DNA from: Paraescarpia echinospica
Lineage: Eukaryota > Annelida > Polychaeta > Sabellida > Siboglinidae
DNA: 64,000 nucleotides
Assembly: GCA_020002185.1 (NCBI GenBank)
Contig: CM034537.1
Coordinates: 12,852,625-12,916,624, forward strand
Reading direction: 5' to 3'
The translations under genes and the position numbers were made by a program. Below, piece by piece: positions 1 to 64,000 of this stretch; position 1 is the stretch's first letter, and every line of letters starts with the position of its first letter. The notes beneath the pieces were generated by a model that searched no databases, was not told the DNA's origin, and worked only from the letters and a program-made list of their open reading frames with translations.

Positions 1-1
1 C

Positions 2-2278
2 CTATCACAGTTTTCTTTACATGGTTATGACTGTTTAGCTCAAGGTAAGACGTGCAGTAACAAAGGAGGGCTAATAATATATGTCGACAACAAATATAGA
101 TCAGAGGTTATATTAAATGTAAACATGTACGAACACTGGGAAGGGATGATAGTCCAAATAAATGGTGGTAATCTATCTAAGAGGATAACCATCGGAAACA
201 TATATAGACCTCCACGAACTTCTAATGATAACTTAAATGCTTTTATAAATGAATTTACTTCTATAATATCATCAATGGAAAACAACTGTAATAACAATCT
301 CATTATCGCAGATTTTAATATAAATTTGCTTAAATTAAATGAAAATGATACATATAGTAACTTTTTGACACCATAATATCACATAGCCTTTACCCGCAAA
401 TTACTCTCCCTACTAGATTTACTAGAACAAATGGTACTTTAATAGATAATTTCTTTTGTAAACTTAATAAATCTATATTGGAGAGTACTGCAGGGATTTT
501 AATCAAACAATTTTCTGATCATCAGCCGTATTTTATATTCATCAAAGTCTCATTAAAAACTGAACCTCCACCTAAATATGTTAAAATAAATATACTAAAT
601 GAAGAGGCAATGCATAAAGTTAAACACGAAATAAAATCAAAAAAGATATACAATAAGCTAAATAAAAATATAAATGCAGACACAAATTTAAATTATGATA
701 TTATCTACGAAGAAATTATACGGGCAAAAAATAAGCATATGCAAACTAAGCTGGTGAAATTTTATAAATATAAACATAAAAGATCAATGTGGATTACACA
801 AGGATTGCTAAAATCTATTCAATATCGAGACAAACTCTATAAACAATTAAAATTGACACAACCAAATTCGACAAACTATGAAGCTATTAATATTAATTTA
901 AAAACTTATAATACGATATTAAAGAAAAATATTTGTGCAGCCAAACAAGTGTATTTTGAACAAAGATTTAATCGATTTAAATATGATATAAAAAATACAT
1001 GGAAAGTTATTAATGAATTTCTTTCAAAAAATCGTACAAACCGTAGATTACCATTATTTTTTTTAATAGAAAATGGTACAAAAATAACTGATAAAAGGAT
1101 ACTGCAAACAAATTTAATAATTATTTTACAAATATAGGTCAGACCATCGCACAAGATATTAAATATAAAGGTAACAAAAACTATAGTTATTATTTAAACA
1201 AATACGTTAATTCTGTATTTACGTTTCAGAGTGTTGATGAAGAGACTATTAGGAAAACTATTAATAATCTTCCCACAAAAAACAGCTGTGGATTTGATGG
1301 CATTTCATCAAAATTGCTCAAGATAATTGAGCCTGCAATTATAAAATCATTAAAGCTGTTAATAAACCAAGTTTTTAAATCCGGGATATTCCCAGACAAA
1401 CTAAAAATTGCAAAAGTTATTCCTATATTTAAGAAAGATGATCCATCTTTATTTGAAAATTACAGACCAATTTCCCTTCTTCCTACAATTTCTAAAGTTT
1501 TAGAGAAATAAATTTGTATTAAATTATATTCATATTTCAATGATATGAAGATTTTATTTGATAATCAGTATGGTTTTAGAGCAAAATATTCAACAGAATT
1601 TGCTGCGCTTGAGCTAATAGATAGAATTATAACTCAAATGGATAATAATGATGAACCAATTAATGTATTTCTCGACCTTTCTAAAGCTTTTGATATTATT
1701 GACCATAACATTTTACTTAACAAATAAACTTACTATGGCCTAAATGGTTCAACTTTGCAATTATTCAGAAGTTACTTACAAAACAGGAAACAATACACTG
1801 AAATTGAACAAATAAATTCAGACATCTTACTTGTAACAATCGGCGTCCCACAAGGTTCAATCCTTGGACCACTATTATTTATCATTTACATAAATGATTT
1901 CTCACAAGCTAGTCAATTATTTAATTTCGTCATGTACGCTGATGACACCACATTATCTAGCTCTTTCAAATTTCTTAATAACAACAACAACACACGCAAT
2001 AAAAGTACAGAATCCTTAATAAATGAAGAACTTTTTAAAGTTAATGAATGGCTAAACATAAATAAATTATCTTTAAATAAAATACATGATTTTTCATATG
2101 CCTAATAAACGCACGCAGATTCTTATGCTTAAAATAGATAATATAAATATTGAAAGAGTAGATGAATTTAACTTTCTAGGATTGACTTTAGACACTAACC
2201 TAAATTGGAAAAAACACACTGAGAAAATTTCAAATAAGTGCTCCAAAACAATTGGCATAATACACAGATTAAAATATG
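2..2278 (+). pseudogene. LINE endonuclease/reverse transcriptase, N-terminal part (broken)
   Basis: Retrotransposon polyprotein that would nick target DNA and reverse-transcribe the element RNA. The endonuclease part shows IGNIYRPPR, then IIADFN where the family normally has GDFN, and FSDHQPYF (the SDH active-site block) near 518-540. A basic linker follows at 478-1137. RT blocks are NYRPISLLP (about 1459), FLDLSKAFDIIDH (motif A, about 1668-1706), GVPQGSILGPLLF (motif B, about 1843) and YADD (motif C, about 1935). There are frameshifts or stops near 375, 1134, 1511, 1725 and 2105. The frame reads to KYV at 2278 and resumes after the MITE at 3481. It is a dead copy. Confidence 0.88.
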
Positions 2279-2280
2279 TA

Positions 2281-3478
2281 CAGTCGCGCCTCGTTATAAC
2301 GCGGTAGTCGGGGTCCACGAAATGAATCCGCGTTATAAACGAGGCGCGTTCTCATATCTGCCGTCAGGGGCGCTACGACGAAGACCGACATCGCTGCTGC
2401 ACGAAGAACGCCATCGAAGCCAACCAACGTGTGCACGTCGCGCAGTCTATACGCAGTTTATGAAGCTTATTAAACTGCCAGCCAATGTCAGTGTGTAGTC
2501 TGTTTAAATGTCGTACACTGTTGGACACTGTTGAACTGAATAAAATACATGAATTGTGTACCGTTTTTAAATAAACAACGGACCAACAAGCCACGGTCAA
2601 CTGAACGATAATATGGTACTGTTGACGTAATATCTAAAATAATGACCTGGCACTCAGCAGCCGAATACGCACATGATTTGAGAAACGCTGTGTTAGAGTT
2701 GATTAAGAATTTAAATATATAAGTACGCTCACAATTGGCTTAACTTCGTCTTTCAATCAATATCAAAATACCAATTTAGATAGCTCATTTACCGTGCCGA
2801 ACAATATTACGATTCACCAATTCATATGCGGTTGACGAATTACTATTTTGGCGCACCAGTACAGGCAGTAGCTTTGCGTTCATCGCAGCGAAAAGCTAAT
2901 ATTTGTTACGCAATGTTAGCTTACTGATCTTGCCTACTAAGCTGTATTAAAACGTATTTAACCCATTCTTAAGCAAGGCGTATTTGTGAATTTCAATTAC
3001 ACTTTACAAGCCGCCCGGCGCCGAAACCAGGCGAACTGGCGATCCGCGGAAGCCATGAGCATGACTAGCAGATTGGAAACGATTCGTTTGATGTCGGCGC
3101 AAAACAAACAATACTTCGCTCCACATTTACTGTTCCTAAAGTTAAAACTGACCATAATTATAGTCAAAGAAACTTTGATAGCATTAATTGGCAGTGCAGA
3201 ATAAACAACGGCAACGTAGTGACGCGCCTCACACTTGATTCGTTGCAGTTGTACGTCAACGTTAAATTTATTGTCCGCCAACTAGTCTTTCAACATACAC
3301 ATGCCGTGAACAAAGACGGGGATAACTTCACATAAAACAATTGACAGTTATTACCGTGTTAATATAGTTTGTCATAGCGCCCATTTCCCCCCTGGCGGCA
3401 GAAATTCGGGGTCCACGACCGACCGCGTTATAACCGAATCCGCGTTATAACGGGGCGCGTTATAACGAGGCGTGACTG
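2281..3478. mobile_element. Non-autonomous Tigger/pogo-type DNA transposon (MITE-like, ~1.2 kb)
   Basis: Starts CAGTCGCGCCTCGTTATAAC and ends with the inverse of CAGTCACGCCTCGTTATAAC; the terminal repeats match over 23 bp with one mismatch. TA lies immediately outside both ends (2279-2280 and 3479-3480). Removing the element plus one TA rejoins the host LINE in frame (codons K-Y-V then L-P-L-D). TA duplication with a CAG-T terminus is typical of the pogo/Tigger branch of Tc1-mariner. Subterminal motifs CGCGTTATAA and GGGGTCCACGA recur at both ends. No transposase is visible; the open frames inside resemble nothing I know. Confidence 0.88.
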
Positions 3479-3480
3479 TA

Positions 3481-4014
3481 TTACCTTTAGATATAAAAGT
3501 GTTGTTATATAACACATTAATATTATCTCATATCAATTATTGTACCATGGTTTGGTGATACCAAATAAATAGAATTACAAAAATAAAAAAAAAGCCGTGC
3601 AAATAATAACTAAATAAATACAACTCACACACGGAACCACTTTTTAAAAAACTTATACTACTAAAATTAGAAGACATATTAAAGTTACATGAATTAAAAT
3701 TTTACTTTAAATACATCCAAAAAATGTTACCTCCTTATTTACTTAACTGGCAAATTATCCCAAGTGTAAACATACATAATTATAATACTCGTGAACAAAA
3801 TTATATACATGCTTTTAGAACTAAGCATGAATTTGCAATGAAATGTCTCAAATACAGCCTACCACATGCTATAAATGACACCCCAGATATAATCAAAGAC
3901 AAAATATATACTCACAGTTTGCGAGGCTCATTTTATATAAAAACATACTTGTTACATAAATATAATGATTTATGCACTCTATCAAATTGCTACACATGTC
4001 AACAGAACCATTAA
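3481..4014 (+). pseudogene. LINE reverse transcriptase C-terminal region (copy A, after MITE)
   Basis: Continues the interrupted polyprotein: LPLDIKVLLYNTLILSHINY, then after a frameshift a ~96-residue stretch from 3724 containing YNTREQNYIHAFRTKHEFA and YTHSLRG, ending in a cysteine/histidine-rich tail (NCYTCQQNH). The same C-terminal block (TKHELAKQCLKYNLP, YTHSLRG) is recognisable in copy B at 14563-14790 and in copy C at 50689-51042, which ties the three elements to one family. The tail may act in RNA or target binding; that is inference. Confidence 0.8.
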
Positions 4015-4154
4015 ATACAATACATTTGATGCTAGTTTCAGGCAACCAGCACACATACAAACTTACATTCTCACATAAAATAAGCACTCCCAAAATACAT
4101 ATATGAGATAGACACCTTGTAAAAGGACCACATAAATTATCACGTAAATAGGAT

Positions 4155-4197
4155 GGCTCCTATGATAGCGACAATTGTGTCTTAATTAATAGGAGTC
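4155..4197 (+). promoter_or_regulatory. Conserved 3' UTR stem-loop of the Jockey-group LINE (copy A)
   Basis: GGCTCC at 4155-4160 pairs with GGAGTC at 4192-4197 (one G-U pair), enclosing TATGATAGCGACAATTGTGT-like loop sequence. The same arrangement is found at 14327-14364 (minus) and 51227-51266. Terminal 3' UTR hairpins are used by some LINE reverse transcriptases to recognise their own RNA; that role here is inferred. Confidence 0.6.
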
Positions 4198-4437
4198 ACC
4201 GACTCCGATTGAATAAGCTATATGATTAATATCTATGGTACATCAATACCATAATAGCTGTACATGTGCTTGTATGTATTATCCGAATAGTATGTTGAAC
4301 ATATAATGAAATACGTTTATGTATGTCTGCATAATGTTTATATTTGTTGTTTATTACTGCACAAGTGATGTTCAAAAACCAATCAATTGTGTACCTACAT
4401 GGGGTCAAATAAACATTATGTTATGTTGTGTTATGTT

Positions 4438-5240
4438 ATTGAAAATAATGAGGGCAGCTGGCTCCCTCGCATAGCGTCAGCGTCACTTCCGCTAATTCAT
4501 CTGCACATGTTTTGGTTGTTTATTTACAAAGTTTTGAGCTAATTAGTGACAAGACTGTAAGTGAAACTTGTTCTTGGGGACCAAGAAAGTGGTAGGAGAT
4601 GCTTGGAACTTGAAGGGGTAAACGGCCAGTGAAGCGAAAATTTCATGGAAATCAGCACACGAAGGCAGCAGACGAAAAGAGGAGGAAACGTGATGACTGC
4701 GACTCTGCGAGAGGGTCAGTACTAGTGAACCTGAATGTCTTTAAGCACCTACTCAGGTCAGTGCCATGCCAAAAAAAGTGAGAAGAAGCTCAGGGACAGT
4801 TACAGTGCTTTCATAGAGTTTGAAAATGAACTGAAAGAAAAAGATAAGGCCTATGCTAATGCTTCTACGGTCGACAGTGACGATGATGACTTGGTGACTG
4901 TATGCCACGGCAACATAATTATTGTAGCATTACCACATGAAAAATATAAACTGTTACCTAAACATGTTTTGTTATGCATGTAAGGAGCTTCTTCTTCTGA
5001 AGTAAATGGTTTTGATTTCATGAAAATCAGACAACTACTTACAAAGTTATTAAGTTGGAAAGGTTACTACCCCAGGAGTTTTCGTTGGAACGGTAAACAT
5101 GAAAAATAACACAGAAAGAATAGGGTCACAGTATTTCCAGGGTGTACCCATATTTTACCATTTTTGTCATTGTTTTCACAACAGATAAGTAATTAATTGA
5201 GGTAATTACTTCAAATTTTGCATATATAGGTATTTTCATT
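4438..5240 (+). repeat. Old dispersed repeat with a short unassigned reading frame
   Basis: No recognisable gene. An 82-codon frame at 4735-4983 (acidic SDDDD near its end) resembles nothing I know. The part at about 4900-5240 recurs in inverted orientation at about 46590-46920, sharing blocks such as GAAAAATAACACAGAAAGAA against its inverse, CCAGGGTGTACCC and AAGTAATTAATTGAGGTAAT. It is therefore a dispersed repeat, perhaps part of the Mutator-like element downstream. Confidence 0.55.
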
Positions 5241-5957
5241 TTTTGCATTTTCGTTGACCTAATTTGCATATTTCATGACCTAATTAGCATAATATGGCCG
5301 ACATATTGAATCATAGACTGTAACAAGATGCAATTCATGTCATGTCATTAATTGTTTAGAGTATATTTACAGGGTATTAGAAAGTGTAACATATCTTGTT
5401 TCATTATAGTTCATTTCAATCCCAAATTTTTTGCAAAATTGGTGCATCATTAGCATAATTATTACAAAATGGTGGCCATATTGAATGAGAATTCCCAATG
5501 TTTTTGTGAAGAAATTGTTATTCTGAGAGCATGTAATTAACTTAGTAATGGCGTTTATAATAGTACAGCATAAACTGTTTCATTGCTATCAATTTTTTAC
5601 CACAATTTGAATAATTTGTTGAGTAATTTGCATAAAATAAAATGACGGACATATTAAATGTAGAATCCCAATTTTAGAATATATATTTTTCCAAAAGCAC
5701 ATCATTAATATTTGAGGCATGTTGTAAAATAGTACAACACAAACATTTTCATTAGAACTCACTTAGTTTCCATTTGCATAATTAATTACCATAAAACAAA
5801 ATGGCGGACATAGTAAATGTGGAATCCTCATTCGTGTTATAACAATTTTCAAAAACATTATCAATTTATCATTTAACGTTTAGCGCTTCTTATCATAGTA
5901 TTATATAAAGAGTTTAATTACTATAATTAGATGTCACTTAATTCCCAGTTTGCATAA
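5220..5957 (+). repeat. Diverged tandem array, ~160-175 bp unit, about four copies
   Basis: The motif AAAATGGCGGACATATTGAA (with variants) recurs at about 5291, 5466, 5639 and 5798, each preceded by TTTGCATAA and followed by GAATCCCAAT-like sequence. The hAT-like element at 5958 is inserted in the last TTTGCATAATTAAT block. Confidence 0.7.
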
Positions 5958-7574
5958 CAGCGATTGAAATACTCCAGAATATTTACTTGTCCGCTGGACA
6001 AGTAATTTTTGAAATCTACTTGTCCGTCAAAATGTTAACTTGTCCGAGACTCCGAGTGGTTGTGAAGGGGAATCAAAGCTTCGGAAAAAAACTAAAAAGT
6101 CTATCTTATTTATGACAACAACACAATGTTCCTGCTGTTTCGTTTTATGTACATATAAGTGACTTGTGATCAAAGACACAATTTGATTTAATCTTCAAAT
6201 TTTGAAATTGCAAAATTATATTTGCAACTATTTTCTGGTCCATTATTATTCATCACGAATATTAAAAGTAGACACGTTACATGATGTATACCAATATTTT
6301 AGTGATGCTGATATGAACGCTTTTATTAATAACAAATAATTATTACGATGATAGGAATGAGACAATTGTTTTCCTTGCTATTTGTGTTTAATGTTGCAAA
6401 AACTGTTTATCTTTAATATGGTATATATAATTATATATATAACATATAACACTGCTGTAAAATGTTGGCATCAGTTTGTCATTGAAGACGCCACTGAACC
6501 AGGAACACGACCAATGCAAAGCCAGGAAATGTTGTCACAAAAATCATAATAAACTATAATATAATCTCTATGAACTTCAATATTAACAAAGTTCTGTATT
6601 TTACAAACGAAGGTAATATTCAATATTGATCATTAGCAAACAAACGCATATTTTTTCCTAAATGTTATATTACCATTTCAATGATAATAAAACAGTTTTA
6701 ACGGTGCCTGAATTACATTTACCAGGCGGAAAATAATATATAGATTTAGTTACGTCGTAACGTTGCTGCCGCGCGCAGACCGCCGTAGTTGGCGGAAGCC
6801 GACATGTCAACGGCGGTTGGCGCCCCGTCCCCGGCCGCGCGTCTTGCATAATTCGGTTTCGAAAACTCGCAATTTATGGTTAAAATAAATGTTACATAGA
6901 TACAACAACACTTCTGAAATTTCATTAATATTCCGTTTATCAACCAGCACCATATATTTACTGGAGAGCCAGTTACAAGTTTTGAAAATTGTCACCTATC
7001 TGGATCGGCTAACGAGTAACGAGTAACGTTCTGACTTGGTCTTGGAAGACTGCCGAGTCCGCGTGGGTTAGGCGTAATAATGGTTAAAACTATATAATTA
7101 TTCAAATAACAGGTAGCGATACAAAGTCTACTGTTTCCAAAGTTCCTCCAAAAATATGATCCGTCAGTGGGAGCAAGTTGTACGTCGGCCAAACTGAACG
7201 ATTTACGATTGTGTGAAATACAGCCTCGATCAACGATGCGGAGTCTGTCCTACGCGTATGATAGAGCTAGGTCGGTGCGCTCAGCGGATGACCCTGTTAA
7301 CGCAGGCACTAAATTCGGTCGAACACTGACGTACAACACACTGGCGGCGGAACGACAAGACGCCGACACACTAAAAAAATTGGAACGCGCGCGATTGCTA
7401 GCGAACTTCATTTACGTTTGAATTTCCTCAAATAAAAAGTTTGCAATACTGCACATGACACTGTTTAATGTAAATGTTCACTTGTCCACCGGATAACCAT
7501 GTAGAGTCATTTTACTTGTCCGGGCCAAAAATCACTTGTCCCGGACAAACGGACAAGTGCTATTTCGAACGCTG
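5958..7574. mobile_element. Non-autonomous hAT-like DNA transposon (1.6 kb), 5 bp target duplication
   Basis: Left end CAGCGATTGAAATA and right end inverse CAGCGTTCGAAATA are imperfect terminal inverted repeats. CATAA lies just outside each end (5953-5957 and 7575-7579). Rejoining the flanks gives TTTGCATAATTAATG, which is a unit of the surrounding tandem repeat, so the insertion is well supported. Subterminally the octamer ACTTGTCC and its complement GGACAAGT occur repeatedly (about 5984-6050 and 7479-7560), as expected for transposase-binding sites. CAG ends suit hAT; a 5 bp duplication is shorter than the usual 8 bp and recalls the hAT5 group. No transposase is visible inside. Confidence 0.75.
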
Positions 7575-8306
7575 CATAATTAATGTATATACTAGTTATA
7601 CTTTGCTATGTGAATTGCAGAAAGTGTCTTGAACCTGAGAGATACCTGCATTTAAATACACAGAGTAATGAATAATTGCACCAACATCTCTGATTTTATT
7701 GTTATAATTGTTGTTACAATAGCTATTTAAACATAGGAATATATAATTATTAATTAAATAAAATATAGTTACACACACTAATAATATAATTGTGGCAATA
7801 AATGAATATTATAATGGTGGAAATACCAAGCTTAAACTGGTTAGTTATTACTACTAGTAAGCAAACAATAAATGTAATACATTTTTATTTTATATTTAAC
7901 AAAGTAAGGTTGGAATACAAGTTTCTGAATTTCAAGTTTAAAATCAATTATTAAGTGTAGCCAGCGTAGTGTGAATAGGTATTGCCTGTATGACAGCTAG
8001 GCGCCAAATCCGCCTAGCGGACAACCAGCGCAACGCGGTTGTCCGCCTGGCGGATATCCAGCGGCATGCTGACGTTACCAGGCGGATGTTACTATTTTTA
8101 GCACATCGTCACCGTCCGCGGTGGCGACGTCGAAAACCGTGCAACTAGGTCGCACAAAATGCGATTTCCGCACTTGTAAACCTTTTTAAAATATCACATA
8201 ACATATACCATCTGAACAGTCTGAAACTGACACGTAGGTGTGTATATACACGAACTTGAATTTTAGGCGATAACATTACCAAAAATTCATGTTTATACGA
8301 GTTGTA
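7575..8306. other. Unassigned AT-rich stretch with one strong hairpin
   Basis: No gene seen. The only clear structure is an inverted repeat at 8010-8053: CCGCCTAGCGGACAACC and its near-complement (15 of 17 pairs) around a 10 nt loop, in a locally GC-rich patch where CCGCC/GGCGG recurs. Confidence 0.6.
8010..8053. repeat. GC-rich hairpin
   Basis: Arms 8010-8026 and 8037-8053 pair at 15 of 17 positions around AGCGCAACGC. The surroundings are AT-rich. It may be the centre of a small MITE; no ends were found. Confidence 0.55.
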
Positions 8307-8365
8307 GTAGTTTAGCGTCAAAACTGGCCATATCCAACAGCCGCGGCGGCCGCTGTGGTAATGCT
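8307..8365 (+). repeat. 59 bp GC-rich dispersed block (second copy at 47044-47102)
   Basis: Starts GTAGTTTAGCGTCAAAACT and ends in CCGCGGCGGCCGCTGTGG-ATGCT; only a few bases differ from 47044-47102. It sits just upstream of the Mutator-like transposase start here and close to a copy of the 4900-5240 repeat at 46590-46920, so it is probably leader or terminal sequence of that element family. Confidence 0.6.
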
Positions 8366-8390
8366 AATTATTGTCTAATATTGACAATGG

Positions 8391-9805
8391 ACATTCTGAA
8401 TATGAACATATCATCAAACTTGTTGTGTCGATTCTGTAAGCAGTCAGTGAGTCTGATAGAAGTGAAAAGACAAGAGCTTGGGTCACACCTTGCATTCCAC
8501 TGTGTCTGTAGCAATGAACACTGTAACAAGCAAACATATTTTCCTAATGGCTAATTGTAGTTTGATTCAGGTAAACAACCTTACAAACTACTCCATAAAT
8601 CGCCGTTCTTTGTTCGCCATGTGCTGTATAGGTGGTGATCGCGCTGAGCTTCGTAGTTTTTGCGCGGAGTGGTGAATCTACCTCTCCCTGTACACGACAG
8701 TACCTACAACTTTATAAACAAGACAATTGAAACAGCAGCTTGAGAAGTCCAGGAAGCTTCTATGCATAAAGCTGCAGCTAGGGAATATGAGCAAGCAGAA
8801 ATTGTAGAAAATGAGGAAGTGAGGAACATAGAATTGTCGTCAGATGGCACATGAATGACCCCCGGTCACTCCTCCGTGATAGGGGCTGCTACAGTCATAG
8901 GCTGTCAAACTTGTCAGGTGTTAGGTGCAGGCACAGGAAGTAAAGTGTGCAAATCATGTCAGGTTTGAACAAAGAGAGACAGAAACACAGCAAGTTACAG
9001 GAGATGGGAGGCCTCTCACCAATGTACACTCAATCGTGAAGGGTCATCAGGGTCAATGGAGGCGGCAATTATAAAAGATTGTTTTGAGCTTTCTGAAGAG
9101 AAGTATAAACTAACGTACACTGGTTTTGTAGGAGATGGGGACACCAACACTTATGAAAGTGTGGCAGGATCATCTAGACCCTATGGAGATGTACAAATCC
9201 ACAAACTAGAGTGTGTAGGTCACATACAGAAGCACATGGGGTGCCGCCTCAGGAACCGAAAGAAAAAATGAAGGGGCAGAAATTACCAGATGGAAAGTCT
9301 CTTGAAGGAAAGGGCAGGATTACAGACAATCAGATTAATAATATCCAACGCATGTATGGTAATGCTACCAGAATAAGTAAGAACAACCTCAACACGATGA
9401 AAGAACATGTTTGGGCTGTCTACTTCCATAAAGTCTCGACAGCACGAAACCTTTGCGCAATATGTGTTCATCTGAATGCCCATACCAGAAAGCAGTTAGG
9501 GAAAATAAGGTGTTTGTTCACAAAAACAGTCTGCCAGAGGCAGTGATGACAGCAATAAAACCAGTGTTTAGAGACCTTACTCAACCTACTTTGCTGCAAA
9601 AGTGCCTCAAAGGCTATATCCAGAATGCGAATGAATCAATCAACAATCTTATCTGGAAGTTTGGCCTAAAGAAAAAGAACCATGGACTCTGCACAGTGAA
9701 TGTTGCTGTGTCACTTGTTGTTGGGGGTCTTCAATTATGGAGCTGTGACTTTTGCATCTGTAATAAGATAGTTGGACTTGAAGTTTGCCAGTGCGTGCTT
9801 TGAAA
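8391..9805 (+). pseudogene. Mutator-like (MULE) transposase, broken by stops and frameshifts
   Basis: Cut-and-paste transposase relic. In order I read: an N-terminal Cys-rich part (LLCRFCKQS, CNKQTYF); a degenerate TVIGCQTCQVLGAGTG block with CKSCQV; the best block at 9056-9264, containing YTGFVGDGDTNTYESV and PYGDVQIHKLECVGHIQK; then, after a +1 shift, LPDGKSLEGKGRITD; and, in a third frame from about 9453, NSLPEAVMTAIKPVFRDL and NANESINNLIW. These match, in order, the Mutator-like transposase domain common in invertebrate genomes (recalled, not searched). The Asp residues of GDGD and the Glu of NANES are candidate DDE residues. At least four frame breaks make it non-functional. Terminal repeats were not identified. 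Confidence 0.75.
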
Positions 9806-10384
9806 CATAGGACACTCAGCGTATCCGGAACGCCCAACGCCAGGCCAGAGAGGCCAGTCATGAAGCCAGAATCAAGAGGAGACAGAAGGATGAGCAACAA
9901 GCAGAGGCAGAAGGGTCCCCTTAGCTTGCTGGAGCTTATTAGGCAAGTCTACTGGTCATCTACAGCCCTGGACTGTAAGCTAAGTCTGATATTGTATTGT
10001 TTTGTACGGGTCAAAACGTTAGCGGACAATCATGTATTTACAGCGGTTTTTACAAGATATCATGGACTACTAAAGATATCTGCACAAAAATTGCAGATAA
10101 TCTTAGGACACCTGTAGTTTGCTTTTGTACCTCTGGCTTAGCCATAGGAGTGTTAATATGGAAGTAATGATTTTACATATGGGCAATTTTTTTTAATGTT
10201 CCAGTAGGCAGAAATTGGCAGTGGAGGCAATATAAGCACTTCATACTAGCCTGAGGTACAAACGCCAGCTATTGTGGTGTATTTAATCACCACCAAATAC
10301 CAAGGCTATCATGCTTATGTTATTGTGAGAATTGTGTCCAAAAGTATGAGCAATTTTCACTTCCAGCACTGAAACTCGCTGCAT
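9806..10384. other. Unassigned; one small inverted repeat (10123-10264)
   Basis: TTTTGTACCTCTGGCTTAG at 10123 and its near-inverse at 10250-10264 bracket about 140 bp, the size of a very small MITE. No duplication was recognised. Nothing else is visible. Confidence 0.35.
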
Positions 10385-10644
10385 CAGCGGTTCTTAACCT
10401 TTTTGGCTGCGACCCAAATTCTTATCAGGGAATTTACTCGGCGACCAGTACATTCAGACAGTTAATTTGTGAAGATAAAATAAATTCTGATAAATAAATA
10501 GGCATAACATAAAATAAATGAGAAATCATAACACGAGGAATCACTAACTTTGCGCTGTTCGTTGGTCTAACGACTTATTTTCGAAATAGGACACTCGTTG
10601 CGCGATCCAATTTTGTGTCGCTAACCAGCGGTTATGAACTTCTG
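10385..10644. mobile_element. Possible small hAT-type MITE
   Basis: CAGCGGTTCTTAACC followed by TTTTTGGCTGCGACCC is the widespread hAT-type terminus. The right end GGTTATGAACTTCTG (10630-10644) is its inverse at 12 of 15 positions. No matching 8 bp duplication was found, so the right boundary is uncertain. Confidence 0.4.
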
Positions 10645-11438
10645 ACCTATGACAACTCATTATTGCCAAAAGCCCCCTCATAATTGCCATGACAAAAACG
10701 TGCGTAAAACAAAAGTGGTGTTTTTTCCGTTGAATATAGTTGTGTATGTGTCTGTTGGGTTACGATGACGTCGTATTAACATTTACGGCAACAATTTACT
10801 CAGACACATTGACGTTGTTTCTGGAACGTTTTCACCACGCTTTGTTGCCTGTGATATCTGAGTAAACGTAATTGCGGAGACCGCGAAATGTAGGCAAGAT
10901 ATTTATATATATATGGGCAAAGGTTTTTGAACAAACTGTCAAAAAGTGTCTTCGTACTTTGTAAATACCGTACAGCCATCTTGTTCCGGTGAAATGTAGT
11001 CCAGTTAATTGTATTATATGTATCTGCTCAAATATATATATATATATATATGTATACATATATATATATATGTATACATATATACACATACGAATGCGAA
11101 GTTGTCATAGTATCAAGACGATCTTGAAATGCTTTGAAGAAATTAAGTGGATGTCCGATAAAGGCAGATTAAATAAACCGCAAAAGACGAATAAGAGTTT
11201 TCAATGCAAATTGACCGAACACTATCGTACGCAGTGATAGCATGTACACTAATTTTAAAATGATTAGACAAGAGAAAACGTCCAACCAAAAAAAGTGGTT
11301 GATGATAGAAGAAATATCCTCCAGTGGTGTAATGCCAGTAAAGTTAGTGATAGTAAGATTATATATTTTTAATTCATAGTTGCAGAAGTATATAACAAGG
11401 CATAGTTCGAAGCATATATATTATTTGTAATAACTCAC
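10645..11438. other. Unassigned; contains a (TA)/(GTATACATA) microsatellite at about 11031-11095
   Basis: No gene recognised. The microsatellite alternates TA runs with TGTATACATA. The rest is AT-rich and featureless to me. Confidence 0.6.
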
Positions 11439-11588
11439 TTTTCCAACACTTAGTATCCCTATCCTGGTCATAAAAGTAGCCGCGTTTGCAGATGCACTCT
11501 CCCATGTCACACTGGTCATTCTGGAAGCAATAGCCATTGTCAAAGTCGCACTCTGAGGTAGTTGTGCAGACGAGTCTAGGTTTTTCTC
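11439..11588 (-). CDS. Internal exon encoding a cysteine-rich EB/EGF-like module (host gene fragment)
   Basis: Read on the minus strand, an acceptor (polypyrimidine-poor ...CTGTTACAG) precedes 150 bp ending at a donor AAAA-GTGAGT. The exon is 2 + 147 + 1 bases, i.e. phase 1 at both ends, the class typical of shuffled extracellular modules. The 49 codons begin EKPRLVCTTTSECDF and continue NGYCFQNDQCDMGECICKRG. Cysteine spacing is C-x5-C-x6-C-x5-C-x4-C-x-C-x13-C, like EB or EGF-like modules of secreted or membrane receptors. There are no stops. Neighbouring exons were not found with confidence, so the gene is unidentified. It is the only convincing host-coding segment in the window. Confidence 0.62.
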
Positions 11589-12250
11589 CTGTAACAGCAC
11601 AATGGTCATCGAGTTGATTTGCATGGTGATACTATATATTAAAGAAGTCACCTCAGTGAAAAGGGATTTCTGTCGTTACTTTACTAATGTTTAAGGGAGT
11701 ATGCTATGTGCATTGTCGTTCAGAGACGAAGACGTCGGATTCGTAGAGGTAGAAAGAGATGTAGCACACCAATGGTACATGTCAATAAACACTAACCTCT
11801 ACATAACCATTAACATTGGCTGTCATGTGCTCACAGCCCACGTCTCGGCCAGAAATGTTATGACAACAGGTGCACCAATAACTCACTACATACTACAGGC
11901 GTGATATTATGTATATATATATATATAGTAACATCCGCGACAATTGTTTGTCATCATTATACGTTAATCAATGAGTCGAACACACACATAGGCACGCACG
12001 CACGCACGCACGCATGCACACACACACAAACAAACAAAGCTGTGGCGCGACTAAGATTAGGAATCTCGGAAAATTGCTGTTTGATGTTCGGCGCGCTGAA
12101 TCACGTGTACTATGTCTGTTCACACTGGCTGTTTTCGTCGGTCTTGATTCCTAACGCGCAGCGTAAAGCGTTTCGTATTTGTACAATATTTGTGTCACCC
12201 AAAATGGCTTCCAACCCCAAAGCCAGCACCCACCGGATTCAACTGACATA
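11589..12250. other. Unassigned; microsatellites and a weak second exon candidate
   Basis: Holds a (TA)n run at about 11912-11928 and an ACGC/ACAC run at about 11984-12029. On the minus strand 11771-11888 reads openly (TGCACCTGTTGTCATAAC, protein CTCCHNISGRDVGCE) with possible AG and GT borders, but its 3' phase (0) does not fit the phase 1 start of the exon at 11588, so I do not call it. Confidence 0.4.
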
Positions 12251-12340
12251 ATATGATTGCCAGTACATCAGCCGTCCACGACGTTACTCGATTCTACCAT
12301 CCACAAGTGTCAATATGATTGCCAGTACATCAGCCGTCCG
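12251..12340 (+). repeat. 62 bp tandem duplication
   Basis: ATATGATTGCCAGTACATCA followed by GCCGTCC begins at 12251 and again at 12313, with CACGTTACTCGA-like sequence following both. It directly precedes a tRNA-like SINE head. Confidence 0.7.
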
Positions 12341-12353
12341 CCACGTTACTCGA

Positions 12354-12434
12354 CAAGTTACATGTTTATGGCGTACTGATTAGAACACCGAACTCTCAAC
12401 AACGGAATCCGTATTCGAAACTTCCGCAACGAAG
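12354..12434 (+). repeat. tRNA-derived SINE head, copy 1
   Basis: An 81 bp block with GGCGTACTGATTAGAACACC (A-box-like), CGAACTCTCAACAACGG (anticodon-arm-like) and TATTCGAAACTTCC (degenerate B box). It is almost identical to 13299-13379 (two differences seen). A (TA)n run follows at 12441-12465. Confidence 0.55.
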
Positions 12435-13298
12435 ATTTGTTATATATATATATATATATATATATCCATTGTTAGAAGCAACTCCAAACAGTGCAAACAC
12501 TTACCGTTGACTAACACATGAACTTACCACCATAACTGTATTGCACGCTTACCGTCACCAACAGAACGACCAAATATCCATTCTACAACATAAACAATCA
12601 CGTTTAAATACGCACCGCTGATTTAAATTCATTCATAAAACGGCTATCGATGTGTGTGTGTGTGTGTGTGTGTATTGTGTGTGTTTGTGTGCGTGCGCGC
12701 GCGTGTGGCTTTCTGCGTGTCTGCAAACGTCGCAAAGCAATCTATTACACGGTCTATTGCAGCCCTATTCACACACGTTGTGACACTCACCAACTGTGGA
12801 CCGCTCATGTTGCCGTAGGACGCCCGTAGTTCGCTGTCTATCCTTCACACTGTGTATGTTTCTCTGTCTGACAAGGATATGTTATGCCGTGTGTCAGTCC
12901 TATGTCAATAAACGTATGTCAGGCATGTGACAAAAGTTGTTATACTGTTGGGGGCCAGCGACACTTTTGATCTGATATCATTACAATACGAACTAGTTAT
13001 TATAAGACCGCCTTTGTGTTAGGGCCATGTATGATTCAGGCTGAATGTACATATTATTTGTTGTTGTCAAACCAACGTCGTGTACGCCGTTCGCTATACA
13101 GTAACGACGTAAACAAATCACCCACATTTCCTTTGAAATTTAGCACGTAGAATAATTGCTATAAGCGGAAAATCTTGAGCGTGTAGTTTCGAATGTGGCG
13201 GTTGAAACTGAATGCGACATTCCTTTACCAGCCGACCACACCTGAGCTAGGATGTAGCGAGTTTAGATATATAAATCACAAGCTCTATAAATTCACGG
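12435..13298. other. Unassigned; (TG)n microsatellite at 12652-12705
   Basis: No gene seen. It lies between two copies of the same SINE head. (TA)n is at 12441-12465 and TG/CG runs at 12652-12705. Confidence 0.6.
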
Positions 13299-13379
13299 CA
13301 AGTTACATGTTTATGGCGTACTGATTAGAACACCGAACTCTCAACAACGGAATCGGTGTTCGAAACTTCCGCAACGAAG
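13299..13379 (+). repeat. tRNA-derived SINE head, copy 2
   Basis: Same 81 bp block as 12354-12434 in the same orientation, here with the better B box GGTGTTCGAAACTTCC. The two copies are about 945 bp apart. Confidence 0.55.
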
Positions 13380-14117
13380 CGCGTGCAAATTTGTTCGCGC
13401 CACATAGCGTCAGTTCATTCAGGTGTTTAAAGGAGTGCATGGAAGGTACAGCCATTCGAAGAGTGTAAAGGACTGTATAACTCGCAATTATAAAAACATC
13501 GTTCGCCTGTATTTCCTGCGTGGAGATCTTTACATTTGCTTTACTATTGGTGTGGAAGGTGCGTCACAGAGCTATTACAAAACACACACGCACGCACACA
13601 CACACAAATACGCATGAACGCACGCACACATACGCACACACACATACACACAACCGAGAGGTTTGTCGAGGTGTACAGTAACTAGAAGAAGAAAACTGCA
13701 AAGGAACAGCAGTTACATGGAAGGTGAGTAAACGATATGCGATGATATGCTTTATTGTCGATCGTCTGCCTCTATGACGCGCATTCTTTAAAAATATACC
13801 GTCTGTGACGCAGTCCATCTTGCAACACGAGTGAGTCGGATTATGCAACTTCCGGTTCCTGCGTATTCACACCATAGCTACAGCAGGTAATTTAAAGGGA
13901 CGTAGTCTGTTCGTCTACCCGTAATTAGCGGTCGTAGTAATTTGTAACTGAAAATCAGCTGAGTTGAACGTGGGAAAGTTGAACGTCAAAGGGCATAGCA
14001 GTTACCTCAGCCCGACTCGGCCGTATTGCCAATAAAGCGTGTTTTGAAACTGGATGTTTTGTTTCTTATTTGAGCATGTACCAGTGGTCGTACCTTCAAA
14101 TTAGTACTACACTAAAC
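13380..14117. other. Unassigned; CA/CGCA microsatellite at about 13578-13655
   Basis: Open frames here are short or run through the CA repeat. No gene recognised. Confidence 0.55.
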
Positions 14118-14326
14118 ACAGTTTAGCGAAGAAGAACAATAACAAGAAGTTTATTTTGACCCCAAAATATAACACATATTCATACAATAAATACATCAAA
14201 TATATACATTTACACAAATAAAATAGATCTGCATACATAATATTGTGTGTATGTACCATTTTTGAAACCAGTATAGTAATTAATTAAAACAAAATCTTTT
14301 AATTTTATGATAAATAGGGGGTCAGG

Positions 14327-14364
14327 GGCTCCGATTAAGACATATTGTCGCTATCATAGGAGCC
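14327..14364 (-). promoter_or_regulatory. Conserved 3' UTR stem-loop of the LINE (copy B)
   Basis: GGCTCC and GGAGCC pair perfectly around TATGATAGCGACAATATGTC (minus-strand reading). Of the three copies this has the best stem. Confidence 0.6.
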
Positions 14365-14562
14365 ACTGCAGTTATGACAAATATTTTTTTTAAATATATA
14401 ATGGCCTTTCATGTTATGTGTCTATCTAACTTATACAATTTAAGTGTGAATTATATGTGGCAGTAAATGTTCTTTATATATATTGATATAATCAAAACTG
14501 TGTATGTACTTGATTACCAAAATTTTCGTCCATTTATTAACAATTTACATTACTGATTTTGG

Positions 14563-16645
14563 TTACATGAATAAAAATTTAAAAGTGTATTTTTTCAGGA
14601 GAAAGTTTTTACTGTAAATTGCAAAGCCTCGCAGGCTATGAGTATATATCTTTTCTTTCACTGTTTCAGGAGTGTCGTTTATAATGTATGGCAAGTTATA
14701 TTTGAGACATTGTTTTGCAAGTTCATGTTTAGTTCTGGCAGTATGTATTATGTTTATATTTCCGAGTGTCATGATGGTGTATATTAACATTTGATGTAAT
14801 CTGTCAGTTTAATAAGTAAACAGGTAGATTTTTGTGAGCGTATTTAAAGTAAAATTTTAATAATTGTAATTTTAATTGATCGTCTATTTTTAACAAATTA
14901 AGTTGTTTAAAAAGTGGCTCTATAAAGTTTATAATATTATGTGATAATATTAACGATTTATAAAAAAAAATTATTTCTAAAGGTTTTTCAATATATGTAT
15001 TATCTATTTTTAGTGTAAGGGGTTGTGTACCTTTATTGGGGGCATGAAAAATCATATATTTAGATTTAGTTTTATTTAGTGATAGTTTATTTATACTCAA
15101 CAACTTTGGAGAGTTCACTGTTTATTAAAGATTCAATTGTGTTATAGTGTATACTATTACTTAAATATGCTATAGTAGTAAATAACGTGGTGTCATCTGC
15201 ATACATTATCAACTTAAATATGTTACTAGCTTGTGAGAAGTCTTTTATATATATATAATAAATAACAATGGCCCAATGATTGAACCTTGCGGGACACCAA
15301 CTGCTATTGGATGAATTTCAGATTCTATTTCTTCAATTTCAACATACTGTTTCCGATTGTTTCAACAATTTTTGAACAGAAGTAGAGCTGCGTCGTCAGT
15401 GCCATAATATCGCAATTTATTTAATAAAATGGTGTGGTCAATAGTGTCAAAAGCTATAGAAAGATCGAGAAATATGTTAATCGGAACGTCATTTTTATCC
15501 ATTTGCGTTATAATTCTATCTACTAATTCTAATGCAGCACATTCAGTTGAATGTTTAGGTCTAAAATCGTACTGATTGTCAAAAAGCAGATTGGTATCAT
15601 TAAAATATGCCGATAACTGAGTAAAAATTATTTTCTCTATTACTTTAGCAATCGTTGAAAGTCTATAAGGGCCTATAATTTTTGAATAATGTTGGATCAT
15701 CTTTCTTAAATATATGAATTACTTTGGCAATTTTGAGTTTATCAGGAAAAATTCCTGTGTTTAACACTTGATTTATTAATACAGTTAAGTATTTAATTAT
15801 TGCGGGCTCAATTATTTTGATTACTTTTGAAGAAATACCATCAAATCCACAACTATTTTTTGAAGGAAGACTGTATTGTTTTCTTTGCTATTTCTTCATT
15901 AATGTTTTGAAATCTAAATATCGTATCTATGTGTTTATTTAAATAATAATTAAAGCTTTTATTGCCATAATATTTAATATAATTTGCAATAGTCTGAGCT
16001 ATGTTTGTGAAAAAAGTATTACATTTATTAGCAATACTTTTTTTATCTGTTAATCTTACATCATTTTCTATTAAAAAAATGTTGGGAATTTTTGTTGTGT
16101 TTTAGTTTTTTTAGACAGAAAATCATTTATGGTTTTCCACGTATTTCTTATATCGTTTTTGTACCGATTAAAACATGATTCAAAATAAATTTGTTTTGCT
16201 GCACAAATGTTTGTCCTTAATATTCCGTTATACGTTTTGAGGTTAATGCTAATTGTTTCATAGTTTGAATATATCAATGAATTGACAAATTTGCTTGGCA
16301 TGTGTTTATTTTTTAGACCGTAGAATCTCTTTATATATTGTATCATAATTTAAATTTGGATCAGCATTTGGGATTTTATCAAGTTTATTGTAAATTTCAT
16401 CTGATTTAATTTCATGTCTAACGTTCTGCATTGCCTCTGTGCTTAATATATTTATTTTTACATATTTAGGAGGAAGTTCTGTCTTTTTGGTGATGTCTAA
16501 GATCATGAAGTATGGTTGATGATCAGAGAATCGTTTAATTAATATCCCTGCCGTACTTTCTAATACAACTTGACCAAGTTTACAGAAAAAGTTGTCTATC
16601 AGGGTTCCGAGTGGGAAGAGTTATTTGGGGGTAGACTGTGTGATG
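14563..16645 (-). pseudogene. LINE linker and reverse transcriptase (copy B), broken
   Basis: Minus-strand fragments in order: SDH block and basic linker (16506-16071), RT N-terminal part with YRLSTIAKVIEK, then NQYDFRPKHSTECAALELVD and FLDLSIAFDTIDH (15700-15362), a partly lost motif B/C region (15310-15130; GVPQGSIIGPLLF-like and YADDTT-like sense in shifted frames), and the C-terminal TKHELAKQCLKYNLP / YTHSLRG block (14790-14563). Multiple frameshifts and stops; inactive. Confidence 0.83.
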
Positions 16646-16649
16646 TTAA

Positions 16650-18304
16650 AGGGAATAAAAACATATATTACTCGAATTCATGTTATATTACATCCTGCTG
16701 TTTATTTCCATGTCCACCAAGCCAACAAAATCAAACAAATTTAATGAATTAGAAATTCCACATTTTATGGTGTGCATTTTCGAATATGCATATTTTTGTC
16801 GCGCTTTTCGGGATGCCGAGATGTGACGTCACTTATGACTCAAACTCGCATCAGGCCGACCCTTTCCATGCATTCAGACCATGTTTACAAGTATAGCTTT
16901 TGGGTCGAAACGAGCGTCAGAACGAGTTATTGTGCAATATTCCGACGTAATACAAACACTAGTCATCATAGAGGAACAAACAGTTATCTTACGGTTCCAC
17001 ATGAATCGAATTTTATTCAAAACAACGAATGCGAATGGGCCTACAAGTCGACTAGGTTTCGCCGAGCTTGGGCTCGTTTTCAGAATAATTATATCGAATG
17101 CAACCAACGGGAGATAATCTACACCAATAAACATACATAGCAAACATATATTGTATCCAGCTACATGAAGTAACGTGTATAATCTCATAATATCACTAGC
17201 ATATCGATATATGACGGAGTTGTACAATTTATCATAACAACTTAAATCAGTCGGACAGTTTCCGTTGGTTCCGCTAGGTCAGTGAGTAGGCGCGTTGGTT
17301 ACTTGTCGTTTATTTTACAATCGGGCGACACCGGTTCAATCCTGACAGCATGCAAACCTTTGATTTTCTACACACTTTTTTGTTTATGTTTTCACGAAGT
17401 AATATAAACAAAATCATTTTATACTATAATGCACTGTTTGTAAATAATTTTTATTTTTGTAGTAACTATTTATTCGCCACAAAAATGAAAATATGGTAAT
17501 TATATAACGATGTTTCTAAATTTTATTTATCCAAACAAATATAATGTAATGGGTATATAATTTATTAATTGCAAATATATTGTACGGTAATATATTGTAA
17601 TTATATATGTGAAAACAGATTGAGATCTGTCTGGATAAATACAATTTAGAAACATCGTTATATATAATGACCATATTTTCATTTTTGTGGCGAATAAATA
17701 ATTACAAAAAAAAAAATATATATATATATCGATATTCTAGTGCTATTATGAGATTATACACGTTACTTTATGTAGCTGGATACAATATATGTTTGCTATG
17801 TATGTTTATTGGTGTAGATTATCTCCCTTTGGTTGCATTCGATATAATTATTCTGAAAACGAGCCCAAGCTCGGCGAAACCTAGTCGACTTGTAGGCCCA
17901 TTCGCATTCGTTGTTTTGAATAAAATTCAATTCATGTGGAACCGTAAGATAAATGTTTGTTCCTCTATGATGACTAGTGTTTGTATTACGTCGGAATATT
18001 GCACAATAACTCGTTCTGACGCTCGTTTCGACCCAAAAGCTATCCTTGTAAACATGCTCTGAAAGCATGGAAAGGGTCGGCCTGATGTGAGTGTGTCATA
18101 AGTGACGTCACGATACCACGTGATCGCCTAGCTCATTAAAATTTCATTTTCCGCGGGAATCGCTTCACAGACGAGCTTAAAATCGAATTTATGTTACAAA
18201 TGTATTGTTCTGTATTTGTTTAATGTTGTCAAATGTTACATACAATGTTAAACTTTGTGTACACATGGAAAAAGGATTTTAGCTAATGCCTTATTTTATT
18301 TCCT
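16650..18304. mobile_element. Palindromic TTAA-bounded DNA transposon (Kolobok-like, non-autonomous, 1655 bp)
   Basis: Ends are AGGGAATAAAA (left) and TTTTATTTCCT (right), flanked by TTAA at 16646-16649 and 18305-18308. Deleting the element and one TTAA gives GATACCTTAACATCAC, which aligns base for base with GACACCATAATATCAC at the unoccupied site in LINE copy A (about 368-383), so the duplication is confirmed by a paralogous empty site. The interior is a long inverted repeat: 16825-17211 pairs with 17737-18130 and 17459-17535 with 17630-17706. The left arm is split by about 247 bp containing a tRNA-like stretch. TTAA plus a purine-purine-G start suggests Kolobok rather than piggyBac. No transposase. 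Confidence 0.8.
17212..17458 (+). repeat. tRNA-like SINE-type insertion in the left palindrome arm
   Basis: Present only in the left arm of the palindrome, absent from the right. Contains GCTAGGTCAGTGAGTAGG (A-box-like) at about 17273 and GGTTCAATCC (B-box-like) at about 17331, a spacing compatible with a pol III promoter. No flanking duplication was recognised. Confidence 0.45.
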
Positions 18305-18326
18305 TTAAGGTATCAAAAAAATTACT

Positions 18327-18982
18327 CTAAATATCATTTTCATTTATTTTGAGTAAGTTTATATTAAAATCTCCTGCAATAATTACTTCATGATTATTGT
18401 TTTCCAGTGATGCTACAGCTGATGAAAATTCATTTATAAAAGCATTTATCTCTTGATTTTGTATTCTTGGTGGTCTACATACGTTCCCAATGGTTAATGT
18501 TTTTGACAAATCACCACCATTTACTTTAATAATCAATCCTTCCCATTGTTCATATATATTAAGGTTCATAATTACTTCTGATTTATATTTATTATCAATA
18601 TATATTACTGAACCTTCTTTACTGCTACAACTTTTACCTTGGGTTATAGCATTGTATCCATGCAACACAAATTGAGAGAAATCATCGCCTTCCGCTCTCC
18701 ATGACTCTTGTAAACATATTACATAAAATTTAAACGATCTATTTCTTCTACAAATGCCTCTAATTCACTAAATTTTGAATTTAAGGATTGTATATTTGTG
18801 CTTAATATACTAAACCGGTCTTTGTTTTTCTTGGCGAAATCATTAAACTTATTAAAATCGTAATAAGACGAGCGACGTATGTGTAGTTCATTAATCTCAG
18901 TATCATTTATATATAATATGTCACTTAAACTGTTATTTTGTATACCTCCTAAATATGACAGAAATAGTTCATCAAAGGTCAA
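18327..18982 (-). pseudogene. LINE endonuclease domain (copy B), broken
   Basis: Reads FSILSTNIQSLNSKFSELEAF (start of an APE-type endonuclease), a frame break near 18719, then VLHGYNAITQGKSC, YEQWEGLIIKVNGG, TIGNVCRPPR and IIAGDFNINLL. The last holds the catalytic GDFN, which is decayed in copy A. It ends where the TTAA element is inserted. Confidence 0.82.
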
Positions 18983-18990
18983 TTGATTAA

Positions 18991-19844
18991 CAGTTTTGCA
19001 TGATATGGACGATACGTTTTATGAAATTGACGTAGTTAAGCCGATATACAATATGCAATATGTTGTGATAGATACACATGAACAATATATTTCCACTAAC
19101 TTCCACATTTCGTGATATAATTATACACAGTATTTTTTACAGGTGAGTGAGTACGGATAGACATCATATCATTCTGTACAGAAAAGCATAAGAATAAAAA
19201 GAGTAGAAAAATGCTAACATGCATTTAGATCATTGACTTCGCGAGAAATTCCAAGGAGAAACGAAAAAAAAACAATATTTAATTTAGACGTACCTACACA
19301 ATTTATAGGGCAATATACAAATATACTCTATTTATTAATGCTGTACTTGTTTTATCTCAATTTTAATTTATAAGTTAACAGCTTAATTGCAAAAAAGAAG
19401 AAGCATAATGTGACTACTATAATACAATAATTACTAGCGTAGTCGGATACGTTGGTAACATTGTACATTGTTTTTATTAAAATGTTTCCATTATACGACC
19501 AGCAGTCCGCAATACTCCCAGCTTTCTTTAACTTTCGCAGCTCAAAATGTAGTCCGGCTCGTTGGGTAGTTAAGTCTTCATTTACGAAGAGACGATTCGT
19601 GTCGGTCTTTGCATTGTGCGTCTTAGCGAGCATTGTACCTTTAACATAGTTAGTATAGTCTTAAAAGCATCATATATTAATTAGTAAATTTAAAAACGGA
19701 ACATACTACTTCTTTTAAATTCTTCTCTTTCATTTGGTCGTTGACTCGGAATCTGTTGTCAGTATAATGCAACTAAACAATGCATCCATTCGTGTTCAGT
19801 ATCTAAGAATCGCTGACACTTCAGTCTATGTACAACTTAGAGGA
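18991..19844. other. Unassigned AT-rich stretch
   Basis: No recognisable coding or repeat structure. The short open frames on both strands at 19352-19649 mirror one another and look random. Confidence 0.5.
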
Positions 19845-19912
19845 ATGTATGTATGTCCTATGCATGTATGTATGTATGTTTGTATGTATGTATATACACA
19901 TGTATGTATGTA
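19845..19912 (+). repeat. (GTAT)n microsatellite, left part
   Basis: Imperfect GTAT/ATGT run that resumes at 21640 on the far side of the CR1 insertion. Confidence 0.85.
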
Positions 19913-19938
19913 CAATATTATATCAGAAGGATTCTTAA

Positions 19939-21534
19939 TGGCAGAAGACCGGAATGAGTATTTTAGTTCGGTTTTTACCAGAGAAGATATTAGTTCAATG
20001 CCAGTACCACAGGCTAAGTTCAAGGGAGCAGAATCAGACTACTTAGGACAGTTAATTGTAACCCCGGAAATGGTAGCTAAGAAAATAAGGGCTATGAAGG
20101 ATAATAAATCACCTGGAGTGGATGGGATTCCGTCCAAACTATTGGAAATTGTAGAACAAATTAGCATATCGCTTGCAACAGTTTTCAATTTGCCATGAGA
20201 AGAGGGAGTGGTTCATTTAGAATGGAAAGATGCAAACGTTATATCGTTATTTAAAAAAGGTTCCAGAAAAAAGTCAGAGAGCTATAGACCAGTGAGTTTG
20301 ACATCGGTGATTTGCAAATTTTTAGAAAGACTAATTAAAGATCACATGGTGGATTTTCATAAACATAAGTTAATAAACCCATCTCAACATGGATTTCTAA
20401 AAGCGAGGTCATGCTTAACAAATGTGTTATGTTTTTTGGAAGAAATCACTAAGTGGGTAGACGAGGGATCACCAGTAGATATCATCTACTTAGATTTTCA
20501 AAAAGCTTTCGACAAAGTGCCACATCAAAGATTACTGCTTAATCTAAAGGCCCATGGCATAGGAAATGGTATAATTAACTGGATAGAAAAGTAGCTGATT
20601 GACAGAAGACAGTGGGTAGTTGTTGATGGGGAGGCTTTAAATTGGAAATCGGTTTTGAGTGGGGTACCACAGGGGTCAGTACTGTGACCTATATTATTCT
20701 TAATATATATCAGCGATTTGGATGATGATATATAACAAGCAAGGTGTTGAAATTTGCGGATGATACAAAAATAGAAGAATTAATAGTGATGGAAATTTAC
20801 AAGGTGATCTTGACAGGTTGATCAAATGGTCTGAAAAGTGACAAGTGTTGTTCAATTTGGGGAAATGTAAATGCCTCCACACAGGACATGGAAACGAAGA
20901 TGTAGAATATGCAATGCGGGGGACTGTACTAAGTACTCCTATAAAAGAAAAGGACTTAGGGTTAACCATTAGTTCTGATATGAAGGTTTCAGAGCAGTGT
21001 GGAATTGCAGCTTCAAAGGGAAATTAAATTCTTGGATTAATTAGACGAAATATAGCGTACAAGGAAACATAACTAATAATACCGCTGTACAAAACAATAG
21101 TTAGGCCTCATTTATAATATTGTATTCAAGCATGGAGGCCATACCGCAAGAAGGACATAGATATGCTAGCAAGAGTACAGAGGAGAGCGACTAAAATGAT
21201 ACCAAAACTGAGGAATCTTAATTATGAAAAACGCCTAAAAGAATGTGGTTTAACAACACTAGAGACCAGGAGATTGAGAGGAGATCAGATAGAAGAGTTT
21301 AAAATATTGAATGGTTATGAAAATATTGATAGAAATATTTTTTCTCAGTTACGAAAGATAGAAAGACTAGAAGAAATGAAGTTACATTAATAAAAGAACA
21401 GTGTAGATTAGATATAAGAAAGTTCTCATTTTCACAAAGGACTGTAAATGAATGGAACAGATTATCTGCTGATAGTGTGGGTGCTAGTAGTGTGAATATG
21501 TTTAAAAATAAAATCGACACACCTTAAAACGGCG
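19939..21534 (+). pseudogene. CR1 reverse transcriptase (truncated, broken copy)
   Basis: RT relic. Visible blocks: VTPEMVAKKIRAMKDNKSPG, SYRPVSLTSVICKFLERLIK, YLDFQKAFDKVPHQRLL (motif A, about 20487-20537), LSGVPQGSVL interrupted by a stop (about 20659-20690), LKFADDTK (motif C, about 20749), then the thumb and C-terminal region (RRATKMIPKLRNL, TLETRRLRGDQIEEFKILNG). At least eight stops or shifts. Older than the copies downstream, judging by stop density. Confidence 0.87.
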
Positions 21535-21594
21535 GGATACATTTAGATAAAAAGTTTGGACTCTCGATAAGCCAAAAGGCTTTCTTGTCCACCT

Positions 21595-21622
21595 GCCATC
21601 TAGAGTTAATTCTCTGGGTGGC
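21595..21622 (+). promoter_or_regulatory. CR1 3' UTR stem-loop
   Basis: Outer stem GCCATC with GGGTGGC-type partner and inner AGAG/CTCT around TTAATT. The same hairpin lies at 29221-29248 and 37006-37033 (minus), where the outer stem is a perfect GCCACC/GGTGGC. Probably the RNA element bound by the CR1 reverse transcriptase (inference). Confidence 0.55.
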
Positions 21623-21639
21623 AATCTTGTTAAATCTTG

Positions 21640-21722
21640 CATGTATGTATATACATGTATGTATGTATGAATACATGTATGTATGTATGTATGTATGTAT
21701 GTACGTATGTATGTATGTATGC
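21640..21722 (+). repeat. (GTAT)n microsatellite, right part
   Basis: ATGT/GTAT run continuing the tract at 19845-19912 across the CR1 insertion. Confidence 0.85.
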
Positions 21723-23799
21723 GCGCGGCGTGTGCTCTTGCTATTTCTGGCAGGGTGCCAGCCACCAAAAGCCCCCTACGCGCCATTGTATATAAACATT
21801 GCAACCAAACACAAAAATAGCGTATATATTTCCTATGCTAAACATGTCGGATGATAGTCTAAACGTATGAGCCGCGTACGTAATTTTATTAAAGTGAGTT
21901 GTTTTGGGTTATCTGACTTATATATACAGTATTTGGAATAAAGTATACACTGCCTTGCCCTAAAACATAATATAGGCCCTACAATTTCAAAACAACGTGC
22001 AGCGTCTTAGAAAATGACATGCCATTTCTTTATAATCAGCTCAATTATGACTAGTAGGAAAACGGTTTTAATAGTGTGCCGTAGTTCAACGCCATTGTAG
22101 AATGGGCATTAACCAATAGTATTGTTACAGATTGGCAGTGCTTCTATAACTAGATCAGCGGTTGACCATAACCCATGGGTCGCGACCCAAAATTGTGTCA
22201 CCATGCCGTTTTATATGGGTCGCTAAGAATCTCCAGTGAATGCCCCAGGTTTTCTTTATTGTTCTGCTTGCCCCCACTACACGCACTGTAGACGATTATA
22301 TGCATACCAAATGTTGTATGGATATGAAACGTCATGTAATAAAGGCCTAATATCAACTACACGCAACATTTGGCATAAATTGTTTGTCTCGCATTTTAAT
22401 TTATCCATGTTTGGCAAGCACGATTTATTTATGTTTTATTGATTGGGTTCTTTAAAAAAAATCCTTATGTGAACAAGCTAGTTTTGTAATTAGTCTTTAG
22501 TTAGTTTTTTATTTAACTTAGAATACCACATCGTTACACGAGAACTGTTTAGTATCAAACAGTAATTTTGCTCAAAGCTCAAAGCGTCACTTGCGATGTT
22601 TTATCAGCACACTATCGATATGTCATAATCTCCACGCTCTTAAATTATAATCACCAAAGTTAACAAAACAAAAAATAGAATCATAAAAATTAAATAAACA
22701 ATTTAATAACAAATGATAATATAATAATAATAATGATAACTAATCAATTAGAGAGAAAACAGTAAACTCTCCCGGGATGTAGGTTTTTGACTGAAATAAT
22801 CCTCTATGCCCGGCCAGAATATTATATATCTTCCTAAATTTTAACTAATATTCGCTTTCGAATCGAGAGGCTTTCCGATAGAAAGTTGTTCATTTTCGTG
22901 GATATCTGGAAACAACATTTTAGTATTCAGATCTAAGTTTTCTCGAAATGGAAAAGCATGCGCCACTGCACCATATCTTAGTCGACACGAGACTGGCCGA
23001 CATGATATTCGTCAGAGAATTCAGATCCCATCACAGCGTTGATAACACGATACGTCAATAACTCCTCTCTGCTCGATAATCTTAGTGGCGCTTGTTTGGT
23101 TAAGTATCGAACAGAGGTCGACGAAGCTCGAAGCCTGGGCGACTGCAAGAATGTGACAGAATATCATGGAACGTATGGAATAGATACGCAAAACTTTCCA
23201 GACTTCAATGTTGGTGATAAACAATGCGGTCTTTCTGCTTGCTTCTCTGCAGGAGTTCGCTGCATTACTGCGACCGCAGTTGGACTTCTTAAACCGTCGT
23301 GGTCAAGAGCGTACTGCAGTCGACTTTCCATAGATGAAACGGAGGATACATCGCCACGATTAAGTAGTGGCACTGCAGGAGTTAGCCTACTGACTTCCCT
23401 GTTGCTCATTCCAGTCGTAAAACAAATGGGTTTCGCCAACAACAAAATCATCAAAGAAAGAAATACGTTTCTCCTGCTTTTTAAACAAGTCCAGGTCCTC
23501 ATACAAACTAATCTTGAAACAGAGCTACTCCTCTTTCTCCGTGTGGTGGTAGGTAACATCATGTCGGAGAACGCACATTTTCACACACACACACAAACGG
23601 ATTGGACAACTTGTTGCGCTCGCCATTCGAGCAGAAGAGGACGGACTTCCTTTTGCATATGTCAGTCGAATATAACCATGTGTCATTTTGTTCTGTATTG
23701 ACTTTGCGCTAAGAACAATCCGAAAGGTGATATTTTGAATACCGGCTACGTAACTGAATTTCTGTTTAATGTCAGGAAATTGTTTGTTAAATTATGGTG
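21723..23799. other. Unassigned; possible hAT terminus at 22156 and one long unexplained frame
   Basis: CAGCGGTTGACCATAACCC followed by the palindrome GGGTCGCGACCC (22177-22188) looks like a hAT-type left end, but no right end was found. A 220-codon plus-strand frame at 23039-23701 overlaps a 132-codon minus frame; neither shows a domain, and the plus frame runs through a CA repeat near its end. I do not call a gene. Confidence 0.45.
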
Positions 23800-24010
23800 T
23801 TGTGGTTTATAGTTATAATCAATGGTACTATGTTTCAACTGTCTCTCGACCGAGAGAACCCGTGTTCGATTCCTGTAAGTGAGGTGTCGAACCTTGGGCA
23901 AGTTCGTTCACTCTACGTTGATCCATTTCAGTCAGCTATATGAATGTTTCCAAGTATAAAGTGTTTTGAGCAGTCCCAAGGACTGAATACAGTGCAATAT
24001 ATAGAACTTA
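23800..24010 (+). repeat. tRNA-derived SINE with a CR1/L2-like tail
   Basis: GTGTTCGATTCC (B box) at about 23861 follows a degenerate tRNA-like head. It is followed by CCTTGGGCAAGTTCGTTCAC and the tail TATAAAGTGTTTTGAGCAGTC...ATATATAGAACTT. The tail matches the truncated piece at 52735-52785 (AAGCGCTTTGAGCAGTCCTG, CGCTATATAAGAACT), so both are one SINE family. Confidence 0.6.
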
Positions 24011-24518
24011 AAATTACTTTTACGTGGGTGGGGCCCCTGGTGCCCTGGTCTCCGGGACACGAGCCCAGTTGCCACTATGGTAATATGCCGCTACAATGAT
24101 TATGTCATACATAGCATTGCGGCGTTGTTTGTTCCACTTGGTAACCTTTGATACGTTTCCTTTGAATGTGCTTGTAAGAGGAAATTTCTCAACAATAATA
24201 AAGAAGCCGTGTTTTTGCCGGCGGCCCCTAGGAGACATTCCTTAGGCGCAGACACAGGTGTGACTGATAGAGATCGCAAACTTAGCTGGATACAGGTTGA
24301 TATAATACGTCTTTTTTAACAAAGTGTTCATGTCAATGTCAACATCTCTACAGCTAGGTGCACAAACAAAAAACATCAGGTGCACACACAGAACACGTCA
24401 CTCACCACATACATACGCGCGCAGGCACGCACGCACGTACGCACGCACAAAGCGACATGAATAACTGAAGCGTATGGGTTCAACAAATGGTGTCGGCGAA
24501 CTCGCATATTTTGTCTAC
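24011..24518. other. Unassigned; CGCA/CACG microsatellite at about 24415-24450
   Basis: No gene recognised. Confidence 0.55.
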
Positions 24519-27500
24519 TAGCCTAGGCACACAATTTCAAAAGGACTCTAAAACACTTTAGGCGTACCTAAATGTTACAAGCTGTCATCCATGCCAGGAT
24601 TTATATATGTGACCTTTACCGGTTATAACCAGCCCGGGTGACACTTTCTATTGTGATTTTGTACTGCGTAGTGAGCTAAAAAAACACCTTAGGGGTACCT
24701 AAATGTTACAACCTGTGATCCATGCCAGGATTTATATATATGACCTTCACCGGTTATAACCAGCCCGGGTGACACTTTGTTTGTGATTTTTTTTACTGTG
24801 TAGTGAGCTATTCTGTGAAAATGGAGGCAGGGCTTTTTGAAAGTTTTTCAATTTGTACATAATCGGCTATATATATACTAATTATGGGGATACACGGTAC
24901 ATTTTGTGTCAGCATGTGTGAAAAAACGAGACATGTATGTGTAGCAAATATTACATCAATATAATTGATAGAATTAAAATGAAAGCAAAAAAACATACCA
25001 AATTATATTGAAATGTTAGTTAGGTTTCGTGACGGAAGGTGTACGATAGCTCAACACAATTAATTTCATACGTGGCACATGACAACTATTTTTATATAAG
25101 AAAACCTTCCCAATTCATTTCCAAATAAAACAACACTAGATTTTCTGACAAACAGTGTAATATATAGCATACACAATCAAAATAATAACCCTACCACCGT
25201 ATAATTGGCAATATATGTACTAATTACAAGGTTACATAGCTAATTCAAAATGTTTCGAATGGTGAGATACGTATTTGCAGTTAAAGCGCACACTAATATT
25301 GTAGACGAAGTTGAAAGAAACACAACATATGCTAAGATATATTAACAATTTAGTTTGACGGGTGGAAATACGTGCAAATCATTATTTACACATTTGGTGC
25401 ATGACAATTATGTTTTATCTCCGAACAATCCCAGTTAATTTCCCAATAAAACAACAGTATATTTTCTGACAAACAATGTAATAGTTTGCATACAAAACCG
25501 AAATACTAACCATACCCCCTTATTTTCATAACCACCGTCTTCAAACACAATCCACTATATATCTACTATTCGAAGAGCTACAGAGGTAATTTTTATTTCA
25601 AAATGTTTGTAAAGGAAATATACGAATGTATAGCTAATACGAATGCCATTATTGAGACCTACTTGAAAGAAAAGTTGAACATATGCTTTGATTGTATTAA
25701 CATTTTCATTTGGTTTATTGACCGAAGGTGTACAATATTTCAAATCATTACTTACACACGTGGCGAATGACAATTATTTTTATCTCGCAACAATCCCAGT
25801 TCATTTTTAAATAAAAAAAACATTAGCTTGTCGACAACTAATGTAATATATTGCTTACAAAGCCAAAACACTAACCCTACCCTCTTAGTTTTCATAACCA
25901 CCGTACTCAAACACAATAGGCTATATATATATATTAATTGCAGAGCTACATAGCTAATGTTGGTTTTAAAATGTTTTGATAGATAACCTACGTATTTGTT
26001 ATTAATGTAGATATCAATATTACATACCTACTTGAGCGAAAAACACAAAATAGGCTTAGATATGTTAACGAATGTAGTTTGTTTTAAATTTAGTTTGGTT
26101 TACAAATTTAGTTTGGTTTAGTGACCGAACTTGTACAACAGTTCACTGTATTACTGATTTATTACATGCCGCATGACTATTCCAGTTTATTTCCAAATGA
26201 AACATCAGTACTTGGTAAAAATATCTTGCATACATAATCAAAACAATAACGTTACCCCCTTACTTTTCATAACCGTCTTCCTGAAACACAATCGGTTATA
26301 TATCAACTAATTACAGAGCTGCGTAGGTAAACTTGGTATCGTTATGGTAGATATAGTACGTTACATATTCGTGGTAAGATGCATGTCAATATTATTTACA
26401 TAATCGAAAATAAAACAGATATGCCATCAGATAGTAAATTTAAGTTTGTTTTCGTGACCGACGGTTAACAATATTGGTGAACAATATTTCATATCATTAC
26501 TTACATTCGTGGCACATGACAATTGTTTTTAGTTCAAAATAATCCCTCTTCATTTCCAAATAAAATAATGTTAGACTGTCTGACAAACAAGGTAATCTAT
26601 TGCATGCAAAACCAAAACACTAACACTACCCTCTTATTTTGCATGACCGTCAAACGTCGAACAGATTCGGCTATAATGATAGATCTACTAATTACAGGAC
26701 TACATGGCTAACTTTGTTATCAAAATGTTTACAATTGTACGTTGCGTAGTTGTATTAAATACGTATTTCAATGTTATAGACGGATTTAAAGGGAAGCACA
26801 CACTATACCAACATGTATTAACATTGTAGTTGGATTTTGTGACGGACGGTGAGTAATACTTCAAATCATTACTTACATCCATGGAACATGACACTTTTAT
26901 TTGTAACTGAAGAGTCAAGCTATTCATACGTCAACTAACATGACATTGTGCGCTTCATAAACGCACAAAATATATAATATGTGTAGCATCTACGTACCAC
27001 ACTCTTTATAACAGGTTGATCTTACATGTAACCGGGGGGAGGCAATTATGGTGAAACCAAATGGCAGTACTTAGAAATTGTGAGCTTTCATATCTGGAAG
27101 CGTTGCAAAAATGTTCCATGGTCGTGATGTTCATCTACTCAAATCATCCCATGAAAGTCTATGTAAGTGTCCTGTACCATATGCTGATGCAACTTGTCAA
27201 GCAGGTCTTGAAATATTATCTTAAGCAAATATTCCTATTCGTTGGTGCTTTTTACTCCATTACAGTGTAAATTGCAACACAATGTAGTCAAGAACTTTGG
27301 ACAAGAAGAGCTACTGCTATAGGCTATTGTATTTGAATACGGTGGTTATAAAAAACTAAGGGGTAGATTTAGTGTTTTGGCTTTGTATACAATATGTTAA
27401 ATTCGTTGTCTGATAAACTAATGCTACTTTATTTGGAAAGGAACTGCAATTATTGCGAGATAAAAATAATTGTCATGCGCCACTTGTAAGTAATGATTTG

Positions 27501-28601
27501 AACTATAACGTACACCTTCGGACACTAAACCAAATGAAAATGTTAACACAATCAGAGCATATGTTGTGCTTTTCTTTCAGGTACATCTGGAATAATGGCA
27601 TTAATATTAAATGCAAAATTCGTATCTTAATTTCCCTAACATTTTGAAATAAAAACTACCTATGTAGCTCTGCAAATAGTATATATATAGTCGATTGTGT
27701 TTGAAGATGGTGGTTATGAAAAATAAGGGGGTAGGGTTAGCGTTTCGGTCTTGTATGCAAACTATTACATTGTTTGTCAGAAAAGCGAGTGTTATTTTAT
27801 TTGGAAATGAACTGGGATTGTTGGGAGATAAAACATAATTGTCATGGTAATTAATGATTTGAACTAATGCCCACCCTTCACGAAACCAAACTAAATTTTT
27901 CATATATCTTAGCACATGTTGTGTTTTTCTTTCAACTTCGTCTACAATATTGATGTGTGCATTAACTACAAAGACGTATCTCACCATTCATACCAAAGTT
28001 AGCGAAGTAACCTTGTAATTAATACATATATTGCAGATTATGGTCTTGGGTGGCGGTTATGAAAAATGAGGGAGTAGAGTTATTATTTTGTTTGTGTATG
28101 CAATATATTGCATCGTTTGTCGGATAATCTAGAGTTTGTTTTATTTGGAAATGAATTGGAAGTTTATGTTTTAAAAATAGTTGTCATGTGCCACGTATGA
28201 AAGTAATTGTTTTGAACTATTGTACACCGTCGATCACGAAACCTATCTAAAATGTCAATATAATTTGGTACATTTTGTGCTTACATTTCAATTCTATCTC
28301 CTCTATTGATTTACGATTTGTTGCACACAGATGCCTCGTTTTTCCACACATGCTGGCATAAAATGTTATCATGTAGCCCTATAATTAGTAAATATATAGC
28401 CGATTATGTACATGTTGAAAAACCTTCAAAACGCCCTGCACCATTATCCCAAAATAGCTCACTACGTAATACAAAATCACAATAGAAAGTGTTGTGACTG
28501 GTAGAGGTCACAGATAATTCCTGGCACAGGTGACAGCTTTTAACATTTCGGTACCCCTACTGTGATTTATATAACCCTTTTGAGATGTTGGGCCTAGACT
28601 A
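24519..28601. mobile_element. Foldback-type element with long inverted arms made of ~370 bp subrepeats (4.1 kb)
   Basis: The outer ends are inverted: TAGCCTAGGC at 24519 and the inverse of TAGTCTAGGC ending at 28601, followed inward by CAAAAGG, GGTACC(T/G)AAATGTTA and CACAAT/AATCGGCTATATAT blocks in mirror order. The left arm contains about five tandem units with anchors like CCAAATAAAACAAC near 25121, 25440, 25800, 26195 and 26555. The right arm holds about three inverted units near 27410, 27790 and 28150. Unit length is 320-390 bp. An ordinary 129 bp tandem duplication (24551/24682) lies in the left end. No transposase is seen; a central 69-codon frame at 27061-27270 is unassigned. No clear target duplication. 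Confidence 0.65.
24551..24809 (+). repeat. Tandem duplication, ~130 bp unit, two copies
   Basis: Blocks CCATGCCAGGATTTATATAT, CCGGTTATAACCAGCCCGGG and GTAGTGAGCTA occur in both copies. The mirror arm at 28487-28570 has a single copy. Confidence 0.8.
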
Positions 28602-29198
28602 TACTACTTCGTGGCTTGGAGATCATATTAAAGCAATTCTTTGGGAATATTAATATATTTATGTTGTACAGAATTATTCATTAATCTTGTTAATATGACT
28701 AATTCGTGTAAATATATACATTTATTTTCTAGAATTGTGGTTAATTAATCACTAAGGGATCAACTCAGAACGTCAATGTCCGATATAAGAAGAATTACTT
28801 TCATCTCGCCTCAGCCCCCACCCCCAAGACGAAAGTTTTTTAAACATTGATATGATGACATCAATATATTAACAATATATGTCCGAAGCGTAAAATATCA
28901 ATATCCGACGCCATACGAAACTGCCTCTAACCTAAAAAACGAAAGTAATTTCGTTTGATATTGGACATCGACGTTCTGAGATGATCCATAATGACTATGA
29001 CAATACACCAGTATCATAACTCTACTCTGCGTACGGGGAGTTTCCAGTTCGCGCAAGCATTCACTATCCATATAAGACATGCTCATGAATATTCGGTACC
29101 TTCGAATAATGTTCTAGAAAAGATTGATTAGTTGAATGAGACCTCATAAGACCATAATATATTAACCTCAATATATACATACTAGTTAGTCAATATAA
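28602..29198. other. Unassigned AT-rich sequence (same at 36387-36983)
   Basis: No gene seen. Present identically in both halves of the duplication. Confidence 0.6.
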
Positions 29199-29220
29199 TT
29201 TAACAAGATTTAACAAGATT

Positions 29221-29248
29221 GCCACCCAGAGAATTAACTCTAGGTGGC
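29221..29248 (-). promoter_or_regulatory. CR1 3' UTR stem-loop (left copy)
   Basis: GCCACC (29221-29226) pairs with GGTGGC (29243-29248), then one mismatch, then AGAG/CTCT. Repeated at 37006-37033. Confidence 0.6.
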
Positions 29249-29296
29249 AGGTGGACAAGGAAGCCCTTTGGCTTATCGAGAGTCCGACCCTTTTAT

Positions 29297-30925
29297 CTAT
29301 GTGTATCCCGCCCGTCTGAGGTATGTGTCGATTTTATTTTTAAACATATTCACGCTACTAGCACCCACACAATCAGCAGGTAATCTGTTCCATTCATTTA
29401 CAGTCCTTTGTGAAAATGAAAACTTTCTTATATCCAATCTACTCTGCTCCTTTGCCAATGTAAGTTCATGTCCTCTAGTCCTTCTATCTTTCTTAACTGA
29501 GAAAAAAATATTTCTATCAATATTTTCATAACCCTTCAATATTTTAAACACTTCTATCTGATCTCCTCTCAATCTCCTGGTCTCTAGTGTTGTTAAACCG
29601 CATTTTTTTAGGCGTATTTCGTAACTAAGATCCCTCAGTTTTGGTATCATTTTAGTTGCTCTCCTCTGCACTCTTTCTAGCATATCTATGTCCTTCCTGC
29701 GATATGGCCTCCACGCTTGAATACAATATTCTAAATGAGGCCTAACTATTGTTTTGTACAGCGGTATTATTAGCTCTTTTTCCTTATACGTTATGTTTCG
29801 CCTAATTAATCCAAGGATTTGATTTCCCTTTGAAGCTGCAATTCCGCACTGCTCTGAAACCTTCATATCAGCACTAATGGTTAACCCTAAGTCCTTTTCT
29901 TTTACAGTAGTACTTAGTACAGTACCCCCCATTGTATATTCTACTTCTTCGTTCCCATGTCCTGTGTGGAGGCATTTACATTTCCCAAAATTGAACAGCA
30001 TTTGCCACTTTTCAGACCATTTGATCAACCTGTCAAGATCATCTTGTAAATGCTGTCTATCTCCATCACTTTTAATCCTTCTAAACACTTTTGTATCATC
30101 CGCAAATTTCAACACCTTGCTTGTTATTTCATCATCCAAATCGTTGATATATATTAAGAATAATATAGGACCTAATACTGATCCCTGTGGTACCCCACTC
30201 AATACTGATTTCCAGTTTGAAGCCTCCCCATCAACTACTACACGTTGTCTTCTGTCAATCAACCATTGTTCTATCCAGTTTATTATACCATTTCCTATGC
30301 CATGGGCCTTTAGTTTAAGCAGTAATCTTTGATGTGGTACTTTGTCGAAAGCTTTTTGAAAATCTAAGTAGACGATATCTACTGGTGATCCCTCATCTAC
30401 CCACTTAGTGATGTCTTCCAAAAAACATAACATATTTGTTAAGCATGACCTCGCTTTAAAAAAACCATGTTGAGATGGGTTTATCAAGTTTTGTTTAACA
30501 AGAAAATCCACCATGTGATCTTTAATTAGTCTTTCTAACAATTTATAAATCACTGATGTTAAACTCACTGGTCTATAGTTCTCTGACTTGTTTCTCGAAC
30601 CTTTTTTGAATAACGGTATAATGTTTGCTTCTTTCCATTCTAAAGGAACCACTCCCTCTTCTAATGACAAGTTGAAAACTGTTGCAAGCGGTATGCTAAT
30701 TTGTTCTACAATTTCCAATAGTAGTTTGGGTGGAATACCATCCACTCCAGGTGATTTATTATCCTTCATAGCCCTTATTTTCTTACCTACCATTTCCGGG
30801 GTTACAATTAATTGTCCTAAATAGTCTGAATCTGCCCCCTTGAACTTAGCCTCTGGTACTGGCAGTGAACTAATATCTTCCCTGGTAAACACTGAACTAA
30901 AGTACTCATTCAGGTCTTCTGCCAT
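29297..30925 (-). CDS. CR1 ORF2 reverse transcriptase region, 542 codons open
   Basis: Open for 542 codons, starting at an internal Met; the natural ORF2 would continue upstream but one base is missing near 30932. Domains: RT palm with NYRPVSLTS (res. 116-124), YLDFQKAFDKVPH (motif A, Asp near 188), GVPQGSVLGPILFLIYINDL (motif B, 244-263) and FADD (motif C, 274-277), then thumb and the CR1 C-terminal domain ending RRAGYT. It copies CR1 RNA into DNA at the nicked target. All catalytic aspartates are present, so this part is potentially functional. The other copy of the duplication has five frame breaks over the same stretch. Confidence 0.9.
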   Translation of the reverse strand: MAEDLNEYFSSVFTREDISSLPVPEAKFKGADSDYLGQLIVTPEMVGKKIRAMKDNKSPGVDGIPPKLLLEIVEQISIPLATVFNLSLEEGVVPLEWKEANIIPLFKKGSRNKSENYRPVSLTSVIYKLLERLIKDHMVDFLVKQNLINPSQHGFFKARSCLTNMLCFLEDITKWVDEGSPVDIVYLDFQKAFDKVPHQRLLLKLKAHGIGNGIINWIEQWLIDRRQRVVVDGEASNWKSVLSGVPQGSVLGPILFLIYINDLDDEITSKVLKFADDTKVFRRIKSDGDRQHLQDDLDRLIKWSEKWQMLFNFGKCKCLHTGHGNEEVEYTMGGTVLSTTVKEKDLGLTISADMKVSEQCGIAASKGNQILGLIRRNITYKEKELIIPLYKTIVRPHLEYCIQAWRPYRRKDIDMLERVQRRATKMIPKLRDLSYEIRLKKCGLTTLETRRLRGDQIEVFKILKGYENIDRNIFFSVKKDRRTRGHELTLAKEQSRLDIRKFSFSQRTVNEWNRLPADCVGASSVNMFKNKIDTYLRRAGYT

Positions 30926-31557
30926 TAAGAATCCTCTGATATTATATTTCCAGCACTATCTTCTAGAGGACCGACTTTATCTTGAACTTTCTGTTTGCTT
31001 CGAACATACGCATAAAAACTCTTGCTGTCATGTTTTATACTACTAGCTAATTGTTGTTCATAGCTTCTCTTTGAATTTCTAATTTCAGCTGTAGCTTGGT
31101 TAAGTGCTTCTTTATAACTGTTGTAGTCTTCATCATTTCCAGTACATCTGTATGACTTCCACATCATTTGTTTGTACTTAATTTTTCTAATGGCTTTTTT
31201 CGATAAGTGTTTCTTTTTGGACCGTTTTCCTTGTTTTTTGAAGGGTACAAATTTATCGACTATGCACTTAATTTCACTCTTTAATACATTCCAGCATTCT
31301 GTTGCCGTCTTATTTTTCAGTGTGTTATTCCAGTCTATCTTTGCTAAATATTTCCTCATGTCCTTATACCTTCCTTTGTGGAAATTTCTCCTATACTGCT
31401 TTTTACTATTCCTTTCTGATTTTACTTTGATGGTAAAATGTATCTGGTTGTGATCGCTACTCCCCAGTGGCTCACATATCTTGACATTGTCAACTAATTC
31501 ATTCTGTGAGGACAAAACTATGTCTAACACATTCTCACCCCTGGTTGGTTCTAGCAC
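30925..31557 (-). pseudogene. CR1 ORF2 endonuclease C-terminal part and linker (210 codons)
   Basis: Starts within the endonuclease: EPTRGENVLDIVLSSQNELV and GSSDHNQIHF, where SDH (res. 34-36) is the last catalytic block of APE-type endonucleases. It continues through a Lys/Arg-rich linker (KKHLSKKAIRKIKYKQMMWK) to GPLEDSAGNIISEDS, where a one-base deletion separates it from the RT frame. Upstream it is separated from the rest of the endonuclease by a one-base change near 31585. Confidence 0.88.
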
Positions 31558-31583
31558 ATGTTGAGAAAGGAATGTATCTTGAA

Positions 31584-32093
31584 CTAAACTAAAAACTTGT
31601 GGTCCTCACTCCCCATACTCTGTAGAGATTTCCATTGTATATGCCCGTGGTTAAAATCCCCCATAATAATACAGTCCCGTTTGCTTACTTCCCTTATAGC
31701 GTTTTGTATTTTTTCATTCTCTTCTATGCTTATGTTTGGACTTCGATAAACTAACCCAACTGTTAACGTTGAGTTTCCTGTAACTATGTTACACCAAACA
31801 GCTTCTTCGCAATCTGCTTCTCTTTCTAATTTTATTTCATAAGCCTGAATAGATTCTTTAATATATAAAATAACTCCACCTCCCTTTCTTCCTATTCTAT
31901 CTTTTCTAAACATTACATATCCTGTCAGTCCCAATTCAGCATCTGATATATCGGTGGTGGTCCAGGATTCGGTTATACCTATTATATGAGGGTCAATATC
32001 TTCTACCATAATGTTTAGTTCATTTCTTTTGTTTACTATACTCCTTGCATTTAAACAAACACATTTATATCCAGCTTCAGAAGAGTTTTCCAC
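31584..32093 (-). pseudogene. CR1 ORF2 endonuclease N-terminal part (169 codons)
   Basis: APE-type endonuclease: CVCLNARSIVNKRNELNIMV (start, with the conserved Asn), IIGITESW (catalytic Glu near res. 42), GLVYRSPN (112-120) and IIMGDFNHG (GDFN at 145-148). Complete catalytic set up to the break at 31584. Nicks the genomic target to prime reverse transcription. Confidence 0.9.
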
Positions 32094-32172
32094 ACTGTTA
32101 TTTGCTGATTTATTTGTGCTGTCTTTATCTATGCCTCCATTTTCAGGCTTTTCTGTGAGTCCCCCTGCGAAT

Positions 32173-33365
32173 CTAGTTTAAATAGATACAACCTGTCCCA
32201 CTGTCAACAGATCGCAGCAGGTTCTCTGAGAAAACTGCTGCCCCCTTTCCACTAAGATGGAGGCCATCTCTCATGTACATATCTTCCCTCCCAACAAAGT
32301 ATCCCCATAAATCTGTGAATCCCACCCCCTCTTCGTCACACATCTGCTCAACTAGTACGTTGATCGCCATCCTCTTACAGTTTCTATACGTTGCCCCCCT
32401 TCCTCCCATTACTGGCAAAATTCCTGACAGAATAACCTGTTCAACTCTCGTCTTCTGTAGCTTCCTCACTAACTGTCTATACTTCTGTACTATCGCAGTT
32501 GTTCCCTCCCTGTCTGCATTATTTGTTCCTACATGTACCAGTATAGACCCCCCCTTGCCATGTCCCAATACCTTCTCTACCCTGTCAGTTACATGTTCAA
32601 TCCTAGCCCCCGGTAAACAAACAACGATGTCCTTCCCCTCGCTCAGTGCCTTGTCCGTCTTTCTCATAATGGAGTCGCCCATAAACACCCTCTCTTTCCT
32701 CATTGCCCCCTCAATCACTGCCTTAGAATAGCTCCTTCTTCGGTTTGCATCTGTCTGCTTGTTGTCTTTCCCCCCTGTCGTCTTCTCTCCTGTCACATTC
32801 TCTTCCGATCCATTCTTTCCTGTCGCTTTTTCTCTTGTCACCTTCCCTTTATCGAATTCTCTTCTATCACATTTTCTCTCACTTCCTTTCTTCCCTTCTT
32901 CGTTCGTCCCATCTCGTTTTCCTCTCTCCTCTCCCTTCCCATCTTCCCTCCCTCCTTCTCTACGGTCACTTTCTTCCCTGTCACCTTCACGCTTGTCACG
33001 TTTTCTGTTGTCGATTTTCCAATTTCTTCTCCTCCAATCACCTTCCCTCCTCTCAATCTCCTTTCCTCAGTTTTCTTGCCACTGCTATTCTCCTTCAGTC
33101 TTGCAGTATTCTCACCTCTCTCCCTGTCGTCTCTCTTCATTCGACCTGCCTCCTTGCTAATTCCCATCTCCATTCCCTTCACAATATCTGTCAACCTAAC
33201 TATCTCCTTCTGCAGACACTCCACCTTCCAACACCCAATGCACTGAAAGGTGAATCCTTCTGCCCATGACTTCCCACAGCCGGACAATGCAAAATCTACC
33301 CAGCTGTGGCAGTGATCGCACACCAAGTGTCGCTTTGCCTTGACTTGCCGCTTGCAAGGCGCCAT
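32173..33365 (-). pseudogene. CR1 ORF1 (left copy): PHD-like finger, charged region, SGNH esterase domain; one frameshift
   Basis: Same protein as the intact 401-codon frame at 39966-41171, but split near 32840 by a lost base (CCCTTTATCGAATT against CCCTTTTATCGACTT) into 33365-32838 and 32841-32173. It also lacks 15 bases near 33255. N-terminal part: CDHCHSWVDFALSGCGK and CIGCWKVECL. C-terminal part: FMGDSIMRK, LVHVGTNN, DGLHLSGKG, the three SGNH blocks. Confidence 0.88.
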
Positions 33366-33501
33366 ATCCCGATCAGAAATTATTTAATAACTTAACTAAC
33401 TTAGTCTTTATAAAGACTGTTTCCTGTGTACTACAGCACACTTTAGGTTACAAATTTCAATTACACAGCCAACTATTTATCCGGACACGAACGCTAACAT
33501 T

Positions 33502-34501
33502 NNNNNNNNNNNNNNNNNNNNNNNNNNNNNNNNNNNNNNNNNNNNNNNNNNNNNNNNNNNNNNNNNNNNNNNNNNNNNNNNNNNNNNNNNNNNNNNNNNN
33601 NNNNNNNNNNNNNNNNNNNNNNNNNNNNNNNNNNNNNNNNNNNNNNNNNNNNNNNNNNNNNNNNNNNNNNNNNNNNNNNNNNNNNNNNNNNNNNNNNNNN
33701 NNNNNNNNNNNNNNNNNNNNNNNNNNNNNNNNNNNNNNNNNNNNNNNNNNNNNNNNNNNNNNNNNNNNNNNNNNNNNNNNNNNNNNNNNNNNNNNNNNNN
33801 NNNNNNNNNNNNNNNNNNNNNNNNNNNNNNNNNNNNNNNNNNNNNNNNNNNNNNNNNNNNNNNNNNNNNNNNNNNNNNNNNNNNNNNNNNNNNNNNNNNN
33901 NNNNNNNNNNNNNNNNNNNNNNNNNNNNNNNNNNNNNNNNNNNNNNNNNNNNNNNNNNNNNNNNNNNNNNNNNNNNNNNNNNNNNNNNNNNNNNNNNNNN
34001 NNNNNNNNNNNNNNNNNNNNNNNNNNNNNNNNNNNNNNNNNNNNNNNNNNNNNNNNNNNNNNNNNNNNNNNNNNNNNNNNNNNNNNNNNNNNNNNNNNNN
34101 NNNNNNNNNNNNNNNNNNNNNNNNNNNNNNNNNNNNNNNNNNNNNNNNNNNNNNNNNNNNNNNNNNNNNNNNNNNNNNNNNNNNNNNNNNNNNNNNNNNN
34201 NNNNNNNNNNNNNNNNNNNNNNNNNNNNNNNNNNNNNNNNNNNNNNNNNNNNNNNNNNNNNNNNNNNNNNNNNNNNNNNNNNNNNNNNNNNNNNNNNNNN
34301 NNNNNNNNNNNNNNNNNNNNNNNNNNNNNNNNNNNNNNNNNNNNNNNNNNNNNNNNNNNNNNNNNNNNNNNNNNNNNNNNNNNNNNNNNNNNNNNNNNNN
34401 NNNNNNNNNNNNNNNNNNNNNNNNNNNNNNNNNNNNNNNNNNNNNNNNNNNNNNNNNNNNNNNNNNNNNNNNNNNNNNNNNNNNNNNNNNNNNNNNNNNN
34501 N
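33502..34501. other. Assembly gap, exactly 1000 N
   Basis: Run of 1000 undetermined bases; the round number indicates a placeholder. The flanking sequence is duplicated across it. Confidence 0.99.
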
Positions 34502-36386
34502 TTATCAAAATGTTTACAATTGTACGTTGCGTAGTTGTATTAAATACGTATTTCAATGTTATAGACGGATTTAAAGGGAAGCACACACTATACCAACATG
34601 TATTAACATTGTAGTTGGATTTTGTGACGGACGGTGAGTAATACTTCAAATCATTACTTACATCCATGGAACATGACACTTTTATTTGTAACTGAAGAGT
34701 CAAGCTATTCATACGTCAACTAACATGACATTGTGCGCTTCATAAACGCACAAAATATATAATATGTGTAGCATCTACGTACCACACTCTTTATAACAGG
34801 TTGATCTTACATGTAACCGGGGGGAGGCAATTATGGTGAAACCAAATGGCAGTACTTAGAAATTGTGAGCTTTCATATCTGGAAGCGTTGCAAAAATGTT
34901 CCATGGTCGTGATGTTCATCTACTCAAATCATCCCATGAAAGTCTATGTAAGTGTCCTGTACCATATGCTGATGCAACTTGTCAAGCAGGTCTTGAAATA
35001 TTATCTTAAGCAAATATTCCTATTCGTTGGTGCTTTTTACTCCATTACAGTGTAAATTGCAACACAATGTAGTCAAGAACTTTGGACAAGAAGAGCTACT
35101 GCTATAGGCTATTGTATTTGAATACGGTGGTTATAAAAAACTAAGGGGTAGATTTAGTGTTTTGGCTTTGTATACAATATGTTAAATTCGTTGTCTGATA
35201 AACTAATGCTACTTTATTTGGAAAGGAACTGCAATTATTGCGAGATAAAAATAATTGTCATGCGCCACTTGTAAGTAATGATTTGAACTATAACGTACAC
35301 CTTCGGACACTAAACCAAATGAAAATGTTAACACAATCAGAGCATATGTTGTGCTTTTCTTTCAGGTACATCTGGAATAATGGCATTAATATTAAATGCA
35401 AAATTCGTATCTTAATTTCCCTAACATTTTGAAATAAAAACTACCTATGTAGCTCTGCAAATAGTATATATATAGTCGATTGTGTTTGAAGATGGTGGTT
35501 ATGAAAAATAAGGGGGTAGGGTTAGCGTTTCGGTCTTGTATGCAAACTATTACATTGTTTGTCAGAAAAGCGAGTGTTATTTTATTTGGAAATGAACTGG
35601 GATTGTTGGGAGATAAAACATAATTGTCATGGTAATTAATGATTTGAACTAATGCCCACCCTTCACGAAACCAAACTAAATTTTTCATATATCTTAGCAC
35701 ATGTTGTGTTTTTCTTTCAACTTCGTCTACAATATTGATGTGTGCATTAACTACAAAGACGTATCTCACCATTCATACCAAAGTTAGCGAAGTAACCTTG
35801 TAATTAATACATATATTGCAGATTATGGTCTTGGGTGGCGGTTATGAAAAATGAGGGAGTAGAGTTATTATTTTGTTTGTGTATGCAATATATTGCATCG
35901 TTTGTCGGATAATCTAGAGTTTGTTTTATTTGGAAATGAATTGGAAGTTTATGTTTTAAAAATAGTTGTCATGTGCCACGTATGAAAGTAATTGTTTTGA
36001 ACTATTGTACACCGTCGATCACGAAACCTATCTAAAATGTCAATATAATTTGGTACATTTTGTGCTTACATTTCAATTCTATCTCCTCTATTGATTTACG
36101 ATTTGTTGCACACAGATGCCTCGTTTTTCCACACATGCTGGCATAAAATGTTATCATGTAGCCCTATAATTAGTAAATATATAGCCGATTATGTACATGT
36201 TGAAAAACCTTCAAAACGCCCTGCACCATTATCCCAAAATAGCTCACTACGTAATACAAAATCACAATAGAAAGTGTTGTGACTGGTAGAGGTCACAGAT
36301 AATTCCTGGCACAGGTGACAGCTTTTAACATTTCGGTACCCCTACTGTGATTTATATAACCCTTTTGAGATGTTGGGCCTAGACTA
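34502..36386. mobile_element. Partial second copy of the foldback element (right half)
   Basis: Corresponds to 26717-28601: last left-arm unit, central spacer with the same 69-codon frame (34846-35055), and three right-arm units. All the open frames I compared are identical to the left copy. Confidence 0.75.
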
Positions 36387-37005
36387 TACTACTTCGTGGC
36401 TTGGAGATCATATTAAAGCAATTCTTTGGGAATATTAATATATTTATGTTGTACAGAATTATTCATTAATCTTGTTAATATGACTAATTCGTGTAAATAT
36501 ATACATTTATTTTCTAGAATTGTGGTTAATTAATCACTAAGGGATCAACTCAGAACGTCAATGTCCGATATAAGAAGAATTACTTTCATCTCGCCTCAGC
36601 CCCCACCCCCAAGACGAAAGTTTTTTAAACATTGATATGATGACATCAATATATTAACAATATATGTCCGAAGCGTAAAATATCAATATCCGACGCCATA
36701 CGAAACTGCCTCTAACCTAAAAAACGAAAGTAATTTCGTTTGATATTGGACATCGACGTTCTGAGATGATCCATAATGACTATGACAATACACCAGTATC
36801 ATAACTCTACTCTGCGTACGGGGAGTTTCCAGTTCGCGCAAGCATTCACTATCCATATAAGACATGCTCATGAATATTCGGTACCTTCGAATAATGTTCT
36901 AGAAAAGATTGATTAGTTGAATGAGACCTCATAAGACCATAATATATTAACCTCAATATATACATACTAGTTAGTCAATATAATTTAACAAGATTTAACA
37001 AGATT

Positions 37006-37033
37006 GCCACCCAGAGAATTAACTCTAGGTGGC
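37006..37033 (-). promoter_or_regulatory. CR1 3' UTR stem-loop (right copy)
   Basis: Identical to 29221-29248. Confidence 0.6.
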
Positions 37034-37082
37034 AGGTGGACAAGGAAGCCCTTTGGCTTATCGAGAGTCCGACCCTTTTATC

Positions 37083-39984
37083 TATGTGTATCCCGCCCGT
37101 CTGAGGTATGTGTCGATTTTATTTTTAAACATATTCACGCTACTAGCACCCACACAATCAGCAGGTAATCTGTTCCATTCATTTACAGTCCTTTGTGAAA
37201 ATGAAAACTTTCTTATATCCAATCTGCTCTGCTCCTTTGCCAATGTAAGTTCATGTCCTCTAGTCCTTCTATCTTTCTTAACTGAGAAAAAATATTTCTA
37301 TCAATATTTTCATAACCCTTCAATATTTTAAACACTTCTATCTGATCTCCTCTCAATCTCCTGGTCTCTAGTGTTGTTAAACCGCATTTTTTTAGGCGTA
37401 TTTCGTAACTAAGATCCCTCAGTTTGGTATCATTTTAGTTGCTCTCCTCTGCACTCTTTCTAGCATATCTATGTCCTTCCTGCGATATGGCCTCCACGCT
37501 TGAATACAATATTCTAAATGAGGCCTAACTATTGTTTTGTACAGCGGTATTATTAGCTCTTTTTCCTTATGCGTTATGTTTCGCCTAATTAATCCAAGGA
37601 TTTGATTTCCCTTTGAAGCTGCAATTCCGCACTGCTCTGAAACCTTCATATCAGCACTAATGGTTAACCCTAAGTCCTTTTCTTTTACAGCAGTACTTAG
37701 TACAGTACCCCCATTGTATATTCTACTTCTTCGTTCCCATGTCCTGTGTGGAGGCATTTACATTTCCCAAAATTGAACAGCATTTGCCACTTTTCAGACC
37801 ATTTGATCAACCTGTCAAGATCATCTTGTAAATGCTGTCTATCTCCATCACTTTTAATCCTTCTAAACACTTTTGTATCATCCGCAAATTTCAACACCTT
37901 GCTTGTTATTTCATCATCCAAATCGTTGATATATATTAAGAATAATATAGGACCTAATACTGATCCCTGTGGTACCCCACTCAATACTGATTTCCAGTTT
38001 GAAGTCTCCCCATCAACTTCTACACGTTGTCTTCTGTCAATCAACCATTGTTCTATCCAGTTTATTATACCATTTCCTATGCCATAGGCCTTTAGTTTAA
38101 GCAGTAATCTTTGATGTGGTACTTTGTCGAAAGCTTTTTGAAAATCTAAGTAGACGATATCTACTGGTGATCCCTCATCTACCCACTTAGTGATGTCTTC
38201 CAAAAACATAACATATTTGTTAAGCATGACCTCGCTTTAAAAAACCATGTTGAGATGGGTTTATCAAGTTTTGTTTAACAAGAAAATCCACCATGTGATC
38301 TTTAATTAGTCTTTCTAACAATTTACAAATCACTGATGTTAAACTCACTGGTCTATAGTTCTCTGACTTGTTTCTCGAACCTTTTTTGAATAACGGTATA
38401 ATGTTTGCTTCTTTCCATTCTAAAGGAACCACTCCCTCTTCTAATGACAAATAGAACATTTCATTAAACTGTTGCAAGCGGTATGCTAATTTGTTCTACA
38501 ATTTCCAATAGTAGTTTGGGTGGAATACCATCCACTCCAGGTGATTTATTATCCTTCTTAGCCCTTATTTTCTTACCTACCATTTCCGGGGTTACAATTA
38601 ATTGTCCTAAATAGTCTGAATCTGCCCCCTTGAACTTAGCCTCTGGTACTGGCGGTGAACTAATATCTTCCCTGGTAAACACTGAACTAAAGTACTCATT
38701 CAGGTCTTCTGCCATTAAGAATCCCTCTGATATTATATTTCCAGCACTATCTTCTAGAGGACCGACTTTATCTTGAACTTTCTGTTTGCTTCGAACATAC
38801 GCATAAAAACTCTTGCTGTCATGTTTTATACTACTAGCTAATTGTTGTTCATAGCTTCTCTTTGAATTTCTAATTTCAGCTGTAGCTTGGTTAAGTGCTT
38901 CTTTATAACTGTTGTAGTCTTCATCATTTCCAGTACATCTGTATGACTTCCACATCATTTGTTTTGTACTTAATTTTTCTAATGGCTTCTTTCGATAAGT
39001 GTTTCTTTTTGGACCGTTTTCCTTGTTTTTTGAAGGGTACAAATTTATCGACTATGCACTTAATTTCACTCTTTAATACATTCCAGCATTCTGTTGCCGT
39101 CTTATTTTTCAGTGTGTTATTCCAGTCTATCTTTGCTAAATATTTCCTCATGTCCTTATACCTTCCTTTGTGGAAATTTCTCCTATACTGCTTTTTACTA
39201 TTCCTTTCTGATTTTACTTTGATGATAAAATGTATCTGGTTGTGATCGCTACTCCCCAGTGGCTCACATATCTTGACATTGTCAACTAATTCATTCTGTG
39301 AGGACAAAACTATGTCTAACACATTCTCACCCCTGGTTGGTTCTAGCACATGTTGAGAAAGGAATGTATCTTGAACTAAAACTAAAAACTTGTGGTCCTC
39401 ACTCCCCATACTCTGTAGAGATTTCCATTGTATATGCCCGTGGTTAAAATCCCCCATAATAATACAGTCCCGTTTGCTTACTTCCCTTATAGCGTTTTGT
39501 ATTTTTCATTCTCTTCTATGCTTATGTTTGGACTTCGATAAACTAACCCAACTGTTAACGTTGAGTTTCCTGTAACTATGTTACACCAAACAGCTTCTTC
39601 GCAATCTGCTTCTCTTTCTAATTTTATTTCATAAGCCTGAATAGATTCTTTAATATATAAAATAACTCCACCTCCCTTTCTTCCTATTCTATCTTTTCTA
39701 AACATTACATATCCTGTCAGTCCCAATTCAGCATCTGATATATCGGTGGTGGTCCAGGATTCGGTTATACCTATTATATGAGGGTCAATATCTTCTACCA
39801 TAATGTTTAGTTCATTTATTTTGTTTACTATACTCCTTGCATTTAAACAAACACATTTATATCCAGCTTCAGAAGAGTTTTCCACACTGTTATTTGCTGA
39901 TTTATTTGTGCTGTCTTTATCTATGCCTCCATTTTCAGGCTTTTCTGTGAGTCCCCCCTGCGAATCTAGTTTAAATAGATACAA
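37083..39984 (-). pseudogene. CR1 ORF2 (right copy), endonuclease to RT, several frameshifts
   Basis: Endonuclease N-terminal part at 39984-39487 (IIGITESW, GLVYRSPN), then after a lost T the GDFN and SDH blocks at 39457-38924. Linker and RT start are at 39042-38464, and here the linker-to-RT joint (NIISEGFLMAEDLNEYF) is in frame, unlike the left copy. RT blocks follow in 38477-38220, 38227-37697 (YLDFQKAFD, GVPQGSVLGPILF, FADD) and 37757-37419. Most breaks are one-base differences in homopolymers (A, T or C runs). A 10-16 base replacement near 38450 is a larger change. Whether the breaks are real or sequencing errors cannot be told from this window. Confidence 0.88.
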
Positions 39985-41171
39985 CCTGTCCCACTGTCAA
40001 CAGATCGCAGCAGGTTCTCTGAGAAAACTGCTGCCCCCTTTCCACTAAGATGGAGGCCATCTCTCATGTACATATCTTCCCTCCCAACAAAGTATCCCCA
40101 TAAATCTGTGAATCCCACCCCCTCTTCGTCACACATCTGCTCAACTAGTACGTTGATCGCCATCCTCTTACAGTTTCTATACGTTGCCCCCCTTCCTCCC
40201 ATTACTGGCAAAATTCCTGACAGAATAACCTGTTCAACTCTCGTCTTCTGTAGCTTCCTCACTAACTGTCTATACTTCTGTACTATCGCAGTTGTTCCCT
40301 CCCTGTCTGCATTATTTGTTCCTACATGTACCAGTATAGACCCCCCCTTGCCATGTCCCAATACCTTCTCTACCCTGTCAGTTACATGTTCAATCCTAGC
40401 CCCCGGTAAACAAACAACGATGTCCTTCCCCTCGCTCAGTGCCTTGTCCGTCTTTCTCATAATGGAGTCGCCCATAAACACCCTCTCTTTCCTCATTGCC
40501 CCCTCTATCACTGCCTTAGAATAGCTCCTTCTTCGGTTTGCATCTGTCTGCTTGTTGTCTTTCCCCCCTGTCGTCTTCTCTCCTGTCACATTCTCTTCCG
40601 ATCCATTCTTTCCTGTCGCTTTTTCTCTTGTCACCTTCCCTTTTATCGACTTCTCTTCTATCACATTTTCTCTCACTTCCTTTCGTCCCTTCTTCGTTCG
40701 TCCCATCTCGTTTTCCTCTCTCCTCTCCCTTCCCATCTTCCCTCCCTCCTTCTCTACGGTCACTTTCTTCCCTGTCACCTTCACGCTTGTCACGTTTTCT
40801 GTTGTCGATTTTCCAATTTCTTCTCCTCCAATCACCTTCCCTCCTCTCAATCTCCTTTCCTCAGTTTTCTTGCCACTGCTATTCTCCTTCAGTCTTGCAG
40901 TATTCTCACCTCTCTCCCTGTCGTCTCTCTCCATTCGACCTGCCTCCTTGCTAATTCCCATCTCCATTCCCTTCACAATATCTGTCAACCTAACTATCTC
41001 CTTCTGCAGACACTCCACCTTCCAACACCCAATGCACTGAAAGGTGAATCCTTCCTCCATGGTTTCTGCCCATGCCTTCCCACAGCCGGACAATGCAAAA
41101 TCTACCCAGCTGTGGCAGTGATCGCACACCAAGTGTCGCTTTGCCTTGACTTGCCGCTTGCAAGGCGCCAT
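39966..41171 (-). CDS. CR1 ORF1 protein, intact, 401 codons
   Basis: RNA-binding/chaperone-type first protein of a CR1 LINE. Residues 16-54 carry a Cys/His cluster (C16, C19, H20, C30, C46, C49, C54) resembling a PHD-like finger. Residues about 55-220 are extremely charged (Lys/Glu/Arg), likely helical and nucleic-acid binding. The C-terminal ~180 residues are an SGNH/GDSL esterase domain: GDS near 234-236 (nucleophile Ser), GTNN near 284-287 (oxyanion block) and DGLH near 371-374 (catalytic Asp and His). PHD plus esterase ORF1 is known from vertebrate and invertebrate CR1. It starts at MAPCKRQVK and ends 18 bases before ORF2 begins on the same strand. All key residues are present. Confidence 0.92.
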   Translation of the reverse strand: MAPCKRQVKAKRHLVCDHCHSWVDFALSGCGKAWAETMEEGFTFQCIGCWKVECLQKEIVRLTDIVKGMEMGISKEAGRMERDDRERGENTARLKENSSGKKTEERRLRGGKVIGGEEIGKSTTENVTSVKVTGKKVTVEKEGGKMGRERREENEMGRTKKGRKEVRENVIEEKSIKGKVTREKATGKNGSEENVTGEKTTGGKDNKQTDANRRRSYSKAVIEGAMRKERVFMGDSIMRKTDKALSEGKDIVVCLPGARIEHVTDRVEKVLGHGKGGSILVHVGTNNADREGTTAIVQKYRQLVRKLQKTRVEQVILSGILPVMGGRGATYRNCKRMAINVLVEQMCDEEGVGFTDLWGYFVGREDMYMRDGLHLSGKGAAVFSENLLRSVDSGTGCIYLN

Positions 41172-41307
41172 ATCCCGATCAGAAATTATTTAATAACTTA
41201 ACTAACTTAGTCTTTATAAAGACTGTTTCCTGTGTACTACAGCACACTTTAGGTTACAAATTTCAATTACACAGCCAACTATTTATCCTGACACGAACGC
41301 TAACATT

Positions 41308-41943
41308 ACCGGTAGTGACCTAATTTAAATACAATCAATTACGTTACGTTAGGCTGCTTTATTTATTTAGGTTACGACGCCCGACTATCGCCCTTGCTTA
41401 ATTTTAACAACAATGCTACCTAATCAAAATATCTAGCAAGTACTGGCTTACACAGATATTATCTCATGTAAGTAGTTTGATGGTTGTTACTTTATCTCTT
41501 ATATATTCTACCACATAATCAGGTTTGTTAAATCTTGTTTTTAAATTATCGAAGCCTAAGTGAGTTACCCTATTATCACTCACTATACTAAGGTATTCTA
41601 AAATACTATAACTAACTAACTTTAAGCACAACTGCTACTCAATATATGTTTATTGCAACTTTATGAATGATATTAAGGCAAGAATAATACTTATCAATCA
41701 GTAATTCCACTAGTTTATCAACTTTTCTGCACCACCAATTTCTACGATCTATCTCCGCCAAATATAGCCTCGAAATATAATGTTGCCGAACGTTCGAAAC
41801 AATTATAATTGTGCAATAAATGTAAATAACAACTGCACACAAGTGTCCACCTACCGTTGCTTGAACTAACTTAAATATTCAACAAATGTGACGTTAAGTT
41901 ATGCCAAAACACGTACTAGATACGTGTAGTGGGTGAGGTGGTG
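41308..41943. other. Unassigned; possibly CR1 5' UTR
   Basis: No coding sequence. It lies directly upstream (minus sense) of CR1 ORF1; contains TTTGTTAAATCTTGTTTTTA near 41525, resembling the CR1 3' tail unit, which may be chance. Confidence 0.35.
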
Positions 41944-42055
41944 GTGGTGAAACCTACCTGTTACGCCAATGACAATACACAGACCCGGTATAGTGATGTA
42001 GTATGAAGCCGGTTTTGTGCATTGTCAATGGCGTAGCGGATATGTTTCACCCACC
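41944..42055. repeat. Long imperfect hairpin / small palindromic MITE
   Basis: Inner arms CGCCAATGACAATACACAGA...CCCGG and CCGG...TTGTGCATTGTCAATGGCG pair at about 21 of 25 positions around a ~20 nt loop. Pairing continues outward more weakly (GGTGAAACC / GTTTCACCC). Confidence 0.6.
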
Positions 42056-42291
42056 CACAAAATGCGGTGATGTGCTGTCTTGTCGGTCGGCTACCTCTAT
42101 GATGCGCAAACACTCCCTTTCGAAAACACCCTTCCTAAAGCAGTCACCCGTGCAATATAGGTTATACGCCAGTTCTGACTGCTCAGCACTCGTGTGACAG
42201 CCGATCTTCATGTGTGCTGTGTCTACGGTGTCAACAGCACGACACCACTCGGCTATATGTGTGCAATGTCAACATCATCTCGAATACTATG

Positions 42292-42525
42292 TCAAAGAAT
42301 GTGGTGCGAGAACGTATCGGATTTACAAGAGTTCGAGTCATACATCAGTGTGCCTTTCAAGTTGTCACGGAAAGAGGAGATCATACTGAGCATTTTTGGA
42401 GGACAACCAGTTTTCTCGATCAACAGCTTCAAAAATCCGCTAATACTAACAAGGTCAAATGCCTTTGTGAGGTCAATGAAGCAACATACAACGGTCTTCT
42501 TTGTTCTCGACATGTGAAGCATCAC
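42292..42525 (-). pseudogene. Reverse transcriptase fragment of another LINE
   Basis: Minus-strand frame reads VVCCFIDLTKAFDLVSISGF and GCPPKMLSMISSFRDNLKGT, which is RT motif A with its following helix in the style common among invertebrate LINE polyproteins (consensus FIDLTKAFDLVSR..., recalled). About 78 codons; the rest of the domain is not visible on either side. Different family from CR1 and the Jockey-group copies. Confidence 0.65.
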
Positions 42526-43228
42526 GACTGGAACTTACAGTACGTGATGATCGGCATACACACAAAGATTGTATAATACGAACAATGCACTATGATACCA
42601 GCCTAAGTGTGTGCCACTAAGACAGCAGAATACTCTTGAAAACGTATTAAACGTGCGTCGAAAAAATGGCCTCTCTCAGCGTCGCTGCACGGGGCTACCC
42701 ATCTACAATCGAGGACTCGCCCACGTTAAGAATAGTTTTACATTAATAGAAGTCTCAATATCACACTAGAATATATAATTAATGATAATAATAATAATTA
42801 TTAATGTTAGACAATGTGTAAAACACATGATTAGTGACTTTGTGTACATAATTAAATTACATCTTCGATAAGACACAGCGTGTGGCGCCATATAGTACAT
42901 CTAATAAAAAAAGTAATTTGATTACGTACATTCGGTATTCGCCATGACGACGCGAACATGAAATTTGGTCATCATCTGCAAACAGGGCCAGGGGGTGAAT
43001 AGCCTCACCTTTGTATATATCATATCATAAATACTCTAGCTAGTACTATAGAAAGTTTGCAGTTTGCACACAGTTATCTTTTTCCCTTGTATTTGTTATA
43101 CTGTAACTATCCAAGTTGGATGATGTAACTACAGCAACAAGGGTTTTTTGGTAATTAAAAGTTAACTAGCTTAATTTAAGAAATAATGTAATTATATGTG
43201 GTTCTATCATAGGTGGATAGATCACAGA
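42526..43228. other. Unassigned
   Basis: AT-rich, no recognisable gene or repeat. Confidence 0.5.
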
Positions 43229-43274
43229 TAACACACACACACAGACACACACGCCATGCACACACACATATACA

Positions 43275-43313
<39 letters not shown>

Positions 43314-43977
43314 ACACACACAACACAAACACAACACACACACCACAAACACACACCACATACACACACCACAGACACACCATACGCACACCACACACAC
43401 GCACACATATCACACACACACCACACCCCCCACACACACACCACACACACACACACCACACTCACACACCACACAACACTCACACCACACACACACCACA
43501 CACACCACACACACACACCACACACACAGACACACACACCATAAACACACACCCCACACACACCACACTCACACCACACACACACCGCACACACACACAC
43601 ACCGCACACACACACCACTCACACCACACACACACTCCACACACACACACCTCACACACGCACCACACAAACACACACACTACACACACCATACCACATA
43701 CACACACACATACACCATACCACATACACACACACACACGCACACTCACACACACACACAAAGAGAACAAAAAAGCCCGTCACACATTCTGAGACTGCGC
43801 TCCCTTTTCTGTGATGTACAAAGATGCAACTCGCAACCACAGGATTTCGACAACCACACAATTAGTGTTGTGAATAGCCTCTATGACAGCCGGACGTTAC
43901 CTTAATCAGCATACTAAAATAAAAAGCCGCATATTTTTTAACAGAGTTCTTGTGAGAAAGCAGGAAAACCCCACCAT

Positions 43978-43980
<3 letters not shown>
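43229..43980 (+). repeat. (CA)n-rich tract plus 220 bp flank, first copy of a segmental duplication
   Basis: Imperfect CA/CACACC repeat at 43229-43765 followed by unique sequence AAAGAGAACAAAAAAGCCCG, GATGCAACTCGCAACCACAG and GACAGCCGGACGTTACCTTA, up to GTGAGAAAGCAGGAA. The long open frames here are all translations of the CA repeat. Confidence 0.85.
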
Positions 43981-44045
<65 letters not shown>

Positions 44046-44488
44046 CACACACACTCACCACACACACTCACACACACACACCACACTCACACACCACACA
44101 CACGTACACACACACCCCACACAACACACACACACAACACACACCTACACATACACACCACACTCACACCACACACACGCCACACATACACCACACACAC
44201 ACACCACACACACAAACACACACCACACACACACACAAACACACACACACACAAAGAGAACAAAAAAGCCCGTGACACATTCTTGCCTTCTCATCTGAGG
44301 CTACGCTCCCTTTTTTGTGATTTGCAAAGATGCAACTCGCAACCACAGGATTTCGGCAACCACACAACCACACAATCATTGTTGCGAATAGCCTCTTTGA
44401 CAGCCGGACGTTACCTTAATTAGGATACTAAAATAAAAAGCCGCACCCTTCATTTGCTTTTTAACAGAGTTCTTGTGAGAAAGCAGGA
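43981..44488 (+). repeat. (CA)n-rich tract plus 220 bp flank, second copy
   Basis: CA repeat at 43981-44255 followed by the same flank blocks in the same order (44256-44488), a few percent diverged. Together with 43229-43980 it is a direct tandem duplication with a length-variable repeat. Confidence 0.85.
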
Positions 44489-45680
44489 ATTTGTTTTATA
44501 TGGCCTAATTCATTGCTTCTGTGCTCGTAGTTGTTAAATCATCGTCACCGCTTTCATCCCCAAGTATTTGCGTCATTGTTTGCATCAGTCACTTCTGAGT
44601 GACTATAAATGGGAGTCATTTACCTTTGGTGTAAAACCGGCTTCTTGTGTATTCGTTATCTCATGAGTTTACGTAGTAGGAGACACTGAGATAGTGTGAA
44701 GTCCTGCTGCATGGCTAATTGGACGCAATGGTTCTTTGGTACACATTCCTCCAGTGACTTTTCACACACGGTAGTGGGAAGAGGCCCCACAGGTCCACAG
44801 CCAGGCTTTCATTCATTCGTTGATAATTGCATAGTAAATAAGGGTTATCCTTTTAACACAAATCAGTATGTATAAATCAGGCTTTCTTGGCATATCTAGT
44901 AATGTCTGAACAACACTCAGCAGCTTTTAGGAGGAGGGTGTCACGCTTTTGAGAAACATTTAATTTATACCTTTAGGGGGTCAATTTAAGATATACAATT
45001 AGGCATTCACATTTTATAGATAACATTTGAAGGTTCACATTTTGGAGAAAGGGGGTTCACAAAAAAGGGGGTTCACGTGAACCCTCCCGGCTACGGGCCT
45101 GCTCATGGTGGGTATATGCAATCGAAGTTAAAAGTTGGGTCGAACGTTTCGCAAAAATTGGCAAACGTGTAGATCTATTTGTATTTTACTAGTTAGCTTC
45201 AGATATTGGTTATCCAAATTCAGGACAAGCAATACTATTCGTCACAACAGGACCGACCACGTTGAAGTTAGTATATCTTGTATGCGATACACGGCGGCGC
45301 CACATCACGGAGCTTGGACAACTGAGGCAAGGTTGGCCGTAGTGTCGTTTTAAAGACGGCCCCCAGTGTTAGTAAACAATCCACCAATTGTATGCAGTTC
45401 TTAATTGCTATAAAGGTGCTAATCTTTTGGCAGCGACTCATGGTTTACAACCATTCACAAAACACAGCCCAATAGAGCGCACATATTTGTGTCGATTAGT
45501 TTATAGATGTGCCACATATGTCTTAGCACGTAGCCAATGTATGTCACACATTACAGCTGTAGCCAAACAAGGAAATCTTCGTACATGTATCATATTATGA
45601 GCAGTATTGGCGAACGTTTCCAATATGCCCTCTAGTAATATGCAGCTAATATTTCGGTTTAGATATTCTTTGAAATGAAA
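44489..45680. other. Unassigned; isolated transposon-like terminus near 45066-45101
   Basis: GGGTTCACGTGAACCC (45069-45084) is a perfect palindrome followed by TCCCGGCTACGGGCCTG, which resembles a widespread DNA-transposon end. No partner end was found. The rest shows no gene. Confidence 0.4.
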
Positions 45681-46154
45681 GGGGAAGGCTGTGTTAGTTG
45701 AGCTATGTTCATTATTGTTAGTATCTACTCTTAGTATCATGTGCCAAATTTGTACTTACATAAACTTTGATTATTTGTAGATCTTATGCGATTAGTGACA
45801 TATCTAACATGAACAGATAATTATATGTAGCTAATTTAATAACGGTTGGTCAAATGGGTCAACTAGCACTATGTACTGGGCAAGTTTAGTACATTATATT
45901 TATTTTCCATTAATACGCGAATTTATGAAAAATACGCTTTTCACCATTGCCTTGTTAAACTATTTGTAACTACAAAAACGATAAAGTAAGGAGACATGCT
46001 TTGATAATGTTCACACTAGCAGACATGTACGTTAATCCTGGTAGAATAACATGTTCAATTACTAAGACGTACGAAACAACTGTCGCTGCTCTAGTTTTCT
46101 GGGAAACATGGGTGGCTCAACTAAACCAGAGGCTCAACTAATACTGCCTTCCCC
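45681..46154. mobile_element. Candidate MITE, 474 bp, 24 bp terminal inverted repeats
   Basis: GGGGAAGGCTGTGTTAGTTG (then AGCT) at the left and the inverse of GGGGAAGGCAGTATTAGTTG (then AGCC) at the right; 21 of 24 positions agree. Internal copies of the GGTCAACTAG / GGCTCAACTAA motif lie at about 45851 and 46114. No target duplication was recognised. Confidence 0.55.
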
Positions 46155-46589
46155 TACCAACGGAACGATATGAAATCGTCAAGACAACTGCAGTCCCGCC
46201 AATGTCAAATCAAGTTTATTTCACTCAAAACACAAATGTTCGTGCATATATGGTAAATATGGTAAGTATGTACACGCAATGCACAATGACCAATGCCGAT
46301 ACACAATATTGTATATAACAACAGCGTGCAGACGCAGCTTGATACATACCTAGCACATGAACACTCAATACAGATGCCGTGTATTCATCGGCTAGTACTT
46401 TGTTAACTCCAAACATACATACGCTATTCGTGTAAATATAATAAGTAATGTTATCAGACACACAAGGCTTTAAGTATTACGCAAAGGCATTATCCACTTC
46501 ACGTTCATAATAAATATAAAATAATGCTTAATGTAGGATCTCAGAACAAGACGCAGTTCATCAGCTTCTGCCGGAAATGAATTCCTCGT
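46155..46589. other. Unassigned
   Basis: No gene or repeat recognised. Confidence 0.5.
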
Positions 46590-46920
46590 GTGAAAATACC
46601 TACATATGCAAAATTTGAAGTGATTACCTCAATTAATTACTTATCTGTTGTGAAAACAATAACACAAATTGTAAAATAGGGGTACACCCTGGAAATACTG
46701 TGACCCTATTCTTGCTGTGTTATTTTGCATGTTCACCGTTCCAACGAAAACCCCTGGGGTAGCAACATTTCCAACTTAATAACTTTGTCAGTAGTTGTCC
46801 GATTTTCATGAAATAAAAACCATTTACTTCAGAAGTAAAATCTCCTTGCATGCATAACAAAACATGTTTAGGTAATGCATTTTTATTTTTCATGTGGTAT
46901 TGCTATTGTTAGATGTACCT
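46590..46920 (-). repeat. Inverted copy of the 4900-5240 dispersed repeat
   Basis: In reverse orientation contains ACCACATGAAAAATA, CCTAAACATGTTTTGTTATG and CTTCTGAAGTAAA..GGTTTT, matching the copy at 4900-5240 at most positions. Confidence 0.7.
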
Positions 46921-47043
46921 GAACGTGTAAAACATATGCTATAAAGCTATGAGAAAGATGATATAACTATCGATTAAACATTCATTATATCAAGGTACGA
47001 CGTGTAACGCGGACTTAATGATGTAAGGGCTGCGTGACCTGTC

Positions 47044-47102
47044 GTAGTTTAGCGTCAAAACTAGCCAGATCCAACAGCCGCGGCGGCCGCTGTGGTAATG
47101 CT
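47044..47102 (+). repeat. 59 bp GC-rich block (second copy of 8307-8365)
   Basis: See 8307-8365. Here no transposase follows. Confidence 0.6.
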
Positions 47103-48164
47103 ACTAACAGTTGTCTACATCATCGTTTGTAGCAATGAAGACGATACCTGCAGTGACATAAGCACCAGCGGTGACAGACCTACATCGGAGTGGACGTATG
47201 TGTTCAACCATTTTATAACTACTTTTAATAATACCTAATATATACTAATACATGACCTACTTCGAAGCGTGCTCATTCTACACTTCTCGACACAGTTGTT
47301 TTATTGACGTTCCAGAGTCCTTTCTTATCTGTCTCGGTCTGTTGCCCTGGCTTAACCTCTTAGCGTGTCGCCTAGCAACGTCGTGTCTGGTTACATCACT
47401 ACTGTATTCCAACCGATTGTACCGAAGTGGGTCAATGTCTGTTTTCAATAGCCCTCCTGTATATATGTTTTAACGTATCATTCATACAGTCCATTTTCAA
47501 AGTTTACATATATGTTCCAGGGTGGACGAATTGCGTAACGAGCATGAGTTCATCTTCCACAGTGTCATGCAGGAACTTCTCGCGGTGCAGTATGCGATAA
47601 GCCATGTGACTCGACACTCGCGAGACGCCACATATCTCTTCCACACTGCAATGTGTTTTTTAATGAAAGGCTGACGACATCCGCGACGCAGCATGTGACG
47701 GGGTTTCTGTACTCGCTAATTGTTGCCTGTTTTCATCTGCCCAATTTCAAGAGGCTACTAGCCGATGTGATTTTACTGGATAAATTAAACCGTTTTCAAC
47801 TTCGAAATATATCGTTTTGTTGGTTTATACACGATAGTGCATAGGAATCATACTTACACACGTCATACATACATACGATGCGTCCATTCCCTCATTACTC
47901 CTTCATCACCCTTAATTACCCCTCATAACCCAATTCTCAGCACGTACGCTTGTATCTTTCGTCAATAAAATTCGTGTGCACTCGTATACTCTTGCGTTTC
48001 GTTAGTTCTTTCATACACACACACACACACACATCCCTTAGTGGATACCTCATATCCCAACTTCCTGCAGGAGGCACTACCTCCACTACATTCCGGCAGA
48101 TGGCACTACTTCCACTTCTTTCCGCTAGGAGGTAGGTCACGTGACATGCGCCATCTTATAATTT
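47103..48164. other. Unassigned; (CA)n at about 48015-48034
   Basis: Overlapping short frames at 47252-47844 show no domain. Repeated GGCACTACCTCCACT-like units are at 48073-48120. Confidence 0.45.
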
Positions 48165-48796
48165 CTCCATGGGTGCCCCGGCGGCTCATCGAAATGGCCT
48201 CTCATACTACTGACGCGTATTCCCCACATAACGCATCCGTGGAATACACTCAGCTCGTAGCGTTTGGCAAAGAATGGTTCAAGTCCCTCTGGACTGATCG
48301 TCGGCCAACCTTGTTGGGTTCTCTCCGGAATCTTTGACATGACCGGGTCCTTGCTGGAATCTGTATTGATGTTTGTTGCGACAGGAAGGGTTTCCATGTG
48401 GTCCATGTAGAACATCTCCACCACATCAAGATGTGTATCCCCCCGTTTTCAATGGTAACCTCGAAAGTCCATCTGCATGTTTCAAAAAGCGGGACTATCT
48501 CATAGTCGTGTGCTGCTAGTTGTAGGGCATATCGTTGCATTCGTGCAGCCGTCATTGCTCTAATACTCTTCCCTGGATGAAAGATAGCTGTGAGGGGTTG
48601 GTGATACGTCACTAGTGTGAATCGTCTTCCAAACAGGTACTGATTGAACTTCCTGACTCCCCACACGAGTCCCAGTGCTTCTTTGTCTATATGGCTGTAA
48701 TTCCGTTCAGCCTTGTTTAAAGTTCGCGAAGCGAACACGATTGGTTTCTTCAACTCATCTGCATCGTATGACTGAGTACGGCCCATAACCCATATG
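48165..48796 (-). pseudogene. Ty3/gypsy RNase H domain and following region
   Basis: RNase H removes template RNA during reverse transcription. Reads SAYGLWAVLSH (shifted), PIVFASRTLNKAERNYSHID, KEALGLVWGVRKFNQYLFGR and YHQPLTAIFHPGKSI, the standard gypsy RNase H; the conserved Asp before HQPL is replaced by Tyr. After a frame change near 48480 come LPVATNINTDSSKDPVMSKI, GWPTISPEGLEPFFAKRYEL and GCVMWGIRV, the linker toward integrase. Integrase itself is not seen. Inactive. Confidence 0.85.
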
Positions 48797-48984
48797 CAGA
48801 TGGTCAAATCCAGCGAACGGGGGTCTTGGGGCTACACACAAGGTCGAAAATAGAATTGCCTGGATCTTTTGTTCAGTTATGGTATTAAATGTGCATAATA
48901 TTGAGGCGACTTCACCAAAAATTGGGCACACTAATTCACAACATTGACGATTTTATAGTCGCTTGAAGTTCAAAGGTGTGTTCT

Positions 48985-49361
48985 GTTATCATCCGAGGAC
49001 CACGAGTTATCGTCCGTTAGCAGGACATAACCCACAGTACAAAGGTGTTGTGTTGGATATTTAACTTTTTGTCAATGAAAAACATGTGGACATATGTTAT
49101 AACGGCATGACTTTCGGGGGGGGGGGGTACTTATTTAGAGTTGTCAGAGTGCGGTGAAGTGTTTTTGCACTTCAATATTGCCCCACTCTATTTTCCGAAT
49201 GTGTTGTCATTACTTGTACAACAAGACAAACACGCTGTAGATATGTGCATATTGTTTATATTTAAGCGGACGATGTGTTTTATCCATTGGTTATGCTATG
49301 GACGTAACCTGCAAATTTGTAGCACCAGACACTCAGACAAAATGGTACTCGGACGATAACA
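48985..49361. repeat. Subterminal inverted motif pair (GTTATCgTCCGAGgACCA)
   Basis: GTTATCATCCGAGGACCA near 48985 and its inverse TGGTACTCGGACGATAAC near 49343 bracket about 375 bp; another inverse copy lies at about 56990. Either a small MITE or shared subterminal sites of the 8.6 kb element; the third copy near the opposite end favours the second. Confidence 0.5.
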
Positions 49362-49588
49362 CAATTTTAAAAATCAGTATAGAATCTGGAATATTAATGA
49401 CTAGCAGTAAATTATGAAAGTTGTTTATGTTGCAATATTAGCCACACCTGTATCCCTTACGTATGTATACCTTGTTCTCTGCTGTCCTCTTTGTATTTCG
49501 AGTGCTAAAGTTGTTGAATAATCGTATATTTTCTACTTCTGCATTGTAGTCATTACTTGTACAACAAGACAAACACGTAGTAGATATG
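49206..49588 (+). repeat. 40 bp direct repeat, copies at 49206-49245 and 49549-49588
   Basis: GTCATTACTTGTACAACAAG then ACAAACACG..GTAGATATG occurs twice, 38 of 40 identical, 343 bp apart. The second copy ends exactly where the large palindrome begins. Confidence 0.75.
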
Positions 49589-49944
49589 GCTGTGGCGGCT
49601 TACTCGCGGCTGCGCCTGCTGGGGTCGGTGGCATTTTTGCCGTGAGGCGTAACGATAAGAGCTAGCCGGAGAATGCATAAGAGCTAAAAATATCAACGCT
49701 AGCCAGAGAACGCTACTTTATTATTCATATTGTAGCTAGGAGTGAGACTGTTTTCTGATAAGGGTGCTGTATTAGTAAGCTGAAGTTGGCTTTATTGGTC
49801 GTGTACGAGTAGTTGGATTATAGAGACCTATAGTAAATCGGATATTACGACGAGGCTTGTATTATGAACATATGAAAGGAGACGGTAAGCTATATATATT
49901 TTATTAGTCCGTGGTTAATCTTTTAGCGTAGAATGGTCTCTAGT

Positions 49945-50097
49945 GACCACTATGTGCTACACCTTATACTTATGTCTTAACCACTATGCACTACACCTTA
50001 TATCTTATACTTATGTCTTAACCACTATGTGCTATACCTTATACTTATGTCTTAGCCACTATGTGCTATACCTTATACTTATGTCTTAATCACTACG
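49945..50097 (+). repeat. Minisatellite, left arm, outer part
   Basis: About four ~41 bp units of CCACTATGTGCTACACCTTA-TACTTATGTCTTAA, resuming at 51346 beyond LINE copy C. Confidence 0.85.
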
Positions 50098-51042
50098 TGC
50101 CGCTCTTATTTATTATATATATAAATGATATTGCACATTCGAGTGACCTTTTTAAATTCATAACATATGCTGACGACACCACTCTTACTAGTACACTAAA
50201 ACATTTAATGATTCAGAAGGCCAAATGCGAAGTGAAAATATTAACAAAGAACTAACAAAGATTAGTAATTGGTTAAAAGCTAATAAACTGTCACTAAATG
50301 CCAAAAAGACTAAATTCATGATTTTTCATGCCGCAAAAGAAAATAGAATACCCTGTTACAAATAGATGGGGCACACATTGAATGTGTAAATGATTTCAAT
50401 AGTTTAGGCATCACAATAAATAACCATTTAAACTGGCAGAGTCATACAAACAAAATAGCAAATAAAATCTCTAAAACAATAGGCATACTAAATAAACTTA
50501 AAATTTTTTTACAACCTAATACATTATATATTACGTACAATGCTCTTATTCTCCCTCATATTAATTATGGCTTACTTTTATGGGGTCATCAGGCACATCG
50601 AATTTTCAAATTACAGAAAAAAACAATACGAATAATATCCTTAAGTAAATATAATGCTCACACAAGTCCTATTTTTGAAAGACTTCAGTTGCTAAAGTTG
50701 GATGACATTTATAAAATTCAACAATTAAAATTTTACTTTAAATTAATTAACAATCTTTTACCCTCCTACTTCAATGTTTTTCCAAACACACACATCTATA
50801 ATATTCATCAGCACTGCACACGTGAAAGAAATAATCTGTATATGTCCAGATTCAAACATGAATTTGCCAAAAAATGCATTAGACACAACATAGTTGAGAC
50901 AGTTAACAATACACCAAGTATTATCATTAATACAATTTACACCCACAGTCTGTATGGTTTTTCAACATACACAACAAACTTTTTTATTTTAAATTATGAA
51001 TCTTGTTGTCGTATTCATAATTGCTTTATTTGCAATTCGTAA
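50098..51042 (+). pseudogene. LINE reverse transcriptase C-terminal half (copy C)
   Basis: Motif B remnant and YADD (motif C, about 50165), then KLSLNAKKTKFMIFHAAKE, FNSLGITINNHLNWQ in shifted frames, and the C-terminal TKHEFAKKC-like block (FKHEFAKKCIRHN) with a Cys-rich end (CCRIHNCFICNS). It parallels copies A and B. Confidence 0.82.
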
Positions 51043-51226
51043 TACGTATTGAAATGTATACCTAAATATCCATATATACGTCAATTATTTGTACAAGAGT
51101 ACATTTAATCAGTCCTTGTATTATATATGTATGTTGATACACTGAGTAATTATCAACTTTAAAACAAGGCATATGCTATTCTGATTTGTGACATGTAAAT
51201 TTTGATGTTGATTATATTTATGGGGT

Positions 51227-51266
51227 GGCTCCTGTGCTAGCGATATTGTATATCTTAATGGGAGTC
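51227..51266 (+). promoter_or_regulatory. Conserved 3' UTR stem-loop of the LINE (copy C)
   Basis: GGCTCC (51227-51232) pairs with GGAGTC (51261-51266); loop contains GTGCTAGCGATATTGTATAT. Confidence 0.55.
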
Positions 51267-51753
51267 TCCCGACCTTATCTAGTACTCATGTTATTCATTG
51301 TGTATATATCGTATTTATAGGTCAAATAAACTGATTCTGATATACCTTATACTGATGTCTTAGCCACTATGCACTACACTTGATACCTTATACTTATGTC
51401 TTAACCACTATGCACTACACCTTATATCTTAACCACTATATGCTATACCTTATACTTATGTCTTAGCCACTATGTGCTATACCTTATGTCTTAGCCACTA
51501 TGCACTACACCTTATACTTATGTCTTAACCACTATGTGCTATACCTTGTCTTATCAACAATGCGCTATACCTTATACTTATGTCGTACCCACTGGACACT
51601 ATACCTTGTACCTTATTGCTTACTCACTATACACAATACTTTATACAATATACCTTTTACTATACCTTATACACTGTATATTATACTGTATACCTTATAC
51701 CTTCTACATAGTACACAATACCTTATTCTTATAGTGTATACAGTATACCTGAT

Positions 51754-53173
51754 CAGTGTTTCCCCTGGGTGAAATGATGGTAGAGGTGGGGTACGCGAGC
51801 GCCGCTGGCGCGAAGCGTTGTTAGGGGGGTCCGGGGGCATGCTCGCCCGGATATTTTTTTATTTGTATCGAATCCGGACCCTGTTGAAGTTCAAATACCA
51901 ACCCGGTTTGCGCTAGTCTGTGCCGCTGCGGCCGTGCGTTACCGCACAGCGAGCGTAAAAAGATATATATATAGCAGCGTATGTTGATACAAACCGGGGC
52001 GCTATTTACGCCTCAAATGGACGTAAGACGCAATATTCTTAAAGGTAAATATGCCTAGGATAATGTTGAATGATAGAACTACAGTGTATCTCACTGAGGT
52101 ATCAAAGATAAGCAAAACTCAAGCGGAAAAATCAATGACAAAGTAGGTCCGGGTTCGACGCAAATGCCCACAAGTCTATTCAACTAATATTCTATGCGGT
52201 TTTGTCTTAGCAAAATAAGGAATGTGATTCGTAAGATATCTTTGTGCTACATATATAATACATATTCCGACAAAGTTGTGCAAACAAACTTTTGGGAAAG
52301 TTGATTTGAGTGAAATACTTACGAATATAAACCAACGAAGTTCACATCTCATAAAAAAATGCCTACTACCCAAAACCGTGTATACTAACGGGTTATCATT
52401 AACTTGGGTTAGACAATGATATGCTTGCACAGCAATTGGATGTACTAAACAACTTATACTGTTTTATAAAAAGGACACAATTTGAGAAACATTCTTGCGA
52501 TTAATAGAAACATACTTTTGTGGCATTCCATAAATGACTGTTTAATTAATTGTATAGCATTCTAGAAAACAAATAAAATATAATCTTTTGAACATAAACC
52601 ACCAATTTACCATAATATTATGATATTAAAATAATTTAAAGGTGATGATGAAAGAGTCTTCAGATGATATCACTGGATGCTTCCCAGAGAAGTCGAGATG
52701 GTTTTCGACTGAACAGGTCTGCCAGGGAGTAAAGTGTAAAGCGCTTTGAGCAGTCCTGCGCTATATAAGAACTCACCGTTTACTTTTTTATTGACTCTGT
52801 CAGCGAGGTAACAAGGCATAGGGTTAGTGCAATAAAACATAACCATAACCAAGTACCAGTGGTCAAGTGGAAACCACACCTCTACTGAGTACCAGTGGTA
52901 GAATGGAAACCACACCTCAACACGATGAAACAATCATGATTACTGACTTTTATCAATCATGATTACTACATTTACAAGTAGTGTCTTGTTATTTTATATC
53001 TTCCCCTGTATATTCAAGAGTAAAGGTTAAAACATACCTCAGAATGCACCATTTTAAAGCTAGTTTAAAAAAATATCCGGGCGAGCATGCCCCCGGACCC
53101 CCCTAACAACGCTTCGCGCCAGCGGCGCTCGCGTACCCCACCTCTACCATCATTTCACCCAGGGGAAACGCTG
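51754..53173. mobile_element. hAT-like non-autonomous core at the palindrome centre
   Basis: Begins CAGTGTTTCCCCTGGGTG and ends with the inverse CACCCAGGGGAAACGCTG; inverted similarity runs about 107 bp inward and includes GGGGGGTCCGGGGGCATGCT, a signature of a widespread hAT family (recalled). CTGATCAG is present on both outer borders if CAG/CTG is counted as target. The interior has no transposase; a SINE tail sits at 52730-52790. Confidence 0.65.
52726..52800 (+). repeat. Truncated SINE tail
   Basis: AGTGTAAAGCGCTTTGAGCA then GTCCTGCGCTATATAAGAAC matches the 3' part of the SINE at 23800-24010. Confidence 0.6.
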
Positions 53174-53419
53174 ATCAGGTATACTGTATACACTATAAGA
53201 ATAAGGTATTGTGTACTATGTAGAAGGTATAAGGTATACAGTATAATGTACAGTGTATAAGGTATAGTAAAAGGTATATTGTATAAGGTATTGTGTATAG
53301 TGTGTAAGCAATAAGGTAAAAGGTATAGTGTCCAGTGGGTACGACATAAGTATAAGGTATAAGGTATAGCGCATTGTTGGTAAGACATAAATATAAGGTA
53401 TGAGGTATAGCACATAGTG

Positions 53420-55040
53420 GTTAAGACATAAGTATAAGGTATAAGGTGTAGCGCATAGTGGTTAAGACATAAGTATAAGGTATAAGGTGTAGCACATAGT
53501 GGTTAAGACATAAGTATAAGGTATAAGGTGTAGCGCATAGTGGTTAAGACATAAGTATAAGGTATAAGGTGTAGTGCATAGTGGCTAAGACATAAGTATA
53601 AGGTATAAGGTATAGCACATAGTGGTTAAGACATAAGTATAAGATATAAGGTGTAGTGCGTAGTGGTTAAGACATAAGTATAAGATATAAAGTGTAGTGC
53701 ATAGTGGTTAAGACATAAGTATAAGGTATAAAGTGTAGTGCATAGTGGCTAAGACATAAGTATAAGATATAAGGTATAGCGCATAGTGGTTAAGACATCA
53801 GTATAAGGTATAACGCATATTGGTTAAGACATAAGTATAAGATATAAGGTGTAGTGCATAGTGGTTAAGACATAAGTATAAGGTATAAAGTGTAGTGCAT
53901 AGTACTAAGACATAAGTATAAGATATAAGGTATAGCGCATAGTGGTTAAGACATCAGTATAAGGTATAGCGCATATTGGTTAAGACATAAGTATAAGATA
54001 TAAGGTGTAGTGCATAGTGGTTAAGACATAAGTATAAGGTATAAAGTGTAGCGCACAGTGGTTAAGACATCAGTATAAGGTATAAGGTATAGCGCATAGT
54101 GGTTAAGACATAAGTATAAGATATAAGGTGTAGTGCATAGTGGTTAAGACATAAGTATAAGGTATAAAGTGTAGCGCACAGTGGTTAAGACATCAGTATA
54201 AGGTATAAGGTATAGCGCATAGTGGTTAAGACATAAGTATAAGATATAAGGTGTAGTGCATAGTGGTTAAGACATAAGTATAAGGTATAAAGTGTAGCGC
54301 ACAGTGGTTAAGACATCAGTATAAGGTATAAGGTATAGCGCATAGTGGTTAAGACATAAGTATAAGATATAAGGTGTAGTGCATAGTGGTTAAGACATAA
54401 GTATAAGGTATAAAGTGTAGCGCACAGTGGTTAAGACATCAGTATAAGGTATAAGGTATAGCGCATAGTGATTAAGACATAAGTATAAGATATAAGGTGT
54501 AGTGCATAGTGGTTAAGACATAAGTATAAGGTATAAAGTGTAGTGCATAGTGGCTAAGACATAAGTATTAAGTATAAGGTATAGCACATAGTGGTTAAGA
54601 CATAAGTATAAGGTATAGCGCATAGTTGTTAAGACATCAGTGTAAGGTATAACACATAGTGGTTAAGACATAAGTATAAGGTATAAAGTGTAGTGCATAG
54701 TGGCTAAGACATAAGTATTAAGTATAAGGTATAGCACATAGTGGTTAAGACATAAGTATAAGGTATAGCGCATAGTTGTTAAGACATCAGTGTAAGGTAT
54801 AACACATAGTGGTTAAGACATAAGTATAAGGTATAAAGTGTAGTGCATAGTGGCTAAGACATAAGTATTAAGTATAAGGTATAGCACATAGTGGTTAAGA
54901 CATAAGTATAAGGTATAAGGTATAGCGCATAGTGGTTAAGACATAAGTATAAGGTATAGCGCATAGTTGTTAAGACATAAGTATAAGGTATAAGGTATAA
55001 CACATTGTGGTTAAGGCATAAGTATAAGGTGTAGCACATA
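53420..55040 (-). repeat. Minisatellite, right arm, with 123 bp and 150 bp higher-order repeats
   Basis: About forty ~41 bp units. A 123 bp period (three monomers) is exact for the marker GTAGCGCACAGTGG at 54048, 54171, 54294 and 54417. A second period of 150 bp is exact for TGGCTAAGACATAAGTATTA at 54551, 54701 and 54851. The open frames here are translations of the repeat. Confidence 0.9.
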
Positions 55041-55340
55041 GTGGTCACTAGAGACCATTCTACGCTAAAAGATTAACCACGGACTAATAAAATATATATA
55101 GCTTACCGTCTCCTTTCATATGTTCATAATACAGGCCTCGTCGTAATATCCGATTTACTATAGGTCTCTAAAATCCAACTACTCGTACACGACCAATAAA
55201 GCCAACTTCAGCTTAATAATACAGCACCCTTATCAGAAAACAGTCTCACTCCTAGCTACAATATGAATAATAAAGTAGCGTTTCCGGCTAGCGTTGTTAT
55301 TTTTAGCTCTTATGCATTCTCCGGCTAGCATCGGCTCTGA

Positions 55341-55550
55341 TCGTTACGCCTCACGGCAAAAAGGCCACCGACCCCAGCAGGCGCAGCCGCGAGTAAGCCA
55401 CCACAGCCTGCGCTAGGCTTAACTAGGGCACTGACGCTCTTATCGTTACGCCTCACGGCAAAAGTTCACCGACCCCAGCAGGCGCAGCCGCGAGTAAGCC
55501 CTGCTACAGCCTGCGCTAGGCTTAACTAAGGCACTGACGCTATAGAGATC
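55341..55550 (+). repeat. 102 bp tandem duplication at the palindrome's right border
   Basis: TCGTTACGCCTCACGGCAAA starts at 55341 and 55443; both copies continue CACCGACCCCAGCAGGCGCA and end in AGCCTGCGCTAGGCTTAACT. Confidence 0.85.
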
Positions 55551-55709
55551 ATAGGTCAGCATTCTCCGGCTAGTGTTGGCGTTGTATTACGGGCTTGTAC
55601 AGGGACGTAAAATGAATAAAAATAAGTAGTTCTCAACAATAGTGTACTTTATTTTAGCGCAAATTTCAAATAGACGTCACTAGACACGCTACTGTTTACT
55701 TCTATATAA

Positions 55710-56095
55710 CCACAAGTTTTCATACACATAACCTCATAACCACACACATAACCATATAACCTCACACATAACCTCATAACCACACACATAACCACACATA
55801 TAACCATAACCTCACATATAACCTAATTAGTCACTAAGTGACTAATTAGTTCTAATTAGTGACTAATTAGTCACCTCTAACCTCTGACCACGCATAACCA
55901 CTAGAGGCCAGCACTATACAACTATACACTTACACGAACTGCACTAATTAGTCACTAATTGTGTGTCCTGGCCTCTAGTGACTATTAGTAGTCACTAGAG
56001 GCCAGCACACACGAACAGGACTTACATGAACCGCCTAGTCACTAGAGGCGTCACTAGAGGCCAGCACACACACGAACTGCACTTACATGAACCCG
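55710..56095. repeat. (ATAACC)-type simple repeat and CTAGAGGCCAGCAC interspersed repeats
   Basis: CATAACC / CACACATAACC runs at 55720-55825. A perfect palindrome CTAATTAGTCACT-A-AGTGACTAATTAG lies at 55823-55849. CACTAGAGGCCAGCAC occurs near 55910, 55995 and 56048 with CACTTACA(C/T)GAAC beside it, plus inverse copies. Confidence 0.75.
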
Positions 56096-56100
56096 CGGTG

Positions 56101-56984
56101 ATAATAAAAAGGGTTCAAAAAACCTATTAATCAAACCTATTTTATACTTTTTTATAAGTAAGATGTCATCAAACAATTAAGATAAGAAATTTTTTATAAG
56201 TAGATTTTTATGACAGGTCATCCATCATTTCTTTTTTATAAGTAGGAATCCATTTGGAGCTACTGATCCAAAAATCCTTTGATGTTCTTTGATCTTTTGC
56301 AACTGTACGGTAGTCTGTGTACTACTGACAGCTTTTTCCAAATCCTAATAAATCAGGAAATAATGTACAAATTCTACCGAAACCGATCTAATGCCAAGCA
56401 TAATTGTAAGTAATGCACTTAATGAGTCAAATTGGACAGGAAGATAATTTTTGCCATCATATAACACACACACACAATGGCATATTAAGACTCTATTTCA
56501 CACAATGCCTTTCTTAATGCAGTATTACTATTAACAACGTATTGCTTTATCTCCGTGGATCATCGTTATCGATCGTGGCCCCCTTTAAAAAAACACTCAT
56601 GAAACGTTGTATCCCGCAGTATTATAGCTCATGCGTTATGACATGTGGTCGTCATCGAGAGGAACATATAACATCAAATTCGAGCACTATCACGCATAAA
56701 TAACATGTGTATGATTGTTACCGTAGATCAGAATAAGAGAGATGGTCTTTAGTAGGAATAAAAATCTCCTACTATTCTCCACAAGTTTGTGTTAAAACGA
56801 AAGAAACAAGGGCCCCGGACGATACCGCGAAAAACTTCCCCAAACCTGAGTCGGCGGAGAAAAAAGAAAAATACCAAAAGGTACATCTAAAAAATAACAG
56901 TGATTTTTTTTATTACACATGTTAGTATATATGTACACCTAAATATGCATGTTATCGATTAATAATTTTACATGAATATGCCAT
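56101..56984. other. Unassigned part of the 8.6 kb element
   Basis: Short repeats of TTTTTTATAAGTA at about 56148, 56191 and 56231; nothing coding recognised. Confidence 0.5.
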
Positions 56985-57583
56985 TAGAAAAATGGTCCTC
57001 GGACGATAACACCAATATTCCCCATGACCAATATATTTTTAAAAAATCAGGTTATTTGCAAATTGCATTAATTACAAGGCAGTAACAACATAGGCACATG
57101 TGGTGTTCTAATAAAGTAATAAACACGGTGCATATCCATGGTTTACGATGACTACTGATTAAAAAAAAATATAGAGGTCAACATTTAAAAAAATGGCCAA
57201 AAACGACCAGTTTATCAGCTTTAGTTCCAAAGGTTTTCAAACTAGAAATAAAAAAACTATATATTCCTCGAAAAGTATCATCGAGCCGGATAAAAAGCAT
57301 ATTTTAACACTTTTAGTCACATAATTACTCAAGATACATGTCTAAACATGCCGTGTACCCCGTCCGTTGGATTTGACCAGATGCATAGCACGCTATTCTG
57401 ATTGGCAAGTTCGGATCGTAGTGGACGGGAACTTGTACCGATGTGTTCAGTCTGTTTGCTTCATTGAACGCTTATTCACACTCCTTGGACCTCATCCATT
57501 CCTGATCCTTCTCTTGTAACTGGCGTAGGGGATGCAAGACATTGGCCAGGTTGAGTAAAAACCTGTAGTAGTAATTCACCATC

Positions 57584-58197
57584 TTGGTAAAAGGTGACAT
57601 TCAGGAGTGTAAGAACTACCAAGGGATCAAACTCCTGACGCATACCTTTAAGATATGGGAGTCATGGACAAGAGTATGAGAGAATGCACAGACATACATG
57701 AAAGTCAGTTTGGGTTTATGACAGGCAGGAGTACCAGTGAAGTTGAAGGGGAAGATCTATAAAATAGTAGTCAGGCCAGCAGTGCTGTACGGGGCTGAGA
57801 CCTGGGCAACAACGAAAGGACAAGAAGCAAGGATAGAGATGAATGAGATGGGGATGCTGAGGTGGATGTGTGGAGTAACAAAGAAAGATAAGATCCGACA
57901 CGAATATATTAGAGGAGCAACGAGAGTGACACAAGCATCCAAAAAGATAACTGAGAAACGACTGAAATGGTATGGGCATATGATGAGAAGGGAAGCACAG
58001 GAGGGGCACGTGGTGAGAAGAGTGCTCAATGCAGAGGTACCAGGGCGACCGTAGACCTGATGGAAAAACACATGCAGAAGAGACATGGAAATCGTGGGTC
58101 TGGGTGCAGATGTGGTGATGGACAAGGCGACATGGAGAAAGAAAATTACCAACCATACCGACGACCCCAGATGACGGGAAAAGTCAGAGAAGAAGAA
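57584..58197 (+). mobile_element. Internally deleted RTE-like LINE fragment with a 14 bp target duplication
   Basis: AGTAATTCACCATC lies at 57570-57583 and again at 58198-58211, flanking 614 bp. The insert starts with a piece of RT (GDIQECKNYQGIKLL-like, then QFGFMTGRST-like in shifted frame), jumps at about 57735 to the C-terminal region (KLKGKIYKIVVRPAVLYGAE, MCGVTKKDKIRHEYIRGATR, EKRLKWYGHMMRREAQEGHV), and ends in GAAGAAGAA. The middle of the RT is missing, so it was either deleted after insertion or copied from a deleted source. Confidence 0.85.
57737..58054 (+). pseudogene. LINE polyprotein C-terminal domain (RTE-like), 105 codons
   Basis: AVLYGAETWATTKGQEARIE, MLRWMCGVTKKDKIRHEYIR, and WYGHMMRREAQEGHVVRRVL match the conserved tail of RTE-type LINE proteins (recalled). 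Lacks the catalytic core because of the internal deletion. Confidence 0.8.
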
Positions 58198-59015
58198 GTA
58201 ATTCACCATCCTTTTAAACTACTAATATCTTGGGGGCGTGGTGCCTTCTGCACGGCTTCTATCTTTGCCTTTGTCTTGTGCATACCATAGTGATCAATCT
58301 GGTGGTCACAGTACTCGATCCGTTCCATGCAGAACCGGCACTTCTTCACATTGATCTGCAGATCCTTCTCTGTCAGCCTCCTGAATACTGCCCCCAGGTT
58401 TTCCAGATGTTTAGCGTCAGACTTCCCCGTGACAATGATATCATCTAGCATCACCTCCACGCCAGGGATTCCTTGTAAAGTCTACCCCATTGCTCTCTGC
58501 CATATCGAGGGAGCCGTCTTGATGCCGGCAACCTTTTATACTGATCTTGGCGAAAATATCTTCGATGCGTGGTAGCGGAAATTTATCTTTCCCGACCACC
58601 GGGTTGAGTGTCACTTTATAGTCTCCACAGATACGTACATCCTTGGTATCTCGTTTCGCCACCGGATCACTCTTAATGCCCACTGGCTATACTCGACAGC
58701 TGATATGATTCCTTCTTTCTGGAGCGTTTCTAGCTTATTCTCAAAGTATGGTTTGATTGCATAAGGCACGTTTCGTGGCCTGCAGAACTCCAGTTAAGCG
58801 TCTGTCTCTACGGTGAGTTTGGCTTTCACACCTTTCAATGTCCTTAAGCTGTCCGTGCTTAACAACTTATTCTTTGCCAGCAGCCGTTGAACTTGCTTTT
58901 AGGCATCCTTCAGAGAAATGCCCTTGCCAGTCCCATGACATGACTTTAGAGAGTGAATTTCTCCCTCCCAAAACAAGTCATGACCGAACAGCACTTGTTG
59001 ACCGCCTTTGATAAC

Positions 59016-59204
59016 CTACAAGTCCAGCTTCACCTTCTGCTTCTTGTACGTGACCTGGACACGAAGCTTTCCTTCGGGAACAGCTAACTCCCCCATGTAG
59101 GTTCGGAGAGTTACCGGTGTAGGCTGAGGTTCATGCTTCTTGAACATTTCCTTGTACACGTTGTGTGGAATTACCGAGTATGACGACCCAGTATCAACCT
59201 CCAT
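59016..59204 (-). pseudogene. Ty3/gypsy aspartic protease fragment
   Basis: EVDTGSSYSVIPHNVYKEMF has the DTG/DSG-type active site (DTGSS) of a retroviral-type protease, which would cleave the Gag-Pol precursor. Downstream on the minus strand VIKGG.QVLFGHDLF continues in a shifted frame toward the RT. Confidence 0.8.
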
Positions 59205-59205
59205 T

Positions 59206-59760
59206 TTAGGCGGTTGTCCGGATACCCCAAATGGTGTCAGTTTTGGTCTTTCGTTTTCTTATCTGGTGGACCGCATCTAGGGTGTCCAACCCATCACTCC
59301 ACTCACTGTCGTCACTAGACCGACACACAAACTTGATTTGGCCATGCTTTCCACAGCAGTGGCAGATTTCGTCTCTGAAGCGACAATCGTCCGACCTGTG
59401 CTCGCGGCCGTTACATCTATAGAATTTGTAATTTCTTCTCTGTGCGCTCTCTCTTTCCTGACGTCGCTGCTGAAATGAATAGAGTAGCAAACCCAACACA
59501 AACTGGTATCTTAGGATTGTCGTTAGGTATGCTACATAACCAAATTGTAGCGACAGTCGCCGCAGTTCAGCCACGAACGAAGTGACACTTTCACCATCTT
59601 GTTGATATCGGCGGCCAAAACGGAAACTCTAGGTGATCCCCATGTGTTTTGACTAATTCTGCGAATGGCTTAGTTGATGAATATATTGGTTCCATCAACG
59701 TTTTCAGTAACCCATGCCGCATACTTGTCGCTTCCCATTACGCTTATTTAAGTTATTAGC
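59206..59760 (-). pseudogene. Ty3/gypsy Gag fragment with zinc knuckles
   Basis: MEPIYSSTKPFAELVKTHGD and VAELRRLSLQFGYVAYLTTI belong to the capsid part. CNGREHRSDDCRFRDEICHC then CGKHGQIKFVC form two CCHC-like zinc knuckles (the first with an altered leading residue). Gag packages the element RNA. Stops occur between the pieces. Confidence 0.8.
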
Positions 59761-60109
59761 ATATAGGCACTTCAACAAAAAAATTAATTTCATGGTAGAA
59801 CATTGGGAATGGGCTTACATTAAAGGTAATAGGTTAAGGATCACATAACTGTTTATTTTATTATGGTACCTTTAATAGATCAAAAGGTATTGCGATTTTA
59901 AGATGGAAAAACAGCATCATTTTTGTGTATATCTTACAATGGCAAAATGGACTCATTTTTGTGTTTTCTATAGGTAAATATTTGCTTTCAAATGTAATAA
60001 CTTTTTTATTTATACAGATATTTAAATACTGTCTTCAGGGTTTTCAAACACATTGACAAGAGTACTAAATTTATAATATTTAATATTTTTAGTACTAATT
60101 ATAACCAAA
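59761..60109. other. Unassigned AT-rich stretch
   Basis: Two near-repeats ATGGAAAAACAGCATCATTT / TGGCAAAATGGACTCATTTT around 59900-59965; nothing else. Confidence 0.5.
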
Positions 60110-60860
60110 TTAATTAGTTAATTTTAGCTATGTAGCATGCAAAACTCAACAGACCAAAACGCTCCAATTAAAGGCCATAATATCCATGATTGTGAAGATT
60201 TTATACATATTATGCAATGTGTATAACCACATTAATAATGGTAATAAATATGCATTAAATAATAATTTTTTAATAATAATTATTTAATTAATTAGTCAAT
60301 ATTGGTTAATTAGCACACAACCTCGACTGACCAAAACATATCAGTAAAAGGCCATAATGTCCATGACTATGAAGATATTTATGCATATTATGCAATGTGT
60401 ATAACCACATTAATAATGGTAATAAATATACATTAACAAATCATTTAATAATTTATTTAATTAGTCAATATTGGCTAATTATTGCTCAACCTCGACAAAC
60501 CGACACATTTCAGTAAAAGGCCATAATGTCCATGATTATGAAGATATTTGTATAATTTATGAAAGCAGTAAACCACATTAATTATATCATAGTAATAAAT
60601 ATACATTAACCAGTCATTTCACATTAACAGTAACTTAATTAATAAGTTAATATTGGCTAATATTAGCACGCTAACGACTGACAACTACATTTTGATAAAA
60701 GGGTGGAATGCCATAATTATGAAGACAGTTATATAATTTATGCAATGTTTACCACCACATTAAACATTATAATAAATATACATTAACCAGTCATATATCA
60801 TTAACAATAACTTTATTAATAAGTAAATATTAGCTAAATAGCACACAAACTCAACAGTCA
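60110..60860 (+). repeat. Diverged tandem array, ~175 bp unit, about four copies
   Basis: AAAGGCCATAATGTCCATGA followed by TATGAAGAT recurs at about 60171, 60348, 60517 and (degenerate) 60699, each followed by ACCACATTAATAATGGTAAT and preceded by TTAGTCAATATTGGCTAATT. Confidence 0.8.
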
Positions 60861-61350
60861 TACTTCACCGTGTCTATGTATGACTGTGTCCTGACAGGTT
60901 GGATGAATGTTGCAGGCTCAGTACAGTCCAGTAATAAATTGTCACTGTTTCATAATGTAATGTTCTGCATTTCAACATGAACTTGATGAAGTAATGTTCA
61001 TAAATTGTTCACAGTATTCCGTCGCTGGACCCAACATCGTTTGGGTCAAATGCAAATCTGCTTTCTGCGTTACTCCCCATGGGAGTTAAGTCTTGAAGAA
61101 GAAGTCTGGTATGCTCACAATACAGTCTTTTTGTAATATTGGCAGTTGATTGTCTCATAGTTTAATGCCAGTAGACTGCAAGATCTGTGCAGCAAGGTTC
61201 ATATTTCAGTATCTTGTAAAATAACATTGTGTTCTTCAACATGATGTCTATAAGTAATGTTCATGTCACTCTCATGTTGATTGGACAGTGTTCAATGTAG
61301 ATATCAGATATATTATCAGCCACATTAAATGTGTACCTATGCAGGCAGGC
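60861..61350. other. Unassigned
   Basis: Loosely repeated phrases such as AATGTTCATAAATTGTTCAC / AAGTAATGTTCATG near 60985 and 61250; no gene. Confidence 0.45.
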
Positions 61351-61606
61351 GATAGGTGTCATATTCAGACGACTCTGTGGCTTGGTACCTTCACAGGTAA
61401 CTGTCAGACACAGTTTTGAAAGACGGATGCAACTTATTTGGGCAGGTGAAGAGTGTCATAGTACTAGGACCAGCAAGTGATGGGTGTCATATTTAGACGA
61501 CTCTGTGGCTTGGTACCTTCACAGTCCACTGTCAGACACAGTTTTGCACGACGGATTCAAGTTGTTCGGACAGGTGAAGTGCGTCACAGTACTATGACCA
61601 AATCTA
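61351..61606 (+). repeat. 128 bp tandem duplication
   Basis: GA(T)AGGTGTCATATTCAGACG / GATGGGTGTCATATTTAGAC followed by ACTCTGTGGCTTGGTACCTT at 61351 and 61479; both continue CTGTCAGACACAGTTTTG. Confidence 0.85.
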
Positions 61607-61640
61607 TCATGAGCCAATATGTATGAAAAGGTAGTTTACC

Positions 61641-61779
61641 TTAGGAAGGAGAGCACATACCATGGATGGTCTATTTCAGCAAGTTCAAGATGTGCAAGCA
61701 GCTGCAGCAAAGGTATTCACCATTGACATAGGAACAAATGATCCAGGCAGGATTATTGTAATTGAAGTTATTGTATGCT
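61641..61779 (+). pseudogene. SGNH-hydrolase fragment, plus strand
   Basis: After a stop at 61632 the frame reads FTLGRRAHTMDGLFQQVQDV then QAAAAKVFTIDIGTNDPGR. IDIGTND is the block III (oxyanion) motif of SGNH/GDSL hydrolases, and the preceding helix pattern matches. The remaining blocks are absent and the frame ends at 61781. The same motif occurs on the opposite strand in the next entry. Confidence 0.5.
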
Positions 61780-61961
61780 AGATTTCAAGACATATACCAG
61801 TAAACAGTTTTTTTAAAGATTTTGGAAGAAAAAATATTTGGTTATAAGTAGGAATTTGCAGTTAAAAAAATTGTAGTTATAACAAAATTACATAGAAAAA
61901 TAGGTCGAGAAATGTTGTACATGAGTAACACAAGGAAAGTAGCCAACCACTACTGTAAGCA
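61780..61961. other. Unassigned spacer between opposed SGNH fragments
   Basis: AT-rich, about 180 bp, no structure recognised. Confidence 0.5.
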
Positions 61962-62557
61962 TCACTTACCAGCAGCTACAGCCGCTCCCCTCATGTTACC
62001 CACATACCTGGCCGTGCCAGATGCACTCATGTGCACACCATCTCTCGCGTAATTTTTCTCGTTCGACAACTTAATATGATGATAAAAAATTACGTTTTCC
62101 GAGTCAGCGATCAATGCCCGCACCTTATTTGTCGCAATCTGATGAGCACGATCAAAATCAGGCCGTACTCTAAACCGGCCAAACTGTACAGGTATACGTG
62201 TCAATATCTCACAAACTACTACCTGCGCCACAGAAGGTATTGTGAGCAGTTCGCGTGCGAATGCCACAATACCCTCTGCCAGCTTCCCAGGGTCTCAACC
62301 ATTGCCCAGATCATTTGTCACGATGTCAATCAGAACAACAGTTGGCACAACTGCTCGCACCACTCCCAGTTGCCGAAAAAGGCCACCCAAAGTAAGGCCC
62401 CCTTTCCCGTGGAAACAACCTTTCCAAACATATCAGCCAAGTCAAGATCAGGTCGATAGTATCTGTGACTATCTCCACCTATCCAACCAACTTGACACAC
62501 ACGGTCCATCCGTCGTACAAAACTGTGCCCAACAATGAGAAGCGTTGGTTTCTCCAT
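61962..62557 (-). pseudogene. SGNH/GDSL-type hydrolase, one frameshift
   Basis: N-terminal frame (62557-62390): EKPTLLIVGHSFVRRMDRV with the block I Ser in GHSF, then GDSHRYYRPDLDLADMFGKV. After a shift near 62385, PTVVLIDIVTNDLGN (block III, with V for the usual G), then from 62267 AFARELLTIPSVAQVVVCEI and RDGVHMSASGTARY, block V with the catalytic Asp and His. About 195 residues in all, near the expected domain length. Such domains occur in ORF1 of some LINEs and in tyrosine-recombinase retrotransposons (Ngaro), so a mobile-element origin is likely; no neighbouring RT or recombinase is visible. Confidence 0.7.
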
Positions 62558-63576
62558 TGTGTCCTGGAAAGAAAGATGAATCTCATTGCATATTACACAT
62601 AATGGTTTTTGGACGTGGTTTCTCTTGGTAAAAGATGTGCAACGACGTCAACGTGGAAACCTGATGCACAGTTTCTTCTAACACTTAACTACATTCTGCT
62701 AGCGTCATATCACAACTTTAGGAACTCTCTCAAATTTGAAGTTAATGAAGAGATGCAATGTGAGATAATCATGAGGATAGGTGACAACATTGTATGTAAT
62801 TCCTTGTCCAATTAACCAATGGGCATAATATAAGTTTAACCAATATACATATGTATATACACGTAAAGCAGATTTTTAAAGGAAAACAAATATGCAGAAC
62901 AGTAATTTTTCTGCTGCAATAAAAACCCAATGAGATTTGTTTGTAAACTTCAATATAAGTTATTGCACAAGATAAGGACTCCCCAAATACAAGTCCAATT
63001 CCCCATCCAAAGGAATTAATTAATTTGATATTATGTGTCAGTACACGGATTTGGAATTGATCTTTGGTAAATACACATGAAATTTAATTGGAATAAATAA
63101 ATGTGAATAGATCCAGGTTAAGTTCAGTCATTTAAGTTTTTATCCTCAAAACCCTTCTAACAATTTGGTTTAAATCACTCAATTAAACAATTCATTTAAG
63201 AATTGTTAGTGAATTTGAAAGTAAAATAAATCTGTCAAAATAATTGCGTGCCATTGATTGGCATAGCCATGGCATGGCATAGCCATAGGCATAACTACTC
63301 AATGACAATGTCTCACTCAGTCATACTATGATACTTATTATACTAGTCACACAATACTCAATAGTTTCGTACTCATATACTAAAAAGTCTAGCAACTCTA
63401 AACTTCTACTAATATACTTGGCTTTGCCTGTTGACAGTGTTGTGTTGTAGTGATTTAATTTCAGTAATATGGAATAAGTCACAATCTGGCTCCGATGACA
63501 TCATCACGATGTCGATGACGCGGCGCAAGTGGCTTCACCAACACAAGTCACAGATCGGTCAAATAATCGTGTCATA
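62558..63576. other. Unassigned AT-rich stretch
   Basis: A 68-codon frame at 62609-62815 shows no domain. Short local repeats GGCATAGCCATGGCATGGCA at 63259-63290. Confidence 0.5.
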
Positions 63577-63900
63577 ATTTTTGAATGGCTCAAAAACCAT
63601 ATATGGCGCCCGAATCCGCCGAAGATTTTTCAACACAGACTAGCATAAATCCCCATAGATCAGGCTAAACACTAAATCTTTTCTCTTAGACACACTTATA
63701 TAGCTTAATCCGACCTGGTTTTGTATACGCGCATGCGATTTCATCGACACGCAATGCCTGACAATGGTGAAACTTCAATTTTTTGGAACGGCTCAAAATC
63801 ATAGATGGCGCCCGATTCCGCCAAAGATTTTTCAACACAGACTAATATAAACCTAGTAGATCTTGCTAAACACAAACGATTTCTTCTTATACTAATGCAA
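63577..63900 (+). repeat. ~202 bp tandem repeat, two copies (second incomplete)
   Basis: TGGCGCCCGAATCCGCCGAA then GATTTTTCAACACAGACTA at about 63604 and, slightly diverged, at 63806. Both are followed by GCTAAACAC and TCTTATAC-like sequence. Confidence 0.8.
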
Positions 63901-64000
63901 ATGTGCTAACTTTACTAATGAAAATAAATTGCTATGTCGTCAAATCGATAAAATCTAACGGAATATTTGGTCAAATTTAAAAAAGAAAGACACGTAAATA

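Follow-up and report, generated by a model that had tools for sequence, protein, structure and literature searches.

The 8.6-kb element in the stretch of Paraescarpia echinospica DNA analyzed here (64,000 nucleotides, hereafter the window) belongs to a common DNA transposon of the non-autonomous, cut-and-paste kind; it is a damaged copy, enlarged by mobile elements inserted within it. Its multi-copy family most likely falls in group Sola2 of the Sola superfamily, which is known but rare, with a probability of about 0.7.

The family is best delimited by the 21-bp inverted ends GGTCAAATCCAACGAACGGGG, located at both termini. Genome-wide, 143 such ends are present at ≤ 2 mismatches (73 forward and 70 reverse), and the reversed-pattern control yielded 0; at least 20 facing end pairs occur among the 100 places listed of these 143. 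An exact-pattern scan of viral contigs gave 0 matches. A typical copy measures ~3.9 kb (reference copy C12b), versus 8.6 kb in the window. The inverted ends that the initial annotation had reported, GTCAAATCCAGCGAACGGGG at 48803 and an imperfect inverse ending at 57377, are both present. The window copy and its surroundings are composed as follows:

48798-48801, unstranded: target site duplication AGAT, left copy in the 4-bp reading
48802-48822, plus strand: left terminal inverted repeat GGTCAAATCCAGCGAACGGGG
48802-49589, plus strand: left part of the transposon, matching C12b positions 1-811 (91% identity)
49590-56325, unstranded: foreign sequence, a nest of other repeats that replaces C12b positions 812-2633
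49588-50100, plus strand: left arm of the nested foldback repeat, pairing with 54884-55408 (93%)
50101-51340, plus strand: LINE fragment within the left arm of the foldback repeat (by eye)
51757-53170, unstranded: hAT-like unit with CAGTGTTTCCCC / CAGCGTTTCCCC ends (by eye)
53311-55030, unstranded: ~43 copies of a 41-bp minisatellite, on the right of the foldback repeat
54884-55408, minus strand: right arm of the nested foldback repeat, pairing with the left arm
56326-57378, plus strand: right part of the transposon, matching C12b 2634-3022 (87%) and 3297-3940 (86%)
57358-57378, minus strand: right terminal inverted repeat, read as GGTCAAATCCAACGGACGGGG in this orientation
57379-57382, unstranded: target site duplication AGAT, right copy

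This region had been described as a single unit of 8.6 kb. The family is matched only by 48802-49589, which contains a portion of a ~350-bp tandem unit, and by 56326-57378; the central 6.7 kb (49590-56325) has no match in the typical copy C12b. For the outer 373 bp of the left foldback arm, scoring 40 of 193 candidates revealed at least 54 matching stretches genome-wide, of which the window holds three. The arm occurs elsewhere on its own, and the foldback repeat is independent of the transposon.

The length of the target site duplication was judged from several copies of the family. CAGATG flanks the window copy on both sides and, because its outer bases are palindromic, this copy alone is compatible with boundaries of 2, 4 and 6 bp. 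In the 4-bp reading, AGAT is duplicated, the ends are GGTC...GACC and the copy spans 48802-57378; in the 2-bp reading, GA is duplicated and the ends are TGGTC...GACCA. Twelve copies with both ends, including the window copy, were compared; the L034/L083 pair (no left end recognized in L083) and C5a (right end missing) were excluded. The flanks are identical over 6 bp in one copy (that of the window itself), over 4 bp in eight and over 2 bp in ten. The eight comprise six copies with ATAT, one with ATGT (C12a) and one with AGAT (window), whereas the two additional copies at 2 bp, C2 and C5b, both lie in repetitive TA/TACA sequence. None of the three readings fits C153 and C6. ATAT is found directly left of 18 of the 31 left ends (one of which has no flank) and directly right of 20 of the 27 right ends. 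The best reading is a 4-bp AT-rich duplication, usually ATAT and mostly inside (TA)n. The 6-bp duplication of the initial annotation is an artefact of one copy; the other copies, which it had itself named as the test of its boundaries, disagree with it. A single copy can mislead here: its palindromic target made a shorter duplication pass for 6 bp and gave a probably known type the look of a new one.

It is rather unlikely that the same family makes 2-bp duplications (with TA preferred), ends in TGGTCAAATCC...GGATTTGACCA and belongs to a superfamily other than Sola. The ten of 12 copies with identical 2-bp flanks favor this interpretation, as does the location of most of the insertions examined in or beside (TA)n, but the flanking T and A vary (left ...TTGG, ATAC and ATGC; right GTAT and TAAT), and the window (GA) and C12a (TG) run contrary to a TA rule. 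The target, the ends and a three-aspartate core agree with features described for Sola2.

Assignment to Sola2 is most likely on the basis of the target, the ends and the conserved-aspartate pattern, each compared with published descriptions of the group. Bao et al. are reported to have described a DDD core for Sola2 in 2009. For the group, PMC3627910 gives inverted-repeat lengths of 12-13 and 21 bp and 4-bp AWWT duplications such as ATAT; the window family shares the 4-bp AT-rich duplications, ATAT included, and its ~21-bp inverted ends fall within this 12-21 bp range, whereas its AGAT and ATGT targets conform to ANNT and lie outside AWWT. A further probable likeness is the three-aspartate core in its relatives L077 and L087, of which the window family itself retains only the portion after the third aspartate; the existence of derivatives that keep part of the transposase gene is another. 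Sola2 has also been reported from bivalve molluscs (PMC10294476). Against the assignment, the core and the C-terminal piece score below the Pfam cut-offs, and protein-database searches with these proteins returned no match at E ≤ 0.001 (7999 candidates scored in one of them). The initial annotation had proposed a mobile unit that was either of an undescribed type or a non-autonomous partner of a rare one: mobility, lack of autonomy and a probably rare superfamily stand. Its case for an undescribed type was built on 6-bp duplications with GTCAAA ends; shifted outward by one base at either terminus, the ends read GGTC and, together with the 4-bp AT-rich duplication, fit the described Sola2.

Typical copies retain the C-terminus of a transposase, a gene fragment from the portion downstream of the third conserved aspartate. 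The frame of a 4.5-kb copy (L081:1631-2491) aligns with the C-terminus of L076 over 229 aa (25% identity, E = 1e-26 in a single comparison) and with L087 over 76 aa (41%). The cores of L077 and L087 are 39% identical over 312 aa, with one stop in the L087 stretch, and have the motifs IQ-x-D-x-x-EN, V-x-D-x-PSSQY and GPC-D-G in common, which carry the three conserved aspartates. The third motif is also present in L076, L085 and L086; the latter two, in which an N-terminal piece lies close to this motif and nothing matches the core, are read as probable deletion derivatives.

L076 and L077 represent a family with ends of its own. L076 and L084 start with ATAT|GGTCGATTCTCACGAAAGG, in which 14 of the 19 bases are the same as in the window family ends. 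Because L084 matches L076 at 94% from the shared left end onward and overlaps the start of L077, it represents the left terminus of the L077 copy, which is itself without a right terminus. In L048 the same 19 bases, again preceded by ATAT, lead into 1.2 kb with 90% identity to the right side of L077 in reverse complement, which places GGTCGATTCTCACGAAAGG at both ends of the L076/L077 family. It resembles the window family in its GGTC ends beside ATAT, the 14 shared end bases and a homologous C-terminus, but the protein identity of only ~25% over that C-terminus makes it a cousin and not the immediate parent. With 143 ends and its transposase cousins in the same genome, the window family is clearly defined and can aid the annotation of Sola-type elements.

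No autonomous partner with the window family ends was found: of 122 core matches, 56 were tested, and none of these is enclosed by a facing pair among the 100 ends covered out of 143. Two large copies were rejected as autonomous: C9 (8.3 kb) carries an extra 4.65 kb at a single site relative to the typical sequence, which looks like a nested element and of which the two tested ORFs match no Pfam family, and the inner ORFs of C5b (18.3 kb) are Polinton-like by eye.

An undescribed superfamily, distantly related to Sola, is improbable as the source of these elements. It would account for a core and C-terminal piece that reach no Pfam cut-off and match no solved structure by sequence better than E = 0.9. 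Many rare eukaryotic transposases are absent from Pfam, so that the Pfam result carries little weight. In their 4-bp AT-rich target and 21-bp ends, the elements equal what is printed for Sola2 (PMC3627910). We consider it similarly doubtful that the transposases L077 and L087, together with the families that they move, including that of the window, constitute a distinct animal superfamily, defined by GGTC..GACC ends, ANNT targets in (TA)n, the motifs IQxDxxEN / VxDxPSSQY / GPCDG and a C-terminal domain outside Pfam, in which the window family would have outlived its parent by borrowing the transposase of a cousin.

An 8.6-kb element of unknown type with 6-bp duplications is highly improbable: the window copy alone speaks for it, and the other copies refute it, the typical ones being ~3.9 kb and without 49590-56325.

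Several named superfamilies were rejected. Polintons have 6-bp duplications and long inverted repeats, while the inverted ends here are ~21 bp and 6 bp is duplicated in one of 12 copies. None of the 12 paired sites shows a duplicated TTAA, the target of piggyBac and Kolobok. IS3EU/GingerRoot elements are likewise DNA transposons with inverted ends, but their termini are mostly TA..TA with 6-bp duplications (PMC10045372), unlike the GGTC..GACC ends observed here and the 6-bp identity in one of 12 copies. Dada elements, animal DNA transposons that also generate short duplications, are described as being without terminal inverted repeats and as targeting small-RNA genes (PMC3706591); the window family has 21-bp inverted ends, and the window copy lies in a gypsy element, with no Rfam family reaching threshold within the window.

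As the nest of repeats sits within this gypsy element, the order of insertions can be read. Joining the flanks restores ...I-A-C-Y-A-S-A-Y-G... in the gypsy RNase H region, as initially annotated, and RT_RNaseH is recognized in the flanking ORF 48250-48831 on the minus strand; a separate frameshift a few codons beyond the restored junction indicates that the gypsy copy has decayed. Under the Sola2 assignment, the window family would have arisen when an autonomous Sola2-type element lost internal sequence, and that element or a relative may have moved it in trans. The transposase would recognize the ends, perhaps also subterminal GTTATCGTCCGAGGAC-like motifs, excise the unit and join it to a target cut with a 4-bp stagger. 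The window copy presumably inserted at AGAT in the RNase H region and later lost its middle and gained the foldback repeat, which would then itself have been struck by the LINE and the hAT-like unit. Over 150 bp, the LINE fragment shares 73% identity with positions 3569-3712 of the window, and its ORF 50347-51042 has no Pfam match. For a LINE protein encoded in the window, a search for homologues gave at least 120 hits. The hAT-like unit is located near the palindrome centre, with CTGATCAG flanking it on both sides.

The unit at 48803-57377 of the window has the inverted ends that the initial annotation ascribed to it: GTCAAATCCAGCGAACGGGG lies at 48803, GTCAAATCCAACGGACGGGG ends at 57377 on the minus strand, and CAGATG adjoins both ends. 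The flanks are minus-strand gypsy-type pol, with RT_RNaseH recognised in ORF 48250-48831 (E = 9.4e-23). When they are joined, the gypsy codons ACYASAYG are regained, as had been proposed, and the unit is therefore mobile. The empty site is identical under the 2-, 4- and 6-bp readings of the target site duplication, because CAGATG has outer C/G and, as the next bases, A and T.

The 1.08-Gb P. echinospica assembly that contains the window (3111 contigs) was searched with both 300-bp ends, which gave at least 40 matches for the left end (40 of the 112 candidates scored) and at least 40 for the right end (40 of the 118 scored). Thirty left-end and 30 right-end matches were fetched. Their usual left end is TATG followed by GTCAAATCC and their usual right end is GGATTTGAC followed by CATA; the G that closes the left flank and the C that opens the right flank are therefore element bases. 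The suggested 6-bp duplication does not extend beyond the window copy, which is the only one of the 12 two-ended copies in which it is identical. A 4-bp duplication is identical in eight of these 12 copies and a 2-bp duplication in ten. The 4-bp mismatches occur in C153 (ACAT/ATAT), C2 (ATAT/ATAC), C6 (TAAT/ATAT) and C5b (ATAT/GTAT), all of which sit in (TA)n or repeats like it. Where one flank or both are non-repetitive, the sites read ATAT (C8, C1, C4s), ATGT (C12a) and AGAT (window). The 21-bp end pattern has 143 genome matches at ≤ 2 mismatches, and the control has none.

Eleven copies were cut out (C5a without its right end), plus one short copy of 2449 bp. The typical copy is 3.9 kb long (C153, C2, C4, C6, C12b), and the longer ones contain either an expanded minisatellite (C12a, C5a; 23-bp unit) or inserts (C8, C9, C5b). 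Nine copies, C9 without its nested insert, were aligned; their pairwise identity is 89-94%. Relative to the typical copy C12b, the window copy retains positions 1-811, 2634-3022 and 3297-3940, while window 49590-56325 (6.7 kb) is foreign to the family. The supposed single 8.6-kb element is therefore about 1.8 kb of transposon plus a nest of other repeats. The foreign stretch is a palindrome with arms at 49588-50100 and 54884-55408 (93% identical); it consists mostly of a 41-bp minisatellite and is broken by a LINE piece, read by eye, and by the following unit:

51757-53170, near the palindrome centre: hAT-like unit, with hAT-like ends read by eye

An 8-bp palindromic flank, CTGATCAG, borders this unit on both sides. 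The palindrome is an independent repeat, whose outer 373 bp match at least 54 genome stretches, three of them in the window (40 of the 193 candidates scored).

A tandem array of copies with a period of ~5.6 kb (C6:18.725-18.785 Mb) looks as if one copy and its flank had undergone satellite-style amplification. The 18.3-kb copy C5b (C5:14901035-14919374; L047, L069, L070, L027) has a large insert with ORFs that look Polinton-like by eye. Copy C9 (C9:49250124-49258438; L054, L071, L008) has a 4.65-kb insert bearing its own broken ORFs; this looks like a nested transposon, two ORFs of which matched no Pfam family.

Typical copies contain a frame of at most 273 codons, antisense to the left-end reading and ending in WLAVRFNKKWYMARVL and GNWKWGRLEVGIVEASDII. 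This frame falls below every Pfam and NCBIfam cut-off and has no match by sequence among solved structures. Its 90-aa end has at least 150 matches in its own genome (150 of the 216 candidates scored). Among these matches is a distinct group at ~30-39% identity, to which L076 and L077, loci of a cousin transposase family, belong. An alignment of the L076 protein end with the frame of copy L081 spans 229 aa at 25% identity (E = 1e-26). In L077, a 357-aa core precedes the C-terminal piece, from which it is separated by a stop and frame changes. This core has at least 122 genome matches (114 of the 885 candidates scored), among them L087, one more distant lineage. L077 and L087 share the motifs IQ(M/L)D(Y/F)(A/S)EN, V(T/N)D(A/S)PSSQY and (DRK/HGR)GPCDG, the last being HGKGPCDG in L076, L085 and L086. 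Judged from the sequence, the three D of these motifs are a putative catalytic triad, and the non-autonomous window family retains only the portion after the third D. Sola transposases are reportedly DDD enzymes. The cousin derivatives L076, L085 and L086 have an N-terminal piece directly ahead of the third-aspartate motif; the C-terminal frame beside it is open over 236-258 aa.

L076 and L084 both begin with GGTCGATTCTCACGAAAGG after ATAT; from this shared end they are 94% identical over 404 bp, and L084 meets the start of L077. The same 19 bases stand beside ATAT in L048, the flank of one window-family copy, and the next 1.2 kb there shares 90% identity with the L077 right side in reverse complement. 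Both termini of the cousin family thus carry one 19-bp sequence and adjoin the same target. The L077 copy itself is without a right terminus. Cousin and window-family ends are alike in 14 of 19 bases. In L048, the cousin element starts at position 1822 in a (TA)n run adjoining the window-family copy, so a single microsatellite was used by both families.

The window family is non-autonomous and, by published description of the group, probably belongs to Sola2. According to PMC3627910, elements of the Sola2 type have inverted repeats 12-13 and 21 bp long and duplicate a 4-bp, AT-rich AWWT target, with ATAT as an example; PMC10294476 places Sola2 in bivalves. IS3EU is described in PMC10045372 with TA..TA ends and usually a 6-bp duplication, and Dada in PMC3706591 as being without inverted ends.

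Ends, target, copy number, core loss and core-bearing cousins are directly observed. A Sola2-type transposase is inferred to mobilise the window family in trans. It would recognise the ends and perhaps also subterminal GTTATCGTCCGAGGAC-like motifs, repeats of which were noted by eye around 49000 and 57000 of the window. The search for a longer, transposase-bearing copy found no core match inside a facing pair of ends (56 of the 122 core matches against 100 of the 143 ends), so the family's own autonomous parent either escaped the search or may no longer exist.

Elsewhere in the window, 33502-34501 consists of N, as either a gap or withheld sequence. Identical 381-bp stretches at 27607-27987 and 35392-35772 are each followed by similar CR1-like LINE ORFs (29297-33383 and 37697-41189), possibly as a local duplication.
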